A DNA stretch of 64,000 bases from Nakamurella leprariae (GTDB lineage: Bacteria; Actinomycetota; Actinomycetes; Mycobacteriales; Nakamurellaceae). Made by a program: the position numbers and the translations under genes. Below are positions 1 to 64,000 of this stretch, piece by piece. Numbering within the stretch: the stretch's first letter is position 1; each line of letters starts with the position of its first letter. Location: positions 62,001-126,000 of the forward strand of contig NZ_JAERWK010000015.1 of NCBI RefSeq assembly GCF_016918035.1, written 5' to 3'. Below the pieces are notes generated by a model. The model did not search any database. It worked only from the letters and a program-made list of their open reading frames with translations, and had not been told where the DNA came from.

Positions 1-54
1 GTGTCGGGACCGGCGCCGGGCCGACGGGTCAGCGGACCGGGTGGACGATCGGGG

Positions 55-381
55 TCAGAGGGCGCCCTTGGTGGCGTCCCCGGCCGGGATGGCGGTCATG
101 GTGGTGACCTGCGGGGCGGCACCCAGCAGCGGGCCGAGCTTGGGGCCGACCTCGGTGAGGGCCGGCGCGGTGCTGTGCACCTGCAGGGCGTCGGCCGACT
201 CCCACTTCTCGATGAAGATCAGGTTGCCGTCCGAGGACTCGTGCAGCGAGTACAGGTGGCAGCCCGGCTCGGTGTGCACCTTGGCGACGGCCTCGGTGAA
301 CAGCGCGGTGAGCTCCTCCTTCTTGCCCTCGGCGGGGGTGAAGACAGCGACGACGACGATGGGGTTGCTGGCTGTGGTCAT
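55..381 (-). CDS. antibiotic biosynthesis monooxygenase (ABM) family protein
   Basis: A 108-residue protein filling one ABM dimeric alpha-beta-barrel domain. Seen: an N-terminal beta strand (IVVVAVFTPAEGKKEEL), a histidine-containing core (CHLYSLHESSDG), then IFIEKWESADAL and an HSTAPAL segment, the usual order of the YgiN/ABM fold. Members are cofactor-free quinol or polyketide monooxygenases or heme-related proteins; the substrate here cannot be read from sequence. The reading frame stays open far upstream, but family similarity begins at the ATG at 381, so I start there; no clear ribosome binding site precedes it. It is transcribed away from the lipoprotein gene at 551. Fold assignment is firm, function generic. 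Confidence 0.85.
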   Translation of the reverse strand: MTTASNPIVVVAVFTPAEGKKEELTALFTEAVAKVHTEPGCHLYSLHESSDGNLIFIEKWESADALQVHSTAPALTEVGPKLGPLLGAAPQVTTMTAIPAGDATKGAL

Positions 382-550
382 CGCGCGAGCATGACAGTGC
401 CGCTCGAGCCGCTTCCTTCGGGTCCCGCGAACCGGGGCGACCGCCCGCCCACGGCGCACCGCTCGACCTGCCGGACCGAGCCGGCTCCGGGTGCGACGCT
501 GGTCGGCGAGTGTCGCCGGACCGGGATGGGTGGCGCGGGCGGGGGGCAGG

Positions 551-1510
551 ATGCGCGGGTCGGGCGGTGCGTGGGGGCGCCGGCGGGTGAGGCTGTTGGC
601 GGGCGCGCTGGCGGCTCTGCTGCTGACCGGCGCGGCCGGGTGCGGCAGTCCCGGCGCCCGACCCGACGGCGCAGGTGACGACCTCGGCACCGCGCCAGCG
701 GTCAGCTCGGCCACCACCCCCACCGCCGGCGCGGTCGCCGGCAGCAGCCGGGGCCCGGTGATCACCGTGCCCGCCCTGCCCGGCGCGGACACCCCGCCGT
801 CCGGGGCCGTGCCGTCCGATGTCGTGCCGTCCGATGCCGTGCCGTCCGACTCCACTGCCGCTGCGCCGGATGCGCCCACCGCCGGGCTCACGCCCGACCC
901 CGCCTCCGAGTCCGCCGGACCGGGCACTCCGGACGCGGCGCCGACCACCGACGGATCCGCGCCGGCGCAGGCCCCGCCTGCATCACCGGTGGCGCCGGCG
1001 CCCGGCGCCCCGCCGGTCGACCTGTCAGCCTGCCCCGGATGTGCCGTGCTGGCGTCGGCCGCCGGGGTGCAGGGCGCGCTGGGCGCGGCGCTCATCACCA
1101 CCGGTGGCCGCGCGCTGCTGGTCTCGGTGGACGCCGGCGGCGCGCTGCGCGGCACCATCAACGTTCCGTACGGAACCGCCTTCGCCGCGGACGCCCTGCG
1201 CTGTGACCCGGCCGCGCGGTGCATCGTGGTGGGGCGACAGGGCGACGGGCGCGCCGTGCTGTCCGCGTTCCAGCTGACGACGACCGGTGCCTGGCGCGAT
1301 GTCTCGGGCAACGACGCGTTCCCGTCCGGCACCGACCAGGGACGCGCGGTCGACCTGGGGGGTGGCGAGCTGGGCATCGCCGTGCAGGACGGAAGCGCCG
1401 ACCCGGCGCTCTGGTTGGTGTTCGGCTGGTCCGGCGACCGCTACACCGTCATCGGCTGCTCCGCCGAGCTCGACGTCGCCGCACTGGACCCGGCCACCTG
1501 TCGATCGTGA
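551..1510 (+). CDS. secreted lipoprotein with Pro/Thr/Ala-rich linker, function unknown
   Basis: 319 residues from the ATG at 551, which follows a G-rich ribosome-binding stretch; an in-frame ATG at 491 would add 20 residues before the signal peptide. Seen: an Arg-rich n-region, a hydrophobic run (LLAGALAALLLTG) and a Cys at about residue 31, a type II signal peptide although Ala at -3 is not ideal. Next comes about 130 residues of low-complexity Pro/Ala/Ser/Thr linker containing three copies of a VPSD-type pentapeptide. The last 160 residues form a compact domain with cysteine pairs (ACPGC; CDPAARC; two near the C-terminus) that probably make disulfides outside the cell. I do not recognise the domain. 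A hairpin overlaps the stop codon. Confidence 0.8.
   Translation: MRGSGGAWGRRRVRLLAGALAALLLTGAAGCGSPGARPDGAGDDLGTAPAVSSATTPTAGAVAGSSRGPVITVPALPGADTPPSGAVPSDVVPSDAVPSDSTAAAPDAPTAGLTPDPASESAGPGTPDAAPTTDGSAPAQAPPASPVAPAPGAPPVDLSACPGCAVLASAAGVQGALGAALITTGGRALLVSVDAGGALRGTINVPYGTAFAADALRCDPAARCIVVGRQGDGRAVLSAFQLTTTGAWRDVSGNDAFPSGTDQGRAVDLGGGELGIAVQDGSADPALWLVFGWSGDRYTVIGCSAELDVAALDPATCRS
809..853 (+). repeat. 3 x 15-nt tandem repeat in lipoprotein linker
   Basis: Three tandem 15-nt units (809-823, 824-838, 839-853), each coding for a VPSD-type pentapeptide and differing at only one to three positions. The repeat lies inside the linker of the lipoprotein and probably arose by replication slippage. 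Confidence 0.85.
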
Positions 1511-1545
1511 CCGGACGCGGGCGCTTTGCTCGCACGTCCGGTCAC
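1507..1545 (+). terminator. hairpin terminator overlapping the lipoprotein stop codon
   Basis: An 11-bp perfect inverted repeat (1507-1517 with 1535-1545) encloses a 17-nt loop and begins at the stop codon of the lipoprotein gene. There is no U-tract, as is common in actinobacteria. It separates the lipoprotein from tRNA-Ser. Confidence 0.6.
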
Positions 1546-1555
1546 CCGGTACTGT
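1526..1555 (+). promoter_or_regulatory. candidate sigma-70-type promoter of tRNA-Ser
   Basis: TTGCTC at 1526-1531 and TACTGT at 1550-1555, separated by 18 nt, lie 33 nt before the tRNA. They fit the actinobacterial housekeeping consensus. The -35 element falls in the loop and stem of the preceding terminator, so this is a compact terminator/promoter overlap. Prediction only. Confidence 0.45.
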
Positions 1556-1588
1556 TCCTGCCCGGTGGCCTCCTGCGGGTGGCCCCGG

Positions 1589-1676
1589 GGAAGCGTGCCA
1601 GAGCGGCCGAATGGGACACACTGCTAATGTGTTGTGCTCGTCAAGGGCACCGAGGGTTCAAATCCCTCCGCTTCCG
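1589..1676 (+). tRNA. tRNA-Ser (anticodon GCT)
   Basis: Class II tRNA of 88 nt. The acceptor arm GGAAGCG pairs with CGCTTCC (1669-1675) and is followed by discriminator G. The anticodon loop holds GCT. A long variable arm precedes the T arm, whose loop contains GGTTCAAAT. The 3' CCA is not encoded. It reads AGC/AGU serine codons. Confidence 0.97.
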
Positions 1677-1752
1677 CACTCGTCAGGTCGGGCGGCCGGT
1701 GCTCACCGTGTCCGCCGCCTGACAGCGCCCGCTCCCTCGACCCGACGCGCGA

Positions 1753-2523
1753 TCACTTCGGCGGCATCCGCAGCGCGCCGTCCAACCGGATCGTCTCGCC
1801 GTTGACGTAGTCGTGCTCCAGCAGGAACAGCGCCAGCTCGGCGTACTCGCCCGGGCGTCCCAGACGCTTGGGGAACGGCACCCCGGCGGCCAGCCCGGCG
1901 CGGTACTCCTCGGACACCGTGGCCAGCATCGGCGTCTCGATGATCCCGGGCGCGATGGTGTTGACCCGGATCCCGGCGGACGCGAGGTCCCGGGCCGCCG
2001 GCAGGGTCAGCCCGGCGATGCCGGCCTTGGACGCCGCGTACGCCGCCTGCCCGATCTGCCCGTCGAACGCGGCCACGCTGGCGGTGTTCACGATGGCGCC
2101 GCGGGCGCCGTCCTCGAGCGGTGCGGTGCGGGCGATCGCCTCCGCGGCCACCGTCATCACGGTGAACGAGCCGATCAGGTTGATGGTGACGACCCGCTGG
2201 AACAGGTCCAGGTCGTGCGGCCCGCTGCGGCCCAGGATGCGCATCGAGGGCCCGATGCCGGCGCAGTTGACCACGCCGCGCAACGGCCGGTCGGCGTCGC
2301 CCGCGGCCAGCTCCACGGCGGACCGGACCTCCAGCGCGTCGGTCACGTCCGCCGGCGCCACCTCGATCGGCAGCTGCGACCAGGTCTCCGTGTCCCGGGT
2401 GATGGCCGCCGGCAGGTCCAGCACCACCACGCGGGCGCCCTTGGCCACCAGGGCCGCGGCGGTGGCCGCGCCCAGGCCGGAGGCGCCGCCGGTGACGAGC
2501 ACGGTGCACTGCGACACGTCCAT
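1753..2523 (-). CDS. short-chain dehydrogenase/reductase, 3-hydroxyacyl-CoA dehydrogenase-like
   Basis: 256 residues, the normal length for a classical SDR. Seen: the dinucleotide motif TGGASGLG (11-18), NCAG (86-89), and the catalytic triad Ser149, Tyr162 and Lys166 in YAASK; an acidic residue after strand 2 (VVLDLP) favours NAD(H). Overall the sequence looks like the type II 3-hydroxyacyl-CoA dehydrogenase (HSD17B10-like) branch. It is divergent from an acyl-CoA synthetase and an MDR oxidoreductase, which fits fatty- or aromatic-acyl-CoA catabolism (inference). The ATG at 2523 is chosen because the TGG motif then lies at the usual position; longer upstream reading frame is antisense to the neighbour. 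Confidence 0.9.
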   Translation of the reverse strand: MDVSQCTVLVTGGASGLGAATAAALVAKGARVVVLDLPAAITRDTETWSQLPIEVAPADVTDALEVRSAVELAAGDADRPLRGVVNCAGIGPSMRILGRSGPHDLDLFQRVVTINLIGSFTVMTVAAEAIARTAPLEDGARGAIVNTASVAAFDGQIGQAAYAASKAGIAGLTLPAARDLASAGIRVNTIAPGIIETPMLATVSEEYRAGLAAGVPFPKRLGRPGEYAELALFLLEHDYVNGETIRLDGALRMPPK

Positions 2524-2692
2524 GGGTCGTCCCTTCGTCGGTGATGAGGGTGCTGCCCCTGGTGCCCATCCTGACCGATGGGGCCGACCGGGCGGCGGGA
2601 CGGGCCGGACGCGGCCCGCCCCGTGCAGTGCGCAACGGTGGGTCGCCGTTACGGTCGGGACCACGGTCCGCCCGAGCAGCGTGAGGACGACG

Positions 2693-4405
2693 ATGCCTTC
2701 AACGCCCCCAGCGCCCCCGCATCCCTGGACCCGGCTCCATCCGGCCGGGGTCCCTGCCGACCTGACCCCGTCGAGCCCGACGCTGCTGCACGCCTGGCGA
2801 CGGACGGTCGCCGCCCGGCGCGACCGGCCCGCGGTGCTGTCGTTCGACCGGACGCTGACGTTCGGGACGATCGACGCGCAGAGCGATGCGCTGGCCGTCG
2901 CGTTCCAGCGGTCCGGCGTCCTGCCGGGGGATCGGATCGCCGTGCACCTGCAGAACGATCCGCAGTGGCTGGTGACCCTGCTGGCCGCGTGGAAGTGCGG
3001 CGCGACCGCCGCGTGCATCAACCCGATGCTGCGCCGAGAGGAACTGCGGCACCACCTGGCCGACGCGCAGCCGACCGTACTGGTGTCGCTGGACTCGCTG
3101 TACGCCGACGTGGTCGCGCCGCTGCGGGCTGAGCTGGGCGTGCGGACGGTGATCACCACCGCGCCGTGGGACCTGTTCGGCGACGCGGCTCCGCCGACGG
3201 TGTTCGCCGAGACCTGGGGTCCGCGGCGGATCTTCGCCGACACCGTCGACTGGCTGCAGCTGCAGGCCGACCACGCCGGTGCCGTGCCGGACCCGGTCGA
3301 CGTGGATCCGGCCGACGTCGCGCTGCTGACCTACACCTCGGGGACCACCGGCCGGGCCAAGGGCGCGATGAACACCCACGGCGGCATGGCCCACAACGTG
3401 CAGGTCTACGCGTCCTGGCACTCGATCGACCCGGACGACGCGGACCAGCCCGACGTGGTCCTGGGCGTCGCACCGCTGTTCCACATCACCGGCACCGTCG
3501 CCGGTCTCGGGCTGACCATCCTGACCGGCGCACCGATCGTGCTGCTGCACCGCTTCGACGCGGCTGCGACGCTGGAGGCGATCGAGCGGCACCGGGTCAC
3601 CTTCACGGTGGCCGCCAGCACCGCGTACAACGCGCTCGCCTCGCATCCGGACGTGCTCACCCGGGACCTGACTTCGCTGCGCAAGGCCGTCTCGGGCGGC
3701 GCGCCGCTCGGCCCGGCGCTGGTGGCCCGGGTGGCGGAACGGGCCGGGTGGCGCCTGCTCGCGGTCTACGGCCTGACCGAGACGACATCCCCGGCGACCA
3801 TGGTGCCGCCCGGCGTGGACCCGCCGATCGACCCGGCCAGCGGGGCGCTGTCGGTCGGGGTGCCGGTGCCGGGTGCGGATGTCCGCATCGCCGACATCGA
3901 GACCGGCGAGGTGCTGGGCGCCGGGGCGGTGGGCGAGATCTGCGTGGCCGGGCCGATGGTGGTGCCCGGGTATTGGAACGCCCCGGAGGAAACGGCGCAC
4001 GCCGTGCGCGACGGCTGGCTGTTCAGCGGTGATGTCGGGGTGCTCCACGAGGACGGCTGGCTGTTCGTGGTGGACCGCAAGAAGGACCTGATCAACGCGG
4101 GCGGCTACAAGATCTGGCCGCGTGAGGTGGAGGACGTGCTGCTGCAGCACCCCGCCGTGCGGGAGGCCGCGGTGGTCGGGGTGCCGGACGAGTACCGCGG
4201 TGAGACGGTGCACGCCTACGTCAGCCTGCGTGACGGGACGACGGCCGAGCCGGCCGAGATCATCGCGTTCTGCCGCGAGCACCTGGCCGCCTACAAGTAC
4301 CCGCGCCTGGTCAGCGTGGTCGGCGACCTGCCCAAGAACGCCAGCGGCAAGATCCTCCGGCGCGAGCTGCGCACCACCGAGCTCCCGAGAGGTGGCACCG
4401 CGTGA
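2693..4405 (+). CDS. AMP-dependent acyl-CoA synthetase (ANL superfamily)
   Basis: 570 residues. It activates a carboxylic acid to an acyl-adenylate and then to the CoA thioester. Seen: the phosphate loop YTSGTTGRAKG (about 213-223), the YGLTET motif, the GEICVAGPMVVPGYW segment, the hinge region VVDRKKDLINAGGYKIWPREVE, and the C-terminal catalytic lysine in NASGKILRREL (about 550). Substrate chain length cannot be read. The ATG at 2693 follows GTGAGGAC at good distance; the longer frame upstream is antisense to the SDR. Its stop overlaps the GTG start of the next gene by 4 nt, so the two are co-translated. Confidence 0.93.
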   Translation: MPSTPPAPPHPWTRLHPAGVPADLTPSSPTLLHAWRRTVAARRDRPAVLSFDRTLTFGTIDAQSDALAVAFQRSGVLPGDRIAVHLQNDPQWLVTLLAAWKCGATAACINPMLRREELRHHLADAQPTVLVSLDSLYADVVAPLRAELGVRTVITTAPWDLFGDAAPPTVFAETWGPRRIFADTVDWLQLQADHAGAVPDPVDVDPADVALLTYTSGTTGRAKGAMNTHGGMAHNVQVYASWHSIDPDDADQPDVVLGVAPLFHITGTVAGLGLTILTGAPIVLLHRFDAAATLEAIERHRVTFTVAASTAYNALASHPDVLTRDLTSLRKAVSGGAPLGPALVARVAERAGWRLLAVYGLTETTSPATMVPPGVDPPIDPASGALSVGVPVPGADVRIADIETGEVLGAGAVGEICVAGPMVVPGYWNAPEETAHAVRDGWLFSGDVGVLHEDGWLFVVDRKKDLINAGGYKIWPREVEDVLLQHPAVREAAVVGVPDEYRGETVHAYVSLRDGTTAEPAEIIAFCREHLAAYKYPRLVSVVGDLPKNASGKILRRELRTTELPRGGTA

Positions 4406-5397
4406 AGGCGTTCCAGCTGCACGCCTACGAGGGTCCGGCCGCGCTGCGGCTGGTCGACGTGCCGGCACCCGTCCCCGGTCCGCACGACCTGCTCATCCGG
4501 GTCGCGGCCATCGGCGTGAACTATCCGGACCTGCTCACCACCCGTGGGCGGTACCAGTTCCGCCCCGATCCGCCGTTCGTGCCGGGCTGCGAGGTGGCGG
4601 GCACGGTGCAGGCCGCGCCCGACGGGTCGGGCTTCGCCGTCGGCGACCGGGTCTGCGGCTTCACCTGGGAGGGCGGGTTCGCCGAGCAGACGGTGCTGCC
4701 GGCCGCGTCGGCCGCCCCGGTGCCGGACGACGTCGACCTGGTCGACGCCGCAGCCATCCTGGTCAACCACCAGACCGCGCTGTTCGCGCTGCAACGACGG
4801 GCGGCGCTGCGGGCGGGCGAGGTCGTCCTGGTCCTCGGCGGGGCCGGCGGCATCGGCACGGCCGCGATCCAGGTGGCCACGGGCCTGGGCGCCCGGGTCA
4901 TCGCCGGGGTGAGCCGGCCGGAGCGGGTCGAGGTGGCTGCGGCGGCCGGCGCGGATGACGTGCTGGTGCTGGAGCCGGGCTTCGCGGCCCGGGTCAAGGA
5001 GCTGGCCGGTCGGGGCGTCGACGTGGTGGTCGACCCGGTGGGGGACTGGCTGTTCGACGAGGCGGTGCGGTGTCTGGCGCCGGAGGGCCGGATCGTGGTG
5101 GTCGGGTTCGCGGCCGGCGGCATCCCCAAGATCGGGGTGAACCGGGTGCTGCTGCGCAACATCTCGGTGATCGGTGCCGCTTGGGGCGCGTTCCAGGACC
5201 TCGAGCCCGGGCTCATCGCCCGGCAGGCGGCGACGCTCGACGGGCTGGCCCGGCAGGGCTTCGTGCGACCGCAGCTGGACAGCGTGGTGCCGTTCGAGCA
5301 GCTGCCGGAGGTGCTGGAGCGGCTCGGCCGCGGGGAGGTCCGGGGGAAGGCCGTGGTGACGCTCGGTCGACCGTCCGTCGGTGGTCGCGGGGGCTGA
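4402..5397 (+). CDS. NADPH:quinone oxidoreductase-like MDR protein (zinc-free)
   Basis: 331 residues, medium-chain dehydrogenase/reductase. Seen: N-terminal GroES-like domain (GVNYPDLLTTRGRYQF, then PFVPGCEVAGTV), the Rossmann motif GGAGGIGTAAIQ (about 145-156), and the DPVGDWLFDEAVRCL segment. The zinc-ligand residues of alcohol dehydrogenases are absent, which places it with the QOR/zinc-independent branch. It probably reduces a quinone or enoyl substrate with NADPH. GTG start at 4402 sits in a GTGA overlap with the acyl-CoA synthetase stop, so the pair forms an operon. Confidence 0.92.
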   Translation: MKAFQLHAYEGPAALRLVDVPAPVPGPHDLLIRVAAIGVNYPDLLTTRGRYQFRPDPPFVPGCEVAGTVQAAPDGSGFAVGDRVCGFTWEGGFAEQTVLPAASAAPVPDDVDLVDAAAILVNHQTALFALQRRAALRAGEVVLVLGGAGGIGTAAIQVATGLGARVIAGVSRPERVEVAAAAGADDVLVLEPGFAARVKELAGRGVDVVVDPVGDWLFDEAVRCLAPEGRIVVVGFAAGGIPKIGVNRVLLRNISVIGAAWGAFQDLEPGLIARQAATLDGLARQGFVRPQLDSVVPFEQLPEVLERLGRGEVRGKAVVTLGRPSVGGRGG

Positions 5398-5406
5398 TCA
5401 GCCGAT

Positions 5407-5435
5407 TTCGACCACGGCCCGCGGTCCGGTAGGCT
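5407..5435 (+). promoter_or_regulatory. sigma-70-type promoter of tRNA-Arg
   Basis: TTCGAC at 5407-5412 and TAGGCT at 5430-5435 are separated by exactly 17 nt and end 19 nt before the tRNA, close to the actinobacterial vegetative consensus. Confidence 0.6.
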
Positions 5436-5454
5436 TCTCGACGGTCACCGGCCA

Positions 5455-5527
5455 GCGCCCGTAGCTCAACGGATAGAGCATCTGACTACGGATCAGAAGG
5501 TTGGGGGTTCGAATCCCTCCGGGCGCA
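5455..5527 (+). tRNA. tRNA-Arg (anticodon ACG)
   Basis: 73-nt tRNA. Acceptor GCGCCCG pairs with CGGGCGC (5520-5526), discriminator A. The anticodon stem TCTGA/TCAGA closes a loop containing ACG, whose first base is expected to be edited to inosine by TadA; a tadA gene is at 54548 in this window. The T loop contains GTTCGAAT. CCA is not encoded. Confidence 0.98.
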
Positions 5528-5550
5528 CTTCTGGTTGAGACAGAACGACG

Positions 5551-5587
5551 AGACCCCGATCGCGACGGCGATCGGGGTCTTCTTCGT
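5551..5587 (+). terminator. intrinsic terminator after tRNA-Arg
   Basis: A 12-bp perfect stem (5551-5562 with 5569-5580) with a 6-nt loop is followed by a T-rich run (TCTTCGTT). It lies 23 nt after the tRNA. Confidence 0.85.
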
Positions 5588-5636
5588 TCCGCGGCCGGAA
5601 TCGGCACGCTCTGACGGCTGTCTACCCGCGCGGCGT

Positions 5637-5831
5637 TCAGGGAGCAGTGACGACGGCGGGGGCGGGTGCCGGGTTGTCGATGACGCCGGCGACCACACCG
5701 CCGGCTACCACGACGCCGCCCAGCAGCAGGGCCACGAGCTGGAGCTTGAGCCGACGAGCACTCACACCGCTGCGCGCGAACACGGACGGCGCACGGCCGA
5801 CTTCGCCATCGCCCATCGCAATGTTCGCCAT
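5637..5831 (-). CDS. small single-pass membrane protein, unknown
   Basis: 64 residues. Seen: a 20-residue polar N-terminus, a basic stretch (RRLKLQL) and one transmembrane segment rich in Val/Gly/Leu (residues about 30-50), then a short Pro/Ala tail. The Arg/Lys cluster before the helix suggests the N-terminus is inside. No family recognised. The gene is isolated between the tRNA-Arg terminator and the protease-associated gene, and its composition is typical of coding DNA here. It may be a real small membrane protein, but there is little beyond the TM helix to support it. Confidence 0.5.
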   Translation of the reverse strand: MANIAMGDGEVGRAPSVFARSGVSARRLKLQLVALLLGGVVVAGGVVAGVIDNPAPAPAVVTAP

Positions 5832-5892
5832 GCCGAAACGCTACTCCGCGGGTGACCGGAGTTCCAGATCGGTGTGAGCGGGACGACACCGC

Positions 5893-6159
5893 TCACTGGA
5901 CGGGCGCGTCCGGCGGCGGCACCGTGAAGCGGGTCGGACCGCCCGGCTGGACGTCGACCGCGGCGATGCCGGGGAGCTGGGTCAACGCCGCCCGTCGGGT
6001 CTCCGGGACCGAACCGACGATGATGCCGAGCGCACCGAACACCTCGTCGACGTGCACGCCGCGTTCCCGCAGCGCCTGGGCGACCCCATCGAGATCGTCG
6101 AGGTGGTCGTCGGCGACGGTGATCGACACGTGCGCCGTGGAGATGTGCGCTGCGGCCAT
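5893..6159 (-). CDS. small I9-propeptide-like protein (often misnamed ketohydroxyglutarate aldolase)
   Basis: 88 residues. Seen: an alternating beta-alpha-beta pattern with HVSITVADDHLDDLD at the start, RGVHVDEVFGALGIIVGSV in the middle, LPGIAAVDV late, and a C-terminus ending PPPDAPVQ. This pattern is familiar from small actinobacterial and cyanobacterial proteins ending in PPDSxVQ that databases label as an aldolase although they are far too short for one. The fold resembles the ferredoxin-like I9 propeptide/inhibitor of subtilisins. It sits 68 nt behind a subtilase in the same direction, so a protease inhibitor or folding helper is likely (inference). ATG at 6159 follows a GAAGAGG-like site. 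Confidence 0.75.
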   Translation of the reverse strand: MAAAHISTAHVSITVADDHLDDLDGVAQALRERGVHVDEVFGALGIIVGSVPETRRAALTQLPGIAAVDVQPGGPTRFTVPPPDAPVQ

Positions 6160-6227
6160 GGCCACCACCCTCTTCGCCCGGACAGCCGGTGCCTGGCGGA
6201 GCGTCAGGCACCCGAGCCGCGGGCGCG

Positions 6228-7616
6228 TCAGCCGGTGCGTTGCGGAGCCAGCGCCAGGCCGGTGCCCACGTCCGCCGAGGAGGCGTCCAGTCGGCTCGCG
6301 GATTGGACCAGGGTAGTCCAGAGGGCCTGCCCACGGTCGCCCCGTGTCTGCGCCCAGAGCGCGGCCAGCCCGGCCACGTGCGGGGTGGCCATGCTGGTGC
6401 CGCTGATGCTGCGGGTCCGCCCGGGCATCGGCCAGCTGGACAGCACGTCGACGCCGGGTGCGGCCAGGTCGACCTGGCCGCCGGGCAGCGCCGACGAGCG
6501 CGCCGAGAAGTCCGCCACGGCCAACGTCTGGTCGACCGCGCCCACCGCCATGATCGACGGACTGTTGGCCGGGACACCGACGAACCCGACCGAGCCGCGG
6601 CGGCGGGCGGCGTTGTTGCCGGCCGCCGCGATGAGCAGCGATCCGGCCGCCAACGCCCGGCGGCCGACCGTCTCGTACCGCTGCACCACCTGGTCCAGAT
6701 CGGCGCCGAGGGACATGGAGATGACCTCGCAGCCCCCGGCCACTGCCCAGTTCAACCCGGCCAGGATGTTGGTGTCGGTGCCGGACCCGCTGTCGGACAG
6801 CACCTTCCCGGCCCAGATCTGCGCCTCGGGGGCGACGCCGTAGCGCGGGCCCTGGCCGGGTGCGGCCGGTCCGGCCGCGGTGCCGATGCAGTGGGTGCCG
6901 TGCCCGTGCCGGTCCTGCACCTCCTCGCCGGGCACGAACGAGCGGCCGGTGATCGGCCGGCCGGAGAAATCCGGGTGGGTCAGGTCGAACCCGGTGTCCA
7001 GCACGGCGATGCGGATGCCGGCGCCGGTGGCGGGGCTGGTCAGCACACCGGTGGCGTGCAGACCCCAGGCGGCCTGGTCGGTGTCCTGGTACGACACCTG
7101 GGCGATGAGGTCCATCGCCGAGCCGCCGGCCTGGCCGAGCCGCCGGGCCAGGTCCTGCACACCGTCCCGGTACCCGCGCAGGTACTCCGCCGACGGCGTC
7201 GCGGGGTCGGCCGGACGGGGTACCGCCGGTCCGGGCTGGGCCGGCAACTGCACACCGGTGTCCTGACCGGGCAGTTGCCCCGGCAGAACGGTGTAGATGA
7301 GCTCGGGCTCGACCACCACGATCCGCGGATCGGTCGACACGGCCGCCTGGACCGAGGGGTAGCGGTCGGGGTCGGCGGCGATCACCGCCACGCCCAGTTC
7401 GTCGAAGACGACCGCGGCGGCCCGGTCGGCCTCCTCGGCGGTCACCGCCCGGTCGGCGAAATCCTCGGCGCGGGCGACCGCGCCGCCAGGACCCGGCTGC
7501 CCGAGCAGGTCGCGCACGGCGCGGTCCATCTCGAGGGCGGGCACGTCGTCGCGGAACACCACGACGTACCGGTCGGTTCGGGTGGCGATGGGGCCGCGGT
7601 CCGGGGCATCGATCAT
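6228..7616 (-). CDS. S8 family subtilisin-like serine protease
   Basis: 462 residues. Seen: catalytic Asp207 in AVLDTG, His239 in HGHGTHCIGTAAG, oxyanion Asn334 in AAGNNAA and catalytic Ser408 in GTSMATPHVAG, so the triad is complete. Residues about 14-105 (TDRYVVVFRDDVP onward) look like an I9-type propeptide. No signal peptide or membrane anchor is present, so it may act inside the cell or leave by an unconventional route. Start ATG at 7616 begins just before the propeptide. A different frame on the same strand is open across most of the gene but has no family features. A palindromic operator candidate lies 95 nt upstream. Confidence 0.9.
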   Translation of the reverse strand: MIDAPDRGPIATRTDRYVVVFRDDVPALEMDRAVRDLLGQPGPGGAVARAEDFADRAVTAEEADRAAAVVFDELGVAVIAADPDRYPSVQAAVSTDPRIVVVEPELIYTVLPGQLPGQDTGVQLPAQPGPAVPRPADPATPSAEYLRGYRDGVQDLARRLGQAGGSAMDLIAQVSYQDTDQAAWGLHATGVLTSPATGAGIRIAVLDTGFDLTHPDFSGRPITGRSFVPGEEVQDRHGHGTHCIGTAAGPAAPGQGPRYGVAPEAQIWAGKVLSDSGSGTDTNILAGLNWAVAGGCEVISMSLGADLDQVVQRYETVGRRALAAGSLLIAAAGNNAARRRGSVGFVGVPANSPSIMAVGAVDQTLAVADFSARSSALPGGQVDLAAPGVDVLSSWPMPGRTRSISGTSMATPHVAGLAALWAQTRGDRGQALWTTLVQSASRLDASSADVGTGLALAPQRTG

Positions 7617-7710
7617 CGGGGTGGCGCCTCTCCGTCGCAGGAACTGCTGTCCGTTGTAGCGCGGACCCCCGACAGTCACCCGACACGGGCAGAGCCCAGA
7701 CGGTGACGGT

Positions 7711-7735
7711 GCGTGAAGATCACGCTTGCGTGATC
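7711..7735. promoter_or_regulatory. operator candidate: 18-bp perfect palindrome with extra half-site
   Basis: GATCACGC-TT-GCGTGATC (7718-7735) is a perfect palindrome. An extra GCGTGA at 7711-7716 makes a second inverted repeat with TCACGC (7720-7725). Three alternating half-sites in the upstream region of the protease gene suggest binding of a dimeric or cooperative regulator. No regulator gene is adjacent. Confidence 0.5.
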
Positions 7736-7795
7736 ACAGAGCGTGCATGTACGTTGACGGAGCGCTGGGGACGCTGGGGGGCGAACGAGGCGCAG

Positions 7796-7941
7796 CATGG
7801 GGGGACGACGCGGGGGGGGGGCCCCCCCCGGGGGCCCCCCCCCCCCCGCGGCCCCCCCCGGGCCCGCCCCAGGGGGGGGGCCCCGGGGGCCCGGCTGGGG
7901 GGCCGGCGGGGGGGCGCCAACCCCGGGGGGCCCCCCCCCGC
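7796..7941. other. G/C homopolymer tract, probable low-quality or mis-assembled sequence
   Basis: Between 7811 and 7940 only four bases are A or T. It consists of alternating runs, among them ten G (7812-7821), eight C, thirteen C (7835-7847) and nine G (7872-7880). Such runs are unlike any other part of this window. They are typical of base-calling or gap-filling failure in very GC-rich DNA. A real G-quadruplex-prone region cannot be excluded. Confidence 0.75.
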
Positions 7942-7960
7942 GTCGCGTTCCCGCCGTGCG

Positions 7961-8101
7961 TCAGTCGAGTGCCGTCTCGCGCCCGGCCGGGGTGTCCACG
8001 GTGTCGGCCGCGTCGATCGGCGCGGCCGGCTGCTCATCGAGCAGCGAGCCGGCGTCGGCCTGCAGGGTGGCGGTCGACTTGATGCGGTCGCCCATGGTCA
8101 T
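7961..8101 (-). CDS. 46-residue hypothetical protein next to the Ter locus
   Basis: A 46-codon frame, too short for routine calling. It begins MTMGDRIKST, is acidic and Ala/Asp-rich, and ends GRETALD before TGA at 7961. A GAGGAG ribosome binding site stands 7 nt before the ATG at 8101, which is the main reason to accept it. No transmembrane helix, signal peptide or Cys. It follows the TerD-domain gene by 102 nt in the same direction and lies beside the doubtful G/C tract. I recognise no family. It could be a small stress protein or a peptide precursor, but nothing shows which. Confidence 0.5.
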   Translation of the reverse strand: MTMGDRIKSTATLQADAGSLLDEQPAAPIDAADTVDTPAGRETALD

Positions 8102-8203
8102 GGGTGGCTCCTCACTGGTCCGGACGGACCGGGATGGTGTCGCACTGACTGCCCAATCGCCGGAGACGCCGATCGGTTCCCGGCCGGGAGGGCGATCAGC
8201 GGG

Positions 8204-8947
8204 TCACTTGCGCCCCGGAGCCCATTGCATGCCCCAGCCGTACGCCTTGTCCAGCGCCGACTGGCCGCCGTCCACGTACCGGACCTCGCGCTGCACGACC
8301 AGCTCGCCGCCCTGGTCCAGCAACTGCGCGACGGCGCAGATCCGGCTCGAGTCGGTGGCCGCGTCCAGGCGGACCTCGACCGGTGGGCCGGCGACGGGGG
8401 TGAGGGTGACCACGCCGTCCGCGGCGGCCCAGTTCGGCACCCCGTCATAGATCATCGCGAAGATCAGGATGCGGCGGAACCGGCCCGTCGCCAGTTCGAT
8501 GGTCATGTTCTCGCCGCCGGTCACCGCGCCGGAGCGGTCGTCGCCGTCCAGCGCGATCCACGGCGCCTGGCCGATGGCGCCGAAGGAGTTGCCGAGCGCC
8601 TGGATGACGCCCTTGCGGCCGTCGGCCAACTCGAACAGACAGCCGAGGTCGAGGTCGATGCCCGACGGGCGGCCGGCCTCGGCCAGCTTGTTCAGTCGGG
8701 CCAGGAAGCCCTTCTTCTCCGGCGCCGCGGGGGCGTCCGGCCGGGCCGACCAGTTCAGGTTGACCCGGATCCGGCCCGATCCGCTGCCCTGCTTGGACAG
8801 CGACACCCGGGGCGCCGACTTGGTCAGCACCACGCGGCCACTGCCGGAGACCGGCGGGGTGGCGGCGGCCGGCTGGCTGGACGGCTGGCTGGACGGCTGG
8901 CTGGACGGCGCCGCCGCGCCGGGCCGCTTGGTGTAGTCGATGGCCAT
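8204..8947 (-). CDS. TerD-domain protein, TerA-like
   Basis: 247 residues. The first 45 are a Ser/Gln/Pro/Ala-rich tail with three SSQP repeats. From about residue 45 comes a TerD/TerA-type beta-sandwich: SGRIRVNLNWSA, GIDLDLGCLFELADGRKGVIQ (acidic Ca2+-binding loop) and IFAMIYDGVPNW. The family binds calcium and takes part in tellurite and general stress responses, probably at the inner face of the membrane with TerC-like partners. ATG at 8947 follows AGGAGG at ideal distance. It is separated from the DUF475 gene by a strong hairpin, so it probably has its own promoter. Confidence 0.88.
   Translation of the reverse strand: MAIDYTKRPGAAAPSSQPSSQPSSQPAAATPPVSGSGRVVLTKSAPRVSLSKQGSGSGRIRVNLNWSARPDAPAAPEKKGFLARLNKLAEAGRPSGIDLDLGCLFELADGRKGVIQALGNSFGAIGQAPWIALDGDDRSGAVTGGENMTIELATGRFRRILIFAMIYDGVPNWAAADGVVTLTPVAGPPVEVRLDAATDSSRICAVAQLLDQGGELVVQREVRYVDGGQSALDKAYGWGMQWAPGRK
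8871..8906 (-). repeat. 3 x 12-nt tandem repeat in TerA-like gene
   Basis: Three perfect 12-nt units (8871-8882, 8883-8894, 8895-8906) encode the SSQP repeats in the N-terminal tail of the TerA-like protein. Perfect identity suggests recent slippage and possible copy-number variation. Confidence 0.9.
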
Positions 8948-8977
8948 CAGGAACCTCCTGGGACGGGTCGGACGCGA

Positions 8978-9010
8978 ACGGAGCGGGCCCGAGGATCGGG
9001 CCCGCTCCGT
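8978..9010 (-). terminator. strong hairpin after DUF475 gene
   Basis: A 15-bp perfect stem (8978-8992 with 8996-9010) with a 3-nt loop lies 13 nt after the DUF475 stop codon. It has no U-tract. It should end the DUF475 transcript before the TerA-like gene. Confidence 0.75.
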
Positions 9011-9023
9011 GGGGGCGGGGCGG

Positions 9024-10262
9024 TCAGGCGCCGACGGTGGCCGGTTCCTTGCCCTCGGCGCGGAGTCGCTTGTTGCGCCGGATGCTGGTGAGGAAGGCGG
9101 CGCCGATGAAGAACACCCCGAGCAGGCCGGTGATGATCTCGTTGACGTGCCAGCCGATGGACACCATGAGGATCACGGCCAGCGCGCCGATGGCCCAGTG
9201 CGCGCCGTGCTCGAGGTAGACGTACTCGGCCAGCGTGCCCTTGCGGACCAGGTAGACGGTCAGCGACCGGACGAACATGGCGCCGATCAGCCCCAGGCCC
9301 AGCGCGATGATGATCGGGTCGCTGGTGATGGCGAAGGCGCCGATGACGCCGTCGAAGGAGAACGACGCGTCCAGCACCTCGAGGTAGAGGAACAGGAAGA
9401 ACCCGGCCTTGCCGGTGGCCTTGGCCAGCTTGGTCGGGCCGCCGGGCCGCCGCGGCTCGCGCTCGGGGTCGGCGACGTGGCTGATGACCTCCTGGCGGTG
9501 CCCGCGCTTGTCCGGGTGCGTGTCGGTGTCGGTGGCGAGTCCGGCCGCGGCCGCCACTGCGTCCCGCGGGTGCTCGGCACCGTCGGCGTCGTCCTCGGGG
9601 TGCTGGCCGGCGGTCTCGAACAGGGTGCCCAGGCCGTTGACGGCCAGGTAGACGATCATGCCGAGCAGGCCGGAGATCAGGACCTCTTCGGGATTCTCGG
9701 CCAGGACCTCAGCAGCCAGCAGCAGGATCACCGAGGCCACGACGACCGACAGGTACTCCAGGCGACCGGCCTTGGCCAGCGGGCGCTCCAGCCAGGCCAG
9801 CCAGTGGTGCTCACGTTCCTCGAACACCCAGCTCAGGAACAGCATGAGCAGGAACATGCCGCCGAAGCCGGCGATGATCGGGTGCGCGTCGGTCAGCAGC
9901 GTCTCGTAGGACGGGCTGCCGTCCGGGAAGTAGGGGGCGTCGTCGGCGGGCGGGTTCATGGCCAGGTCGAACGCGTCGATCGGGTTCAGGCCCGCGGCCA
10001 GCCAGACGATCACCAGCGGCAGCAGCAACCGCATGCCGAAGACGGCGATGATGATGCCGATGGTGAGGAAGATCTTCTGCCAGAACTCACTCATCCGCTC
10101 GAGGATGGTGGCGTTGATGACGGCGTTGTCGAAGGACAACGAGACTTCCAGGATGCCCAGGATGATGCACAGGAACAGGGCGTTCCAGTTGCCGTAGAGG
10201 AATGCCACCACCAGCGAGATCGCGGTGATGATGTAGGACCAGAGAAAGATCCTGAGGTGCAC
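9024..10262 (-). CDS. DUF475 / TerC-like integral membrane protein
   Basis: 412 residues, about nine hydrophobic helices. Seen: the TerC-like signature EVSLSFDNAVINATIL near the N-terminus and a second, related EVLDASFSFDGVIGAFAI in the C-terminal half, each with an Asp inside a membrane segment that in TerC relatives is linked to metal handling; a charged loop of about 60 residues separates the halves. TerC-like proteins help load metals onto exported enzymes or partner with TerD proteins in metal stress. GTG start at 10262 follows GAGAGGAAAGG. It stands between two hairpins and two TerD-domain genes, so function in the same response is likely. Confidence 0.88.
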   Translation of the reverse strand: MHLRIFLWSYIITAISLVVAFLYGNWNALFLCIILGILEVSLSFDNAVINATILERMSEFWQKIFLTIGIIIAVFGMRLLLPLVIVWLAAGLNPIDAFDLAMNPPADDAPYFPDGSPSYETLLTDAHPIIAGFGGMFLLMLFLSWVFEEREHHWLAWLERPLAKAGRLEYLSVVVASVILLLAAEVLAENPEEVLISGLLGMIVYLAVNGLGTLFETAGQHPEDDADGAEHPRDAVAAAAGLATDTDTHPDKRGHRQEVISHVADPEREPRRPGGPTKLAKATGKAGFFLFLYLEVLDASFSFDGVIGAFAITSDPIIIALGLGLIGAMFVRSLTVYLVRKGTLAEYVYLEHGAHWAIGALAVILMVSIGWHVNEIITGLLGVFFIGAAFLTSIRRNKRLRAEGKEPATVGA

Positions 10263-10364
10263 GGACGGCCTTTCCTCTCGAGGGGGATGGCGACGTTGCC
10301 GGATCGGTGGACCACCGGGTGGCCCGGGTCCGGAGCCGTCCGTGGTTCGGACGGGGCGCGATCA

Positions 10365-10407
10365 CCGGGTCCGCGCCGTGCCGCAGCCGCAGCGCGAGCG
10401 GACCCGG
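10365..10407 (-). terminator. hairpin after terD
   Basis: A 10-bp perfect inverted repeat (10365-10374 with 10398-10407) begins 8 nt past the terD stop. The loop is 23 nt and no U-tract follows. Probable terminator. Confidence 0.5.
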
Positions 10408-10414
10408 CGGCCGG

Positions 10415-10990
10415 TCAGACGCTGACGCCGTAGTCGCGGGCGATGCCGGCGAGCCCGGTGGCGTACCCCTGGCCGATGGCCCGGAACTTCCACTCGGCAC
10501 CGTTGCGGTAGAGCTCGCCGAAGACCATGGCCGTCTCGGTGGAGGCGTCCTCGGACAGGTCGTAACGGGCCAACTCGTTGTTGTCGTCGGAGTTGACGAC
10601 GCGGATGAACGCGTTCCGCACCTGGCCGAACGACTGGCCGCGCGAGTCGGCGTCGTAGATCGACACCGGGAAGACGACCGAGGAGACCTCGGCGGGCAGC
10701 GCGGCCAGGTTCACCACGATCTGCTCGTCGTCGCCCTCGCCCTCGCCGGTCAGGTTGTCGCCCAGATGCTCGATGCCGCCGTCGGGCGACTTGAGGTTGT
10801 TGAAGAACACGAAGTACTGCTCGGAGATGATCTGCTTGTTCTCGCCCAGACCCAGCGCGCTGGCGTCCAGGTCGAAATCGGTCCCGGTGGTGGTCCGGAC
10901 GTCCCAACCCAGGCCGACCTGGACGGAGCGCAGGCCCGGCGCGGCCTTGCTGAGCGAGACGTTGCCACCCTTGGTCAGGCTGACGCCCAT
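10415..10990 (-). CDS. terD: TerD family calcium-binding stress protein
   Basis: 191 residues, full length for TerD/TerE. Seen: the start MGVSLTKGGNVSLSK, GLGWDVRT, the acidic segment GTDFDLDASALGLG, FFNNLKSPDGGIEHLGDN followed by GEGEGDDE (the paired Ca2+-binding loops), VVFPVSIYDA and the C-terminal GLAGIARDYGV. Members bind two calcium ions and confer tolerance to tellurite, phage and colicins in enterobacteria; in actinobacteria they affect development and redox stress. It is divergent from the C-C lyase operon at 11435 across 444 nt, the layout expected of a Ter locus. Confidence 0.93.
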   Translation of the reverse strand: MGVSLTKGGNVSLSKAAPGLRSVQVGLGWDVRTTTGTDFDLDASALGLGENKQIISEQYFVFFNNLKSPDGGIEHLGDNLTGEGEGDDEQIVVNLAALPAEVSSVVFPVSIYDADSRGQSFGQVRNAFIRVVNSDDNNELARYDLSEDASTETAMVFGELYRNGAEWKFRAIGQGYATGLAGIARDYGVSV

Positions 10991-11434
10991 GTGAGTTCCT
11001 CTCCCGTGGTCACGAGCCGTCCGGGCAGCCTAGCGACCGGCCCCGACGAGCGGTGCGCTCCGCCGCGACGGGGCCGCGGGGAGATCCCCGCGGGTCCGGC
11101 CGGTCGCCGGGTCCACGATCGGAGCACCGAGCACCCAACTGCCGTGCACTGTCCGGAGTTCCCGACACGCCGTGGGAACCGGACACCCACCTGGGCGAGT
11201 TGAGCGCTCGCGCACCGCGGCGGGTGCTCACCGACCGCAACGCTCCAGCACGTCACCGTGAACGTTGGGTGAAACGAGCGCGGGGACGGCCACCCGTGCC
11301 GCATCATCGGCAGGCTGCGCGCACCCGTCCCGGCCCCGCACCGGTCCAGCACCAGCCCGTACCGCCCGCACCACCGCAGTCCCCGAGCGCACCGGCGCGC
11401 CCTGCCCAGTGAGCTCCCTCGAGTGAGGAGAACG
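10991..11434. other. divergent control region of the Ter locus
   Basis: 444 nt with no credible gene. It must carry the promoters of terD (leftward) and of the C-C lyase operon (rightward). An interrupted inverted repeat (GTCCGG at 11151-11156 plus following bases pairing with 11174-11184, two bases bulged) could fold as a hairpin or bind a regulator. I see no clear -35/-10 pair. Confidence 0.6.
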
Positions 11435-12589
11435 GTGCGCCACTTCGACCACCTGCCGTCAGCCGTCCGTGACGTGCTGTTCTTCCGCCCACCCGAGCCG
11501 TTCGAGCGCCACTCCGACCCCGACCTGCTGGGCGCCGCGCTGGGCGCCACCCTGTACGTCCCGGCGGTCCGCGACGGCCTGGCCGAGGTGATCCGCCGGC
11601 GGGCCGAAGGCGGCGTCCGGTCGATGGTCATCGACCTGGAGGACGCGGTGCCCGACGAGCGCGTCGACGAGGGACTGGTGCGCACCCGGGACACCCTGGC
11701 CGAGCTGCACGAGGACCCACCGGAGACGTTGCTGTTCGTCCGGGTGCGGACCCCGGAGATGGTCACCGCACTGGTGGAGGAACTGGACCGGTCGGCCGGC
11801 GTGCTGTCCGGGTTCGTGCTGCCCAAGTTCGGCGCCGACACCGGCGAGATGTTCCTGACCGCGATCGAGGCGGCGTCGACGACGCTCGGCGCGCGGCTGT
11901 TCGCCATGCCGGTGCTGGAGACTCCACAGGTGTCGTACCGGGAGTCCCGGCACGAGGAGCTGACCCGGATCCGGGAGCTGCTGCATCGACACCGGCAGCA
12001 GGTGCTCGCGGTGCGGCTCGGCGCCACCGATCTGTGCGGCCTGTTCGGCATCCGCCGCGACCGGGACCTCACCGTCTACGACGTCGGGGTCGCCGCCGAC
12101 CTGATCGGCGATGTGGTCAACCAGCTGGGGCGGGCCGACGGCACCGGGTACACGGTGACCGGGCCGGTCTGGGAGTACATCCCGGGGCACGAGCGGATCT
12201 TCCGGCCCACCCTGCGGCAGACGCCGTTCGAGGACCGGGACGCCGGCCGGCTGCGCCAGCAGCTGCTGCTGGCCGACATGGACGGGCTGATGCGCGAGAT
12301 CGTGCTGGACCGGGTCAACGGGCTGAGCGGCAAGACCGTCATCCACCCGGCGCACGTCGCCGCCGTGCACGCGCTGTCGGTCGTCTCCCACGAGGAGTAC
12401 AGCGACGCCCGCGACGTGTTGGGAGCGCCCAGCGGCGGGGTGAGCCGGTCCGAGTACCGCAACAAGATGAACGAGTCACGGCCGCACGCGGCGTGGGCAC
12501 GGCGGATCCAGCTGCGCTCCCGGGCGTTCGGCGTGGCCAATCCGGAGGTCAGTCACGTGGACATCCTGGCGGCGCAGTGGGACCGGTGA
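11435..12589 (+). CDS. HpcH/HpaI-like C-C bond lyase of the Ter biosynthetic module
   Basis: 384 residues. A TIM-barrel lyase related to CitE: MVIDLEDAVPDERVDEG (metal-binding acidic pair), LFVRVRTPEMV, FVLPKFGAD, AMPVLETPQ, and RLGATDLCGLFGIRR, then KTVIHPAHVAAVHAL at the C-terminus. Such enzymes in Ter loci are proposed (Anantharaman, Iyer and Aravind) to help make a nucleoside-like metabolite. GTG at 11435 follows AGGAG; another in-frame GTG at 11423 would overlap that site. The next gene starts inside its stop codon. Actual reaction unknown. Confidence 0.85.
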   Translation: MRHFDHLPSAVRDVLFFRPPEPFERHSDPDLLGAALGATLYVPAVRDGLAEVIRRRAEGGVRSMVIDLEDAVPDERVDEGLVRTRDTLAELHEDPPETLLFVRVRTPEMVTALVEELDRSAGVLSGFVLPKFGADTGEMFLTAIEAASTTLGARLFAMPVLETPQVSYRESRHEELTRIRELLHRHRQQVLAVRLGATDLCGLFGIRRDRDLTVYDVGVAADLIGDVVNQLGRADGTGYTVTGPVWEYIPGHERIFRPTLRQTPFEDRDAGRLRQQLLLADMDGLMREIVLDRVNGLSGKTVIHPAHVAAVHALSVVSHEEYSDARDVLGAPSGGVSRSEYRNKMNESRPHAAWARRIQLRSRAFGVANPEVSHVDILAAQWDR

Positions 12590-13974
12590 GCGAGCTGCGG
12601 GGGATGACCATCGCGCCGGCGCCGAGCTGGGTGGCCGACCGGTTCGGCGTCCGGGTGCGGGCGGTGCCGCCGGCCGGCGAGCCGACCGAGCCGGCGCAAC
12701 GCACGCTCGACGGGCTGATCCGGCTGGCGTTGCGGCGCAACCCCAAGCGGGCCCAGCTGCTCGTCTCGACGGTGCTCGGCAAGCACCTGCCGACCGATCC
12801 GCGGGTGGTCATCGAGGCCGGGTCGCAGTTGGGCCGGGCGGTGGCGGATCGGCTCGACGACGCACCCGCCGGGGAGCGCGTCCCGGCCCCGGTGGTGCTG
12901 GGTTTCGCCGAGACCGCCACCAGCCTCGGGCACCTGGTGGCCGACGCCCTGGACGCCCCGGTCTACCTGCATTCGACCCGCCGGCGCACCGGCGTGCCGG
13001 TCGTGGCCGGGTTCGAGGAGGTCCACTCGCACGCCACCGGTCATCTGCTCTGTCCGGATCCGGCCGAGCCGTTCGTCGGCCTCGGCGAGGCGCCGGACCC
13101 GACCCCGCTGGTGCTGGTCGACGACGAGCTGTCCACCGGGGCGACCGCGATGGCCCTCATCCGCGAGCTGCACCGGCTGCGGCCGCGGACCCGGTACGTG
13201 CTGGCCGGTCTGGTCGACCTGCGCGGGCCGGCCGACCGGGACCGGCTCACCGCGCTGGCTGCCGAGCTCGGCTGCCGCATCGACGTGGTGGCCCTGGCCC
13301 GGGGCACGGTCGAGCTGCCGCGGGGCCTGGTCGACGTGGTCGCGGCCGAACTCGGCGCCGCCGGCTCGCCGTCGGTCGCGCCGGCGCCGGCGCCGGCGCC
13401 GGCCAAGGTCACCCGGGTCGCCGTGCCCTGGCCGGCCGGACTGCCGCAGGGCGGTCGGCACGGCTTCACCGCCGCCCACCGGGCCGTGGCCGACGAGGCG
13501 GTGACGGCGGCCGCTGCGGCACTGCGGGCGGTGCTGCCCACTGAGCTGCCAGGATCCCCGCACACGGTGGTCGTGCTGGGCAGTGAGGAGCTGATGTACG
13601 TGCCGCTGCGGCTGGCCCAACGGCTGGCGTCCGACGGTGAGCCGGGACTGCGGGTGCTGTACCAGTCGACGACCCGGTCGCCGGTGCACGCGGTGGACCG
13701 CCCCGGGTACCCGATCCGCCGGTCCATCCCGCTGCCGGCGTTCGACCCGGCCGACGAGGTGCCGCGCTACGTGCACAACGCCGGTGCCGGGTGGGACGCC
13801 GGCCCGGCCGACGAGCGGATCGCCGAGGCCGACGTGGTGGTGCTGGTCGTCGACGCCATCGACGGCGCCGGCCGGGCCGACCAGGCCGCAGCGGCGATCG
13901 CCGGCGCCACCGGCGCCCCGGTGGTGCTGGCGGTGCTGCAGGCCGAACGTCTCGAGCGGGGAGCCACCCGATGA
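12586..13974 (+). CDS. phosphoribosyltransferase-TRSP fusion protein of the Ter module
   Basis: 462 residues. N-terminal phosphoribosyltransferase: the PRPP loop is LVLVDDELSTGATAMAL (about 174-190), preceded by VLGFAETATSLGHLV. An Ala/Pro linker (about 265-275) leads to a C-terminal TRSP domain: VVVLGSEELMYVPLRLA, then STTRSPVHAV, the motif that names the domain. It should attach or release a ribose phosphate on an unknown base. GTG at 12586 overlaps the previous stop (GTGA); ATG at 12604 after a G-rich stretch is an alternative. The stop overlaps the next ATG, so the operon is translationally coupled. Confidence 0.88.
   Translation: MSELRGMTIAPAPSWVADRFGVRVRAVPPAGEPTEPAQRTLDGLIRLALRRNPKRAQLLVSTVLGKHLPTDPRVVIEAGSQLGRAVADRLDDAPAGERVPAPVVLGFAETATSLGHLVADALDAPVYLHSTRRRTGVPVVAGFEEVHSHATGHLLCPDPAEPFVGLGEAPDPTPLVLVDDELSTGATAMALIRELHRLRPRTRYVLAGLVDLRGPADRDRLTALAAELGCRIDVVALARGTVELPRGLVDVVAAELGAAGSPSVAPAPAPAPAKVTRVAVPWPAGLPQGGRHGFTAAHRAVADEAVTAAAAALRAVLPTELPGSPHTVVVLGSEELMYVPLRLAQRLASDGEPGLRVLYQSTTRSPVHAVDRPGYPIRRSIPLPAFDPADEVPRYVHNAGAGWDAGPADERIAEADVVVLVVDAIDGAGRADQAAAAIAGATGAPVVLAVLQAERLERGATR
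13381..13404 (+). repeat. 4 x 6-nt repeat coding an Ala-Pro linker
   Basis: Tandem CCGGCG-type hexamers encode Pro-Ala repeats between the PRTase and TRSP domains. Domain boundary marker; slippage-prone. Confidence 0.8.
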
Positions 13975-15146
13975 CCGTCACCACCACGGCGTCCGGACCC
14001 GTCGAGGGGGCGATCCCGGCGCCACTCACCGGCCCTGGGTTCGGCAGCTACCGCGCCGACGAGGTGGCGTGGCTGCTCACCGACCTGTCCGGCGTCGACC
14101 TGGAGGGCGACATCGCCACCCGGGAGGCGGCCGTGCAGTCCGGACGCGCGCACTACGCGGAGTCGCTGCCGGTGGAGTACCAGCCGGACGCCGCCTACCG
14201 CGAGCTGTTCGAGACGGTGCTGGCCGGCACCGCGGACCGGCTGGCCCGGGCCGTGGGTGTGGTCACCGAGCTGGTGCTGGCCGAACGCTCGGCCGCCGGG
14301 CCGCCGGTGCTGGCCTCGCTGGCCCGGGCCGGGACGCCGGTCGGCATCCTGATGCGCCGCTGGGCGCAGCGGCGGCACGGGGTGGACCTGCCGCACTACG
14401 CGGTCTCGATCGTCCGCGACCGCGGGATCGACCGGGTCGCGCTGGCCCACCTGGCCGCCCATCACGACCCCGCCTCCGTGGTGTTCGTGGACGGCTGGAC
14501 GGGCAAGGGGGCCATCACCCGGGAGCTGACCGCGGCGCTGCGCGAGGTGGCCCGGGACGGCGGGCCGGTGTTCTCCGACGACCTGGCCGTGCTGGCCGAC
14601 CCGGGACACTGCGCCCGCACCTTCGGCACCCGGGACGACTTCCTCATCGCCTCGGCCTGCCTGAACTCCACCGTGTCCGGGCTGGTGTCGCGGACGGTGC
14701 TGAACCCGCGGCTGCTGCGGCCGGACCAGTTCCACGGGGCGAAGTACTACCGCGAGCTGGCCGACCAGGACGTGTCGAACCGGCTGTTGGACCGCGTCGC
14801 CGAGCGGTTCGACGCGGTCGCCCCGGCCGTGGTCACGGACCTGGAGTCGGTGCGGCACGGGGACCGGTCGATGACCTTCGCGGGCTGGGCGGCGGTGGAG
14901 CGGATCGCCGACGAGTACGGCATCGGGTCGGTCAACTTCGTCAAGCCCGGGGTGGGGGAGACGACGCGGGTGTTGCTGCGCCGGGTGCCGGAACGGATCC
15001 TGGTCCGCGACCCCGATGATCCGGACCTGGCCCACCTGCGGCTGCTGGCGGCCGACCGAGGCGTGCCGCTCGAGGTGGTGCCCGATCTGCCGTACAGCAG
15101 CGTCGGGCTGGTCCGGCAACTGCCGACGGTGAGTGGGGAGGGATGA
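13971..15146 (+). CDS. StiP-family PRTase-like protein with C-terminal PELOTA domain
   Basis: 391 residues. Starts at the ATG at 13971, in ATGA overlap with the previous gene. Seen: SYRADEVAWLLTDL near the start, ALARAGTPVGILMRRW-like segment, HYAVSIVRDRGID, and VVFVDGWTGKGAITREL (about 162-178), which resembles a PRPP-binding loop. The family was first named cysteine protease StiP, but later analysis treats it as a phosphoribosyltransferase. The final 65 residues (VNFVKPGVGETTRVLLRR onward) match the RNA-binding PELOTA-like domain found at this place in Ter loci. Probably works on the same metabolite as the PRTase-TRSP protein (inference). Confidence 0.85.
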   Translation: MTVTTTASGPVEGAIPAPLTGPGFGSYRADEVAWLLTDLSGVDLEGDIATREAAVQSGRAHYAESLPVEYQPDAAYRELFETVLAGTADRLARAVGVVTELVLAERSAAGPPVLASLARAGTPVGILMRRWAQRRHGVDLPHYAVSIVRDRGIDRVALAHLAAHHDPASVVFVDGWTGKGAITRELTAALREVARDGGPVFSDDLAVLADPGHCARTFGTRDDFLIASACLNSTVSGLVSRTVLNPRLLRPDQFHGAKYYRELADQDVSNRLLDRVAERFDAVAPAVVTDLESVRHGDRSMTFAGWAAVERIADEYGIGSVNFVKPGVGETTRVLLRRVPERILVRDPDDPDLAHLRLLAADRGVPLEVVPDLPYSSVGLVRQLPTVSGEG

Positions 15147-15982
15147 GCGTGCCCCGCACCTTGGTCGCCACCGACCTGGACCGCACGATGATCTACTCGG
15201 CGGCCGCGCTGGCGCTGCCCGGCCCGGACGAGGCCGCCCCCACCCTGATCTGCACCGAGGTCTACCAGGGCGTGCCGCTGTCGTTCAGCACCGCGACCGC
15301 GGTCGCGGCGCTGCAGCAGGTGCATCGGTCCGCCGTGCTGGTGCCGGTCACCACCCGCACCGACGCGCAGTACCGGCGGGTCCGGTTCCCCGGCATCGCG
15401 CCGGCCTTCGCAGTGACCAGCAACGGCGGGTCGATCGTCGTGGACGGTGCACCGGACGCGGGCTGGGCCGCCGCGGTCCGGCGGCGGCTCGCCGAGACGT
15501 CCGCACCGCTGGCCGAGGTGGTGGCCGAGGTCGACCGCCGCGCCGGCGACTGGGTGCTCAAGCGGCGCACGGCCGAGGACCTGTTCTGCTACCTGGTGGC
15601 CGAGCCGTCCACCGTGCCGGACGGGTTCGTGGCCGACTGGGACGCCTGGTGCCGGGAGCGGGGCTGGTGGGTGTCGGTGCAGGGCCGCAAGATCTACGCC
15701 ATCCCGCTGGCCCTGACCAAGGAACGCGCGCTGGCCGAGGTGGCCGCCCGGGCCGGGACCGACCGGACCCTCGCCGCCGGCGACGGGGCGCTGGACGCCG
15801 GGTTCCTGACCATGGCCGACGCGGCCATGCGCCCGCCGCACGGCGAGCTGCACCAGCTGGGCTGGACCGCGGCCGGGGTCAGCATGGCCGACGTGCCGGG
15901 GGTGTTGGCCGGCGAGCAGATCGCGCGCTGGTTCGCGGCCGAGGTGGACGCGGCACGACCCGCCGTGGTGGGCGTGGGCTGA
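15143..15982 (+). CDS. HAD-superfamily hydrolase of the Ter module
   Basis: 279 residues. Seen: the HAD nucleophile motif ATDLDRT (9-15) with both aspartates, VPVTTRT as motif II, a Lys-containing stretch LALTKERAL, and the acidic motif IV AAGDGALDAGFL. The cap is inserted C2-style between motifs II and III. It probably dephosphorylates the intermediate made by the upstream PRTase-like enzymes. ATG overlaps the StiP stop (ATGA) and it is the last gene of the four-gene operon; gluconokinase follows after 18 nt and could be read through. Confidence 0.88.
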   Translation: MSVPRTLVATDLDRTMIYSAAALALPGPDEAAPTLICTEVYQGVPLSFSTATAVAALQQVHRSAVLVPVTTRTDAQYRRVRFPGIAPAFAVTSNGGSIVVDGAPDAGWAAAVRRRLAETSAPLAEVVAEVDRRAGDWVLKRRTAEDLFCYLVAEPSTVPDGFVADWDAWCRERGWWVSVQGRKIYAIPLALTKERALAEVAARAGTDRTLAAGDGALDAGFLTMADAAMRPPHGELHQLGWTAAGVSMADVPGVLAGEQIARWFAAEVDAARPAVVGVG

Positions 15983-16000
15983 CCGGGATACTCAGCACCC

Positions 16001-16561
16001 GTGACCGACCCGAGCGACCGCCCTGTCCCCACCGAGCCACCGGCCCGGCCCGTCGTGCTCGTCGTCATGGGCGTGTCCGGGACCGGCAAGACCACCCTGG
16101 CGACCGGGCTGGCCGAGCGGTTCGGGTGGGTCTTCCAGGAGGGTGACGACCTGCACCCACCGGCCAACGTGGCCAAGATGTCGTCCGGGCAGCCGCTCAC
16201 CGACGACGACCGGTGGCCGTGGCTGGACCGGGTGGCGGTGTGGATCAAGGATCAGCTGGCCAACGGCCGGTCCGGGGTGATCACCTGCTCGGCGCTGCGT
16301 CGGGTGTACCGGGACCGGCTGCGCCGGTCCGGCGTGGTGTTCGTGCTGCTGCACGGCAGCCGGGAGCAGATCACCGACCGGCTCGCCGCCCGCCGCGGGC
16401 ACTACATGCCGTTGTCGCTGCTGAACTCCCAGCTGGCCACCCTCGAACTGCCCGGCGCCGACGAACAGGCCGTCATCGTCCCGCTCGGCGGCACCCCGGA
16501 GCAGGAACTCGACGCCGCGTTGGACGGGCTGCGGCAGGCGGGCATCACCGTCCCCGACTGA
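16001..16561 (+). CDS. gntK: gluconokinase
   Basis: 186 residues. Phosphorylates D-gluconate to 6-phosphogluconate for the pentose phosphate or Entner-Doudoroff route. Seen: P-loop GVSGTGKTT (about 24-32), EGDDLHPPANVAKMSSGQPLTDDDRWPWL, the classic GntK substrate/lid segment, CSALRRVYRDRLR, and RRGHYMPLSLLNSQLATLE. All are hallmarks of the GntK family, so the call is firm. GTG start at 16001; the 15 extra residues before the first strand are Pro-rich and may be shortened. It lies 18 nt after the Ter HAD gene but has no obvious functional tie. Confidence 0.95.
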   Translation: MTDPSDRPVPTEPPARPVVLVVMGVSGTGKTTLATGLAERFGWVFQEGDDLHPPANVAKMSSGQPLTDDDRWPWLDRVAVWIKDQLANGRSGVITCSALRRVYRDRLRRSGVVFVLLHGSREQITDRLAARRGHYMPLSLLNSQLATLELPGADEQAVIVPLGGTPEQELDAALDGLRQAGITVPD

Positions 16562-16838
16562 ACCGCGCCGCAGCCGGCGCCCGATCCTGGTTCCCATGCC
16601 CGGATCCTCGACGTGCGCCGCGGCCGCGACGGGAATCTGATCCCGCGCCGACATCAGGTGGTAGGGATTGCGGAGTTCGGCGCTCGCCCGGCGCGAACTC
16701 CGGAACCCGGCGCGTTGGCACGCCGGCGGGGGTCCCCCGGCTGAGTCGCGCTCTGCCCCGGTTCAGCAGTCAGCAGGGTTCGTCACGGATGGTCCGTTCA
16801 ACGCCAATCATCGTGGTTGCGTTTGCCGCTCGAGCTGG

Positions 16839-17549
16839 TCATCCCGCAGGCGTCTCGAATCCCTCGCACTGGTCGGCTGCGATCCAACCCTCTTTGCAGC
16901 CATATTCGAATTGCGTCTCGCCGGACGTCGCGGGCTCTCCGCAGGCGGTGCCACATCGCTGATAGTTGGGCACTTGCGAGCCGCCGGGCCAACGACAGTC
17001 ACCGTCCGTGGTACAGGCGTAGCCTCGATCGTTCGTCGAGACATTGGCCTCGGACTGCTCGGTGAGAGAGCTGTCACCGTCGTCGAAGCAGATGCTGTCG
17101 TCGTCGGGGCAAGTGGCCGGGCGAGGCGGCAGGCCATCCCCATTACTGGTCCGGTGACAGGTGTCATCGGCCCAGATCTCTCCGTTGGACATGACCATGT
17201 GTCCTGCAGCGTTGCAGGACACGGCGGTCGGTACGGTCGAGGACGGGGACTGCTCCGCGCTGACTGATTCTGCAGCCGTTGAAGTTCCGGCGTCGGCGGT
17301 GGACGGCGGAGTCGTCGCGGTCGACGTGACCGTCACGGTGAGCGTCTCCGTCGACGGGCTCACGGTCGACGGCGTGCTGCTCTTCGTTAGCGCGGGCGTA
17401 ACGGATCCAGACGTCGTCGCGGCGCCACTCGCAGAGCTCGACGCCGGCGACTCGGAGGTGCCGGCGGGGGTGTCGTTGCACCCGGCTATCAACACCAAGA
17501 TGCTCACGGCAGCAAACAATCGGCATTTCATGGACGTGGCTCGACGCAT
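16839..17549 (-). CDS. cysteine-rich secreted lipoprotein, unknown
   Basis: 236 residues from ATG 17549, which has GGGGGAA upstream; ATG 17531 (230 residues) is possible. Seen: lipoprotein signal peptide with lipobox LIAGC (Cys about 24), then about 90 residues of Ser/Thr/Pro-rich linker, then a C-terminal domain of about 110 residues with ten cysteines (motifs DDTC, ATCPDDDSIC, YACTTDGDC, RCGTAC, GC, QC). The cysteines suggest a disulfide-rich extracellular fold. I do not recognise it. Base composition is visibly lower in GC than the neighbours, a hint of recent acquisition or weak selection. Confidence 0.75.
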   Translation of the reverse strand: MRRATSMKCRLFAAVSILVLIAGCNDTPAGTSESPASSSASGAATTSGSVTPALTKSSTPSTVSPSTETLTVTVTSTATTPPSTADAGTSTAAESVSAEQSPSSTVPTAVSCNAAGHMVMSNGEIWADDTCHRTSNGDGLPPRPATCPDDDSICFDDGDSSLTEQSEANVSTNDRGYACTTDGDCRWPGGSQVPNYQRCGTACGEPATSGETQFEYGCKEGWIAADQCEGFETPAG

Positions 17550-17722
17550 GACGATTCCCCCGGGGACGTTTCGACGTCCGGAGTATGCGCTCGGTCTGAG
17601 CGTGCCTGAGCGAACATGAGTCGAACGAGTTGGCAGCTCACTCCTTCGGGGTGATTCCGCGTGGGTTGTCAAAGAATCACATGGTTGCGATCCGTGTGCT
17701 CGGTCGATGTCGGCCGACGTCC

Positions 17723-18868
17723 TCAGCCCTGCTCGGTGATCAGCAGCCGCCCGCCGGCGTAGTCCCAGGCGATGGTGCGGCCGACGAAGTACTCGATCCC
17801 GGTGTTGAACTCGGTGGCCGAGCCCAGCGCGGCCAGCTTCAGGTCCTGCTCGCCGGACCCGGTGCCGGTGGTGAACGACCACAGCGACTGCTGCTCGGGT
17901 CCGGTCATCGTCACCGGCTGTCCGGCCGCGACCGTGCCGCCGCCCGCGTCCAGCCGGGCGAACGTCGTCGAGTTGATCGCGGTGGTGCCGTTGCCCAGGT
18001 CGAGATCGGTGGGGCCGCACTGCTGCGGCTCGCTGCCGATCGTCCAGCACAGCTGCACGTCCTTGGCCCAGACCCGGTTGCCGCTCGGGTAGGTCTCCAT
18101 GCCCCCGGTCACCGGCTCCAGCGCGATCTGCGCCGCCCCGGCCGGATCGGCGACCGGGCCGAGGGTCCAGCTGCCGGCGCCGCTGGCGGCGATCTGCAGG
18201 GTGGAGCCGCCGGCGTACTGGCTGGGCAGCTGCAGGCTCGGCGAGTACGGCTGTCCGGACGCCAGTTCCGGGCCGTTCGCGGTGGCGATGCCCAGGATGC
18301 CCTCGGTGCCGGTCGCGAACGGGCTGGTTCCGCCGGACGGGACGACGGTCAGGTCCACCGGTGCGGTGGTGTCCACGCCGCCGATGGTGACCACGCCCTG
18401 GGCCAGGGTGCCGTTCACCGTCCCGCTGACGTACGGGATCGACACGGCCTGGCCGGTGTCGGTCAGGGCGCCGCCGGCGGCGGACGCGTTCAGGACCAGC
18501 CCGGTCGAGCCGGTGTCCAGCTGCACCGGCACGGGATCGCCGCCGGCGACGCTGATGTCGACCACGACGATGCTGTCCGCGCCGCTGTCTCCCGGCTGCG
18601 TGTAGACCGGCACCACCAGGGTCGGGCCGGACGGCACCGTGCTGGAGGCACTGGCGGGGGAGGTCGTGCTGGGCAGCAGCGGCGATCCGGTCGCGCCGGT
18701 GCCGCCGCCGGTGCCGCCGCCGGTGCTGTCCCCGCCGGTGCCCGCAGCTGTCGTGGCGCTCGACTCCGTACTGGTGTCCCCGGCGGTGTCGCTGTCACTG
18801 CAGCCGGCCAACAGCACGACGAGCGCAGCGAGGACGGCCGGTGCGGTGCGGTTCCGGGCCCGGGACAT
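17723..18868 (-). CDS. lipoprotein with pepsin-like aspartic protease fold
   Basis: 381 residues. Seen: signal peptide and lipobox LLAGC (Cys23), a Gly/Thr/Ser-rich spacer to about residue 80, then a domain with VQLDTGSTGLVLN (Asp118), the first active-site loop of pepsin-type proteases, and TDLDLGNGTTAIN (Asp290) at the expected place of the second. The second loop reads Asp-Leu-Gly instead of Asp-Thr-Gly. GIEYFVGRTIAWDYAGGRL near the end matches the usual C-terminal strands. Mycobacterial PecA-type proteases are a plausible relative. Catalytic competence is open because of the altered second loop. Start ATG 18868 gives a clean signal peptide. Confidence 0.8.
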   Translation of the reverse strand: MSRARNRTAPAVLAALVVLLAGCSDSDTAGDTSTESSATTAAGTGGDSTGGGTGGGTGATGSPLLPSTTSPASASSTVPSGPTLVVPVYTQPGDSGADSIVVVDISVAGGDPVPVQLDTGSTGLVLNASAAGGALTDTGQAVSIPYVSGTVNGTLAQGVVTIGGVDTTAPVDLTVVPSGGTSPFATGTEGILGIATANGPELASGQPYSPSLQLPSQYAGGSTLQIAASGAGSWTLGPVADPAGAAQIALEPVTGGMETYPSGNRVWAKDVQLCWTIGSEPQQCGPTDLDLGNGTTAINSTTFARLDAGGGTVAAGQPVTMTGPEQQSLWSFTTGTGSGEQDLKLAALGSATEFNTGIEYFVGRTIAWDYAGGRLLITEQG

Positions 18869-19000
18869 CGGCAGCTCCAGGGGTCACAGCGCGAGCGTGG
18901 TCTGCCGCAGTGTCTCACGGAATGTAGCCACCAGCTACGCACCGTCGCGGACGTCGCGCACCGGGTTTGCCCGCGAAGGTCGGCGGGCACAGCCGGGACC

Positions 19001-20089
19001 ATGGACCAACGCCGCATCGTGATCGTCGGAGCCAGCGGCAACATCGGGACCGCCCTGCTCCGTCGCTGGCAGGCCGAGTCCGAGAACGACCGACCGCACC
19101 TGGTCGGGATGAGCCGGCGCCGTCCGGCGACGGGTGCCCCGTACGACGGGGTGAGCTGGGAGGAACTGGACGTCACCGCGCCGGACGCCCGCCCGCGGCT
19201 GGCTGCGGCGCTGGCCGGCGCCGATGCGGTGGTCAACCTGGCCTGGGGGTTCCAGCCGTCGCACGACGTCGACCAACTGGAGCGCGTCGGCGTGGGGGGC
19301 ACCCGGGTCGTCCTGGGCGCGGCGACCGACGCGGGAGTGCCGCAGCTGGTGCAACTCTCGTCGGTGGGCGCCTATGCCCCGGCCGAGCGCGGCCAGCGGG
19401 TCGACGAGTCGTACCCGACCACCGGGGTGCCGAGCTCGCCCTACAGCCGGCACAAGGCGGCGGCCGAGCGGCTGATGGACGACTGGGAGCGCGACCATCC
19501 GGACGGCCCCGTCATCACCCGGATGCGACCGGGCCTGGTGCTGCAGCGGGACGCCGGCAGTGCGCTGGTCCGGTACACCCTGCCCGGCTGGTTCCCCCCG
19601 GCCGCGCTGCGGTTGCTGCCGGTGCTGCCGCTGGACCGCTCGCTGAGCGTGCCCATGGTGCACAGCGACGATGTCGCGGACGCCATCGTGCGGGCGGTGC
19701 GGCGGCGAGCCGGTGGTGCGTTCAACCTGGCCGCCGAGCCCGCGGTCGGCCGGGACGACATCGCGGCGGTGCTGCGCGCCCACCCGGTGCAGGTGCCGAC
19801 GAAGCTGCTGCGGACGGTGGTCGACGCGTCCTGGCGGGTGCACCTGCAGCCCTTGGACCCGGGTTGGATCGACCTCGCCTTCTCGGTGCCGCTGCTGGAC
19901 ACCACCCGGGCCCGGCGTGCACTCGCCTGGGCGCCCGCGACCGACGCCCGGCAGGCGCTGGCCGAGCTGATCAGCGGCATGCAGACCCAGGCGTCCACGC
20001 CGAGCCCGGTGCTGCGCCGCCGGTCGCTGGTCGACCAGGTGCGGTCCGTGGTGCAGCGGGGTCCCCTCACCCGTCGCGAACGGCCCTGA
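19001..20089 (+). CDS. NAD-dependent epimerase/dehydratase family protein
   Basis: 362 residues, extended SDR. Seen: IVIVGASGNIGTALLRRW (6-23), the Rossmann glycine motif; DAVVNLAWGFQPS; QLSSVGAYAP; and the catalytic SPYSRHKAAAE with Tyr and Lys in YxxxK. The C-terminal segment carries FNLAAEP, typical of sugar-nucleotide epimerases and related reductases. Substrate unknown. ATG 19001 begins just before the first strand; the long open frame upstream is antisense to the lipoprotein. Convergent with the CYTH-CHAD gene across a hairpin. Confidence 0.88.
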   Translation: MDQRRIVIVGASGNIGTALLRRWQAESENDRPHLVGMSRRRPATGAPYDGVSWEELDVTAPDARPRLAAALAGADAVVNLAWGFQPSHDVDQLERVGVGGTRVVLGAATDAGVPQLVQLSSVGAYAPAERGQRVDESYPTTGVPSSPYSRHKAAAERLMDDWERDHPDGPVITRMRPGLVLQRDAGSALVRYTLPGWFPPAALRLLPVLPLDRSLSVPMVHSDDVADAIVRAVRRRAGGAFNLAAEPAVGRDDIAAVLRAHPVQVPTKLLRTVVDASWRVHLQPLDPGWIDLAFSVPLLDTTRARRALAWAPATDARQALAELISGMQTQASTPSPVLRRRSLVDQVRSVVQRGPLTRRERP

Positions 20090-20091
20090 CC

Positions 20092-20129
20092 GGATCCGGC
20101 CGGCACCCGTCAGGGCGCCGGCCGGGTCC
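20092..20129. terminator. bidirectional hairpin between convergent genes
   Basis: A 13-bp stem with one mismatch (20092-20104 with 20117-20129) fills the 45-nt gap between the epimerase and CYTH-CHAD stop codons and can serve both. Confidence 0.7.
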
Positions 20130-20134
20130 ACGGA

Positions 20135-21715
20135 CTAGCGCTTGCCCTTGAGCCAGCCGCGCATCTTCGTGGCCGACAGGGCCGCCCACGCCGGCTCGAA
20201 GAGCGTCTCGGCGCGGTCCGCCCGGGCCTGCTCCAGGGCGTGCAGCCGGCCGTAGGTGAAGGGGTTCTCGCCGCGCAGGAACGCCTGGACGGCGAACTCC
20301 CGCAGCCACTCGCGGGCCACCACGCTGTCCTGGTGCTCGCCGAGCACCTCCTGCAGGTCCTCGGCCGCCGCGGCCAGGGCCTCCGCGCGGTCGCCCAGGA
20401 CGGGAGTGATCGCCTCGGCCGCGTACCGCAGGCGCTTGGCCGCCTTGCGCGCCTCGTGGAAGTGGTGGTCCCGGGCGGTGGCCTCGGTGACGCCGAGCGG
20501 CAGCACCGCCGGCGGGTGCTCGATCTCGTCGACCGCGGCGGCCAGCCGCTGGTAGGCGCGGCGGGTGAGCCGGGTGAGCTCCGGGCCTGCGGGCCGCTCG
20601 GCCGTCGGCAGCAGGGGCGGTTCGGTGATCAGCGCCTCGAGCCGATCGAGCAGGGTGAAGTACCGCGTCGAGTCGAGGGTGACGACCACCTCGGCGTGCG
20701 CCTGCTGGTAGACCGACGTCCAGTGGTGGTCCAGCGTGGCGGCGACCGGTCCCATGACCAGCTCGACCGGTTCGGCCGCGACCAGGCCGGCGCTGAAGTC
20801 GCGCTGCACCTCGGCGTCCCGGGCCACGCCGAGCACGGCCGCGAGCCACTTGAGCTCGTCGCGGATCGGGTCGGTCACCGCGCGGTCCAGCAGCGGGCGG
20901 AACGTCGACAGGGCCGAGCGCATCCGGCGGGTGGCGACCCGCATCTTGTGGATGCTGTCCGCCTCGTCGGCCCGCACCTTCGGGTCGTAGGCCAGCAGCG
21001 TCTCCGCCTGATCGGCGAGGTGGGCGAGCACCACGGCGCCGGCCGGACCATCCGCGGACAGGTCGGCCGCCAGCGCCGACGCGCTCGGCCGGCGTGCGGG
21101 GACGCGGTCGGCCAGGGCGCGGTCCAGCTTGGCCCGGCGGTCGGCCGGCTCCGCGCCGGCCTCGACCAGCAGCTCGGACACCGCGGCCAGCACGTCCTCG
21201 CCGGACGGGTCCTTGAGCTCGACCTCCCACTCGCGCCACTGGTCGAGGTGTGCGGTGCCGTCGGCGCCGGCTGACGAGCTGACCCGGTCGTCGGCCACCT
21301 CGACCAGCTCGGTGCCGTCGGCGTCGACCAGCCGGCTGACCACCCGCTCGGTGCGCAGCGTGGCCACCGGGCCGACCGATCCGCCACGCAGCTGCACCCG
21401 GACCCGGTCCAGCAGATCGGTGGGCGGGGTCAGCTCGGACGAGGACGCGTCCAGCGGCAGCGCGATCTCGCTGCGGTCGGCGCCCTTGGGCAGTTTGAGG
21501 TGCCAGCCGTCGTCGTCGCCGCCCGTGCGTCGGCGCAGGGTGATGCCGGCCCGCAGCAGCCGCAGGTCGTCGGTGTCGAAGTACTCGGCGACCAGCGGGA
21601 ACGTGAGCACCTCGACCCTGTGCACACCGGGCACCCCGGCCAGGTCGGCCATGGCGGTCGTGGGTGCGACCTCGAACTTGCGCTCGATCTCGAGCGCTTC
21701 GGACGAGCGGGACAT
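20135..21715 (-). CDS. CYTH and CHAD domain protein
   Basis: 526 residues. N-terminal CYTH domain starts with the ExExK signature (Glu9, Glu11, Lys13 in LEIERKF) and carries further acidic/basic strands (ITLRRRTGG, WHLKLPKG), expected to form a triphosphate tunnel. From about residue 235 a CHAD helical domain follows with conserved histidines and arginines (SIHKMRVATRRMRSALSTF, ARDHHFHEARKAAKRLRYAAE). CHAD domains bind inorganic polyphosphate, so the protein probably hydrolyses or organises polyphosphate. ATG 21715 follows AGGAGGAG. Upstream in the same direction lies a SixA-like phosphatase, possibly one transcript. Confidence 0.93.
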   Translation of the reverse strand: MSRSSEALEIERKFEVAPTTAMADLAGVPGVHRVEVLTFPLVAEYFDTDDLRLLRAGITLRRRTGGDDDGWHLKLPKGADRSEIALPLDASSSELTPPTDLLDRVRVQLRGGSVGPVATLRTERVVSRLVDADGTELVEVADDRVSSSAGADGTAHLDQWREWEVELKDPSGEDVLAAVSELLVEAGAEPADRRAKLDRALADRVPARRPSASALAADLSADGPAGAVVLAHLADQAETLLAYDPKVRADEADSIHKMRVATRRMRSALSTFRPLLDRAVTDPIRDELKWLAAVLGVARDAEVQRDFSAGLVAAEPVELVMGPVAATLDHHWTSVYQQAHAEVVVTLDSTRYFTLLDRLEALITEPPLLPTAERPAGPELTRLTRRAYQRLAAAVDEIEHPPAVLPLGVTEATARDHHFHEARKAAKRLRYAAEAITPVLGDRAEALAAAAEDLQEVLGEHQDSVVAREWLREFAVQAFLRGENPFTYGRLHALEQARADRAETLFEPAWAALSATKMRGWLKGKR

Positions 21716-21773
21716 GCGGTGATCTCCTCCTGATGGACGGGGCTCCCGAGATCGGTGCCCGGCGGGCCGGTCT

Positions 21774-22307
21774 TCAGTCGCGCGCGACGTGCAGCGCGGT
21801 GAGCGTCCCGCCACCCGGGGCCAGGTCCGCCCAGCGACCCGGCACGGTCAGCACCGCGATCGCCGACGTGGGGAACTTGGTGTGCAGTGCGTCGAGCGCG
21901 TCGGGGGCCGAGTCGGGTCCGGCCAGCCGGTCGGCCAGGGCCGGGAGGCCCGGTGCGTGGCCGACCAGCAGCAGGGTGCGCAGTGTCTCGTCGGCCGAGT
22001 TGACCAGCTCGAGCAGCGTCTCGGGGGCGGCCTCGTAGATGTCGTCGGTGTACACGGTGGGTGCGACCAGGCCGGTCGCCTCGAGTGTCTGCCGGGTGCG
22101 TACCGCGGTGGAACAGAAGATGCCGTCGACAGGTGGGAGCCGGTCGGCGAGCCAGCGCCCGGCCAGCGGGGCTTCGCGCCGCCCGCGCTCGGCCAGGGGC
22201 CGGTCGTGGTCGGCCACGCCGGGCGGACAGCCGGACTTGGCGTGCCGCAGCAGCACCAGGGTGTGCGTGCCGGAAGCTGGGTTCGTCACCGCTCCAGCAT
22301 GTCGCAC
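21774..22307 (-). CDS. SixA-like histidine phosphatase
   Basis: 177 residues, histidine phosphatase superfamily. Seen: the catalytic LVLLRHAKSG (Arg21, His22), DRPLAERGRREAP, CSTAVRTRQTLE and the second histidine in LLLVGHAPGLP. The short length and RHAKS motif match SixA, which removes phosphate from phosphohistidine, but actinobacterial members may use other substrates. GTG 22307 lies 6 nt after the upstream stop with AGGTAGG before it; GTG 22289 is an alternative start. Sits between the AI-2E-type transporter and CYTH-CHAD genes, all in the same direction. Confidence 0.88.
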   Translation of the reverse strand: MRHAGAVTNPASGTHTLVLLRHAKSGCPPGVADHDRPLAERGRREAPLAGRWLADRLPPVDGIFCSTAVRTRQTLEATGLVAPTVYTDDIYEAAPETLLELVNSADETLRTLLLVGHAPGLPALADRLAGPDSAPDALDALHTKFPTSAIAVLTVPGRWADLAPGGGTLTALHVARD

Positions 22308-22313
22308 CGGCGC

Positions 22314-23597
22314 CTACCTGCGGTCGTCCGGGGACCGATCCGGCCGCCGTTCGCCGACCACGTCGCCCAGGTACTGGGTCTCGGAGTCCTCGTTGTTCTG
22401 CTGCGCCTTGCGGTCGCTCGGAATCTCCTCCGGCAACTCCGGGAAGCGCTCGGACTCCTCGCGGTTCTGGGTGACCTGGCTGCGCAGGTACTGGGCCACC
22501 ACCATGACGACGGCGACGGCAGGCACCGACAGGAACGCGCCGATGATGCCGAACAGGGTGCCGCCCAGGGACACGCTCCCCAGCACCACGGCCGCGTTGA
22601 TCTTGAGCGTCCGGCTGACCAGCAACGGTTGCAGCACGTTGCCCTCGAGCTGCTGGACGAGCAGCACGATGCCCAGTGCGATGACCGCCGACCAGAAGCC
22701 CTGGGTGACCAGCGCGACCAGCACGGCGACGACGCCGGCCACGAAGGCGCCGACGATCGGGATGAAGCCGCCGAAGAAGGTCAGCACGGCGATCGGCAGG
22801 GCCAGCGGCACACCCAGGATCCACAGCCCGAGGCCGATGAAGATGCCGTCGACCGCGGCCACCGCCGCCTGCGACCAGATGTAGGCGCCCAGCGCCGACC
22901 AGACCCTGCCCGAGACCTCGGCGAAGTGGTCACCGGCCTCGCGGCCGATCCAGCGGCGCAGCCACGGCACGAACCGGGGCCCGTCCTTGAGCATGAAGAA
23001 GGCCAGCACCAGCGCGAGCACCAGGGTGATGAGGATGGAGCCGACGGTGGCCAGGCTGCTCAGCGCGGTGCCGGCCACCGTCTGGGTGTTGGCCTGCACC
23101 CACTGCACGCCCTGGTTGACCAGGTCGCCGAGCGCGTTGTCGTTCAGGTTGAACGGCGGTCCGGCCAGCCAGTCCTGCAGCGAGGACAGACCGGCGGAGA
23201 ACTGGTTGGCCAGGTCCTGACCCTGGGCGGTGACCACCCGGGTGATCAGGGTGACCACCCCGGCCACGATGAGCAGCAGGCCGACCACGCCGATGAGCGC
23301 GGCGAGCGACGCGGGCAGCCAGCGCCGCAGGAACCGCACGGGCGGCCACAGCACGGTGGACAGCAGCAGGGCCAGGAACAGCGGCAGCAGGATCGACCAG
23401 AACTCGCCGATGAGCCAGGCCAGTACCCACAACCCGGCCGCGATGATGATCAGCCGGAGCGTCCAGGTCGACACGGCCGTGACGCCCCGGCCGAGCCGGT
23501 GCCGGGCGGCCGGATCGGCCTGCGGGACCTCCATGGCCTGGTCCTGCTTCCGGGCGCGGGGCCGGTCAGGAGTGGAACTGCCGCGTCGACCGAACAT
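22314..23597 (-). CDS. AI-2E family (PF01594) membrane transporter
   Basis: 427 residues. Seen: a charged 40-residue N-terminus, paired helices (LIIIAAGLWVLAWLIGEFWSILLP and following LFLALLLS), a central extracytoplasmic region, then the family signature FIPIVGAFVAGVVAVLVALVTQG and IVLLVQQLEGNVLQPLLVSRTLKINAAVVLGSV. About eight transmembrane helices. Members export small molecules or exchange Na+/H+; the name from E. coli TqsA should not be taken as proof of AI-2 export. The C-terminal tail is polar and acidic. Start ATG 23597 is the first in frame. Confidence 0.9.
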   Translation of the reverse strand: MFGRRGSSTPDRPRARKQDQAMEVPQADPAARHRLGRGVTAVSTWTLRLIIIAAGLWVLAWLIGEFWSILLPLFLALLLSTVLWPPVRFLRRWLPASLAALIGVVGLLLIVAGVVTLITRVVTAQGQDLANQFSAGLSSLQDWLAGPPFNLNDNALGDLVNQGVQWVQANTQTVAGTALSSLATVGSILITLVLALVLAFFMLKDGPRFVPWLRRWIGREAGDHFAEVSGRVWSALGAYIWSQAAVAAVDGIFIGLGLWILGVPLALPIAVLTFFGGFIPIVGAFVAGVVAVLVALVTQGFWSAVIALGIVLLVQQLEGNVLQPLLVSRTLKINAAVVLGSVSLGGTLFGIIGAFLSVPAVAVVMVVAQYLRSQVTQNREESERFPELPEEIPSDRKAQQNNEDSETQYLGDVVGERRPDRSPDDRR

Positions 23598-23888
23598 GAA
23601 CGCCTTCCTGTCCGAGCCATCCGACGGTGCGGTGCACCGCCGATGACCGAGTGTGAACCGGTGACCACCCGGGCGGTGGCATCGGACGCTCGTGTGTTCC
23701 CCTGACCCCCACGTCCAACCAGCCGCCGGAGCGTTCGGTCCGACGACACCGCCCGTCCGGACGGGGTCACCGACCGGTTTGCGGGCTCACTGGTGGACGA
23801 CTTACCGTACGGCCGCCCCGTGGTTCGACCCGAGCCCGGCGGCCTTCGCCGGCCCCGGCCGGTGTCTCGAGACCCGAGCAGGTCGCGC

Positions 23889-24620
23889 ATGGTCACGAAC
23901 GATCAGGACGACAGTCCGCTGGAACACTTCCTCGATCTGGTCGCGGAGTTGCACGACCCCGAGCTGGTCCGGCCCGAGCTGCTGCCCGAACGGCTCGCCG
24001 TGGCCACGGCCCGGGCCCTGCCGGTGGCGGGCGCCGGCCTCAGCCTGCATGGGGACGACCTGCGCATCCCGGTGGGGGCGAGCGACGAGTCGGCCGCGCT
24101 GGCCGAGCGGCTGCAGTTCACGCTCGGGTCCGGGCCGTGCCTGGAGGCGTACGCCCTCGGCGAGCCGTTGCTCGCCGCCGAGCCGGTCATCGCGAAGCAC
24201 TGGCCGAAGTACCACCACGACCTGGTGGCCCGGACCGCGTTCCGGTCCGTCGCGTCGGTGCCGCTGCACGACGACCTGGTGCAGATCGGCGTGCTCGACC
24301 TGTTCGGGACCGGGGCGTCGCTGCACACCCTCGACCTGGCCGTGGTGAACACGGTCGCGGAGCAGATCTGCCGGCTGCTGGTCGACGCCGAGCTCAGCGC
24401 CGAGGTCGGCCGGTCGTCCCTGTGGCTGAGCAATCCGGCGGCCGCGGCCCGCAACCAGGTGGTGCAGGCGGCCGGGATCATCAACGTCGCGCTCGAGCTG
24501 ACCGCGCCACGCGCGCTGTCCCTGCTGCGGGCCTACTCCTACCGCACGGAACGCCCGGTGGAGGCGACCGCGCAGCTGATCGTGGACGGTGTGCTGCTGC
24601 CGCGCCGGCTGCTCGCCTGA
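23889..24620 (+). CDS. GAF and ANTAR domain protein
   Basis: 243 residues. GAF domain at about 20-160 (LPVAGAGLSLHGDD, LGSGPCLEAYALGEP, RSVASVPLH), then an ANTAR helical domain at about 175-230 with NQVVQAAGIINVALEL and ALSLLRAYSYRTERPVEATAQLIVDG. ANTAR domains bind paired hairpins in nascent RNA and prevent termination; the GAF part probably senses a small ligand. Such GAF-ANTAR proteins are abundant in actinobacteria. The target is unknown. ATG 23889 with AGG 10 nt before is chosen; the open frame upstream lacks family residues. Confidence 0.9.
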   Translation: MVTNDQDDSPLEHFLDLVAELHDPELVRPELLPERLAVATARALPVAGAGLSLHGDDLRIPVGASDESAALAERLQFTLGSGPCLEAYALGEPLLAAEPVIAKHWPKYHHDLVARTAFRSVASVPLHDDLVQIGVLDLFGTGASLHTLDLAVVNTVAEQICRLLVDAELSAEVGRSSLWLSNPAAAARNQVVQAAGIINVALELTAPRALSLLRAYSYRTERPVEATAQLIVDGVLLPRRLLA

Positions 24621-24641
24621 CGGCCGCGCCGCCCGGCGGCG

Positions 24642-25193
24642 TCAGCTGGGTGGCGCGACCCGACCGTCCAGCGCCCAGGCCACCCGCCGGTCGCCGTCCC
24701 AGCGCCGGGCCGCCACCGCGGTGGCCGGGACGGATCCGAACCCGCCGACGAGCGGCAAGGCCAGACCGACCTGCTCCGGGCGGCACTGCCGGGCCAGCGT
24801 GACGTGCGCGGTCCAGTCGTCCGGGGCCAGGTGCCCGGCCGCCGGGACCCCGGCGTCGGCCAGCACGGCCGCGACCCGGGCGTGCACGGCGAGCAGGGCC
24901 GCGGACGGCACGACCAGGCGGGCGAGCACGCAGCGCGTCCCGCCGAAGACGACGACGCCGCCCAACGTGGCGGACACCGGCAGGTCGGCGACGGCGGCGG
25001 TCAGCGCCGCGGCCAGCGGCGATCCGGGCTCGTCGTCCAGGGCCGGGGCGACGGCCAGGGTGATGTGCGGGCGGTTGGTCGACCCGGTGTGCCGGGACTG
25101 GCTGGGCAGTCCGGCGGCGGCCAGCGTGTCCCACTGGGAGCGCACCCACGCGTCGGCGTCGTGGTCCAACAGCAACTCCACCGACTGCACCAT
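24642..25193 (-). CDS. 2H phosphoesterase (2'-5' RNA ligase-like)
   Basis: 183 residues. Two HxT motifs, RPHITLAV (His about 43) and WTAHVTLAR (His about 129), are the paired catalytic histidines of 2H phosphoesterases, which open 2',3'-cyclic phosphodiesters. Length and spacing fit the LigT/2'-5' RNA ligase-like branch. The RNA or nucleotide substrate is not known. Convergent with the GAF-ANTAR gene and 21 nt downstream of the MFS gene, possibly in one transcript with it. Confidence 0.88.
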   Translation of the reverse strand: MVQSVELLLDHDADAWVRSQWDTLAAAGLPSQSRHTGSTNRPHITLAVAPALDDEPGSPLAAALTAAVADLPVSATLGGVVVFGGTRCVLARLVVPSAALLAVHARVAAVLADAGVPAAGHLAPDDWTAHVTLARQCRPEQVGLALPLVGGFGSVPATAVAARRWDGDRRVAWALDGRVAPPS

Positions 25194-25214
25194 CGGATCA
25201 GCCTGGCACGCGGG

Positions 25215-26426
25215 TCAGTCGGGCCGGTCGCCGCGGCGGCGCAGCGGGACCAGCGGCACCGCCGCCGCGGCCAGCAGCGCCGCGACCCCGAACCCGGCCG
25301 GATAGCCGGCCACGCCGACCAGCGCACCGATCGCCGGCGGGACCGCGGAGCCGGCCAGGAACTGGGCGGTGTTCTGGGCCCCCAGCGCCCGCCCGGCCCA
25401 GAACGGCCCGCCGATCTCGGCGACCGCGGTGAAGGCCAGCCCGTTCGGAGCCACCGTCACCACCGTGGCCAGCACCAGCACGACGACGGCCACCCCCCAG
25501 TCGAGGGCGTCGGTGACCGCGAGGGTGGCCATGACGACGGCGATGGCCACCGCGACGGTGCGCAGCGGTCGCATGCGGCTGTGCACCCGGTCCGACCAGA
25601 TGCCGGCCGCCACCCGGCCGGCCGCGCCCAGCAGCTGGGTCACGGTGACCAGCACCCCGGCCGCAGCCGCGGACCAGGACCGCTCGGTGATCAGCCAGGT
25701 CAGCGTGAAGGTCCACACCACGAACTGGGGGACGACCAGCAGCACCGAGACGCCGTGGATGCGCCACAGCCGCCGGTCGGTGCGGTACGGATTGGCCGTC
25801 AGCTCCGGAGCGGCCTGGGCGCGGACCGGCCGCGGCGGGTCCAGCACCCACAGTGCGCAGCAGATCCCGGCGACGGCGGTCAGCACGGTGGGCACCAGCA
25901 GGGCCGCGCCGATGCCGTGCTCCTCGGCCAGGCCGGGGACGGTGAGCGCGGCCAGTCCCACGCCCAGCGGTTGTGCCATCTGCCGCAGTCCCATCACGGT
26001 GCCGCGCCGCTCGGCGGGGAACCAGCCGACCACGACCCGCCCGCTGGCCGCGTTCGCGCTGGCCGCGCCAGCCCCGCCCAGCAGCAGGAAGACGCTCAGC
26101 GGCACCAGGGATCCGGCGTCGGCGGTGAGCACGGCGCCCAGTCCGGCCGCGGCGGTGAGGATCCCGCCGAGGGCCAGCACCAGGCGTTCGCCGACGGCGT
26201 CGGCCAGCGCCCCCCAGGCGATCAGGGTGAACAGCACGCCGACCGTCGGCATGGCCACGACCACGCCGCCGGCGGCCAGCGACAGTCCGCGCTGCTCGTG
26301 CAGCGTCGGCAGCAGGAAGGCCACTCCGTTGGTGAAGACCGCGCCGGCGGCCTGGGTGCCCATGCCGAGCGCCAGCATCGACCACAGGCGCAGCGGCGGA
26401 AGATGCCCACGATCCGGCGTTCTCAT
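25215..26426 (-). CDS. MFS transporter
   Basis: 403 residues, about twelve transmembrane helices. Seen: LWSMLALGMGTQAAGAVFTNGV in helix 1 and the helix 2-3 loop of MFS form (GALADAVGERLVLA); RRGTVMGLRQMAQPLGVG in helices 4-5; and WSDRVHSRMRPLR between helices 8 and 9. This branch resembles drug/carboxylate exporters of the NarK/CynX type, but the substrate is unknown. ATG 26426 has GGGAG six nt before it, better than the ATG at 26441. Divergent from hrpA. Confidence 0.88.
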   Translation of the reverse strand: MRTPDRGHLPPLRLWSMLALGMGTQAAGAVFTNGVAFLLPTLHEQRGLSLAAGGVVVAMPTVGVLFTLIAWGALADAVGERLVLALGGILTAAAGLGAVLTADAGSLVPLSVFLLLGGAGAASANAASGRVVVGWFPAERRGTVMGLRQMAQPLGVGLAALTVPGLAEEHGIGAALLVPTVLTAVAGICCALWVLDPPRPVRAQAAPELTANPYRTDRRLWRIHGVSVLLVVPQFVVWTFTLTWLITERSWSAAAAGVLVTVTQLLGAAGRVAAGIWSDRVHSRMRPLRTVAVAIAVVMATLAVTDALDWGVAVVVLVLATVVTVAPNGLAFTAVAEIGGPFWAGRALGAQNTAQFLAGSAVPPAIGALVGVAGYPAGFGVAALLAAAAVPLVPLRRRGDRPD

Positions 26427-26549
26427 CTGCTGCTCCCACATCTTGGGATCGGTGTCTCACTTGATGAACTGCTCAGGAGCATAGGCCGTGGGACGGGACC
26501 CGTCGGCCGCGCCCCGCCCGGCCGGGGCGCGCCTATCCTTAACGGCGCC

Positions 26550-29500
26550 ATGACCGTCTCGCCCGGGGTGCCGGCTCCCGCCCAGGCCCCAGCCACGCCG
26601 CCCTCGTCCGGCGACGGCCGGAATTCCCGCACCCCGAGCGATCGCGGGCGGGGCCGCCTCGATCTCCCGTCCGACCTGGCCGCCCGCCTGGCCGCGGTGA
26701 CGCTGCTCGACGAGCGCCGGCTCACCCAGCGCTGGCACCGGCTCGCCGGGGTGAGGCCGCCGGCCCGCCGGGACCTGCAGCGGCAGGAGTGGCTCACCCA
26801 GCTGCAGCGGGCCGAGGAGCGACTGGGTCGTCGCGCGGCCGCCGTCCCGGCCATCACGTTCCCGGACTCGCTGCCGGTGTCCCAGCGGGTCGACGACCTG
26901 GCCGCGGTCATCCGTGATCACCAGGTCGTGGTGGTGGCCGGCGAGACCGGGTCGGGCAAGTCGACCCAGCTGCCCAAGGTGTGCCTGCGGCTCGGCCGCG
27001 GCCGGCGGGGAATGATCGGGCACACCCAGCCCCGCCGCATCGCCGCCCGGGCGCTGGCCGAGCGCATCGCCGAGGAGACCGGCACCGAGCTGGGACAGGC
27101 CATCGGCTACAGCGTCCGGTTCAACGACCACACCGGTCCGCAGACCTCGGTCAAGCTGATGACCGACGGCATCCTGCTGGCCGAGATCGGTCGGGACGCC
27201 GACCTGCTCGGCTACGACACGATCATCCTGGACGAGGCCCACGAACGGAGCCTCAACATCGACTTCCTGCTCGGGTACCTGGTGCAGCTGCTGCCGCGCC
27301 GGCCCGACCTCAAGCTCATCATCACCTCGGCGACCATCGACCCGCAGCGGTTCGCCCGGCACTTCGCCGCCCCCGGCCGCGAGGTGCCGGTCATCGAGGT
27401 GTCGGGCCGCACGTTCCCGGTCGAGATCCGGTACCGGCCCTTCGGCCTCGACGCGCTCGGCGACCAGGACGGGGACGGGGACCCGGACGCCGTGTACGAG
27501 GCCGACCGCCGCACCGGTGCCACTGCCGGCGGGGCCGGGCCCGACGGCCCGGCCGACCAGACCCAGGCCATCTGCGACGCGCTGGACGAGCTGGCCCGCG
27601 AGGGCGACGGCGACGTCCTGGTCTTCCTGTCCGGCGAGCGGGAGATCACCGACACCGCGGACGCGGTGCGGGCGCACCTGGCCGGACGGCCGGGCGTGCA
27701 CGAGGTGGTGCCGCTGTACGGGCGGCTGTCGGCCGCCGACCAGCACCGCGTGTTCAGTCCGCACAGCGGGCGGCGGATCGTGCTGTCCACCAACGTGGCC
27801 GAGACCTCGCTGACCGTCCCGGGCATCCGGTACGTCATCGATCCGGGCACCGCCCGGATCTCGCGGTACTCGCCGCGGACCAAGGTGCAGCGGCTGCCGA
27901 TCGAGCCGGTGTCCCAGGCGTCGGCCGGGCAACGGGCCGGACGCTGCGGCCGCGTCGCCGACGGCGTGTGCATCCGGCTGTACAGCGAGGACGACTTCGT
28001 GGCGCGGCCGGAGTTCACCGACCCGGAGATCGTCCGGACCTCGCTGGCCTCGGTGATCCTGCAGATGGCGTCATTGCGCCTGGGCGACATCGAGTCGTTC
28101 CCGTTCATCGACCCGCCGGACCGCCGGCTGATCACCGACGGCATCACGGTGCTCACCGAGCTGAACGCGCTCGAACCCGGTCAGGGTGGCACCTTCCTCA
28201 CTCCGACCGGTCGCGCGTTGGCCGCGCTGCCGGTGGACCCGCGGCTGGCCCGGATGATCGTCGAGGGCGACCGGCAGGGCTGCATCGCCGAGATCCTGGT
28301 CGTCGTCGCCGCCCTCACCGTGGTCGACGTCCGCGAGTACCCGCTGGAGGAACGGGACAAGGCGGTGGCCGCGCACTCCCGGTTCGTCGACCCCCGGTCC
28401 GACTTCCTGGCCGTCATCAACCTGTGGCAGTACTTGGCCGATCAGGGACGAGCGTTGTCCGGCAACGCGTTCCGCCGGATGTGCCGACGGGAGTACCTGC
28501 ACTGGCTGCGCATCCGGGAGTGGCAGGACCTGCACGCCCAGCTCGAGCAGATCGCCCGCGGCCTCGGCATGGACACCACCGCGTCGGCCCGGACCAACGT
28601 CGGCCTCGTCCTCGAGCAGCCGCAGCAGCACGGTCGACCGGAGTCATCCGGAGCCGGGAACGGGGACGGCAGCCGGCGCGGACGCGGCCGGCGCCGCCGT
28701 CCCGCTGCCCAGGTGGTGGCCGCCGCACCCGAGCCTGCACCCCAGACCGCGCCCGCGGCGGCACCTGGGACCACCCAGCCCAGTCAGCCCGTCAAGGGCT
28801 CGTTGGCGGTCCCGGTCGACGTCGCCCGCGTGCACACCGCCGTGCTGGCCGGCCTGCTGAGCCACCTGGGCAGCCGTCCGGAGGCCAGCCGCGAGTACCA
28901 GGGCACCCGCGGCAGCAAGTGGATGATCTGGCCGGGCTCGGCGTTGTCCCGGTCCGGTCCGCCGCTGGCCGTCGCGGCCGAACTGGTGGAGACCAGCCGG
29001 CTCTGGGGCCGGGTGGTGGCCCGGATCGAACCGGAGTGGGCCGAGCAGGTCGGCGAGCACCTGCTGAAACGCTCGTACTCCGAGCCTCGGTGGAGCGCCA
29101 AGCGGGGCGCCACCGTGGCCACCGAGCGGGTCACCCTGCTCGGGGTGACGCTGTTCGCGGCGCGCACGGTGCAGTTCGACCGGATCGACCCGGAACTGTG
29201 CCGCGAGTTGTTCATCCGGCACGCGCTGGTCGAGCGGGACTGGCCGACCCGGCACGCGTTCGCGGCCGCCAACCGGCGGGCGGTCGACGAGGTCGCCGAG
29301 TGGGAGGACCGGCTGCGTCGTCGCGACCTGCTCGACGACGAGGTGCTGTTCGCCTGGTACGACCAGCGGATCCCGGCCGACATCACCGACGCCCGCCGGT
29401 TCGACCGCTGGTGGAAGACGCAGTCCCGCACGCAGCCGGGCCTGCTCACCTTCACCGCCGACCAGCTGGTCGCCGAGCTGCAGCGCCGGGACGCCGGCTT

Positions 29501-30989
29501 CCCGGACTCCGAGCTGGGTCGCGACGCGTTCCCGGACACGTTCGCGGCCGGCCCGGTCGAGCTGGACCTGGACTACACGTTCGACCCGGCCCGCAGCGAC
29601 GACGGGGTCAGTGTCACCATCCCGCTGGCCGTGCTGTCCCGCGTCGACCCGGCCGCGTTCGGTCGGCAGATCCCCGGGTTGCGCCGGGACCTGACCGTGG
29701 CCCTGATCCGCTCGCTGCCCAAGCAGCTGCGGCGCAACTTCGTGCCGGTGCCGGACTTCGCCGCGGCGGCGCTGCAGCGGATCGACCAGGCGGGCGACGG
29801 GTCGTCCGGTCTGCCGGACCAGCTGGCGACCGCGCTCACCGCGCTCACCGGCGTCGTCGTCCGGGCCGCCGACTTCGACGTGGACAAGGTGCCCGACCAC
29901 CTGCGGATGACGTTCAAGATCGTCAACGAGGCCGGGGAGGACGTCGCCGCGGGCAAGGACCTGGCATCGCTGCAGCACCGGCTGCGGGACGACACCCGCA
30001 CCGCGGTGGCCAGTGCCGTGGCGCGGGACAGCCGCAGCCTGGAGCGGCCCGGGCAGACCACCTTCCCGCCCGAGGGGGTGCCGCGCCAGGTGACGACCAC
30101 CGTCGCCGGCCAGTCGGTGACCGCGTACCCGGCGCTGCTGGACCGGGGGACGGTGGACGGTGCGCCGCGGGTCGACCTGGTCGTGCTCACCGACCCGGAC
30201 GACCAGCGGCTGGCCCACCGCACCGGGACGGTGCGACTGCTCGGGGCCGGGCTGACGGTGCCGATCAGCTTCCTGCGGCAGGCGCTGAGCCGCACCGAGA
30301 TGATGCTGCTGGCCACCAGCGGGCACGGCTCGACCACCGCGTTGGTGCAGGACGCCACCGTGGCCGTGGTCGACGCGCTGCTGGACTGGGCCGGCGGGCC
30401 ACCCTGGACGGCGGCCGAGTTCGAAGCCCGCCGGGAGCGGATCGCCGGGCAGCTGAACCGGTCGGTGCTGGACGTGTTGCACGCCGCCGGGCAGGTGGTG
30501 CAGGCGGCCAACGCGGCCCGGGACCGGATCGACGGGATCCGCGGCACCGCGCTGACCCGGCAGGTCGCCGACCTGCAGGCCCGGCTGACCGAGCTGGTCG
30601 GCGGCGACTTCGTGGCCCGGACCGGTGCCGCGGGGCTGCCCGATCTGGTCCGGTACCTGCAGGCCCTGGAAGTGCGGGCGCAACGGCTGGCCGAGAACCC
30701 GGACCGGGACCGGCAGCGGATGGCCGAGATCGCCGAGCTGTCCGCCGCCGCCGACGAGGTCGTCGACGCCGTCTGGCACCGCCGCGGGCTGGCCGCGCTG
30801 GTCGACGGGCGGGCCGGATCCGGCGCCCGGGTCGGACCCGAGCTCGACCCGCGGGTGCGGGAGCTGCGGCGGCTGCTGGCCGAGTACCGGGTCGCGCTGT
30901 TCGCCCAGCCGATGCGGACCGCGGTGCCGGTGTCGGCCAAGCGCATCGGGGCGGCCGTGGCCGACCTCCGTGCCACGATGGGCCGGTGA
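26550..30989 (+). CDS. hrpA: ATP-dependent RNA helicase HrpA
   Basis: 1479 residues, DEAH/RHA superfamily 2 helicase. Seen: Walker A GETGSGKST (about 131-139), DEAH at about 228, SAT motif III, FLSGEREITDT, STNVAETSLTVPG and the QRAGRCGR motif VI, then the HA2/OB region and the long C-terminal part (DUF3418) typical of bacterial HrpA. It unwinds RNA and rescues stalled ribosomes in E. coli. A low-complexity insert rich in Gly/Arg/Ala/Pro (about residues 690-750) separates the helicase core from the C-terminal part and makes the protein longer than the roughly 1300 of E. coli HrpA. ATG 26550 chosen as first Met after the MFS gene region. Confidence 0.95.
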   Translation: MTVSPGVPAPAQAPATPPSSGDGRNSRTPSDRGRGRLDLPSDLAARLAAVTLLDERRLTQRWHRLAGVRPPARRDLQRQEWLTQLQRAEERLGRRAAAVPAITFPDSLPVSQRVDDLAAVIRDHQVVVVAGETGSGKSTQLPKVCLRLGRGRRGMIGHTQPRRIAARALAERIAEETGTELGQAIGYSVRFNDHTGPQTSVKLMTDGILLAEIGRDADLLGYDTIILDEAHERSLNIDFLLGYLVQLLPRRPDLKLIITSATIDPQRFARHFAAPGREVPVIEVSGRTFPVEIRYRPFGLDALGDQDGDGDPDAVYEADRRTGATAGGAGPDGPADQTQAICDALDELAREGDGDVLVFLSGEREITDTADAVRAHLAGRPGVHEVVPLYGRLSAADQHRVFSPHSGRRIVLSTNVAETSLTVPGIRYVIDPGTARISRYSPRTKVQRLPIEPVSQASAGQRAGRCGRVADGVCIRLYSEDDFVARPEFTDPEIVRTSLASVILQMASLRLGDIESFPFIDPPDRRLITDGITVLTELNALEPGQGGTFLTPTGRALAALPVDPRLARMIVEGDRQGCIAEILVVVAALTVVDVREYPLEERDKAVAAHSRFVDPRSDFLAVINLWQYLADQGRALSGNAFRRMCRREYLHWLRIREWQDLHAQLEQIARGLGMDTTASARTNVGLVLEQPQQHGRPESSGAGNGDGSRRGRGRRRRPAAQVVAAAPEPAPQTAPAAAPGTTQPSQPVKGSLAVPVDVARVHTAVLAGLLSHLGSRPEASREYQGTRGSKWMIWPGSALSRSGPPLAVAAELVETSRLWGRVVARIEPEWAEQVGEHLLKRSYSEPRWSAKRGATVATERVTLLGVTLFAARTVQFDRIDPELCRELFIRHALVERDWPTRHAFAAANRRAVDEVAEWEDRLRRRDLLDDEVLFAWYDQRIPADITDARRFDRWWKTQSRTQPGLLTFTADQLVAELQRRDAGFPDSELGRDAFPDTFAAGPVELDLDYTFDPARSDDGVSVTIPLAVLSRVDPAAFGRQIPGLRRDLTVALIRSLPKQLRRNFVPVPDFAAAALQRIDQAGDGSSGLPDQLATALTALTGVVVRAADFDVDKVPDHLRMTFKIVNEAGEDVAAGKDLASLQHRLRDDTRTAVASAVARDSRSLERPGQTTFPPEGVPRQVTTTVAGQSVTAYPALLDRGTVDGAPRVDLVVLTDPDDQRLAHRTGTVRLLGAGLTVPISFLRQALSRTEMMLLATSGHGSTTALVQDATVAVVDALLDWAGGPPWTAAEFEARRERIAGQLNRSVLDVLHAAGQVVQAANAARDRIDGIRGTALTRQVADLQARLTELVGGDFVARTGAAGLPDLVRYLQALEVRAQRLAENPDRDRQRMAEIAELSAAADEVVDAVWHRRGLAALVDGRAGSGARVGPELDPRVRELRRLLAEYRVALFAQPMRTAVPVSAKRIGAAVADLRATMGR

Positions 30990-32089
30990 CCTCCTCGTCC
31001 ACCCGCCGGTCGGGTCAGCCGTCCCGATCACGCCCCCGCCGGCCGGCCGGCGCCGAGCAGCCGCCGGTCCGGTTCGCCGGGCTGGTGCGGGGCGGAGCAA
31101 CGTTCATGGCGCTGGTGGTCGGGGCCGCGGCGGTGGCCGCGCTGGTCGGGACGGCGGGCACCGCTGATCCGGCCGTGGTCGGCCTGGCCGCACCAGGCCC
31201 GCTGGTGGAGTTCGGCATCCCGGTGATGCGCACCCTGCTCGACGTGGCCGCGGTGGCGACCGCCGGGCTCGGATTGCTGTCCCGGTTCATCGGATTCGAC
31301 GACCCGGACCGCGCCGAACCGGTGCTGCGTCGGGTGCGCCGGGTGGCGGTGTGGACGGCGGCGGCCTGGGCGGCCGCCGCCCTGACGAGCATCGTGCTGC
31401 TCACCGCCGAGCTGCAGCCCGGCTCGGTGCCCAGCCCGGCCGACGTGTGGCGGTACATCGGCAACATCCCGGCCGGCAAGGGACTGCTGCTGTCCGCGGC
31501 CTGCGCGCTGGCTTCGGTGTGGCTGGCCCGGCTGGCCGTCCGGCACGGCGAACGGGTGCCGGCCGAGCTGCGCACCGGGCTGGCCCTGTTCGGCCTGCTG
31601 CCGCTGCCGCTCACCGGGCACGCCAGCAACTGGCAGTACCACGACCTGTCGATGGTGCTGATGGAGCTGCACGTGGTCACGGCCAGCGCCTGGGCCGGGG
31701 GACTGGGCGCGGTCATCGTCTTCCTGGTGCGCCGGCCGGACCTGCTGGCCGTCGCGCTGCCGCGGTTCTCCCGGCTGGCGACCTGGTGCGTCGTCGCGGT
31801 CGGGGTGACCGGCCTGTTCACCGGCATCCTCGAGCTGGCGCTCTCACCGCTCACCGAGCTGCCGTCCTCGTTGTGGACGACGCGCTACGGCGTGCTCATC
31901 CTGGCCAAGACGCTGTGCATGGTCGTCGTCGCGGTCATCGCGGTGGTGGTGCGGACGCGCTTCCTGCCGCACATCGCGAACCGGCAGCGGACGGCGGTGG
32001 CGCTCTGGTGCGGCTGGGAGCTGATCGTGCTGGCTGTCGCGTTCGGGGTCGCCGTGGTGCTGACCCGCAGCTCGGTCACCCTGTACTGA
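30986..32089 (+). CDS. CopD-family membrane protein
   Basis: 367 residues, GTG start in a GTGA overlap with hrpA. Seen: a basic cytoplasmic N-terminus of about 30 residues and eight or so transmembrane helices. Conserved features of CopD are present: GLLPLPLTGHASNW, LHVVTASAWAGGLGAVIVFL and SLWTTRYGVLILAKTLCMVV. CopD proteins take up copper or help mature copper enzymes; there is no CopC domain or copper chaperone next to it. Coupling to hrpA is probably fortuitous. Substrate inferred from family only. Confidence 0.85.
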   Translation: MTSSSTRRSGQPSRSRPRRPAGAEQPPVRFAGLVRGGATFMALVVGAAAVAALVGTAGTADPAVVGLAAPGPLVEFGIPVMRTLLDVAAVATAGLGLLSRFIGFDDPDRAEPVLRRVRRVAVWTAAAWAAAALTSIVLLTAELQPGSVPSPADVWRYIGNIPAGKGLLLSAACALASVWLARLAVRHGERVPAELRTGLALFGLLPLPLTGHASNWQYHDLSMVLMELHVVTASAWAGGLGAVIVFLVRRPDLLAVALPRFSRLATWCVVAVGVTGLFTGILELALSPLTELPSSLWTTRYGVLILAKTLCMVVVAVIAVVVRTRFLPHIANRQRTAVALWCGWELIVLAVAFGVAVVLTRSSVTLY

Positions 32090-32383
32090 GCAGGCGTGTG
32101 CGTGCTGCCCGGCGAGTCGGACGATCTCGACCGGGCACCTGCCTTCGGCCTCGAGTCCGTCGCAACGGGTGGCCAGGGACCGCCTTCGCCAGGCGCTGCC
32201 GGGCCGCTACCGGGACACATCGCTCTCGATCGCCTGCCGGTGATCACGGAACGGCCCGCCCGCTGACCACCCATGGTGGTTCCGAACGACTCGATCCGAG
32301 CCCCACTGGCCATCCGAGAGCACCGCAACCCGCGACATCAGGCCTCGATCCCCGTCCCGCGCCGCGGTCATCGAGCGAACGCC
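32090..32383. other. intergenic spacer at left edge of catabolic region
   Basis: 294 nt between convergent copD-like and fadR-like genes. No convincing gene, tRNA or strong hairpin. It marks the junction between core genes and the accessory catabolic block. Confidence 0.6.
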
Positions 32384-33082
32384 CTAGGAGTCGATGAAGC
32401 GGGTGTAGACGTCTGCCACCTCAGTGGCGGAGTCGGCGAGATGTGACGCCATCCTCCGCTCCGCCAATGTGGCGTTCCCGTCGGTGATCGCAGCGAGGAT
32501 CCGTCGGTGCGCGCGCTGGGTCGACGGCAGCACGACGTCGAAGTCCGTGCGGTCCAACGGCTCGAACATCGCCATCCGCGTCGTCTCGATGGCGTCCAAC
32601 AGCAGCGGAAGGTCGGCCATCTGCGCGATCGTGAGGTGGAACGCTGAATCCAGACTTCGGAAGGTGGCGACGTCCTCAGCCGTGTCGAGACCGCGGACGG
32701 CGCCTTCGAGCTCACCCAAGCCCTCGTCGGTCGGGCGTTCCGCGGCCCGGCGAGCCGCGAGTGGTTCGATGCGAGCCCGGAACTCGAGCAGTCCCTGCAG
32801 CTCGGACCAGCGCAGCGCGGGCGGGGTCCGGGCGTCCGGGGCCGCCGGAGCCTTGACGATCGAGCCTCCGTTGACGCCACGGCGCACCTCGATCAGGCCC
32901 TCGCCCTCGAGGACCCGGAGCGCCTCACGCAGGGTGACCCGCGAAACGCCCAGGCGTTCGGCATGCTCGCGCTCCGGTGGGAACCGCTCACCGGGCGAGA
33001 CCCGGCTCAGCATGATGTCCCGGCGAAGTCGTTCCAGCACCACCGAATAGGCAGCCGGAACGCGCACCTGGTGATCGGCCAT
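32384..33082 (-). CDS. FadR/GntR-family transcription regulator (FCD domain)
   Basis: 232 residues. N-terminal winged helix: RRDIMLSRVSPGERFPPERE and VSRVTLREALRVLEGEGLIEVRRG. C-terminal FCD all-helical domain with the metal-binding pattern of Asp and three His (SLDSAFHLTIA, AHRRILAAI, MASHLADSA). FCD regulators usually bind a carboxylate or amino acid ligand. It is divergent from the PuuD-like gene with 70 nt between, and an inverted repeat CCAAAG-N6-CTTTGG lies in that gap, a probable autoregulatory operator. ATG 33082 chosen because the wHTH then has its normal length. Likely controls the amide catabolic genes. Confidence 0.92.
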   Translation of the reverse strand: MADHQVRVPAAYSVVLERLRRDIMLSRVSPGERFPPEREHAERLGVSRVTLREALRVLEGEGLIEVRRGVNGGSIVKAPAAPDARTPPALRWSELQGLLEFRARIEPLAARRAAERPTDEGLGELEGAVRGLDTAEDVATFRSLDSAFHLTIAQMADLPLLLDAIETTRMAMFEPLDRTDFDVVLPSTQRAHRRILAAITDGNATLAERRMASHLADSATEVADVYTRFIDS

Positions 33083-33116
33083 GACCACGATCCTATCCGG
33101 CGTCGGTGCGCCATAC

Positions 33117-33134
33117 CCAAAGACGGTCCTTTGG
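33117..33134. promoter_or_regulatory. inverted repeat, probable operator of the FadR-type regulator
   Basis: CCAAAG (33117-33122) and CTTTGG (33129-33134) form a 6-bp palindrome around 6 nt, in the 70-nt space between divergent genes. It would overlap the regulator promoter and lies 19 nt before the PuuD-like start. Confidence 0.5.
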
Positions 33135-33152
33135 ACTAATCTGCGATCCATT

Positions 33153-33905
33153 ATGACACTTTCGACGAGACATCACGTCCGGAGCCGACCAGTCATCGGC
33201 CTGACGGGACGGCGTACCTCCGCTGCCCGCCTGGGAGCACCGCCCGGTTTCTGGGACGCCCAAGCGGACGCCTACTACAGCGAGTACGCGCGCAGCGTGG
33301 CGCACGCCGGTGGGCTTCCGTTCCACATCTCGCTGGATGCCGCAGCGACAGACGTCGGCGACGTGATCGACGCGTTGGTGCTGACCGGTGGGGACGACGT
33401 GGAACCGTCCCGGTACGGGAGCACGATCGGTCCCAGATCGACGGCCGTCGACCCAGACCGCGACGCGTTCGAGATCGCCCTGTTCGAGGCCGTCCTGCGG
33501 GCTGGCAAGCCGATCCTCGGCATCTGCCGTGGGAGCCAGCTGATCAACGTGGCGCTGGGCGGCACCTTGGTGTCGGACCTGCCCCTCGGTGAGGGAGCCT
33601 CCCACGCGTCGTACGCCTTCCCGAGGGCGCACCGTCGCCATGCAGTGCGGTTCGAGGTCGGCAGTAGGGCGCACGAGATGTACGGAGATCTGACGAGCGT
33701 CAACTCGTTCCACCACCAAGCGGTGGACCGAGTCGGTTCTGGACTGACCGTGACCGGACGAGCCGAGGACGGGGTCGTCGAGGCCATCGAGATGCACGAC
33801 GCACCGGTGCTCGGGGTCCAGTGGCATCCCGAGTGCTTCGCCTCCGACCCGGTGTTCGACTGGTTGGTCCACGCCGCCAGGAGTGACGTGGCCGCGGCGG
33901 GGTGA
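33153..33905 (+). CDS. gamma-glutamyl-gamma-aminobutyrate hydrolase-like class I amidotransferase
   Basis: 250 residues, PuuD-type peptidase C26. Seen: IGLTGRR start, VLTGGDDVEPSRYG, the nucleophile Cys125 in ILGICRGSQLINVALGGTL, and the His225/Glu227 pair in VQWHPECF, so the catalytic triad is complete. It hydrolyses a gamma-glutamyl amide and frees glutamate. It faces an operon with a glutamine-synthetase-like enzyme, aldehyde dehydrogenase and amino acid dehydrogenase, which supports removal of a gamma-glutamyl protecting group (inference). ATG 33153 has a TAATCT box 9 nt upstream and almost no leader, so the mRNA may be leaderless. Confidence 0.9.
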   Translation: MTLSTRHHVRSRPVIGLTGRRTSAARLGAPPGFWDAQADAYYSEYARSVAHAGGLPFHISLDAAATDVGDVIDALVLTGGDDVEPSRYGSTIGPRSTAVDPDRDAFEIALFEAVLRAGKPILGICRGSQLINVALGGTLVSDLPLGEGASHASYAFPRAHRRHAVRFEVGSRAHEMYGDLTSVNSFHHQAVDRVGSGLTVTGRAEDGVVEAIEMHDAPVLGVQWHPECFASDPVFDWLVHAARSDVAAAG

Positions 33906-33912
33906 CGCGCAG

Positions 33913-33956
33913 ATGAGGCGTACGCCCCGGCCTCAGGCCCGGGGCGTACGCCTCAT
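33913..33956. terminator. strong bidirectional terminator hairpin
   Basis: An 18-bp perfect stem (33913-33930 with 33939-33956) with an 8-nt loop lies between the convergent PuuD-like gene and the catabolic operon end (33970). It is the strongest hairpin seen in the window and closes both transcripts. Confidence 0.9.
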
Positions 33957-33969
33957 CGGTGTCCCGCCG

Positions 33970-35040
33970 TCAGGCGCCGCGGTCGATGCTGCGGAGGCGA
34001 CTCACGCCCGCCATCCGCTCCTCGGCCAGACGATCGGCGGTCGCTGCGGTCGTGAGGCCGGTGGATGCGGCGGTCTCCAGGACTCGCAGTGTGGTGTCGA
34101 AGATCCCGGTGGCGCGGACCTTCGCGCGCTCGAAGTCGAATCCGTGCACCTCGTCGGCGATCTGGATCACTCCGCCGGCGTTGACACAGTAGTCAGGGGC
34201 GTAGAGCACTCCCTTGGACGCGATCTCCTGGTCGATCCCCGGCTCCGCCAGCTGGTTGTTGGCTCCTCCGCAGATGATCTCGGCGTTGAGCGCAGCCAGC
34301 GAGGAGCGATCGATGGCGCCGCCCATGGCACACGGTGAGTAGATGTCCATGTCGACGCTCTGCAGTTCATCGGTGGATCCGACGACGGTGATGTGCGGGT
34401 ATCGGCCCGCCAGGGCGTCGATCGCCGCCTGGCTGGGATCGGTGATGGTGACGACTGCGTCCGCCTCGACCAGCAGTTCGGTCAGGCGCGAGCCGACCTT
34501 CCCGGCGCCCGCGATCGCGACCCGCTTGCCGCTCAGTGAGGTGCTGCCCCAGCGGTGCGCAGCGGCCGCCCGCATGCCCTGGAACACTCCCCACGCGGTC
34601 AGGATCGACGAGTCACCGGCTCCGCCCTGAGCGACGGTCCGGCCGGTCACGTAGGGCGTCTCGCGGGCCACCACGTCCATGTCAGGGCTGAACGTGCCGA
34701 CATCGCAGGCGGTGAGGTAGCGCCCGCTGAGTCCGTGGATGAAGCGGCCGTAGGCCCGCAGCACGATCTCGGACTTGTGCTTGTCGGGATCTCCGATGAT
34801 GACCGCCTTCCCCCCGCCGTGATCGAGCCCCGCCAGGGAGTTCTTGTAGGCCATCGCCTTGGACAGGCGCAACGCGTCGTCGAGGGCGTCCTGCGATGAG
34901 CTGTAGGGGTAGAAGCGGGTTCCGCCCATCGCCGGCCCGAGGGCCGTGGAGTACAGCGAGATGATGGCCTTGAGGCCGGATGCCTCGTCGTGACAGAACA
35001 CCACCTGTTCGTGGTCGCTGCTGAAGATGTCGTTGATCAT
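33970..35040 (-). CDS. leucine/valine-type amino acid dehydrogenase
   Basis: 356 residues, Glu/Leu/Phe/Val dehydrogenase family. Seen: LGPAMGGTRFYPY, the substrate/catalytic lysines in AMAYKNSLAGLDHGGGKAVI (Lys66, Lys78), CDVGTFSPDMDVV and the NAD-binding VAIAGAGKVGSRL, then YSPCAMGGAID and GGANNQLAEP. It oxidatively deaminates an aliphatic or aromatic amino acid to a 2-oxo acid and ammonia with NAD+. As last gene of the catabolic operon it would finish the conversion of an amino acid released by the PuuD-like enzyme (inference). ATG 35040 has AAGG upstream; 45 nt follow the ALDH gene. Confidence 0.92.
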   Translation of the reverse strand: MINDIFSSDHEQVVFCHDEASGLKAIISLYSTALGPAMGGTRFYPYSSSQDALDDALRLSKAMAYKNSLAGLDHGGGKAVIIGDPDKHKSEIVLRAYGRFIHGLSGRYLTACDVGTFSPDMDVVARETPYVTGRTVAQGGAGDSSILTAWGVFQGMRAAAAHRWGSTSLSGKRVAIAGAGKVGSRLTELLVEADAVVTITDPSQAAIDALAGRYPHITVVGSTDELQSVDMDIYSPCAMGGAIDRSSLAALNAEIICGGANNQLAEPGIDQEIASKGVLYAPDYCVNAGGVIQIADEVHGFDFERAKVRATGIFDTTLRVLETAASTGLTTAATADRLAEERMAGVSRLRSIDRGA

Positions 35041-35085
35041 GGCTCTTGCCTTCGTGTGAGGGGGTCCGGTTCGCGGATGCGCGAC

Positions 35086-36531
35086 TCAGATCACCGGGTC
35101 GAGCAGGTCTGCACCGACAACCTGCTTGCCGGCGAAGAACTCCAGGACGTCACGGTCGCCGTGCCCGCCCAGGCCGCTGGTACCGAAGAAGCTCTGGGCC
35201 GAGTCGGCGGCCATGTCCAGCAGACTCGTTCCGTTGAGCTTGACTTCACCGGCGACGATCTGGGCGCCGACCGCCATCCCGCGCTCCTCATCGCCGGTGA
35301 AGACGTACCCGGCGAGGCCACCGCCGAGCCCGTTCGCCCGGGTCACGGCCTGGGCATCGTCAAGCACGGGACTGATCGCCAGGACCGGGCCGAAGATCTC
35401 GCCGGGAAGGGGGATGTCGTCGCCGACGAGCAGCGTCGGCGAGAGGAACCAGCCGTGCTCGGGCGACGGGAGCGGGGCTAGGTGGCCGGCTCCCGCGGTG
35501 ACCATCTGCTGGATCTGGCCCTCCAGCACGGCTCGGCGGTCGGCGAACGCCAGCGGTCCGAAGGTCACCTCCGGGTGGGTGCTCGGTCCCAGGCGGAGCT
35601 GCTCGATCTCGGCCACCACTGCCTCGACCAGAGCCGGCACGAGACGGTGATGGGCGTGGACGACGCGCGGCGCCTCGCACCACTGCCCGTTCAGTTTGGT
35701 GAAACCGGAGGCCAGCGCGCGTGCAGTGACCGCCAGGTCGGCGTCCGCGAGGACCAGCGCCGGGTTGTTGGAACCCAGCTCCAGGCGCAGCCGGGTGAGG
35801 TTGCCACCGGCGCGCGAAGCCACCCGGCGACCCGTCTCCGTGGACCCGGTCATCGAGATGGCTCGGATGCGCGAGTCGCCCGCGACGAGCGCGCCGACAT
35901 GGGCGTCGCCGTGGATCAGCCCGAAGACCCCGTCCGGCACTCCGGCGGCCGCGAGCGCTGCGGCGATGAGCTCAGCACTCCAGGGTGACTCGGGCGATGG
36001 CTTGGCCACGACCGGCGCGCCGGCGATCAAGGCGTAGGTCAGGTTCTTGACCAGGACGGCGGCGGGCGCGTTCCAGGGGAGGAGCAGCGCGGTCGGACCC
36101 CAGGGCACGCGTCGCAGCTGCACGCTCCTGCCATCGGCCTCGAGCCACCTGGCGGCGGCCTGCTGTTGCGCGAGCTGCACTGCCCGGCGAACAGTTCCGG
36201 GCAGGCTCTGGGCGAACAGCCGGGTGAACCGCACGGGGACGCCGCTGTTGATCGCGTCCAGTGCTGCGATGTCGTCGGCCGCCTGCTCGAGCTGCGTGGC
36301 GAAGGCCGCGAGGACGGCAGCTCGTTCCGCCAGGTCGGCCCGCGCCCAGAGTCCAGATCGATGGGTCCTGACGGCCGCGGCGATCGCTGCGTCGACCTGG
36401 CCGTCACTGGAGAACGAGTACGTCTGGAGCAGGTCACCGGTGTTGGGGTCGAACAGGTCGCGGCGCAAGGTCGGTGCGGCGTTCGGGGTCGGCGCGCCGG
36501 CGATCCAGGTACGCGGAACGGGGGGTTGCAT
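35086..36531 (-). CDS. aldehyde dehydrogenase (NAD(P)-dependent)
   Basis: 481 residues. Seen: oxyanion Asn154 in LPWNAP, Lys177 in VVAKPSP, SMTGSTETGRRV for NAD binding, general base Glu251 in LELGSNNP and nucleophile Cys285 in NGQWCEAP; then GEIFGPVLAI. All catalytic residues are present. It oxidises an aldehyde to the acid. It sits 9 nt after the glutamine-synthetase-like gene and before the amino acid dehydrogenase, comparable to PuuC acting on a gamma-glutamylated aldehyde, though the partner oxidase PuuB is missing and an SDR takes its place. ATG 36531 follows GAGG. Confidence 0.92.
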   Translation of the reverse strand: MQPPVPRTWIAGAPTPNAAPTLRRDLFDPNTGDLLQTYSFSSDGQVDAAIAAAVRTHRSGLWARADLAERAAVLAAFATQLEQAADDIAALDAINSGVPVRFTRLFAQSLPGTVRRAVQLAQQQAAARWLEADGRSVQLRRVPWGPTALLLPWNAPAAVLVKNLTYALIAGAPVVAKPSPESPWSAELIAAALAAAGVPDGVFGLIHGDAHVGALVAGDSRIRAISMTGSTETGRRVASRAGGNLTRLRLELGSNNPALVLADADLAVTARALASGFTKLNGQWCEAPRVVHAHHRLVPALVEAVVAEIEQLRLGPSTHPEVTFGPLAFADRRAVLEGQIQQMVTAGAGHLAPLPSPEHGWFLSPTLLVGDDIPLPGEIFGPVLAISPVLDDAQAVTRANGLGGGLAGYVFTGDEERGMAVGAQIVAGEVKLNGTSLLDMAADSAQSFFGTSGLGGHGDRDVLEFFAGKQVVGADLLDPVI

Positions 36532-36540
36532 CGTGGTGCC

Positions 36541-37911
36541 TCAGATCCTGTCGAAGTAGCGGTCGAGATCCCAGTCGCCGGTGTGGGACATGAAGGTGCG
36601 CCACTCGTGCTCGGCCAGGATGGCCATGTGATGGCGTTGTTCCTCGCCGATGATGCGGGCGACGAAGTCCGCGTCGCGGAACAGGGCTGCGGCTTCGGCC
36701 AGGTTCGCCGGGAAGGTGGGATCCACCGGTGCCTCGTACCCGTTGCCCGTCGTCATGGGAGGCGGGGCGACGTCGTTGGCGATCCCGTCTCGCGCTGAGG
36801 CGATGAGCCCGGCCAACGTCAGGTACGGGTTCGTGTCGGCCCCGGGGAGACGGAACTCCAGGCGAAGGTCCTGCGGCTGCCGCCCGACGACGCGCAGCGA
36901 CGTCGTGCGGTTGTCCAGCCCCCAGGTGGTGCCCCAACCGGAGACGTCCCCCGAGTTCACCCGCCGGAAGGCGTTGACCGTGGGGGCGTACCAGGTCATG
37001 AACGCGGGCGCATGGTGAAGGACCCCGCCGATCGCGCCGCGCATGATGTCGCTGAGACGGTGCTCCGCGGTCGGATCCCAGAAGCTGGGCGTGCCGTGAC
37101 GATCCACCACGGACAGGTGGACGTGACATGAGGACCCTGGTTGGCCTTGGTTGAGCGGCTTGGCCATGAAGGTGGCCGACATGCCCGCGGCCGCGGCGCT
37201 GTCTCGGACCGCCAGCTTGTACAGGGCGTGTCGGTCAGCCATCTCCAGTGGCTCGCCGTACCGGAAGGTCATCTCCCACTGGCCGGAGCCCCACTCACTC
37301 TGGGCCGCTTCCATCTCGATCCGGGAGTCGCGCAGGTCCTGGCGCAGCTTGCGGAAGAACGGCTCGTAGTGGTTGCCCTCGTGGATCATGTAGTCCGAGG
37401 GACTCAGGGTGGTCGGCTCCAGGCCACGGAACCCGGCCTGCCGCAGTGCCCGTGGCTCGTTGCGGAAGAGGTAGAACTCCAGCTCCGTGCCCGTCTTGGC
37501 CGCGAAGCCGGCGTCGGTCAGGTCGGCGATCTGACGCTTGAGGATCTCGCGCGGTGAGATCGCCAGGGGTTCCCCGGTCTCCTTGTCCACGGCATCGGCG
37601 AAGCAGATCGCGATTCCGTCGAGCCAGGCTGCTCGGCGCAGCGTCGACAGGTCCGGGCGCAGCGTGAAGTCGGGGATCCCGTTGTGCACTCCGCAGACCT
37701 TGAAGACATTCGCCTCCACCAGGTCCAGGCTCTGCGTGAGATCCCAGGCGTAGATGCAGGTGCAGACGTCAACGCCCCCCTCCACCACACGATCGAAGCC
37801 TTCGATCGGGATCCGACGGCCGACCAGGCGACCCTGCAGGTCCGGGGTGGCGACGATCACGGTGTGGATGTCGTCGGTCAGGCCGGCATCGGCCAGGATC
37901 TGGGCGCTCAT
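36541..37911 (-). CDS. glutamine-synthetase-like gamma-glutamyl amine ligase
   Basis: 456 residues. Seen: the ATP/metal glutamates in TGTELEFYLF, MEAAQSEWGSGQWE and QPGSSCHVHLS, plus DNRTTSLRV and RLPGADTNPYL of the GS catalytic domain. The sequence belongs to the GS-like branch that joins glutamate to amines (PuuA, IpuC, GlnA3/GlnA4 type), not to ammonia-assimilating GlnA: the adenylylation region is not conserved and a Cys replaces Met in the usual GMH loop. ATG 37911 overlaps the SDR stop (ATGA); a GTG at 37923 would overlap further. Its product would be the substrate of the SDR/ALDH/PuuD-like steps. Confidence 0.85.
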   Translation of the reverse strand: MSAQILADAGLTDDIHTVIVATPDLQGRLVGRRIPIEGFDRVVEGGVDVCTCIYAWDLTQSLDLVEANVFKVCGVHNGIPDFTLRPDLSTLRRAAWLDGIAICFADAVDKETGEPLAISPREILKRQIADLTDAGFAAKTGTELEFYLFRNEPRALRQAGFRGLEPTTLSPSDYMIHEGNHYEPFFRKLRQDLRDSRIEMEAAQSEWGSGQWEMTFRYGEPLEMADRHALYKLAVRDSAAAAGMSATFMAKPLNQGQPGSSCHVHLSVVDRHGTPSFWDPTAEHRLSDIMRGAIGGVLHHAPAFMTWYAPTVNAFRRVNSGDVSGWGTTWGLDNRTTSLRVVGRQPQDLRLEFRLPGADTNPYLTLAGLIASARDGIANDVAPPPMTTGNGYEAPVDPTFPANLAEAAALFRDADFVARIIGEEQRHHMAILAEHEWRTFMSHTGDWDLDRYFDRI

Positions 37912-38678
37912 CGGGTCAGCCACCCGCCGTCGACGGGCAGCTGGACGCCGTCGATGAAGGACGCTTCATCGGACAGGAGGAAGGAGACCGCCTTGGCGAC
38001 GTCCTCGGGTTGACCGACCCGGGGAATCAGCAGGCGTTGTCTCATGAACGCCAGACCCGCCTCGGAGGTGACCGTCTCCAGATCGAAGAAGTTGGTGGCG
38101 ATGGGGCCGGGGGCGACGCAGTTCACCCGGATGCCGTCGCCGGCGAGTTCCACCGCCAAGGCCTTGGTCAGCATCGGGACGCCGCCCTTGCTGGCGTTGT
38201 AGTGCGGCTGCGAGGTCGCACCCGAGGTGACCACGACCAGTGCTTCGATCGTGGAGAGGTTCACGATGGCCCCACCGCCGCTGCGGGCCATGGCCTTGCC
38301 GACGGCTCGGGCGACGAGGAACTGACCCTTGAGGTTGACGTCGACGACCAGATCCCAGGCCTCTTCGGTGAGGGTGGCCAGCGAGTGGCTGGTCACCACG
38401 CCGGCGTTGTTGGCCAGCAGATGGATCCCGCCGAACGTCGCCTCCGCCCGGGCGACAGCGGCGTCGATCTGCTCCGCGCTCCGGACGTCGAGCGGAGCGG
38501 CGATGGCCTCGCCACCGTTCGCGGCGATGGCCTCGGCGACGGTCGTGGCGGCGGTCTCGTCGACGTCCGTGACGACGATGCGGGCCCCTTCGGCTGCCAG
38601 GTGCTCGACGATCGACCGGCCGATACCGGCGCCGGCGCCGGTGACGAACGCGACCTTGCCCTCATGACGGCGCTTCAC
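37908..38678 (-). CDS. short-chain dehydrogenase/reductase
   Basis: 256 residues, classical SDR. Seen: TGAGAGIG (13-20), an Asp in VVTDVDE that favours NAD+, NNAGV, Ser in NLSTIEAL, and YNASKGG with catalytic Tyr and Lys, then the C-terminal DGGWLTR. It oxidises an alcohol or reduces a ketone. It starts with GTG in a GTGA overlap with the dimethylformamidase-like gene and ends in an ATGA overlap with the ligase, so the three are made in fixed ratio. Likely role: oxidation of an amino alcohol or its gamma-glutamyl derivative to the aldehyde (inference). Confidence 0.9.
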   Translation of the reverse strand: MKRRHEGKVAFVTGAGAGIGRSIVEHLAAEGARIVVTDVDETAATTVAEAIAANGGEAIAAPLDVRSAEQIDAAVARAEATFGGIHLLANNAGVVTSHSLATLTEEAWDLVVDVNLKGQFLVARAVGKAMARSGGGAIVNLSTIEALVVVTSGATSQPHYNASKGGVPMLTKALAVELAGDGIRVNCVAPGPIATNFFDLETVTSEAGLAFMRQRLLIPRVGQPEDVAKAVSFLLSDEASFIDGVQLPVDGGWLTR

Positions 38679-40909
38679 GCTGTGGTTCCTTCCATGGTGT
38701 CGATCTCGGCGAACCGCCGGACGACGTTCTCTGTCATTCGCGAAATGCCGTTGTTCGAGTTGTTCTCGAGCAAGGCACCTGAGTAGGCGATGGACCCGGC
38801 GGCGAAAACCGCTCCTCCCTGCGAGGTCTCGAAGTAGACGATGTCGGAGTGCACCTCTGGGTCGACGTCCCCGCCGTGCTGGCCGTCGAGGATGAAGGCG
38901 ACTTCCGAGGCGTCCCGTTGGTAGGTGCGACCGTGGTCGCGCGAGGCCGCCAGGATGATTGCGTTGGCGGGTGTGCCCAGGACCGGATCCGCCCGGTCGA
39001 GTTCATCGCCGGCTGCGCCGCCCATCACTCGCCCGTAGTTGCCGAGGGGCTCCTCGTCCACGCCTTCGAAGATCCAGGCGAGCTCGGGCGCGAACGATGC
39101 GTCCGTCCGCCAGTACGGCTGTGATCCACCCCAGCCCTGCGCCGCCATCCCGATGCCCACCAGGCGCTGCGGCTCACGGCCGCGGTGCCGCCAGGCTCCG
39201 CCGAGCAGCCCGGTCGACACCAGGTGCGTCTCGCCCGGTCGGGACTTCCACGCCGTGATGCCGGCGAAGCCCCGACGGACCTCCACGACCAAGGGGGACT
39301 CGGAGACGACCCCGGTCACCCAGTAGAAGCCGTTGCCGCCGATGTACACCATGCGGCCGCCCGAGTCGCGGTACTGCTCGAGCGCGTCCAGCATCTCGCT
39401 GGAGTAGTACTCGGGATGCGCCCCGGTCACGACCACCTTCCACCCGCGCAGATAGTCGGTGCCGAGCTTGTGCAACTCGAAGTCGGTGATCACGTCGAAC
39501 TCGATGCCGACGCTGGCCAGCCACTCCAGCAGGTACATCTCGGCCGAGAAGCCGCGGCCGCTGTCGCTGAGCCACATGCGGTAGTCGTGCCGGGTGTTGA
39601 CGATGGGGCGTGCTGCGCTGGAGTACACGACCCCGTGTCCGTCGGGGTGTGTGTCGTACTGCGAGAGCCCGAAGGTGCCGTTGCCGACGTGCGCGAGGTC
39701 GGCCTCGCCGGGTTCAGTCGTGAAGTGCCCGGTCACCGAGGGCGCCATGCCTTCGAACAGGGATTCGTTGGCGTAGGACAGGTAGGTGAAGGTCGGCACC
39801 ACCACCACGACCGGCTTGCGGGTGTCCCCCGGGGCCGGCGCCACCACGAACGGGACGAAGTCCACTGCGTGCTCGGTGGCGATCCGGAGGGCGTAGGCCC
39901 CGGAGGGCAGGTCGGCGGGGAGCGCCCCGGTGAGGGTCTCCGTCCAGCCGGAGTCCGACAGGTCGGTCTCGTGGAAGTGCGCGGCCGAGTACTCCGTGGG
40001 CGCCTCGATGAAGCGAGTGGTCCGCCGCTGCCAGTTCGGTCCGGGGACCCCACGGGTCGGCAGGTTGTAGAGCTGGCCGGAGGTGCCACCGGCGATGTTC
40101 GTGGCGACGCCGTCCTCGCCCGACGCAGGGAACAGGTCCCAGGCGCCCAGCAGTTCGACCTCGGAGTCCGCCGGGTCGAGGGTGCGTTGCCTGGCCAGTG
40201 TCCGCAGCTGTTGCGGACTCAGGACACCGTCGGCCACGAACGGCCAGCTGATCGTGGCGGTGAGATTGGCAGTGGCGCGCCCGTGGGCCGTGGGGCCGGT
40301 GCCGTGGGTCACGATCGGGAACGCCCCGGCGACCACCACCTGGTCGCCGATGGAGACGCTGCCTGCCAGGTGGCCGCTGGCCGAGCTGGACTCCACCCCG
40401 CCTTCGACCGCGATGGCATGGACCTGGGTGCGGTCGTCGTCGACGATGCCGACGAGGAGGTACCACGCATTCGGCTCGAGCGGCTCGGGGCTGGAGAGGG
40501 TTCCCGCGGGATCGTGGGTCTTGAGCACCACCCGGGAGTCCTCGACGCCGAGGGTGACGAGCCGCTGTTCGTCCCCCACCGTCACGATGGACTGCGGCGT
40601 CGAGCCGACCTGGCCGTCGAAGCGCACGAAGGCGCCGATGGTGAGTCGGGCGCCGGGCGCTGTGCGGAGGGTGCCGGTCATGAAGCCGCCGAAGTGACCG
40701 TCCTGGCCGTCGACGGTGAGGGTGGTCGCGTCGGGCCAGGTGATCTCGGTGGTCTGTCCTTCCCGCCCGGGCGAGTCCAGGGCTGTGTCCAGGTGCACCA
40801 GGGCGATGCTTGCCTGGGCTCGGGTCGGACTCGAGACGTACACGCGGATCGGATCGCCCGGGAAGTACGACAGTCGGTCGGTGTACGAGGTCAAGATCGA
40901 GGGAATCAT
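38675..40909 (-). CDS. N,N-dimethylformamidase large-chain homologue (amidohydrolase)
   Basis: 744 residues, near the 762 of the Paracoccus/Alcaligenes enzyme. N-terminal strands and a concanavalin-like domain (about 60-260) lead to the catalytic domain. The iron site of the known enzyme is two Tyr and one Glu (399, 440, 521). Here Tyr379 in SYANE, Tyr418 in SQYDTHPDG and Glu500 in GAHPEYYS have almost the same spacing (39 and 82 versus 41 and 81), so the metal site looks intact. It should hydrolyse an amide bond. The small chain of the classical enzyme is not present nearby. ATG 40909 follows AGGAG. Substrate unknown; the operon argues for a larger amide than dimethylformamide. Confidence 0.88.
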   Translation of the reverse strand: MIPSILTSYTDRLSYFPGDPIRVYVSSPTRAQASIALVHLDTALDSPGREGQTTEITWPDATTLTVDGQDGHFGGFMTGTLRTAPGARLTIGAFVRFDGQVGSTPQSIVTVGDEQRLVTLGVEDSRVVLKTHDPAGTLSSPEPLEPNAWYLLVGIVDDDRTQVHAIAVEGGVESSSASGHLAGSVSIGDQVVVAGAFPIVTHGTGPTAHGRATANLTATISWPFVADGVLSPQQLRTLARQRTLDPADSEVELLGAWDLFPASGEDGVATNIAGGTSGQLYNLPTRGVPGPNWQRRTTRFIEAPTEYSAAHFHETDLSDSGWTETLTGALPADLPSGAYALRIATEHAVDFVPFVVAPAPGDTRKPVVVVVPTFTYLSYANESLFEGMAPSVTGHFTTEPGEADLAHVGNGTFGLSQYDTHPDGHGVVYSSAARPIVNTRHDYRMWLSDSGRGFSAEMYLLEWLASVGIEFDVITDFELHKLGTDYLRGWKVVVTGAHPEYYSSEMLDALEQYRDSGGRMVYIGGNGFYWVTGVVSESPLVVEVRRGFAGITAWKSRPGETHLVSTGLLGGAWRHRGREPQRLVGIGMAAQGWGGSQPYWRTDASFAPELAWIFEGVDEEPLGNYGRVMGGAAGDELDRADPVLGTPANAIILAASRDHGRTYQRDASEVAFILDGQHGGDVDPEVHSDIVYFETSQGGAVFAAGSIAYSGALLENNSNNGISRMTENVVRRFAEIDTMEGTTA

Positions 40910-40940
40910 CGAGGCTCCTGACGAGATGGGGGACGGGTCG

Positions 40941-41933
40941 TCAGCGCGACGACCGGTGGATCCAGAAGCGAACGCCTTCGAGCGCTGCCGCGAGGACGAG
41001 GACAGCGCCGGTCAGGACCTGGCTCAGCTGGGAACTGACGTTCATCAGCGTGATGCCGTTGGTCAGGATGCCCATCAGCCAGACGCCCACCACGACGCGC
41101 CACAGATGGCCCTTGCCGCCGGAGTACGGAATGCCTCCGAGCAGCACTGCGGTCAGGACACTGATCTCGAAGCCGGCCCCCAGCGTGCCGCTGGGGGCGC
41201 TGTCGAGGCGCGCAACGACCATGAGACCGCCCAGAGCACTGAGGGTCCCGACCAATGCATACAGACTGAGGACGAGGCGCCGGACTGGGATTCCGCTCAG
41301 GTACGCGGCTCGGCTGTTGACGCCGACGGCGACGACATGGCGGCCGGCCGGCAGGAGCGTCATGACCAGTGCCCCGAGTGCGACCACGAACACCGCGATC
41401 CACACGAGCGTGGGGACGCCGAGCACGCGGGCGTTGCCGAACTCCAGCACGGCGCTCGGGAAGCCGTAGAGCGCGTCCGGGGACAGCACCTGGGCCAGCC
41501 CGCGACCGGCTGCCAGGATGCCCAGGGTGACGATGATCGGTGAGAGCTTGAAGTAGCCGATGAGCACGCCGTTGAGCAGGCCGACCGCGAGACCGACGCC
41601 GAGGCCCACCATCACGCCTGCCGTCACGCCGGCCGAGTTGAAGGTGAGACCGGCGCAGACCCCGGAGACGGCCATCACCGAGCCGATCGAGAGGTCGATG
41701 TACCCGGACATCAGCAGGAGCGCGGCTCCCACCGCGACGACCATCAGGGGCGCTGACTGAAGCGCGATCAGCAGCAGATTGTCCTTGGTGAGGAACGAGG
41801 AGTGGTTGACGGCGAAGAAGATCATCAAGCCGACCGTCGCGACGGGCATGATGCTGTCGATGCCGGTGAGGAGCCCGGACTTCAGCGACGGGGCCGGCTC
41901 GGACTTCGCGTCGGTGGCGATCACTTCGGTCAT
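40941..41933 (-). CDS. ABC transporter permease (RbsC-type)
   Basis: 330 residues, about nine helices. Seen: AVNHSSFLTKDNLL, AALLLMSGYIDLSIGSVMAVSGV, the family core LNGVLIGYFKLSPIIVTLGILAAGRGLAQVLS and the C-terminal VLLGGIPYSGGKGHLWRVVVGV. It is the membrane channel of a CUT2 importer; a single permease gene serves as homodimer. ATG 41933 overlaps the ATPase stop (ATGA) and is preceded by AAGGGA. 31 nt separate it from the amidase gene. Confidence 0.93.
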   Translation of the reverse strand: MTEVIATDAKSEPAPSLKSGLLTGIDSIMPVATVGLMIFFAVNHSSFLTKDNLLLIALQSAPLMVVAVGAALLLMSGYIDLSIGSVMAVSGVCAGLTFNSAGVTAGVMVGLGVGLAVGLLNGVLIGYFKLSPIIVTLGILAAGRGLAQVLSPDALYGFPSAVLEFGNARVLGVPTLVWIAVFVVALGALVMTLLPAGRHVVAVGVNSRAAYLSGIPVRRLVLSLYALVGTLSALGGLMVVARLDSAPSGTLGAGFEISVLTAVLLGGIPYSGGKGHLWRVVVGVWLMGILTNGITLMNVSSQLSQVLTGAVLVLAAALEGVRFWIHRSSR

Positions 41934-43480
41934 GCGGCGGTGTTCCCTTCGGATCGGACCTCGCTGGGTCCGGATGATGGGGCGGGCTGGGCCAGCACCA
42001 TGAGCTCCCGCTCGGCCGTGTCGCCCGGCACGATCCCGACGATGCGGGATTCGGCGAGAACGACCACACGGTCGGCCAGTGCGTTGAGCTCCTCGACGTC
42101 GCTGGAGACGAAGATGACCGCGCGTTCGCTCTCGCGCGCGAACTCTCGGATCATGCGGTGCAGTTCTGCCCGCGCACCGACGTCGACGCCCTGGGTGGGT
42201 TCATCGAGCAGCAGCAGGGTGACGCCGCTGCCGTCCATGAGCCATCGGCCCATCACCAGCTTCTGCGCGTTGCCGCCCGAGAAGCGATCGCCGGCCAGGC
42301 CCGCGGACATCGGATGGAGCGACATGCGTCCGGCGACTGAGTCGAAGACGTGCTGCTCGACCCTTGGTCGGCGCCAACCCCGGGACAGCCTCCGATAGTG
42401 CGGCATCAGCACGTTCTCCTGGGCCGAGAGCGAGGAGAACAGGGACTGCGACTTGCGATCGGACGGGACCAGCGCGATGCCCGACCGCCGGGCGATCCCG
42501 GGCGAGGACAGCCGGAGATCACTTCCGGCCAACCGGAACCCACCCTCGCTGGGCCTGGCTCCGGCCAGTGCCTCGACCAGGTTGGTCCGCCCGGAACCGA
42601 GCAGCCCGAAGACTCCGACGATCTCGCCGGCGCCGATCCGCACGGAGACGCCCGGTGCGCCGGACGCGCGGAAGTCGGCAAGCTCGAGCAGGGGCGGCCG
42701 GTCATGCTGGACCGGGCGGTTCTCGCTCGTGGCGGTGGCGGCTCGGGCGACGGGGGCCCCGGTGATGCCCTCGATGAGTGTCTCGATGCCGAGGTCGGCC
42801 GTGGGTCGAGTCCACTCCACGCTGCCGTCGCGCAGGACCGAGACCTCATCGGCGACCGCCGTCACCTCGCGGAGAAGGTGGGTGACGTACACGATCGCAA
42901 GGCCGGACTCGTGGGCGAGCCTGGTGATCAGGCCCAGCAGGATGTCGGTCTCCCGCGAACTCAGGGCCGCCGTGGGCTCATCGAGGATCAGGACCTCGGG
43001 CCGATGGTGCAGGGCCTTCGCGATCTCGACGACCTGCTTCTGTCCCATGGTCAGCGACGTGAGCGGTCGGGACGGATCGAAGTCCGCTCCGACCCGATCC
43101 AGCAGTTCGGAGGCGATCCGGCGCTGTGCGGCCTTCCGAACGGTGCCGAACGGGGTCCGTTGCTCACTGCCCAGGAAGATGTTCTCCACCGCCGACAGGT
43201 CGCTCACGAGCTCGAGGTGCTGGTAGATGATCGCTGTCCCAGCCTTGAGCGCTGACTGGGGCGTGAAGCCGGTGTGGGTCAGACCGTTCACGGTGATCGT
43301 CCCCGCGTCCGGCCGTACCGCGCCGCTCAGACAGCCCAGCAGGGTCGACTTGCCCGCACCGTTGGGTCCCAGCAGGGCGTGGATCCGACCCGCCCGGATC
43401 TGCAGGTCGACGCCCCGCAGGACCACGTTGTTGCCGTACGACTTGCTCAGACCGTGGATGGTCATGCCGCTCATCGGCAT
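41930..43480 (-). CDS. sugar-type ABC transporter ATPase (two nucleotide-binding domains)
   Basis: 516 residues, RbsA-type double ATPase. First half: Walker A GPNGAGKST (38-46), LTMGQKQVVEIAKAL signature, Walker B LILDEPTAAL. Second half: a degenerate Walker A (FGLLGSGRTNLVE), FSGGNAQKLVMGRWL, LLLLDEPTQGVDVG. This intact-plus-degenerate arrangement is normal for CUT2 ATPases, which import pentoses, autoinducers or other small polar molecules. Ligand not readable. ATG 43480 is used; an ATG at 43474 is also possible. It lies 31 nt after the binding-protein gene. Confidence 0.94.
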   Translation of the reverse strand: MPMSGMTIHGLSKSYGNNVVLRGVDLQIRAGRIHALLGPNGAGKSTLLGCLSGAVRPDAGTITVNGLTHTGFTPQSALKAGTAIIYQHLELVSDLSAVENIFLGSEQRTPFGTVRKAAQRRIASELLDRVGADFDPSRPLTSLTMGQKQVVEIAKALHHRPEVLILDEPTAALSSRETDILLGLITRLAHESGLAIVYVTHLLREVTAVADEVSVLRDGSVEWTRPTADLGIETLIEGITGAPVARAATATSENRPVQHDRPPLLELADFRASGAPGVSVRIGAGEIVGVFGLLGSGRTNLVEALAGARPSEGGFRLAGSDLRLSSPGIARRSGIALVPSDRKSQSLFSSLSAQENVLMPHYRRLSRGWRRPRVEQHVFDSVAGRMSLHPMSAGLAGDRFSGGNAQKLVMGRWLMDGSGVTLLLLDEPTQGVDVGARAELHRMIREFARESERAVIFVSSDVEELNALADRVVVLAESRIVGIVPGDTAERELMVLAQPAPSSGPSEVRSEGNTAA

Positions 43481-43511
43481 GGCACGCGTTCCTCGCGCCG
43501 CGTCGCGCTGC

Positions 43512-44525
43512 TCATCCGCCCTGCTGCGCGATCAGCTCGTCGAGCTCGCTGGGATCATCGAGCGAAGCCGGGATGACAGCGGCCTCGGTCTCGGTCTCGC
43601 CCGAGCCTGTGATCGCGTTGATCGAGTTCTGAACGATGGCGTGGCTCAGGTCGATCATGTCGATGGCAGCCGACACCTTGTAGGCGCCGCCGGCCTTGAC
43701 CGCCTTCAGCGCCTCGATGTTGCCGTCCTGACCGGCGATGAAGACCTCGCTGGGATCGATGCCCTTGCTCTGGAACGCCTTGAGCGCGCCCAGGGCGGCG
43801 TCGTCGTTGGCGCCGATGTAGATCCGCAGATCCGGGTTCGCGTTGAGCAGCGCCTCGGCCTGCTCCAGCCCGCAGGTCTGGTCGGAGCAGTCCTGCAAGG
43901 AGATCACTTCCACACCGGCGTCGGAGATCAACTTCTGCGGCTGCTCCCAGCGGCCCCGGACGTCAGGCACGGCGGTGATGGAGGTGATCGCTGCGGTCAC
44001 CTTGCCGCTGAGTTGGTGCTCAGTGATCCAGTCGACAGCAGCCTGGCCCACGATGTCGCCGCTGGCGACGTTGTCGAAGCCGGTGTAGCCGTCCACGCCC
44101 TCACCGGGCGTGGCGTACTGGAGCCACTTGATGCCGGCCGACTGCGCCTGCGTCCGCAGTGGGGTGAGCGCCTTCGCGTCCACCGGGAACACGACCACGG
44201 CGTCAACCCCCTGAGTCACCCAGGTCTCGACGGTGTTCCGCTGGGATTCCAGGTCACTGGCCTGCGTGTCATCGAAAAGAACTTCCACGCAACCGATCTC
44301 CTTCGCCTGGGCCGTGACTTGGCTCTTCAGACCCTTGACGAAGGCGGCCTCACTGATCGGATGCGAGAACCCGATCTCGTAGGTCGTCTCACAGCCGGAC
44401 GCGGCTGCGGCGTCGTCCGAGCCGCCGCACGCGCCGAGCGTCAGTGCCAGCAGCGCAGCGGCGGTCACGCCGACCGTACCTCGCGCCTTCCTCGTCGTCA
44501 GCATCGCTGCGATCACCCGTCCCAT
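43512..44525 (-). CDS. substrate-binding lipoprotein of the CUT2-type ABC importer
   Basis: 337 residues. Seen: signal peptide with lipobox LTLGAC (Cys33), then a periplasmic-binding-protein fold of the RbsB/type I class: IGFSHPISEAAFVKGLKSQV, VDAVVVFPVDAKAL, WLQYATPGEGVDGYTGFDN, and IYIGANDDAALGALKAFQSKG. Extra cysteines in the mature part (GCET, IGC, DCSDQTC) may form disulfides. It determines the ligand, which probably is the amide or amine degraded by the operon. First gene of the eight-gene operon; a 7-7-7 palindrome sits 10 nt before its ATG. ATG 44504 would shorten the signal n-region. Confidence 0.93.
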   Translation of the reverse strand: MGRVIAAMLTTRKARGTVGVTAAALLALTLGACGGSDDAAAASGCETTYEIGFSHPISEAAFVKGLKSQVTAQAKEIGCVEVLFDDTQASDLESQRNTVETWVTQGVDAVVVFPVDAKALTPLRTQAQSAGIKWLQYATPGEGVDGYTGFDNVASGDIVGQAAVDWITEHQLSGKVTAAITSITAVPDVRGRWEQPQKLISDAGVEVISLQDCSDQTCGLEQAEALLNANPDLRIYIGANDDAALGALKAFQSKGIDPSEVFIAGQDGNIEALKAVKAGGAYKVSAAIDMIDLSHAIVQNSINAITGSGETETEAAVIPASLDDPSELDELIAQQGG

Positions 44526-44848
44526 GGTCGGTTAGTTGGTCTGCGTTGTAGACCAATCATCCGGGGACCATAGCGGTCGACCCCGCCCCGTGAACAGACC
44601 CTCGAGACATGTTGCGTTCTCGCGCCGTTCAGCAACAGTCGCGGCGCCGACAGCCACGCTGCGGTGGGGGCACGCATGAGATCCAGGTGCCGCCACCCCA
44701 GCGTGAGCCTCGGGCACACCACGGACCAGGACAGCCCTCCCACCGATCCGGACAGCATCGACTGTTCGTAACACAGCCGTTGTTGGCTTCGCGAGCTGTC
44801 CTGACGGGCCACCCGGGGACGATCTGGATGAGGACGAGGAGACCGCAC
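44526..44848. other. divergent control region of the catabolic operon
   Basis: 323 nt between the binding-protein gene and the NTF2-like gene, with no gene. It contains the TTGGTCT-N7-AGACCAA operator candidate (44536-44556) and a 9-bp inverted repeat with a long loop (44727-44735 with 44795-44803) of doubtful meaning. Confidence 0.65.
44536..44556. promoter_or_regulatory. 21-nt perfect interrupted palindrome, operator candidate
   Basis: TTGGTCT (44536-44542) and AGACCAA (44550-44556) are perfect inverted arms around 7 nt. On the minus strand it ends 10 nt before the ATG of the binding-protein gene and would cover the promoter. Half-site resembles those bound by GntR/FCD or LacI-type repressors. 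It differs from the inverted repeat at 33117. Confidence 0.6.
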
Positions 44849-45226
44849 ATGAGCGCCGCGAATGCCAAGACCGTCGAGGACGCCAGGGCACGGTTCCCGC
44901 TGCTGTTCAACGAGGGCCGCTTCGACGAGCTCGGCACCTGGTTCTATGCGGAGGACGCGATCGCCCTGCCGGCCGATCACGACCTCATCGAAGGGCGAGG
45001 GCCCATCTGCGACTACCTCGCGGGGCTGCGTGAGGCAACTGGACTGCGCTTCGAGCTCGGCGTGCTGAAGATCGTGGCCGGGGCGAGCAGTGCCAGCGTC
45101 ATCGGTACCTACGTCGCCACCACGGCCGACGGCGCTCGCGCCGAAGGTCTCACGCACGAAGCCTGGGTGCGCCAGTCCGACGGAACCTGGAAGTGCAGCG
45201 TCGACATGTGGCACGACAGGCCGTGA
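44849..45226 (+). CDS. SnoaL/NTF2-like small protein
   Basis: 125 residues. Seen: an N-terminal helix (TVEDARARFPLLFNEGRFDELGTWF), DAIALPADHDLIEGRGPICDYLAGL, then beta strands LRFELGVLKIV and the C-terminal GTWKCSVDMWHD. This is the cone-shaped NTF2/DUF4440 fold, used by isomerases, hydrolases and as non-catalytic domain. The conserved signature does not reveal a reaction. ATG 44849 follows GAGGAG. It is divergent from the amide operon across its control region and followed by the GlxA-type regulator; a side role in the same pathway is possible. Confidence 0.85.
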   Translation: MSAANAKTVEDARARFPLLFNEGRFDELGTWFYAEDAIALPADHDLIEGRGPICDYLAGLREATGLRFELGVLKIVAGASSASVIGTYVATTADGARAEGLTHEAWVRQSDGTWKCSVDMWHDRP

Positions 45227-45321
45227 GGTCCGCGGCCCCGACCTCCGACCGGCGGCGCCGCGTCCCGGTCGGGGGACCCGGGCCGGAACGGTGGGTGGCG
45301 CAGGTGCCTAGGATCCCTGGA

Positions 45322-46311
45322 ATGCCTCCACGGGAAGTGGTGATGTTCCTGTTCGACGGCGCGCAGCCGCTCGATGTCACCGGCCCGTACGACGCCTTCA
45401 ACGGCGCCGCCAGGGTCTCCTCATCGCTGACGGACCCGCCCTACGTGGTGCGGATCGCAACGATCGGTGGCCGACCGGTGCGCCTGGTCGGTGGGCTCAT
45501 GGTCGTTCCCGACCTGGACATCGATGATGTGGGGCGCACGGACATCCTGCTCGTGCCCGGTGGCCCTGGTGCGGAGACTCCCGATCCCGAGGTGGCACAG
45601 AGGCTGCGCCGCCTGGGCCCGGATGCCCGTCGGTTGACATCGGTCTGCACGGGTGCGCTGCTGCTCGCCGAAGCTGGGCTGTTGGACGGCAAGCGGGCCA
45701 CCACCCACTGGTCGTTCTGTGGCCACCTGGCCAGGGAGTACCCCGAGGTCAAGGTCCAGCGGTACCCCATCTTCGTCGAGGACGACGGCGTCTTCACCTC
45801 GGCCGGGGTGACCGCCGGGATCGACCTGGCCCTCGCATTGATCGAGCAGGACCACGGTCGCGAGCTCGCTCTCCAGGTCGCCCGGCTGCTCGTGGTCTTC
45901 GTCCGTCGGCCGGGCCACCAGGCTCAGATCAGCACTCAGCTGACTGTCCAGTCGAACGGGCCGGCCCGCCTCGGCGACGTCCGCGCGTGGATCGCTGATC
46001 ACCTCGACGACGACCTGTCGGTCACCGCCCTTGCCGAGCGGATGCCGATGTCGCCTCGCAACTTCGCCCGGCTGTTCCTGAGCGAGACAGGTACGAGCCC
46101 GGGCCGCTACGTCGAGCGGGTCCGGGTCGAGGCCGCTCAACGGATGCTGACCGACACCCGGGACAACGTCGACCTCATCGCCCGATCGTGTGGCTGGGGC
46201 TCCTCGGAGGCGATGCGACGGGCGTTCACTCGGACCCTGGGCGAGTCGCCCGCCGGCTACCGACTCAGGCACTCCACACCGGGAAGCCGGCGCTCGACAC
46301 CCGTTGCGTGA
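45322..46311 (+). CDS. GlxA-family AraC regulator with DJ-1/PfpI domain
   Basis: 329 residues. N-terminal DJ-1/PfpI-like domain (VVMFLFDGAQPLDVTGPYDAF, LLVPGGPGAETP, SVCTGALLLAEAGLLDGKRATTHW) with the family Cys in SVCTGA; C-terminal AraC helix-turn-helix pair (LSVTALAERMPMSPRNFARLFLSETGTSPGRYV, RSCGWGSSEAMRRAFTRTLGESPAGYR). GlxA-type regulators often activate amine, betaine or amino acid catabolism, which suits the neighbourhood. ATG 45322 begins near the first strand. Ends 12 nt from the convergent Lrp gene. Confidence 0.92.
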   Translation: MPPREVVMFLFDGAQPLDVTGPYDAFNGAARVSSSLTDPPYVVRIATIGGRPVRLVGGLMVVPDLDIDDVGRTDILLVPGGPGAETPDPEVAQRLRRLGPDARRLTSVCTGALLLAEAGLLDGKRATTHWSFCGHLAREYPEVKVQRYPIFVEDDGVFTSAGVTAGIDLALALIEQDHGRELALQVARLLVVFVRRPGHQAQISTQLTVQSNGPARLGDVRAWIADHLDDDLSVTALAERMPMSPRNFARLFLSETGTSPGRYVERVRVEAAQRMLTDTRDNVDLIARSCGWGSSEAMRRAFTRTLGESPAGYRLRHSTPGSRRSTPVA

Positions 46312-46323
46312 TGGTGCCCGCGC

Positions 46324-46809
46324 TCAACCGACACCGACATCTTCGCTGCGAGACCAGTCGTACATGACGATCATCGTCTTGGTGCCGGTCACCTTGCGCG
46401 TACGCCGGATGGTGTTGACGACGCGCTGCAGGTGGTCGACGTCGTGCACGCGCAGCCGCACCAGCACATCCGGATCACCGGCGACGGTGAAGAAGTGCTC
46501 CACCTCCGCCATCTGGCGCAGCTGCTCCTCCAGATCCCCGGTCTCGGTGTCGCCGGTGAGCCGGATCTCCACGAAAGCATGCAGATCCCCCGCTGCTCGA
46601 TCGTCGATGACGGTGACGTAGCCGCGGATGACGCCTTCCTGCTCCAGGCGCGCGATCCGGCGGCTGACCGGCGCGGGTGACAGCTGCACGTCCCGCGCGA
46701 GCTGGGTCACGGGTACTCGGGCGTCCGTGCGCAACCGCTCCAGCAACTGTCGGTCGACCTGATCCAAGTGCACCGTCCGACGCGTCGTCCGGGATTCGTG
46801 CTCGGCCAT
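46324..46809 (-). CDS. Lrp/AsnC-family regulator
   Basis: 161 residues. Seen: DQVDRQLLERLRTDARVPVTQLARDVQLSPAPVSRRIARLEQEGVIRGYV (winged HTH; family pattern clear) and an RAM ligand domain with AFVEIRLTGDT, EVEHFFTVAGDPDVLVRLRV. Lrp proteins sense amino acids. Divergent from the ThDP-enzyme operon with 138 nt between, so it probably controls that operon in response to an amino acid. ATG 46809 chosen because the HTH then starts at the usual distance. Confidence 0.92.
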   Translation of the reverse strand: MAEHESRTTRRTVHLDQVDRQLLERLRTDARVPVTQLARDVQLSPAPVSRRIARLEQEGVIRGYVTVIDDRAAGDLHAFVEIRLTGDTETGDLEEQLRQMAEVEHFFTVAGDPDVLVRLRVHDVDHLQRVVNTIRRTRKVTGTKTMIVMYDWSRSEDVGVG

Positions 46810-46877
46810 GAACGCATGATGCACGACCTGACCGTGGCCGCGAGCTTCTCGTGCGAATGTCCGCACGGAATCACGAC

Positions 46878-46932
46878 ATCCGTTGCCCCCGTGATCGTTG
46901 TGTCCGCACAGTGCTCGCGCGGGACAACGGAT
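46878..46932 (+). promoter_or_regulatory. inverted repeat in the leader of the ThDP-enzyme operon
   Basis: ATCCGTTG (46878-46885) is repeated inverted as CAACGGAT (46925-46932), ending 4 nt before the ribosome binding site. It may be an Lrp site pair or a leader hairpin hiding the ribosome binding site. The arms could also pair by chance. Confidence 0.35.
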
Positions 46933-46947
46933 CTCAAGGAGCGTGTG

Positions 46948-48702
46948 GTGGACAGCATCGAATGGACCGGCGCGGGGTGTCTGCTCGCCGCCCTCGAGGC
47001 GGCGGGGGTCACGACCGTCTTCGCCATTCCCGACTGTGGTCCGGTGCTTCCGGTCAGCGAGGCGTCGGCGGGGTCCTCGCGGATCCGACAGGTTCGGTTC
47101 CTACACGAGCAGGGTGCGGGGCACGCCGCCGAGGGATACGCGCTGGCCACGGGGCGAGTGGGCGTGTGCATGGCCTCGGGAGCCGGTGTCACGAGCCTGA
47201 TCACGCCACTCACGGACGCCGCCATGGACTCGGTGCCCGTCGTGGCCATCACCATCCACCAGGATGCCGACGACCAGGCCGGGAACCGGGTCCTGCACGG
47301 GATCGACGTCTGCGCCATGACGATGCCCGTCACCAAGCACAACTTCCTGGTCACCGAGACCAGCGACATCGCCCCGACGATCGCCCAGGCCTTCCACATC
47401 GCCTCCACCGGACGTCCAGGCCCGGTCGTCGTCGACATCGCCAGCAGCGCCCTGATCCGACGCGCTAGCTACCGGTGGCCCGACTCGCCCGGAGTGCCGG
47501 GGTACGAGACCACGGAGCCGCCGACCGCGGACCACATCCGCGCCGCGGCCGAGCTGATCCACGCAGCACACCGCCCGGTGCTGTACGTCGGGGGTGGCGT
47601 CATCCGGTCGGGCGCCGCCCGCGCACTGCGCGAGCTGGTCGACCGGACCCAGCTCCCGGTCGTGACGACCCTGATGGCCCGGGGAGCCCTGCCCGACTCC
47701 CACCCACGCAACCTGGGGATGCCCGGGATGCACGGCACCGTGCCGGCGGTCGTGGCCCTGCAACTGAGCGACCTGGTGATCGCGCTGGGCGCCCGCTTCG
47801 ATGATCGCGTGACTGGCGACCGAGACTCGTTCGCCCCCGACGCCCGTGTCATCCACGTGGACATCGACCCGGCCGAGATCGGCAAGAACCGAGCAGTCGA
47901 CGTGCCCATCGTCGGTGACTGCCGCCGGGTGCTCGAAGAGCTGGCCGGGCACTTCGATCAGACGCAGCCGGCGCCGGACCTGTCCGCCTGGCACCGCCGA
48001 CTCGACAGCCTGCGCGAGCGGTATCCGCTCGGCTTCGAACAGCCTCCGGACGGACCGCTGTCCCCGCAGTACGTCCTGCAGCGATTGGGGGAACTGGTGG
48101 GTGGACCGGACACCGTGTTCACCAGCGGCGTCGGCCAGCACCAGATGTGGGCGTCGCAGTTCATCGCCTTCGAGCACCCGTCGACCTGGCTCAACTCCGG
48201 CGGGCTCGGGACCATGGGCTTCGGCGTTCCCGCCGCCATGGGCGCCAAGCTCGGACGACCCGAGGCCACGGTGTGGTGCATCGACGGCGACGGCTGCTTC
48301 CAGATGACCGGCCGGGAACTGGCCACCTGTGCGCTCGAAGGCATCGCCATCAAGGTGGCGTTGATCAACAACGGCGGCCTGGGCATGGTCCGTCAACTGC
48401 AGACCCTCTACTACGACGAGCGGATCAACAACGTCGACCTGACGTCCCGGCACCCGCTCGAGCGAGTTCCCGACTTCGTCAGGTTCGCGGACGCGCTGGG
48501 TTGCGTGGGGCTGTCGTGCGACACACCCGAGGAGGTCGACGTCGTGATCGCCAAGGCGATGGCGATCAACGACGCACCCGTCGTCATCGACTTCCGGGTG
48601 GACGCCCAGGCCCTGGTCTGGCCGAGCATCGCCGCCGGAGCCAGCAACGAAGACATCCAGTACGCCCGCGGTCTGGCCCCGGCCTTCGCCGCCGAAGACT
48701 GA
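46948..48702 (+). CDS. acetolactate-synthase-like ThDP enzyme
   Basis: 584 residues. Seen: Glu54 in FLHEQGAGHAAEGYA, the activating glutamate; the central FAD-type domain (VLYVGGGVIRSGA, LGARFDDRVTG); and the ThDP motif GDGCFQMTGRELAT with NNGGLGMVRQLQ after it, close to acetolactate synthase (IlvB). No small regulatory subunit (IlvN) follows, and the gene sits in a catabolic neighbourhood next to an AceE-like gene, so it may decarboxylate or carboligate another 2-oxo acid. GTG 46948 is chosen because AAGGAG lies 6 nt before it. Confidence 0.85.
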   Translation: MDSIEWTGAGCLLAALEAAGVTTVFAIPDCGPVLPVSEASAGSSRIRQVRFLHEQGAGHAAEGYALATGRVGVCMASGAGVTSLITPLTDAAMDSVPVVAITIHQDADDQAGNRVLHGIDVCAMTMPVTKHNFLVTETSDIAPTIAQAFHIASTGRPGPVVVDIASSALIRRASYRWPDSPGVPGYETTEPPTADHIRAAAELIHAAHRPVLYVGGGVIRSGAARALRELVDRTQLPVVTTLMARGALPDSHPRNLGMPGMHGTVPAVVALQLSDLVIALGARFDDRVTGDRDSFAPDARVIHVDIDPAEIGKNRAVDVPIVGDCRRVLEELAGHFDQTQPAPDLSAWHRRLDSLRERYPLGFEQPPDGPLSPQYVLQRLGELVGGPDTVFTSGVGQHQMWASQFIAFEHPSTWLNSGGLGTMGFGVPAAMGAKLGRPEATVWCIDGDGCFQMTGRELATCALEGIAIKVALINNGGLGMVRQLQTLYYDERINNVDLTSRHPLERVPDFVRFADALGCVGLSCDTPEEVDVVIAKAMAINDAPVVIDFRVDAQALVWPSIAAGASNEDIQYARGLAPAFAAED

Positions 48703-48727
48703 TCCCCGAACCCAGAGGCAGAGCATC

Positions 48728-51052
48728 ATGACCGCAGTCCACGAATCCGAACTGTCCGAGGGCGACAGCCCGATCAGCACCGAACTGCTCGACGAGATCG
48801 CCCGGAAGGTGCTCTGGCTGTCGACCTCGATCGTCGACGCGGCCAACCGTGGCCGGCCCAACACCAGCGGCGTCAAGGTCGGGGGACACCAGGCGTCGAG
48901 CGCATCGATGGTGGACATCATGGTCTCGCTCTGGTTCTCCGAGCTGACGCGGTACGACCGCGTCTCGGTCAAACCCCACGCCTCACCCGTGCTGCATGCC
49001 ATCAACTACCTGATCGGCGATCTCGACGCGAAGTACCTGACCTCACTCCGGGCCAAGGGCGGCCTGCAGTCCTACCCCAGCCGCCTGAAGGATCCCGACA
49101 CCGTCGACTTCTCCACCGGCTCGGTGGGGATCGGTGCCACCGCAGCGCTCTGGGCCGCCATGTCCCGCCGCTACGTCGCGTCCCACTTCGACACGACGCC
49201 CCGAGCCGGACGGTTCATCAGCCTCCTGGGGGACGCCGAGCTGGACGAGGGGGCCATCTGGGAGGCCGTCGCCGACCCCTCGGTCGCGACCTTGGGCGAG
49301 TTGCTGTGGATCGTCGATCTGAACCGGCAGTCTCTCGACCGGGTGGTCCCGGACGTCCAGATCCACCGGCTGATCGGGATGTTCCGGGCGGCCGGATGGC
49401 AGGTGATCACCCTCAAGTGGGGGCGCACCATCAGCGCCTTGTTCGAACGCCCGGGCGGGGAGGAGCTGCGCGAGCGCCTCGAGACGATGTCGAACGAGGA
49501 GTACCAGCGCCTGCTGCGGGTCGACACCTCGCTCGTGGCCGAGCGGATCGCCGGTGCCGGCGCATCCGACGAGCTCCGTGCGCTGCTCGCGTCGCTCCCC
49601 GCCGCCGACCTGGCCGTCGCCGTCCGCGACCTGGGCGGTCACGACATGGGCCTGCTGCTGGAGACGTACGGGGCGGTGGACACGACCCGCCCGACCGTGA
49701 TCTTCGCGTACACGGTCAAGGGTCGTGGACTGCCGACCGAAGGCCACCCCAACAATCACTCGGCACTGCTCAGCGAAGCTCAGATGGCCACGCTCGCCGA
49801 CTCGGTCGGGGCCGATCCGGCCGATCCGTGGCGGACCTTCGCCCCCGGCTCACCGGCTGCGGCGCTGTGCGCACAGCGGACCACGGCACTCGAGCGACCC
49901 GCAGTCCCGTCCCGACGGCCCGACGTCCTGCCATCGACGCTGTCCCGCTCGTACGGCAAGCCGATCTCGACCCAGGCGGCGCTCGGTCGCTTCCTGGCCG
50001 ACCTGGCCCGCGAAGCGCCGGCCGTCGCGGCGCGGGTCGTCACGTGCAGCCCCGACGTGGCCTCGTCCACGAACCTGGGCGGGTGGATCAACAAGACTGG
50101 GGTGTGGTCGGCACAGGACCGCCTGGACTGGTTCGCTGACGACGCCGAACGCGTCCTGAAGTGGTCCGAGGTCACCACCGGACAACACATCGAACTGGGC
50201 ATCGCGGAGGTCAACCTGGTCGGGCTGCTCGGCGAACTGGGAGCGACGTGGTCACGATGGGGGGAGCGGCTCATCCCGATCGCAACGATGTACGACCCGT
50301 TCATCTCACGGGCTCTCGAACCCTGGTCGTACGGCATCTACGCCGGCGGGCAGTCGATCATCATCGGCACACCATCGGGCGTCACGCTCGCCCCCGAGGG
50401 CGGCGCCCACCAGTCCATCACCACCCCCTCGATCGGGCTCGAACAGCCCGGCTGCATCGCCTGGGAGCCGGCGTTCGCTCAAGACCTCGAGTGGTGCCTG
50501 CTCGAAGCGATGAGTCACGTCGGCGTCCCCGGCGGTACATCCGGCTACTTCCGCCTGTCCACCCGCCCGATCGACCCTTCGTTGTCGGCGCTGCCGCAGG
50601 ACGAGGTCCTCCTGGAACGGCGTCGACGACAGGCGGTCGCCGGTGGCTACCGGATCACGACCCACGCCCCGGCCGACGATCAGGTGACGCTCGTCGGCGC
50701 CGGAGCCATCATGCCGGAGGTCATCGCGGCCGCCCACGTGCTCGCGGAGCAGGGTGTGACCGCGGGCATCGTCTGCCTGACCAGCCCCGATCTGCTGTTC
50801 CGCTCCGCGCAGGGGCACGGCAGCGACATCAGTTCCGTGCTCTTCCCCTCGCAACACCCGGCGCCGCTGGTGACCGTCATGGACGGCCATCCCCACACGC
50901 TGTCCTTCCTGGCCGGTCTGCGGGGGGACCGGTCGATGAACCTGGGCGTGACCGAGTTCGGTCAGTCCTCGGACGTGGAGGACGCCTACCGCCTGCACGG
51001 CATCGACGTGACGACCATCGTCGACGCCGCCTTCGCGGTCAGCGGTCGTTGA
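48728..51052 (+). CDS. transketolase / AceE-like ThDP-dependent protein
   Basis: 774 residues, shorter than the about 890 of AceE. Seen: STGSVGIGATAALWAAMSRRY, the ThDP site GDAELDEGAIWEA with DLNRQSLDRVV, later GQHIELGIAEVNLVGLLGELGATWSRWGERLIP (second-domain Glu) and GGAHQSITTPSIG. The pattern is that of homodimeric pyruvate dehydrogenase E1 and its relatives. No E2 or E3 gene is near, so it must either borrow them or act without them. ATG 48728 follows AGAGG; 25 nt after the ALS-like gene, same operon. Confidence 0.82.
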   Translation: MTAVHESELSEGDSPISTELLDEIARKVLWLSTSIVDAANRGRPNTSGVKVGGHQASSASMVDIMVSLWFSELTRYDRVSVKPHASPVLHAINYLIGDLDAKYLTSLRAKGGLQSYPSRLKDPDTVDFSTGSVGIGATAALWAAMSRRYVASHFDTTPRAGRFISLLGDAELDEGAIWEAVADPSVATLGELLWIVDLNRQSLDRVVPDVQIHRLIGMFRAAGWQVITLKWGRTISALFERPGGEELRERLETMSNEEYQRLLRVDTSLVAERIAGAGASDELRALLASLPAADLAVAVRDLGGHDMGLLLETYGAVDTTRPTVIFAYTVKGRGLPTEGHPNNHSALLSEAQMATLADSVGADPADPWRTFAPGSPAAALCAQRTTALERPAVPSRRPDVLPSTLSRSYGKPISTQAALGRFLADLAREAPAVAARVVTCSPDVASSTNLGGWINKTGVWSAQDRLDWFADDAERVLKWSEVTTGQHIELGIAEVNLVGLLGELGATWSRWGERLIPIATMYDPFISRALEPWSYGIYAGGQSIIIGTPSGVTLAPEGGAHQSITTPSIGLEQPGCIAWEPAFAQDLEWCLLEAMSHVGVPGGTSGYFRLSTRPIDPSLSALPQDEVLLERRRRQAVAGGYRITTHAPADDQVTLVGAGAIMPEVIAAAHVLAEQGVTAGIVCLTSPDLLFRSAQGHGSDISSVLFPSQHPAPLVTVMDGHPHTLSFLAGLRGDRSMNLGVTEFGQSSDVEDAYRLHGIDVTTIVDAAFAVSGR

Positions 51053-51149
51053 CTCCGTCATCGATGGGGTGGGGTGGTCCGGCGAGCGCGACCCAGGCGC
51101 AAACCGTCACCGCGCACGCTGGAACCGGTCGGGTCCCGGCCGATGCCGA

Positions 51150-52580
51150 TCAGGCGTGCGCGCGCTCCCGGGCCCGCCGGCTGCGGCGGCCCGCACGGCT
51201 GGACGGCCCCGCGACCGGCCGCTCGCCGGTCGCGGCCGCGCGGCGCGCCGGCCGGGCGTCCGGCTCGTCGAGCGGCTCGCCCAGCAGGATGCCGCGGGCG
51301 TCGCGCGGCGGTTCGGCCGCGTACGAGGCGGCGGGCGGCGGGCGATCACCGGTGCTGCGCTGCCAGATCCACGTCACGGCGACCCAGGTGACGGTCAGGC
51401 CCAGGCCGGCCAGCCACCAGGAGCTCCAGCTCACCGGCGGGAAGTGCAGCGTGTCGCCGGCCTCGAACGCGGCCCGCATCTGCGCGATGTCCCAGGACCC
51501 CAGCGCCAGCGGGGTGCCCAGGGCCAGCGAGTTGACCGCCAGCGCGCCCCACGCGACGGCGGTGACCACCACGGCGCCGAGCACCGCGCGCAGGTAGGGG
51601 TTGATGCGCAGCAGCAGCACCAGGTCGACCGCCAGTCCGACCGGCAGCAGCCAGAACGGCACCGAGCTCGGCGGGAAGATGGTGAAGGTCAGCAGCGGCC
51701 AGATGACGCAGCGGTAGGCGACGTAGCCCGCGACCACGGCGGTCGCCGTCCAGCGCCAGCCGGTGGACAGGCGGGCGAAGACCAGCACCGCCGCGCAGAC
51801 CGCGACGCCCCACACCGGGTAGACCCACGGGGCGATGGGCAGCGAGAAGTGCTCGATCGCGATGTCGTCGACCGGCCGGCCGATCTGCTCGGCGGCGAAG
51901 TTCAGCAGCTCACCCTCGCCGTACGGCTGGCCACGGAACCAGGACGCGACCTCGAGGATCCCGTACTCCTGCTGCCCGGTCGGGAAGAAGGTGTTCTCGA
52001 ACATCAGGGCCCACATCGCCACGAACCCCGCGGTCCAGCCGCGGCTGGGCCGACCGGTGCTCCGGCTGATGTCGCCGTCGGTGTCGCGCGGGTAGTTGTG
52101 CCACCAGCTGCGCAGCACACCGGCCAGCATGATCCCGGTGCCGATGTACAGCAGCATGTGGGACGGCGACCAGGCGGTCAGGTCCAGGCCGTTGAGCCGG
52201 TGGTTGATGATGTCGATCGGGCCGGCCAGCACGAAGATGCCGGTGCCGACCTGGATGATCCGCAGCGACCGCCGGTCGGTGCCGTAGCCGGTGAAGCTGT
52301 GCGCCAGCACCAGGCCGACGGCGATGCCGGTGCCGACGGTGTTGATCAGGTGCGGCGGGGCCAGGTCGTCCCGCAACCACTTGAAGTGCCAGGAGACGTC
52401 CCAGGACGCCCCGATGAGCTTGAGCACGAAGGCCAGCAGCCACATGCGGTGCATGAAGACGACGAGGCTGCGGGGCGTGGTGCGCCCCGGCGTGCCGCGG
52501 GTCCAGTACGTGGACAGGAACCCGCCCAGCCGGGAGTGCGGCCCCGCCGCAGGGCGCGCGGGAACGTCGGAGGTGCCCAT
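51150..52580 (-). CDS. polytopic membrane protein, unknown
   Basis: 476 residues. About ten transmembrane helices between residues 35 and 420, with HRMWLLAFVLKLIGASWDVSWHFKWL, then HLINTVGTGIAVGLVLAHSF and SPSHMLLYIGTGIMLAGVLRSWW; His and Trp residues in and near helices stand out and could bind metal or heme (speculation). The last 55 residues are Arg/Ala/Pro-rich and cytoplasmic. I do not recognise the family. Single gene, convergent with the E1-like gene and following tyrA in the same direction with 74 nt between. Confidence 0.8.
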   Translation of the reverse strand: MGTSDVPARPAAGPHSRLGGFLSTYWTRGTPGRTTPRSLVVFMHRMWLLAFVLKLIGASWDVSWHFKWLRDDLAPPHLINTVGTGIAVGLVLAHSFTGYGTDRRSLRIIQVGTGIFVLAGPIDIINHRLNGLDLTAWSPSHMLLYIGTGIMLAGVLRSWWHNYPRDTDGDISRSTGRPSRGWTAGFVAMWALMFENTFFPTGQQEYGILEVASWFRGQPYGEGELLNFAAEQIGRPVDDIAIEHFSLPIAPWVYPVWGVAVCAAVLVFARLSTGWRWTATAVVAGYVAYRCVIWPLLTFTIFPPSSVPFWLLPVGLAVDLVLLLRINPYLRAVLGAVVVTAVAWGALAVNSLALGTPLALGSWDIAQMRAAFEAGDTLHFPPVSWSSWWLAGLGLTVTWVAVTWIWQRSTGDRPPPAASYAAEPPRDARGILLGEPLDEPDARPARRAAATGERPVAGPSSRAGRRSRRARERAHA

Positions 52581-52654
52581 GGGGGAAGGGTACGGGCCGA
52601 GCCGTCTGCTCGGGCCGGACCACCACGCCCCGGGACCGTCGATCGGCTGCGCGT

Positions 52655-53767
52655 TCAGTCCTCCGGGAACCAGCCGCTGACCTGCAGCCCGATCGGCTGG
52701 CCGGAGCCGGAGCCGGCTGCGTCCGGGTCCCGGCGCAGTCCGTCGACATGACCACCGGCCGCCCCGATGGCCAGCAGCTGGTCGACGAGGTCGTCACCGC
52801 GCAGCAGGACCCGGCCCAGCCCGTCGGTGCGGTGGTCGAGATGCTCCCGGCCCTCGTGCCCGGCGGCCACCAGCTTGGCCAGTGACCCGGTGGAGGCCAG
52901 CGAGCCGCGGGCCACCCCGAGGATCCCCAGTGCGTCGTCGAGCGCGTCGAGCAGCGCCTCGCGGTTGCCCTCGCACATGGCCCGGATGAGTTCCGGCCGG
53001 GTCCCGGCCACGCGGGTGCCGTCCCGGAACGACGAGGCGGCCAGCGACAGGGCCAGCGCCGCGGGGGCCTGGCCGCCGGACGCGCCGACCTGGGCCAGGG
53101 CCAGAGCCAGCAGGTGCGGCAGGTGGGACACCCGCGCGACGGCCGCATCGTGCGCCTCCGCCTCGGCCGGGACGACCACGCAGCCCATGCCCAGGGCCAG
53201 CTGGGTGACCGCCGCCCACACGGCGAGGTCGGTGTCCTCGGTGAGGGTGGTGACCCACCGGGCGCCGTGCAGCAGGGTGGCCGATCCGGCCGCCCAGCCG
53301 GACTCGGCCGTGCCGGCCATCGGATGCGACCCGACGAACCGGGCGTGCGGCGCGTGCTCGGCGACCAGGGCCTCGACCGGTGCCTTGACGCTGCCCACGT
53401 CGGTGAGAGCCAGCGTCGGCGCCACCGCGTCGACCCGGCGCAGCACCGACTCGAAGGTGGTCAGCGGTCCGGCCAGCACGGTGAGGGCGTCGGTGCTCCG
53501 GGCCCGCTCCAGCGCCGCGTCCAGCTCGTCGACGACGGCGTGGCCGTCGGCTGCGGCCAGGCCGCGGGTCCGCTCGGTCGGCGACCAGCCGAACACCTCG
53601 GTGTGCGCGCCGGCCGACCGCAGCACCGAACCGCCGATCAGGCCCAGCCCGAGCACGCACACGGCCGGTGGCAGCAGCGACGGATCCAGCACGGCGCCCC
53701 CCTCGGAGCTCGCGGTCGCAGCGCCGGGCCCGGACGAGCCCGCCCGGGAGCCGCTCCCTACGGTCAT
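52655..53767 (-). CDS. tyrA: prephenate dehydrogenase
   Basis: 370 residues. Seen: the NAD motif VLGLGLIGGSVL (about 38-49), LTDVGSVKAPV, the prephenate-binding FVGSHPMAGTAESG and the AVARVSHLPHLLALAL segment with catalytic-site histidine; then ASSFRDGTRVAGT. It makes 4-hydroxyphenylpyruvate for tyrosine synthesis. No chorismate mutase or ACT domain; about 30 extra N-terminal residues are Gly/Ser-rich. ATG 53767 follows GGGGGAG. Divergent from the TadA partner gene, a conserved actinobacterial arrangement. Confidence 0.93.
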   Translation of the reverse strand: MTVGSGSRAGSSGPGAATASSEGGAVLDPSLLPPAVCVLGLGLIGGSVLRSAGAHTEVFGWSPTERTRGLAAADGHAVVDELDAALERARSTDALTVLAGPLTTFESVLRRVDAVAPTLALTDVGSVKAPVEALVAEHAPHARFVGSHPMAGTAESGWAAGSATLLHGARWVTTLTEDTDLAVWAAVTQLALGMGCVVVPAEAEAHDAAVARVSHLPHLLALALAQVGASGGQAPAALALSLAASSFRDGTRVAGTRPELIRAMCEGNREALLDALDDALGILGVARGSLASTGSLAKLVAAGHEGREHLDHRTDGLGRVLLRGDDLVDQLLAIGAAGGHVDGLRRDPDAAGSGSGQPIGLQVSGWFPED

Positions 53768-54051
53768 GATGGTCTCCCCCTCCGGCCCGACTCGGACCGG
53801 TCGTTCCTCGTGTGGCGTCCCCCGACCGGCGCGCCCGCCGCGCGCTGCAACCCATGATGCGTCACCGAAGTGGGGTCTCGATCCACCGCGCCGGGGCGTC
53901 GCCCCCATCACCGGGTCTGCGCCCTCGGCGCAGGCATGGGGTCGGCGCCCGGGCAAGATCGTCGCCGGTCCCGCGGGGTCGCCGGTGACGGATCTCCCGG
54001 GAACTGCCACCGGCCTCGCCCCGGCGCGGGGGAGCCCGTAACGTTCCCGCC

Positions 54052-54537
54052 GTGAGCAGCACGGGGGACACCGACGGTTTCGCAGTGGCCGTGGTCCGCG
54101 AGGACGGCGCCTGGAAGTGTTCCCTGCTCGCCCAGGAGCTGCTGGACGACCTGGACGGCCTGCTGACCGCGCTGCGCCGGGTGTCCACCGGCGCGGTGTT
54201 CGGCCTGGTGGCGGTGGACGACGAGTTCTTCGTGGTGGTCCGTCCGGTGCCCGGGGGAGCGGGACTGCTGCTCTCCGACGCCACCGCCGCGCTGGACTAC
54301 GACATCGCGGCCGACGTGCTCGACCTGCTGCACGTCCCCACCCCGGACGACGACGAGGCCGACGACGACCCGTGGCCCGAGGGCGACCTGGCTGTGCTGG
54401 CCGATTTCGGCGTCTCCGAGCAGGAGATGCAGCTCATCGTCGACGAGGACGACCTGTACCCCGACGAGCAGCTGGCCATGATCGCCGAGCGGTGCGGTTT
54501 CGGCGAGCAGTTCTCGGCCGTGCTCGACAAGGTGTGA
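54052..54537 (+). CDS. tRNA adenosine deaminase-associated protein
   Basis: 161 residues, acidic. Seen: FAVAVVREDGAWKC, LDDLDGLLTALRRV, VFGLVAVDDEFFVVVRPVPGG and a strongly acidic middle (PDDDEADDDPWPEGD), ending with an EF-hand-like acidic stretch. This protein always precedes tadA in actinobacteria and carries its name only from that position. Its activity is unknown. GTG start at 54052; the tadA start lies 10 nt after its stop. Confidence 0.88.
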   Translation: MSSTGDTDGFAVAVVREDGAWKCSLLAQELLDDLDGLLTALRRVSTGAVFGLVAVDDEFFVVVRPVPGGAGLLLSDATAALDYDIAADVLDLLHVPTPDDDEADDDPWPEGDLAVLADFGVSEQEMQLIVDEDDLYPDEQLAMIAERCGFGEQFSAVLDKV

Positions 54538-54547
54538 GCCGATCGCG

Positions 54548-55036
54548 GTGACCCTGGCCGACGACGAGACCCTGGTCCGGTCGGCGCTCGCGGTCGCGCG
54601 CGGCGCCGCCGCGGGCGCCCGGGCGGACGTGCCGATCGGCGCGGTGGTGCACGGCCCGGACGGCGCCGAACTGGGGCGTGGCGCGAACGTGCGCGAGGCG
54701 ACCGGCGACCCGACCGGGCACGCCGAGATCGTCGCCCTGCGCGCCGCCGCCGCCGCCCGCGGCGGATGGAACCTGGCCGGCTGCACGCTGGCGGTGACCG
54801 TCGAGCCGTGCACGATGTGCGCCGGGGCGCTGGTCGCGGCCCGGATCGACCGGCTGGTGTTCGGCTGCTGGGAGCCCAAGACCGGGGCCGTCGGGTCGCT
54901 CTGGGACGTGGTGCGGGACCGCCGGCTGACCCACCGGGTGTCCGTCCGCGGCGGTGTGCTCGAGCAGGAGTGCGCGGCACTGCTGCTCGACTTCTTCGCC
55001 GGCCGCCGCGGGGCCGGCGGCGCGCCGGCCCCGTGA
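54548..55036 (+). CDS. tadA: tRNA-specific adenosine deaminase
   Basis: 162 residues. Zinc site His58 and catalytic Glu60 in GHAEIVALR with Cys88 and Cys91 in EPCTMCAGAL. It deaminates the wobble adenosine of tRNA-Arg(ACG) to inosine; that tRNA is at 5455 in this window. Length is normal for TadA. GTG start at 54548. Convergent with the zinc alcohol dehydrogenase (10 nt gap). Confidence 0.95.
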   Translation: MTLADDETLVRSALAVARGAAAGARADVPIGAVVHGPDGAELGRGANVREATGDPTGHAEIVALRAAAAARGGWNLAGCTLAVTVEPCTMCAGALVAARIDRLVFGCWEPKTGAVGSLWDVVRDRRLTHRVSVRGGVLEQECAALLLDFFAGRRGAGGAPAP

Positions 55037-55046
55037 CCGCAGGACG

Positions 55047-56135
55047 TCAGTGGTCGAAGACGATGACCGAACGCGCGGTCTCGCCGCGCTCGAGCGCGGC
55101 GTAACCCTCGTTGATCTCGTCGAGCGTGATGCGCTTGGAGATCATGGCCTCGATGTCGAGCAGGCCCCGGTCGTAGAAGTCCAGGTACCGCGGGATGTCG
55201 GAGCGGAACCGGTTCGAGCCCATGGAGCAACCCTGGAACCGGCGCTCCTGGAACAGACCCAGCGAACTGAGGGAGACCTTGGAGCCGGCCGGGAGCACGC
55301 CGACGATGGTGGCGGTGCCGGCCCAGCCGAGCATGTCGTAGGCCTGCTCGGCGGTGCCGACCAGACCGACGCACTCGAACGAGTAGTCGACGCCACCGCC
55401 GGTGATCTCCCGGACCGCCTCGACGGCGTCCGTCGAGCTGGCGTCCACGGCGTGGGTGGCGCCGAGCATCCGGGCGCGGTCGAGTTTGCCCGGGTTGGTG
55501 TCGACGATGATGACCTTGCCCGCGCCCGCGATCCGGGCGGCCTGGACGGCGTGCAGGCCGATGCCGCCGGCGCCGATCACGGCGACCGTCGCCCCGGCCT
55601 CCACCTGGGTCGTGTTGAACACGGCGCCCATGCCGGTGACCGCAGCGCACCCGAGGATGGCCACGGTGCCGAGGTCGTACCGCTGGTCGATCTTCACGAG
55701 CGTGTGCTCGTGCACCAGGATCTCCTCGGCGAAGCCCGAGATGTTGGCGAACTGCGAGATCCGCTCGCCGCCGGCGTTGGAGATGCGCGGCGGTTCGTGC
55801 TCGCCGCGCAGCGTCTCGGGGTTGTGGCACAGGTGCGGCTTGCCGCTGAGGCACTCCCGGCAGTGCCCGCAGAACGTGGACAGGCACGCGATGACGTGGT
55901 CACCGGGTGCGACGTACCGGACCTGGTCGCCGACCTGCTCGACGACGCCCGACACCTCGTGGCCCAGAACGGTGGGTACCGGGTAGGGCAGCGCGCCCTT
56001 GAGCACGTGCAGGTCGGAGTGGCACAGGCCGGAGCCGACGATGCGGACCCGCACCTCGTGCGGCCCTGGGTCGGCGAGGGTGATCTCCTCGATGGCGAAC
56101 TCGCCGGGCAGTTCACGCAGGACGGCTGCACGCAT
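55047..56135 (-). CDS. zinc-dependent medium-chain alcohol dehydrogenase
   Basis: 362 residues. Seen: catalytic zinc ligands in GSGLCHSDLH and LGHEVSGVV, the structural zinc cysteines in CGHCRECLSGKPHLC, NAD motif AVIGAGGIGLHAVQAARIAG and the third catalytic cysteine in ILGCAAVTGMGAV. It oxidises primary alcohols or formaldehyde-type substrates with NAD+ (or a bound cofactor as in NDMA-dependent relatives). Substrate not determinable. ATG 56135 is the first and only credible start. Confidence 0.93.
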   Translation of the reverse strand: MRAAVLRELPGEFAIEEITLADPGPHEVRVRIVGSGLCHSDLHVLKGALPYPVPTVLGHEVSGVVEQVGDQVRYVAPGDHVIACLSTFCGHCRECLSGKPHLCHNPETLRGEHEPPRISNAGGERISQFANISGFAEEILVHEHTLVKIDQRYDLGTVAILGCAAVTGMGAVFNTTQVEAGATVAVIGAGGIGLHAVQAARIAGAGKVIIVDTNPGKLDRARMLGATHAVDASSTDAVEAVREITGGGVDYSFECVGLVGTAEQAYDMLGWAGTATIVGVLPAGSKVSLSSLGLFQERRFQGCSMGSNRFRSDIPRYLDFYDRGLLDIEAMISKRITLDEINEGYAALERGETARSVIVFDH

Positions 56136-56556
56136 GTGACGCTCTCCTCGACGCTGGGGGGAACGGTGCTGGTGACCCGCCGACGACGGGCGTGGTCACG
56201 GTGGCCGGAAGTTACCTGATCTCAGCATCGACCGCTCGCCCGGCCCCGGGAGGGTGGCGGGTCCGGGTCCGGCAGTTGTTCCGGACGAGTCGGTCGGGGG
56301 TACCTCTGTGGCCGAGTCTGCGGATGATCGGGCGTCGGGACCCGAGGTGCTCCCGATGGGTCGCGCCGCACTCGGGCAGGGACGCCCGGCTGGACGACTC
56401 GTCCGGCGGTGCGGTCCGGCCCTCCCACGAGGCAGGATCCGTGCAACCGATCGGGCGGGTCGGCCGGTACGTGCAGTGGTCACCGGCGAGGAACACCTGC
56501 GGACCCCATCGGTGGCGGTCCGGCAGGGTCCGCACGAGGAGAAGGTTCGGTGATGC
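56136..56556. other. control region between alcohol dehydrogenase and carotenoid operon
   Basis: 421 nt, no credible gene. A short hairpin (GTCCGG 56267-56272 with CCGGAC 56281-56286) is present. The GAGGAGAAGG stretch at 56536-56545 is the ribosome binding site for crtE. No clear promoter hexamers. Confidence 0.6.
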
Positions 56557-57861
56557 ATGCGGGACGGCAGGCAGGGGCGGCGGACCGTCGCCATGGTCGG
56601 TGCTGACGCCGGTGACGGCGCGGACGGCGGTCCGGGCATCCCGGTGATGCCCGTCTCGGTGCTGGACCGGCAGCCGCCCCGCGATCCGGTCGACCTGGGC
56701 TCCGGTGCCGACGTGCCCGCTCACCTGCTCGCCGTGGACGCCTGCCTGCGCCGTGTCCGGGACGAACTGGATGCGCTGTGGGCCGAGGCCGAGGCACCGG
56801 ACCGTGCGCTGGACGCCATGCTGGACGGGGCGCTGGACGGGGCGCTCGACGGGGCTCCGGACCGGCGGACCGTGCCGACGACACCGCGCGTCGACGTGCT
56901 CGGCGCCGAGGACCTGCCGCGGCTGCTCGGTGACCTGCTCGACGGGGGTGGCAAGCGGTTCCGTCCCATCATGTGCCACCTCGGCTGGGTCGCCGCCGGT
57001 GGCGCGGTCCGCGGCGACGGCCGGGACGAGACGGTCCGGGTCAGCGCGGCGCTGGAGCTGCTGCACGCCTTCGTGCTCGTGCACGACGACGTGATGGACG
57101 AGTCGGCCACCCGCCGGGGCCGGCCCACCGCGCACGAGCGGGCCGCCGGGCTGCACGTCACCGCCGGTGCGGTCGGCGGCGCCCAGCGGTTCGGCGAGAG
57201 CATCGCGGTCCTGGTCGGCGACCTGGCCCACGCGGAGGCCGACGCCCTGGTCGCCTCGCTGCCGGCCGGGATGCGCCGGATCTGGCGCCAGCTGGTCATC
57301 GAGCTGGTGGCCGGGCAGCGTCGCGACCTGGTGGGCACCGCGGCCAACCGGCGGGACCTGGACTTCGCCGGAGCCGTGGCCCGGATGAAGAGCGGCCGGT
57401 ACACCGTGCAGCGGCCACTGCAGCTCGGGGCGGTCGCGGCCGGCGGTGGACCCGAGGTGGTCGTACCGCTGCTGCGGTACGGGGAGGCCATCGGCGAGGC
57501 GTTCGCGCTGCGCGACGACCTGCTGGGCATCGACGGCGACCCGGTCGCCACGGGCAAGCCGTCCGGGGACGACCTGATCACCGGCAAGCCCACGACCATC
57601 CTGGCCCTGGCGGAGGCGCGGCTGCGCGGCGCCGAGGCCCGGCGCGCCCTGGCCGCGGCGGGCACCCCCGCGTTCGACGACGAGGCGCTGATCACGCTGC
57701 GCGCCGCCCTGATGGAGCAGGGGGTGGTGGGCGCGGTGGAGGACATGATCGACGCGCACGTCCGCCGCGCGCTCACTGCGCTGCAGGACCGGGCGCTGCA
57801 TCCCGACGGTGTCGGTCCGCTGCAGGACATGGCCGTCCGCGTCGCCTGGCGTGACCGATGA
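56557..57861 (+). CDS. crtE: geranylgeranyl diphosphate synthase (polyprenyl synthetase)
   Basis: 434 residues. First Asp-rich motif HDDVMDESATRRG (about 176-188) and second motif RDDLLGIDGD (about 317-326) are intact; GGKRFRP and GKPTTILAL also fit. It condenses isopentenyl diphosphate units to the C20 precursor of carotenoids. The first 90 residues are low complexity and contain three LDGA repeats. ATG 56557 is 11 nt after GAGGAGAAGG; the Met at 56593 is also possible. First gene of the crt operon: crtI begins in its stop codon. Confidence 0.9.
   Translation: MRDGRQGRRTVAMVGADAGDGADGGPGIPVMPVSVLDRQPPRDPVDLGSGADVPAHLLAVDACLRRVRDELDALWAEAEAPDRALDAMLDGALDGALDGAPDRRTVPTTPRVDVLGAEDLPRLLGDLLDGGGKRFRPIMCHLGWVAAGGAVRGDGRDETVRVSAALELLHAFVLVHDDVMDESATRRGRPTAHERAAGLHVTAGAVGGAQRFGESIAVLVGDLAHAEADALVASLPAGMRRIWRQLVIELVAGQRRDLVGTAANRRDLDFAGAVARMKSGRYTVQRPLQLGAVAAGGGPEVVVPLLRYGEAIGEAFALRDDLLGIDGDPVATGKPSGDDLITGKPTTILALAEARLRGAEARRALAAAGTPAFDDEALITLRAALMEQGVVGAVEDMIDAHVRRALTALQDRALHPDGVGPLQDMAVRVAWRDR
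56821..56856 (+). repeat. 3 x 12-nt tandem repeat in crtE
   Basis: Units at 56821-56832, 56833-56844 and 56845-56856 encode LDGA; the first two are identical. Slippage-prone, in the poorly conserved N-terminal part. Confidence 0.85.
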
Positions 57862-59333
57862 GCCGGGTCGTGGTCGTCGGTGGCGGGTTGGCTGGTCTCT
57901 CAGCGGCCTGCCGGCTGCTCGGCGCCGGGCACCAGGTCACCGTGGTCGAGCGTGAGCCGGTCCCCGGCGGCCGGGCGGGGGTGCTGCACCGCGACGGCTT
58001 CACCTTCGACCCCGGCCCGTCCGTGCTGACCATGCGGGACCTGATCGCCGACGCGCTGCGCGCGGTCGGCACCGAGCTCGACGACGTGTTGCCGATGCGG
58101 CGGCTCGACCCCGCCTACCGGGCGAGCTTCGCCGACGGCAGCACCATCCGGGTCCGGGCCGGCCGGGACGCGATGCGTGCCGAGATCGCCGAGACCTGCG
58201 GCAGTGTCGACGCCGCTGCGTTCGACGACTTCGTCGAGTGGCTGCGCCGGCTGTACCGGGTGGAGATGCCGCACTTCATCGACCGGAACTTCGACTCGCC
58301 GCTGGGTCTGCTGTCCGACCCGGTCGCCGCGGCCCGGCTGGTGCGGCTGGGCGGGTTCGGCCGGCTCGGCCCGGCGGTGCGCCGGTTCTTCCGGGACCCC
58401 CGGTTGCACAAGCTGTTCAGCTTCCAGGCGCTCTACGCCGGACTGTCGCCGGAGTCGGCGCTGGCCCTCTACGCGGTGATCACCTACATGGACAGCGTCG
58501 AGGGGGTCTGGTACCCCGAGGGCGGGATGCACGCGGTCCCGCTCGCGCTCGCCGCCGCGATCGAGAAGGCGGGTGGGGAGCTCAGTCTCGGCTCGTCGGT
58601 CGAGGAGGTGCTGCGCCGGGGCGACGGCCGGGTGGCCGGGGTCGCGCTGGCCGGCGGGCAGCGGATCGCGGCCGATGCCGTGGTCTGCACGCTCGACCTG
58701 CCGGTGGCCTACCGCCGGCTGCTGCCGGACCTGCCGGCGCCGCGGCGGCTGCGCACCGCGCGGTACTCGCCGTCCGCGGTGGTCTGGCACGTCGGGGCCA
58801 AGGGTCGGCCGGGGCCCGAGATCGGCCACCACAACATTCATTTCGGCGACGAGTGGGCCGGCGCCTTCCGAGCGCTGCTCGAGGAGAAGACGCTGATGCC
58901 GGATCCGTCCCGGTTGGTGACGGTGCCGTCGGTGTCGGACGACTCGGTGGCTCCGCCCGGATCCACCGCCATGTTCGTGCTGGAACCGGTGCCCAACCTG
59001 TCGGCCGACCTGGACTGGCGGCGCGAGGCCGGCCCGATGCGGGACCGGTTGCACGTCTTCCTGCAGCAGCACGGGTACCCGTCGGAGGTGGTGGCCGAGG
59101 AGCTGGTCACCCCGGCCGACTGGGAGACGCAGGGCATGGAGGCCGGGACGCCGTTCGCGCTGGCCCACACGTTCGCCCAGACCGGCCCGTTCCGGCCGGC
59201 CAACCACGACCGGCGGGTGCCGGGCATGTTCTTCGCGGGCTCGGCCACCGTGCCCGGGGTGGGGGTCCCGATGGTGCTCATCTCCGGCAAGCTTGCCGCG
59301 GAGCGGGTCGACGCGTACCTGGGGGCGGCGTGA
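57858..59333 (+). CDS. crtI: phytoene desaturase
   Basis: 491 residues. Seen: FAD motif VVVVGGGLAGLSAACRLLGAG (4-24), EREPVPGGRAG, the CrtI GVWYPEGGMHAVPLALA segment and the C-terminal FAD-closing FFAGSATVPGVGVPMVLISGKLAAERV. It introduces conjugated double bonds into phytoene. ATG at 57858 overlaps the crtE stop (ATGA), and the stop overlaps crtB (GTGA). Complete. Confidence 0.95.
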   Translation: MSRVVVVGGGLAGLSAACRLLGAGHQVTVVEREPVPGGRAGVLHRDGFTFDPGPSVLTMRDLIADALRAVGTELDDVLPMRRLDPAYRASFADGSTIRVRAGRDAMRAEIAETCGSVDAAAFDDFVEWLRRLYRVEMPHFIDRNFDSPLGLLSDPVAAARLVRLGGFGRLGPAVRRFFRDPRLHKLFSFQALYAGLSPESALALYAVITYMDSVEGVWYPEGGMHAVPLALAAAIEKAGGELSLGSSVEEVLRRGDGRVAGVALAGGQRIAADAVVCTLDLPVAYRRLLPDLPAPRRLRTARYSPSAVVWHVGAKGRPGPEIGHHNIHFGDEWAGAFRALLEEKTLMPDPSRLVTVPSVSDDSVAPPGSTAMFVLEPVPNLSADLDWRREAGPMRDRLHVFLQQHGYPSEVVAEELVTPADWETQGMEAGTPFALAHTFAQTGPFRPANHDRRVPGMFFAGSATVPGVGVPMVLISGKLAAERVDAYLGAA

Positions 59334-60286
59334 GCACCTCGCCGTCGTCAGCGGCGGAGGTGCGGGATCCGGTGCTGCAGGAGGGCTACCGGCGCTGTGC
59401 CGAGCTGACCCGGGAGTACGGCACCACCTACTTCTGGGGAGCGGCGCTGCTGCCGCGGTCCCGGCGGCGGCACGTGTACGCGGTGTACGCGCTGTGCCGG
59501 CTGGCCGACGACATCGTCGACGTGCCGGACGACGCGGACCGCGACGTGGCCGAGCTGACCTCACGGCTGGCCGCGTTCGCCGGCTCGTTCCGCACCGCGT
59601 TGGCCGACGGCGGCAGCGACGACCCGGTGCTGGCCGCGGTGGCGCAGACGGTGCGCGCGGTCGAGATCGAGCCCGAGTGCTTCGACCGGTTCTTCGGGGC
59701 CATGGCCATGGACCTGACCACGACCAGCTACCGCACCTGGGACGACCTGCTCGGCTACATGGAGGGCTCGGCCGCCGTCATCGGCGAGATGATGCTGCCG
59801 GTGCTCGATCCGATCGCCCCGGCCGCCCGGCAGCCCGCCCGCTCCCTCGGGCTGGCCTTCCAGCTCACGAACTTCCTGCGGGACGTCGGCGAGGACCTGG
59901 GGTACGGCCGGGTGTACGTGCCGCAGGAGGACCTGGAGCGGTTCGGTGCCGATCCGGCGGAGCGGCGGGTGACGCCCGAATGGCGGGCGCTGATGGCGTT
60001 CGAGGTGGCCCGCAACCGCCAGCTGTACCGCGCCGCGGATGCCGGGATCCCCTTGCTGCCACCGCGTTCGGCGCGCTGCGTGGCAACCGCCCGGGTGCTG
60101 TACGCGCGGATCCTGGATCTCATCGAGCAGGCCGACGGGGACGTGTTCGGCGAACGACTGCGGGTGCCGACGTGGCGCAAGGCCGGGATGGCGGCGCGGA
60201 TCTTCGTCGGTGGGCCGTCCGGGGCTCAGGCGCGCCCCGGACCGGCGGTGGCCGGCCCGGCAGGTGTCGATCGGGAGGTGGCGTGA
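59330..60286 (+). CDS. crtB: phytoene/squalene synthase
   Basis: 318 residues. Two Asp-rich motifs: LADDIVD with following acids near residue 65 and NFLRDVGEDLGYGRVYVP near 185. Seen also YFWGAALLPRSRRRHVYAVYALCR at the N-terminus. It joins two geranylgeranyl diphosphates to phytoene. GTG start at 59330 in crtI overlap. The C-terminus carries about 20 extra Ala/Pro residues. The stop lies next to the Rieske gene start. Confidence 0.95.
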   Translation: MSTSPSSAAEVRDPVLQEGYRRCAELTREYGTTYFWGAALLPRSRRRHVYAVYALCRLADDIVDVPDDADRDVAELTSRLAAFAGSFRTALADGGSDDPVLAAVAQTVRAVEIEPECFDRFFGAMAMDLTTTSYRTWDDLLGYMEGSAAVIGEMMLPVLDPIAPAARQPARSLGLAFQLTNFLRDVGEDLGYGRVYVPQEDLERFGADPAERRVTPEWRALMAFEVARNRQLYRAADAGIPLLPPRSARCVATARVLYARILDLIEQADGDVFGERLRVPTWRKAGMAARIFVGGPSGAQARPGPAVAGPAGVDREVA

Positions 60287-60287
60287 G

Positions 60288-61388
60288 ATGACCATCCAGC
60301 TGCGGGGCTCCAGGGCGGTTGCGTCGAGACCGGATGCCGCCCCGGCTCCGGGACTGCTGCACCGGCTGGCCGGCACCGGCAAGGACGGGCGGCCGCGCAT
60401 CCCGATCGCTCGACTGCCGCAGCCGTCCGTGGACATGATGGCGCCGACCTGGCGGCAGGCCGATCCGCAGCGCATCGCCTCCGCGCTGGAGCGGTCGCTG
60501 GCCCGCAACGCCGGCGGCTGGTTCGTGGTGGGGGCCAGTGAGGAGATCCCGGCCGAGGAGTCGGTGACCCGCACGGTGGACGGCCGCGAGATCGTGCTGT
60601 GGCGGGACGCGGCCGGCAACCTGGTCGCCGGCCCGGGCGCCTGCCCGCACCTGGGTGCGCTGCTGGAGCAGTGTGCGGTGGTGGACGGAACGTTGCTGTG
60701 CCGGTGGCACGGACTGCCGCTGCGACCCGGCACCCCGGACACCGATCCGTCGGCGACTGCCCGCAAGGGCTGGAACAGCTACCGGGCGCTCGACGACGGG
60801 GTGCTGGCCTGGGTGCGGCTGCCGGTGGAGGGCGAGACGCCCACCGACGCGCCGACGCTGCCGCCGAGACCGCCGGTGGAGGGTCATCTGCCGGCCGTCA
60901 TGGCGGTGACCGGCGTGTGCGAGCCGCAGGACGTGATCGCCAACCGGCTGGACCCGTGGCACGGCGCCTGGTTCCACCCCTACTCGTTCAGCCACCTCAC
61001 GGTGGACGACGACGCCAGCGACGACGACGTGCTCACCGTGGACGTCACGTTCCGGCTGTCCAGGACGTGGGGCGTGTCGGTGCGGGCCCAGTTCTTCACC
61101 CCGGACTCGAGGACCATCGTCATGCTCATCGTCGACGGTGAGGGCGAAGGCAGCGTGGTGGAGACGCACGCCACGCCGATCGGACCGGACGAGCAGGGCC
61201 AGCCCCGCACGGTGATCACCGAGGCGACCATCGCGTACTCGCCGCGCAACGGCTTCGCGCTGGCCCGCCGGGTGGCGCCGCTGCTGCAGCCGTTCATGCG
61301 CAGGACCGCGGCCCGGCTGTGGGTGGACGACCTCGTCTACGCCGAGCGGCGGTACGAACTGCGGGCCAAGGGCGAGTTCCCCGGCTGA
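60288..61388 (+). CDS. Rieske 2Fe-2S protein, DUF5914-like, in carotenoid operon
   Basis: 366 residues. Rieske ligands GACPHLG (about 117-123) and CRWHGLPL (about 137-144) are both complete. The C-terminal domain of about 180 residues (HGAWFHPYSFSHLTVDDD onward) is beta-rich and has no mononuclear-iron motif that I can see; in Streptomyces similar proteins in carotenoid clusters are named DUF5914. It may modify the carotenoid end group or chain. ATG 60288 is preceded by GGGAGG and lies 1 nt after the crtB stop. Confidence 0.85.
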   Translation: MTIQLRGSRAVASRPDAAPAPGLLHRLAGTGKDGRPRIPIARLPQPSVDMMAPTWRQADPQRIASALERSLARNAGGWFVVGASEEIPAEESVTRTVDGREIVLWRDAAGNLVAGPGACPHLGALLEQCAVVDGTLLCRWHGLPLRPGTPDTDPSATARKGWNSYRALDDGVLAWVRLPVEGETPTDAPTLPPRPPVEGHLPAVMAVTGVCEPQDVIANRLDPWHGAWFHPYSFSHLTVDDDASDDDVLTVDVTFRLSRTWGVSVRAQFFTPDSRTIVMLIVDGEGEGSVVETHATPIGPDEQGQPRTVITEATIAYSPRNGFALARRVAPLLQPFMRRTAARLWVDDLVYAERRYELRAKGEFPG

Positions 61389-61412
61389 CCCCGTCGGAGA
61401 CAACGGGTCTCA
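61387..61412. terminator. weak hairpin between Rieske gene and TetR gene
   Basis: GACC(C)CGT at 61387-61394 pairs with ACGGGTC at 61403-61409 with one bulged C. It overlaps both stop codons of the convergent genes. Confidence 0.35.
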
Positions 61413-62021
61413 GGCCGCCCAGTCGCCCAGTGCACCCTCCAGGGCGCCGAGCGCGGCGGCGATGAGCGGCTCCCGGTCGTCGGCCGGGCAGCCCAGACCC
61501 GCCCAGTGCAGGCAGGCGGCGTCGAGCAGGCCGAACCAGCCCTCCAGGGCGAACACGTGCCGCCGGGTCGTCGACGAGGCGAGGAGGTCGCGCAGTCGGT
61601 CGACGTCCGCGCGGCGCGCCTCCCGGCGGACGGCGGCGGCCGGTTCCGGGTCGCGGTGCGAGGCCAGCATCGAGGCGGCGAAGGCCTGCGGGTGGGCGGC
61701 CACCATGTCGAGCACCACCACGACCAGCGCCCGGACCCGGTCCCGGACGGGGACCCCGTCCGGCAGTGCGGTCAGGGCGTCCTGTTGGCGGGTGTGGATC
61801 TCGGCGATGGTGCGACGCACCAGGGCGGCGTAGAGCTCGCCCTTGGTCGGGAAGTACCGGTACAGCAGGGCTTCCGAGCCGCCGGCGGCCCGGGCCACCT
61901 CGGCCAGCGCCACCTGTTCGTAGGGCTGGTCGCGGAACGCGACCTCGGCCGCGGCCAGGATGGCGGCCCGGCGTTGGTCCGGATCCAGCCGTCGGCGGGG
62001 CGCCCGGTCGACTCGGCTCAC
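61410..62021 (-). CDS. TetR-family regulator
   Basis: 203 residues. N-terminal HTH: RAAILAAAEVAFRDQPYEQVALAEVARAAGGSEALLYRYFPTKGELYAAL (signature clear); the rest is the helical ligand domain with a hydrophobic core. Divergent from a GH13 glycosidase, with a CTGAG-N5-CTCAG palindrome between them. It may control itself and the glycosidase, and being convergent to the crt operon it is less likely to control that. Ligand unknown. GTG/ATG ambiguity is absent: ATG 62021 is used. Confidence 0.9.
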   Translation of the reverse strand: MSRVDRAPRRRLDPDQRRAAILAAAEVAFRDQPYEQVALAEVARAAGGSEALLYRYFPTKGELYAALVRRTIAEIHTRQQDALTALPDGVPVRDRVRALVVVVLDMVAAHPQAFAASMLASHRDPEPAAAVRREARRADVDRLRDLLASSTTRRHVFALEGWFGLLDAACLHWAGLGCPADDREPLIAAALGALEGALGDWAA

Positions 62022-62039
62022 CTCGACAGGCTACCGCCC

Positions 62040-62056
62040 ACTGAGCTAGCCTCAGT
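62040..62056. promoter_or_regulatory. TetR operator candidate
   Basis: ACTGAG (62040-62045) and CTCAGT (62051-62056) flank a 5-nt centre. A further CTCAGT occurs at 62074-62079. All lie in the 69-nt gap between the divergent TetR and GH13 genes. Confidence 0.55.
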
Positions 62057-62090
62057 TGCGTTGATGAGTCGCACTCAGTAGGGAGATCCG

Positions 62091-63344
62091 GTGTCCTGGA
62101 CCGACCACGTCATCTGGTGGCACGTCTATCCGCTCGGGTTCACCGGGGCACCGATCCGGCCCGACGGTCCGGTGGAGCCGGCGCCACGGTTGCGGCGCCT
62201 GCTGCCCTGGCTCGACCACGCGCTCGAGCTGGGTGCGTCCGGACTGGCGCTGGGGCCGGTCTTCGCGTCGCAGACCCACGGCTACGACACGGTCGACCAC
62301 TTCCGCATCGATCCCCGGCTCGGCGACGACGCCGACTTCGACGAGCTGATCGCGCAGTGCCGGGCGCGCGGCCTGCGGGTGCTGCTGGACGGGGTGTTCA
62401 ACCACGTCGGGGCGGAGCATCCGCTGGTGCGGCGCGCGCTGGCCGAGGGGCCGGACGGGGAGGTGGCCGACTGGTTCCGCATCGACTGGTCGGCCCCCGA
62501 CGGACCCCGACCGGCGGTCTTCGAGGGTCACGGCTCCCTGGTCGCGCTGAACCACGAGACTCCCGCGGTGCGAGACCATGTCGGCGACGTACTGCGGCAC
62601 TGGCTGGACCGCGGCGCCGACGGCTGGCGGCTGGACGCGGCCTACGCGGTGGACCCGGCGTTCTGGGCGGCGGTGCTGCCCGGGGTGCGCGACCAGCATC
62701 CCGACGCCTGGTTCGTCGGGGAGGTGATCCACGGCGACCACGCCGACATCGTGCGGTCCTCCGGGCTGGACTCGGTGACCCAGTACGAGCTGTGGAAGGC
62801 GATCTGGAGCAGCCTGGCCGACCGCAACTGCTTCGAGCTCGACTGGACGCTGCGGCGACACGGTGAGCTGCTGACGGTCTTCCGGCCGGCCACCTTCGTG
62901 GGCAACCACGACGTGACCCGGATCGCCACCACGGTCGGCCCGGATGCCGCGGTGCTCGCCGCGGTGGTGCTGCTGACCGTGGGCGGGATCCCGTCGATCT
63001 ACGCCGGCGACGAGCATGCGTTCACCGGGACGAAGGAGGACCGCCTCGGTGGCGACGACGCGGTCCGGCCGGAGTTCCCGGAGGCTCCGGACCAGCTCGC
63101 CGAGTGGGGGGCGGGGACGTTCCGCGCCCATCAACAGTTGATCGGGATCCGCCGCCGGCACCCGTGGCTGGTCGACGCCCGGACCGAGACCGTGGAGCTG
63201 ACCAACACCCGGTACGTCTACCGGGCCCACGCCTCGGACGACACAGCAGGTGACGCCTGGCTGCAGGTCGAGCTGGACGTGACCGGGACGCCCGCCGCGG
63301 TCGTCCGGGATCCCGGCGGGACGGAGCTGTTCGCGACGGGATGA
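62091..63344 (+). CDS. GH13 (alpha-amylase family) glycosidase
   Basis: 417 residues. The (beta/alpha)8 motifs are present: GLRVLLDGVFNHVG (region I), DGWRLDAAYAV with the nucleophile Asp (about 181), WFVGEVIHGD with the acid/base Glu (about 209) and FVGNHDVTRIA with the third Asp (about 273). It has no signal peptide, so it works on intracellular maltodextrins or trehalose-like substrates. The C-terminal beta domain is short. GTG 62091 follows AGGGAG. The substrate cannot be fixed. Confidence 0.92.
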   Translation: MSWTDHVIWWHVYPLGFTGAPIRPDGPVEPAPRLRRLLPWLDHALELGASGLALGPVFASQTHGYDTVDHFRIDPRLGDDADFDELIAQCRARGLRVLLDGVFNHVGAEHPLVRRALAEGPDGEVADWFRIDWSAPDGPRPAVFEGHGSLVALNHETPAVRDHVGDVLRHWLDRGADGWRLDAAYAVDPAFWAAVLPGVRDQHPDAWFVGEVIHGDHADIVRSSGLDSVTQYELWKAIWSSLADRNCFELDWTLRRHGELLTVFRPATFVGNHDVTRIATTVGPDAAVLAAVVLLTVGGIPSIYAGDEHAFTGTKEDRLGGDDAVRPEFPEAPDQLAEWGAGTFRAHQQLIGIRRRHPWLVDARTETVELTNTRYVYRAHASDDTAGDAWLQVELDVTGTPAAVVRDPGGTELFATG

Positions 63345-63347
63345 CGA

Positions 63348-64000
63348 TCAGCTCGGCGCGGACGGATCACCGTCCGCACCGGAGGCGTCGTCCGGTCCGT
63401 CGGCGGGGGCGCCGTCCAGCGCGATGATCCGCCGGGCGTCCTGGCGGCCGTCGGCGAAGTCGGCCTCGGGGTCGTCCAGCAGTCGCCGGGTGGCCGCGGC
63501 GTGCGTCCGGACCGCGTCGACTGGACTCTGCGCGGCGGTCGCGACCGGTGCCCGCGCGACGTCCCCGAGCGCGGCCAGCGCCCGGCTGAGACTGCGCCGG
63601 ACGTCCCGGCTGCCCCGACCGAGCTGCCCGACCAGTCGCTCGGCGAGCTCGGTGCGCGCCTGCTCCGGCGCCAGGACCACCGCGGTCCGCCAGGCGGCCC
63701 GGGCCACCTCGTCGTCCGGATCCTGCAGCAGGGCCGGCGTGATGGCCGGCCACGCGACCGGATCCCCGATCTTGGACAGGGTGTGCAGCGCCTGGCTGCG
63801 CGCCTGGGCACGGTCCCGGTCGAGCTGCCGCACCAGCCGGGGCACCGTCAGCGTCGCGGGCTGGCGGGTCAGCGCCCAGGTCAGCATGTCCCGGACGAAG
63901 AAGTCGGGCTCGACGGCGCACTGCTCGACGAGCAGGTCGATCTGCGCCGGGTCGGGGCGCGATCCGGCGGCGAGCGCCGCCTGCAGCCGGGTCGATGCCT
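63348..64000 (-). CDS. HEAT-repeat protein, 5' part cut by window edge
   Basis: Only the C-terminal 217 residues lie inside; the start is beyond 64000. Seen: repeated helical pairs of HEAT type (VPRLVRQLDRDRAQARSQALHTLSKIGD; AITPALLQDPDDEVARAAWRTAVVL; DVRRSLSRALAALGD) and an acidic C-terminal tail. The frame reads through the start-like ATG at 63887 into a further helical stretch (AQIDLLVEQCAVEPDFFVRD), so 63887 is not the true start. HEAT proteins of this kind serve as scaffold or lyase-like proteins; function unknown. Confidence 0.85.
   Translation of the reverse strand, partial: ASTRLQAALAAGSRPDPAQIDLLVEQCAVEPDFFVRDMLTWALTRQPATLTVPRLVRQLDRDRAQARSQALHTLSKIGDPVAWPAITPALLQDPDDEVARAAWRTAVVLAPEQARTELAERLVGQLGRGSRDVRRSLSRALAALGDVARAPVATAAQSPVDAVRTHAAATRRLLDDPEADFADGRQDARRIIALDGAPADGPDDASGADGDPSAPS

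Follow-up and report, generated by a model that had tools for sequence, protein, structure and literature searches.

Gene content and extent of the block

Ten genes between positions 32384 and 44525 of the window (the whole 64,000-nucleotide stretch analyzed here) were recovered as open reading frames (ORFs) with Pfam or NCBIfam profile matches. This confirmed each gene named in an earlier note on this DNA; nine lie on the minus strand and one, coding for a C26-type hydrolase, on the plus strand. Eight of the minus-strand genes, from an amino acid dehydrogenase through the substrate-binding protein of an importer (33970-44525), are tightly packed with spacings of -16 to +45 nucleotides, which is consistent with a single operon. 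From high to low coordinates, these code for the substrate-binding protein of a CUT2 importer (43512..44525; Pfam Peripla_BP_4, 117.7 bits), its double ATPase (41930..43480; two stretches matching ABC_tran) and its permease (40941..41933; BPD_transp_2, 114.7 bits); a DMFA2-type iron amidase with no small-subunit gene adjoining it (38675..40909; DMFA2_C, 280.7 bits); a short-chain dehydrogenase (SDR; 37908..38678; adh_short_C2, 210 bits); a glutamine synthetase (GS)-like protein, which we predict to be a gamma-glutamyl-amine ligase (36541..37923; Gln-synt_C, 285.9 bits); an aldehyde dehydrogenase (ALDH; 35086..36531; Aldedh, 322 bits); and a leucine/valine-type amino acid dehydrogenase (33970..35040; 335.6 bits to leucine dehydrogenase 6acf and 286.3 bits to tryptophan dehydrogenase 5b37). 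Assignment of the importer to a named sugar transporter was rejected, as no listed NCBIfam row for the three proteins attained its cut-off (the listing covering 25 of 190 rows for the ATPase), and the relatives of the substrate-binding protein with solved structures are diverse.

A PuuD-like hydrolase and a FadR-type regulator had been placed at the end of this operon. Both adjoin it, but the hydrolase gene (about 33156..33905, the start codon being our choice; Peptidase_C26, 203 bits) lies on the plus strand and diverges from that of the GntR/FCD-type regulator (32384..33151, minus strand; GntR and FCD both above cut-off), and is therefore not on the operon's transcript in the window. Likewise, the genes of the unit delimited earlier as 32384..44556 are real, but composition carries that unit on to 51052: low GC3 is common to 15 genes from 32384 to 51052 when their codon-position composition is set against that of 20 flanking genes picked by hand from the ORFs (for that at 52767-54041, the opposite strand holds an overlapping alternative ORF). 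Accordingly, the block of about 15 genes looks acquired by its actinobacterial host. The further part includes a SnoaL-like ORF (44837-45226), an AraC-type regulator with a DJ-1/PfpI domain (45313..46311, plus strand; Pfam), an Lrp/AsnC-type regulator (46324..46866, minus strand; Pfam), an acetolactate-synthase-like (AHAS) ThDP enzyme (46948..48702, plus strand; TIGR00118, 596.3 bits for a cut-off of 538.35) and a short AceE-like 2-oxo-acid dehydrogenase E1 (48728..51052, plus strand; best NCBIfam match aceE, 202.6 bits, under the cut-off of 859.9). A scan for direct repeats gave no convincing repeat family.

Active sites of the predicted enzymes

The GS-like protein keeps 11 of the 12 metal-, ATP- and glutamate-binding positions named in the available text on GlnA4 (PMC6529630); the sole change, N264 to P, falls at a position that also differs in all seven other non-GlnA rows of the alignment. 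By contrast, the three ammonium residues D50, Y179 and E327 are replaced by V, D and V, a loss that the same text reports for GlnA4. An ordinary glutamine synthetase was rejected on this loss, which, with the conserved remainder of the site, points to what is probably a gamma-glutamyl-amine ligase, in agreement with the earlier suggestion that it joins an amine rather than ammonium to glutamate. It scores 265.5 bits to its best chain, as opposed to 154.7 bits to the glutamate-methylamine ligase chain. Membership of the Puu putrescine pathway was rejected for both ligase and hydrolase, which score 184.5 and 77.9 bits against the PuuA and PuuD equivalogs with cut-offs of 650 and 266, respectively.

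The amidase matches the chains of dimethylformamidase (DMFase; 6lvb, 368 bits) and N-acetyl-(R)-beta-phenylalanine acylase (8huy, 325.8 bits), and resembles this family in its domain, its length and its six catalytic residues. All six of the DMFase residues (Y399, Y440, H519, E521, N547 and E657) are present in the alignment; across the homologues, four are invariant and the other two are found in 63 of 64. Thus, the site appears intact, and the label of dimethylformamidase-like amidase holds as a prediction. Unlike the described members of the family, the window amidase has CUT2 importer and GS-like ligase genes linked to its own, and no small subunit was detected for it: the DMFase small subunit DmfA1 has no match in the window or the genome, while the same query does detect relatives at three other loci (L053, L070 and L069). 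The large subunit of DMFase is inactive by itself (PMC7686228).

Catalytic residues are also kept in the alignments of three further enzymes. The ALDH has the Cys and Glu aligned to those of Escherichia coli PuuC, the SDR its catalytic residues, and the hydrolase the Cys and His-x-Glu of PuuD. The E1 keeps the ThDP glutamate, H106, H142 and H640 of AceE but not H407 and E522.

Recurrence in other genomes

Most of the block recurs in two further genomes, colinear in one (G012) at 76-87% identity and rearranged in Aeromicrobium endophyticum at 42-77%. In these two clusters, respectively, the identities are 82% and 42% for the GntR/FCD regulator, 82% and 69% for the SDR, 82% and 59% for the Lrp/AsnC regulator, and 87% and 77% for the E1; the AraC-type regulator is 81% identical in G012, and the Aeromicrobium stretch matches just part of it (98 aa). 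Counting that of the window, the importer, amidase, SDR, ligase, ALDH and hydrolase are linked in three genomes, with the ALDH gene directly after that of the ligase in each. The leucine-type dehydrogenase is present at two of the three orthologous loci; it is missing from the Aeromicrobium cluster, and that genome has a 64% relative outside it. In Aeromicrobium, the hydrolase gene lies within the operon, directly after that of the amidase.

The Lrp and E1 genes are likewise found at all three orthologous loci. The acetolactate-synthase-like gene was not found beside the G012 cluster and survives only as a remnant in Aeromicrobium. In Aeromicrobium, the E1 gene is followed by one for a lipoyl E2, with an aminotransferase gene also beside it, which lends predictive support to the proposed conversion of an amino acid to a 2-oxo acid; an E2 gene was not found near the E1 in the window or G012.

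We counted neighbors at 66 DMFA2-type amidase loci (the window's own included; stretches of 10.9 to 32.2 kb) and in 39 control stretches of 19.9 kb (L130-L168, at offsets of our choosing in the same genomes; L129 is not a control). The loci derive from 17 neighborhoods, the window's among them, in 25 genomes with a match (eight weak, short matches were left out); from all 16 non-own genomes of a second set; from a third set of 19, less G739, whose match coordinates are the same as those of G620; and from 11 plasmid records among the 80 that matched, near-identical Agrobacterium records being left out. L045, an extra stretch of G138 with two weak places, was excluded before counting. A GS-like gene lies near 9 of the 66 amidase loci and none of the 39 controls, in a count for which some query proteins came from loci within the set (L050 and L053). 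According to the tree of 64 of the loci (L043 and L044 were too distant), the set also holds one near-duplicate pair, L053 with L070, and a group of closely related loci, L073, L074, L075 and L077. ALDH (16/66 as against 5/39) and SDR genes (23/66 as against 5/39) separate the amidase loci from the controls less than the GS-like gene does. Taken together, the colinear set in G012, the rearranged set in Aeromicrobium and the difference in GS-like genes argue for an association beyond chance, while 57 of the 66 amidase loci have no ligase match in their stretch.

In the same tree, the clade of the window amidase takes in amidases of Rhodococcus plasmids encoded near tetramethylpyrazine-oxygenase (tpd), ligase and gamma-glutamyl hydrolase genes. 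The amidase of these tpd clusters is 45% identical to that of the window, and an SDR, a GS-like ligase, a C26 hydrolase and an FCD regulator are again encoded nearby; however, the plasmids have oxygenase, glutaminase and APC permease genes, whereas the window has the importer, ALDH, dehydrogenase and E1. A protein conserved beside the sister-clade ligase has no Pfam or NCBIfam match in its R. opacus form, and its L102 copy no Pfam match.

A proposed route for amide catabolism and its alternatives

We put it just short of an even call that these acquired genes serve to catabolize an imported amide, most probably one with a primary amino alcohol as its amine half, by way of a protected oxidation. 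This reading draws on the three-genome linkage, the amine-ligase and DMFase residues, those of the hydrolase, ALDH and SDR, the common low GC3, the aminotransferase and E2 beside the Aeromicrobium E1, the excess of GS-like genes at amidase loci and the GlnA4 analogue. The substrate, order of steps and chemistry that we infer are as follows. The CUT2 importer would take up the amide, and cleavage by the iron-dependent amidase would leave a carboxylic acid and, as the other half, an amine. The ligase would then cap the amine with glutamate at the expense of ATP, giving a gamma-glutamyl amide, of which the SDR and ALDH would oxidize the alcohol to an acid. Once the hydrolase had split off the glutamate, the amino acid thus freed would be converted to a 2-oxo acid by the leucine-type dehydrogenase (perhaps by the aminotransferase in Aeromicrobium), and from this the short E1, together with a lipoyl E2, would yield an acyl-CoA. 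A primary alcohol is favored by the ALDH accompanying the ligase in all three window-type clusters, as the oxidation of such an alcohol would need. Several observations weigh against this reading: the missing small subunit, given the inactivity of the DMFase large subunit alone (PMC7686228); the hydrolase gene outside the operon and the dehydrogenase absent from the Aeromicrobium cluster; the lack of an E2 near the E1 in the window and G012, and the E1 residues that are not kept; and the occurrence of Lrp-E1-E2-AHAS sets on their own elsewhere, and of most amidase loci with no ligase match in their stretch.

Protected oxidation of an amino alcohol has already been proposed for ethanolamine, so the earlier view that no comparable pathway had been described was overstated. 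In the GlnA4 route of Streptomyces coelicolor (SCO1611-1615) and Chromohalobacter salexigens, a GS-like ligase, alcohol dehydrogenase, ALDH and amidohydrolase act around a gamma-glutamyl amide from which an amino acid is freed; past the ligase, the steps are those that its authors predict (PMC6529630; PMC9397018, in the portions available). The adjacent ligase and ALDH genes of the window are as that pathway requires. In place of the SDR and Peptidase_C26 of the window, the GlnA4 route uses an iron alcohol dehydrogenase (PF00465) and an enzyme of the formylglutamate-amidohydrolase type (PF05013), neither of which is among the Pfam matches of the 15 block proteins; its description in those portions includes neither an amidase nor a CUT2 importer, and likewise no leucine-type dehydrogenase and no E1. 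The Ipu isopropylamine pathway also forms a gamma-glutamyl cap and a gamma-glutamyl amino alcohol (gamma-glutamyl-alaninol) with a postulated amidotransferase-type hydrolase, but, in the available text, it starts from a free amine, uses a P450 or other monooxygenase and frees the amino alcohol before oxidation (PMC6776027); no such monooxygenase is among the Pfam matches of the 15 proteins. The Puu pathway shares the ligase, ALDH and C26 hydrolase families; unlike in Puu, no PuuB-type oxidase is recognized in the block. Each type of step is known, while we found no description of the whole gene combination in the literature. The amide and gamma-glutamyl logic suggested earlier is partly supported, by the ligase, amidase, linkage and 2-oxo acid step, with its novelty overstated and the Lrp, acetolactate-synthase-like and E1 genes missed.

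The alternatives concern chiefly the nature of the amine and the unity of the block. First, it is possible, though unlikely, that the amidase frees a secondary amino alcohol or an acetoin-type amino ketone, as would arise downstream of tetramethylpyrazine cleavage; the SDR would then have a secondary alcohol as its substrate, and the ALDH some other aldehyde. The sister-clade amidases with their tpd, SDR, ligase and C26 hydrolase genes fit this, as does the lack of an ALDH match in all eight sister-clade stretches. In the window-type clusters, however, the ALDH invariably follows the ligase, the leucine-type dehydrogenase would have no clear role given a ketone product, and no TpdA or TpdB homologue was found in the window by tblastn at 1e-8. 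The SnoaL-like ORF was rejected as a TpdB, since the two share only 29% identity and neither the G012 nor the Aeromicrobium stretch holds a match to the ORF. Second, the Lrp-E1-AHAS genes could form an independent unit for 2-oxo acids next to an unrelated amide and gamma-glutamyl operon. Rhodococcus plasmids do have such Lrp-E1-E2-AHAS sets, for which the annotation shows no DMFase-type gene within about 8 kb, and Aeromicrobium holds two further E1 copies elsewhere in its genome; yet the two halves lie side by side in each of the three clusters found, share their composition in the window and would be joined by the dehydrogenase or aminotransferase, making their independence quite improbable. 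Third, we give a low probability to the SDR and ALDH working on the acid half of the amide with the ligase capping a plain amine. The step order cannot be read from sequence, and the Ipu route offers a precedent for capping a plain amine (PMC6776027, available text), but alcohol dehydrogenase and ALDH beside a GS-like ligase match the ethanolamine route (PMC6529630; PMC9397018, as available), and a plain amine would require an oxidase or monooxygenase, neither of which is recognized by Pfam among the island proteins. Finally, the DMFase family of the amidase and the GS family of the ligase might suggest a route for DMF or methylamine that relies on a glutamate-methylamine ligase, a reading rejected as highly improbable: DmfA1 was found in neither window nor genome, the glutamate-methylamine ligase chain is not the closest to the window ligase, and Pfam recognizes no C1 enzyme among the block proteins.

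The primary amino alcohol reading can be extended, more doubtfully, to a complete horizontally moving route from environmental amide to acyl-CoA, through import, iron amidase, protected oxidation, amino acid release, loss of the amino group by deamination or by transamination, and a short E1/E2 dedicated to the route. Candidates for its amine are 2-amino-1-butanol, alaninol and branched amino alcohols, and the sister version on the Rhodococcus plasmids would supply the lower half of the breakdown of tetramethylpyrazine. To our knowledge, those lower steps are undescribed, and if the proposal is true they would have a candidate scheme. Similarly, little-explored DMFase-type iron amidases would be coupled to gamma-glutamylation, with a suggested substrate class, and amino alcohols freed from amides would have a candidate fate. 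Both ligase and amidase are testable with a small compound panel.

As for regulation, the FCD regulator may govern uptake and the upper part of the route, and Lrp the lower part. GntR-type consensus patterns gave no convincing site in the promoter regions. A candidate operator, TTGGTCTGCGTTGTAGACCAA (44536..44556, no strand), lies 10 nucleotides upstream of the start codon of the substrate-binding protein and is the sole match in the window at 13 or more of 16 positions, with 1, 0, 0, 2 and 0 matches in five shuffles, and so is not significant alone; Aeromicrobium has no similar site, while sites resembling it occur in G012 and L102.

Layout and conservation of the gene block

Every member of the gene set named in the earlier note is found in the window. 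Eight minus-strand genes (33970 to 44525), for the substrate-binding protein (SBP), double ATPase and permease of a CUT2 importer, a DMFA2-type amidase, an SDR, a glutamine synthetase (GS)-like ligase, an ALDH and a Leu/Val-type dehydrogenase, are spaced by only -16 to +45 nt, which is consistent with a single operon. The PuuD-like hydrolase and FadR-type regulator said to close the operon are both present, the GntR/FCD regulator at 32384-33151 on the minus strand, but the adjoining hydrolase gene (about 33156-33905) occupies the plus strand and points away from the regulator. We place the far end of the block at 51052, beyond the named genes, because low GC3 is common to all 15 genes from 32384 (0.818-0.899, against 0.903-0.975 in 20 flanking genes of our choosing; Mann-Whitney p = 6e-7). 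This adds a small ORF (44837-45226), an AraC/DJ-1 regulator, an Lrp regulator, an acetolactate synthase (AHAS)-like enzyme and a short AceE-like E1 component (48728-51052). The ORF, which we read as SnoaL-like, has no Pfam or NCBIfam match, is 29% identical to TpdB, encoded among the tetramethylpyrazine genes, and has no match in the G012 and Aeromicrobium stretches. No tRNA gene lies near the block, the window's two being at 1.6 and 5.5 kb.

The gene cluster is real and conserved. The genome G012 has the genes between E1 and the GntR regulator, both included, in the window's order (76-87% identity), lacking only the AHAS-like and the SnoaL-like one. Aeromicrobium endophyticum has a rearranged cluster (SBP, ATPase, permease, amidase, PuuD-like hydrolase, SDR, ligase, ALDH, GntR, Lrp, E1; proteins 42-77% identical to the window's). 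Three further features come after E1 there: a lipoyl E2 gene (PF00364 and PF00198), what remains of an AHAS gene, and a gene for an aminotransferase. Linkage in homologues, whose lack would have counted against the proposal, is borne out by both, except that the Leu/Val-type dehydrogenase is absent from the latter cluster; a 64% relative is encoded away from it, its two neighbours scanned with Pfam being malic-enzyme-like and amidophosphoribosyltransferase-like. Since this cluster has an aminotransferase and lacks the dehydrogenase, enzymes of different classes may convert the amino acid to the 2-oxo acid in clusters that correspond in other respects, and it is chiefly on this that the proposed lower pathway rests.

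Beyond these genomes, we compared 66 amidase loci (the window's own included; 10.9 to 32.2 kb) with 39 control stretches (19.9 kb) at chosen offsets in the same genomes. The CUT2 permease (16 loci against 0 controls), GS-like gene (9 against 0), FCD regulator (8 against 0), C26 hydrolase (7 against 1), SDR (23 against 5), ALDH (16 against 5) and leucine-type dehydrogenase (3 against 1) were counted. These counts carry some bias, as a few of the query proteins derive from loci within the set (L050, L053), L053 and L070 are near-duplicates, and L073, L074, L075 and L077 are closely related.

The amidase, its clade and the ligase

Against solved structures the amidase scores 368 bits with DMFase and 325.8 bits with N-acetyl-(R)-beta-phenylalanine acylase. 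It has all six DMFase residues described as iron-coordinating or important (Y399, Y440, H519, E521, N547 and E657; PMC7686228); four are invariant in 64 homologues, and N547 and E657 are each present in 63, the exceptions being one D and one masked letter. The large subunit of DMFase is reported as inactive alone (PMC7686228); its small subunit has no match in the window or genome, and the same query finds relatives in three other loci.

A FastTree phylogeny of 64 sequences groups the window amidase with those of G012 and Aeromicrobium (support 1.0), with six Nocardioidaceae-family and two Rhodococcus plasmid sequences as sister (support 0.996 for the whole 11-locus clade). Within this clade the CUT2 importer occurs in 9 of 11 loci, the C26 hydrolase in 7, the ligase in 6 within the fetched stretches, the ALDH in 3 and the leucine-type dehydrogenase in 2; on one more Rhodococcus plasmid the ligase lies about 22 kb from the amidase. 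Three stretches (L103-L105) have importer and amidase with no ligase seen in them, and another (L106) ends at the amidase, at a contig end. Common to L102, L107 and R. opacus are a glutaminase, C26 hydrolase, APC permease, FCD regulator, ligase, unnamed protein, SDR and amidase. The R. opacus copy adjoins a gene annotated tpdB, and an R. pyridinivorans plasmid encodes homologues of R. opacus TpdA (79%) and TpdB (54%). A protein of about 340-350 aa adjoins the ligase in sister-clade clusters (L050:4163-5224; L102:6387-7403), with no Pfam match and, for the R. opacus copy, none in NCBIfam. Separately, the unannotated plasmid NZ_CP113952.1 of Rhodococcus sp. JS3073 has, at about 75-114 kb, genes related to those for the amidase (44%), the ligase (36%) and the short E1 (59%), all in a span of about 40 kb.

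The ligase equals E. coli GlnA at 11 of 12 GS metal, glutamate and ADP positions (taken from PMC6529630); N264 is P, at a position where none of the seven other alignment rows matches GlnA either. The ammonium-handling D50, Y179 and E327 are V, D and V, loss of such residues being the criterion applied to GlnA4 by its authors (PMC6529630). Among solved structures, GS-like chains are nearest to it, at 265.5 and 242.3 bits; it scores 164.5 bits with 8wwu, a 1-naphthylamine ligase (PMC11335346), and 154.7 with a glutamate-methylamine ligase chain.

Known routes and the proposed lower pathway

The proposed scheme, in which an imported N-acyl amino alcohol would be hydrolysed to the amine, capped with gamma-glutamate, oxidised by SDR and ALDH, uncapped and converted to a 2-oxo acid, is the best available reading, its substrate and its placing of oxidation before deglutamylation being proposals only. 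Its framing as a route without precedent is more novel than warranted: no description of a DMFase-type amidase combined with a gamma-glutamyl ligase was found in the literature searched, which took in few subscription papers, but the logic of capping, oxidation and release is already that of the GlnA4 ethanolamine route, whose post-ligase steps are predictions (PMC6529630, PMC9397018). That route has an Fe-ADH/PF05013 pair where the block has SDR/C26, and in the Ipu route gamma-glutamyl-alaninol is formed by a P450 system (PMC6776027); to both the block adds an amidase and importer upstream and a 2-oxo-acid part downstream. Two near-duplicate Rhizobium plasmids (L053, L070) carry an independent, differently built version of the amidase-ligase idea, with a two-subunit DMFase-type amidase, GS-like ligase, ALDH and N-formylglutamate amidohydrolase, the families of the ethanolamine route minus its alcohol dehydrogenase.

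Downstream, the AceE residues that the E1 retains in an alignment include the glutamate E571 and three histidines (H106, H142 and H640); H407 and E522 are not conserved in that alignment. Short E1s of about 780 aa recur in Actinobacteria (48728-51052 in the window; L046:18036-20369; L182, L183, L185), beside Lrp/AsnC regulators and a lipoyl E2, in many cases with DUF3263 and AHAS-like genes as well; Aeromicrobium itself has three copies. Related E1 genes adjoin E2 and DUF3263 genes on three Rhodococcus plasmids, two of which also have Lrp and AHAS there; on the remaining one E1 lies with ACC deaminase and lipoyl synthase, an Lrp-type gene following about 4 kb on. As ACC deaminase yields 2-oxobutyrate, a small 2-oxo acid is a reasonable guess at the E1 substrate, and no more. 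An Arthrobacter plasmid has an AsnC-type regulator and aminotransferase adjoining E1, and a 42% Tritonibacter relative belongs to a sugar-importer-like cluster that includes a PLP-dependent transferase and has no annotated E2. No E2 match lies near E1 in the window or G012; E2-type genes occur elsewhere in both genomes. Other DMFA2-type amidases have transketolase-like matches to E1 (28-33%) at a distance of 1-8 kb (L036, L037, L031, L110, L111), possibly another recurring association.

Distribution and regulation

The amidase is single-copy in its own genome and matches 25 of 298 genomes of the order at 1e-10, G012 (78%) being the sole other high-identity match, with none in the 16 other same-genus genomes among those listed. 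The class search yields 17 of 394 genomes at 1e-80, with no further match above 45%. One of five genomes in the G012 family has it; a scan of genome contigs gave three loci, including A. endophyticum (58%), and 19 of 294 genomes in the Aeromicrobium family match at 1e-60, with the top matches other than Aeromicrobium at 46-50%. Because this occurrence is so scattered, it fits horizontal acquisition of the block.

There is a weak case that the FCD regulator might control the operon through a candidate operator palindrome, TTGGTCTGCGTTGTAGACCAA, 10 nt upstream of the SBP start. This is the window's only match at at least 13/16, and alone it is not significant since five shuffles gave 1, 0, 0, 2 and 0. 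No site occurs in the Aeromicrobium stretches; G012 has a 15/16 site between the hydrolase and regulator genes, and L102 has two 14/16 sites with the same spacing.
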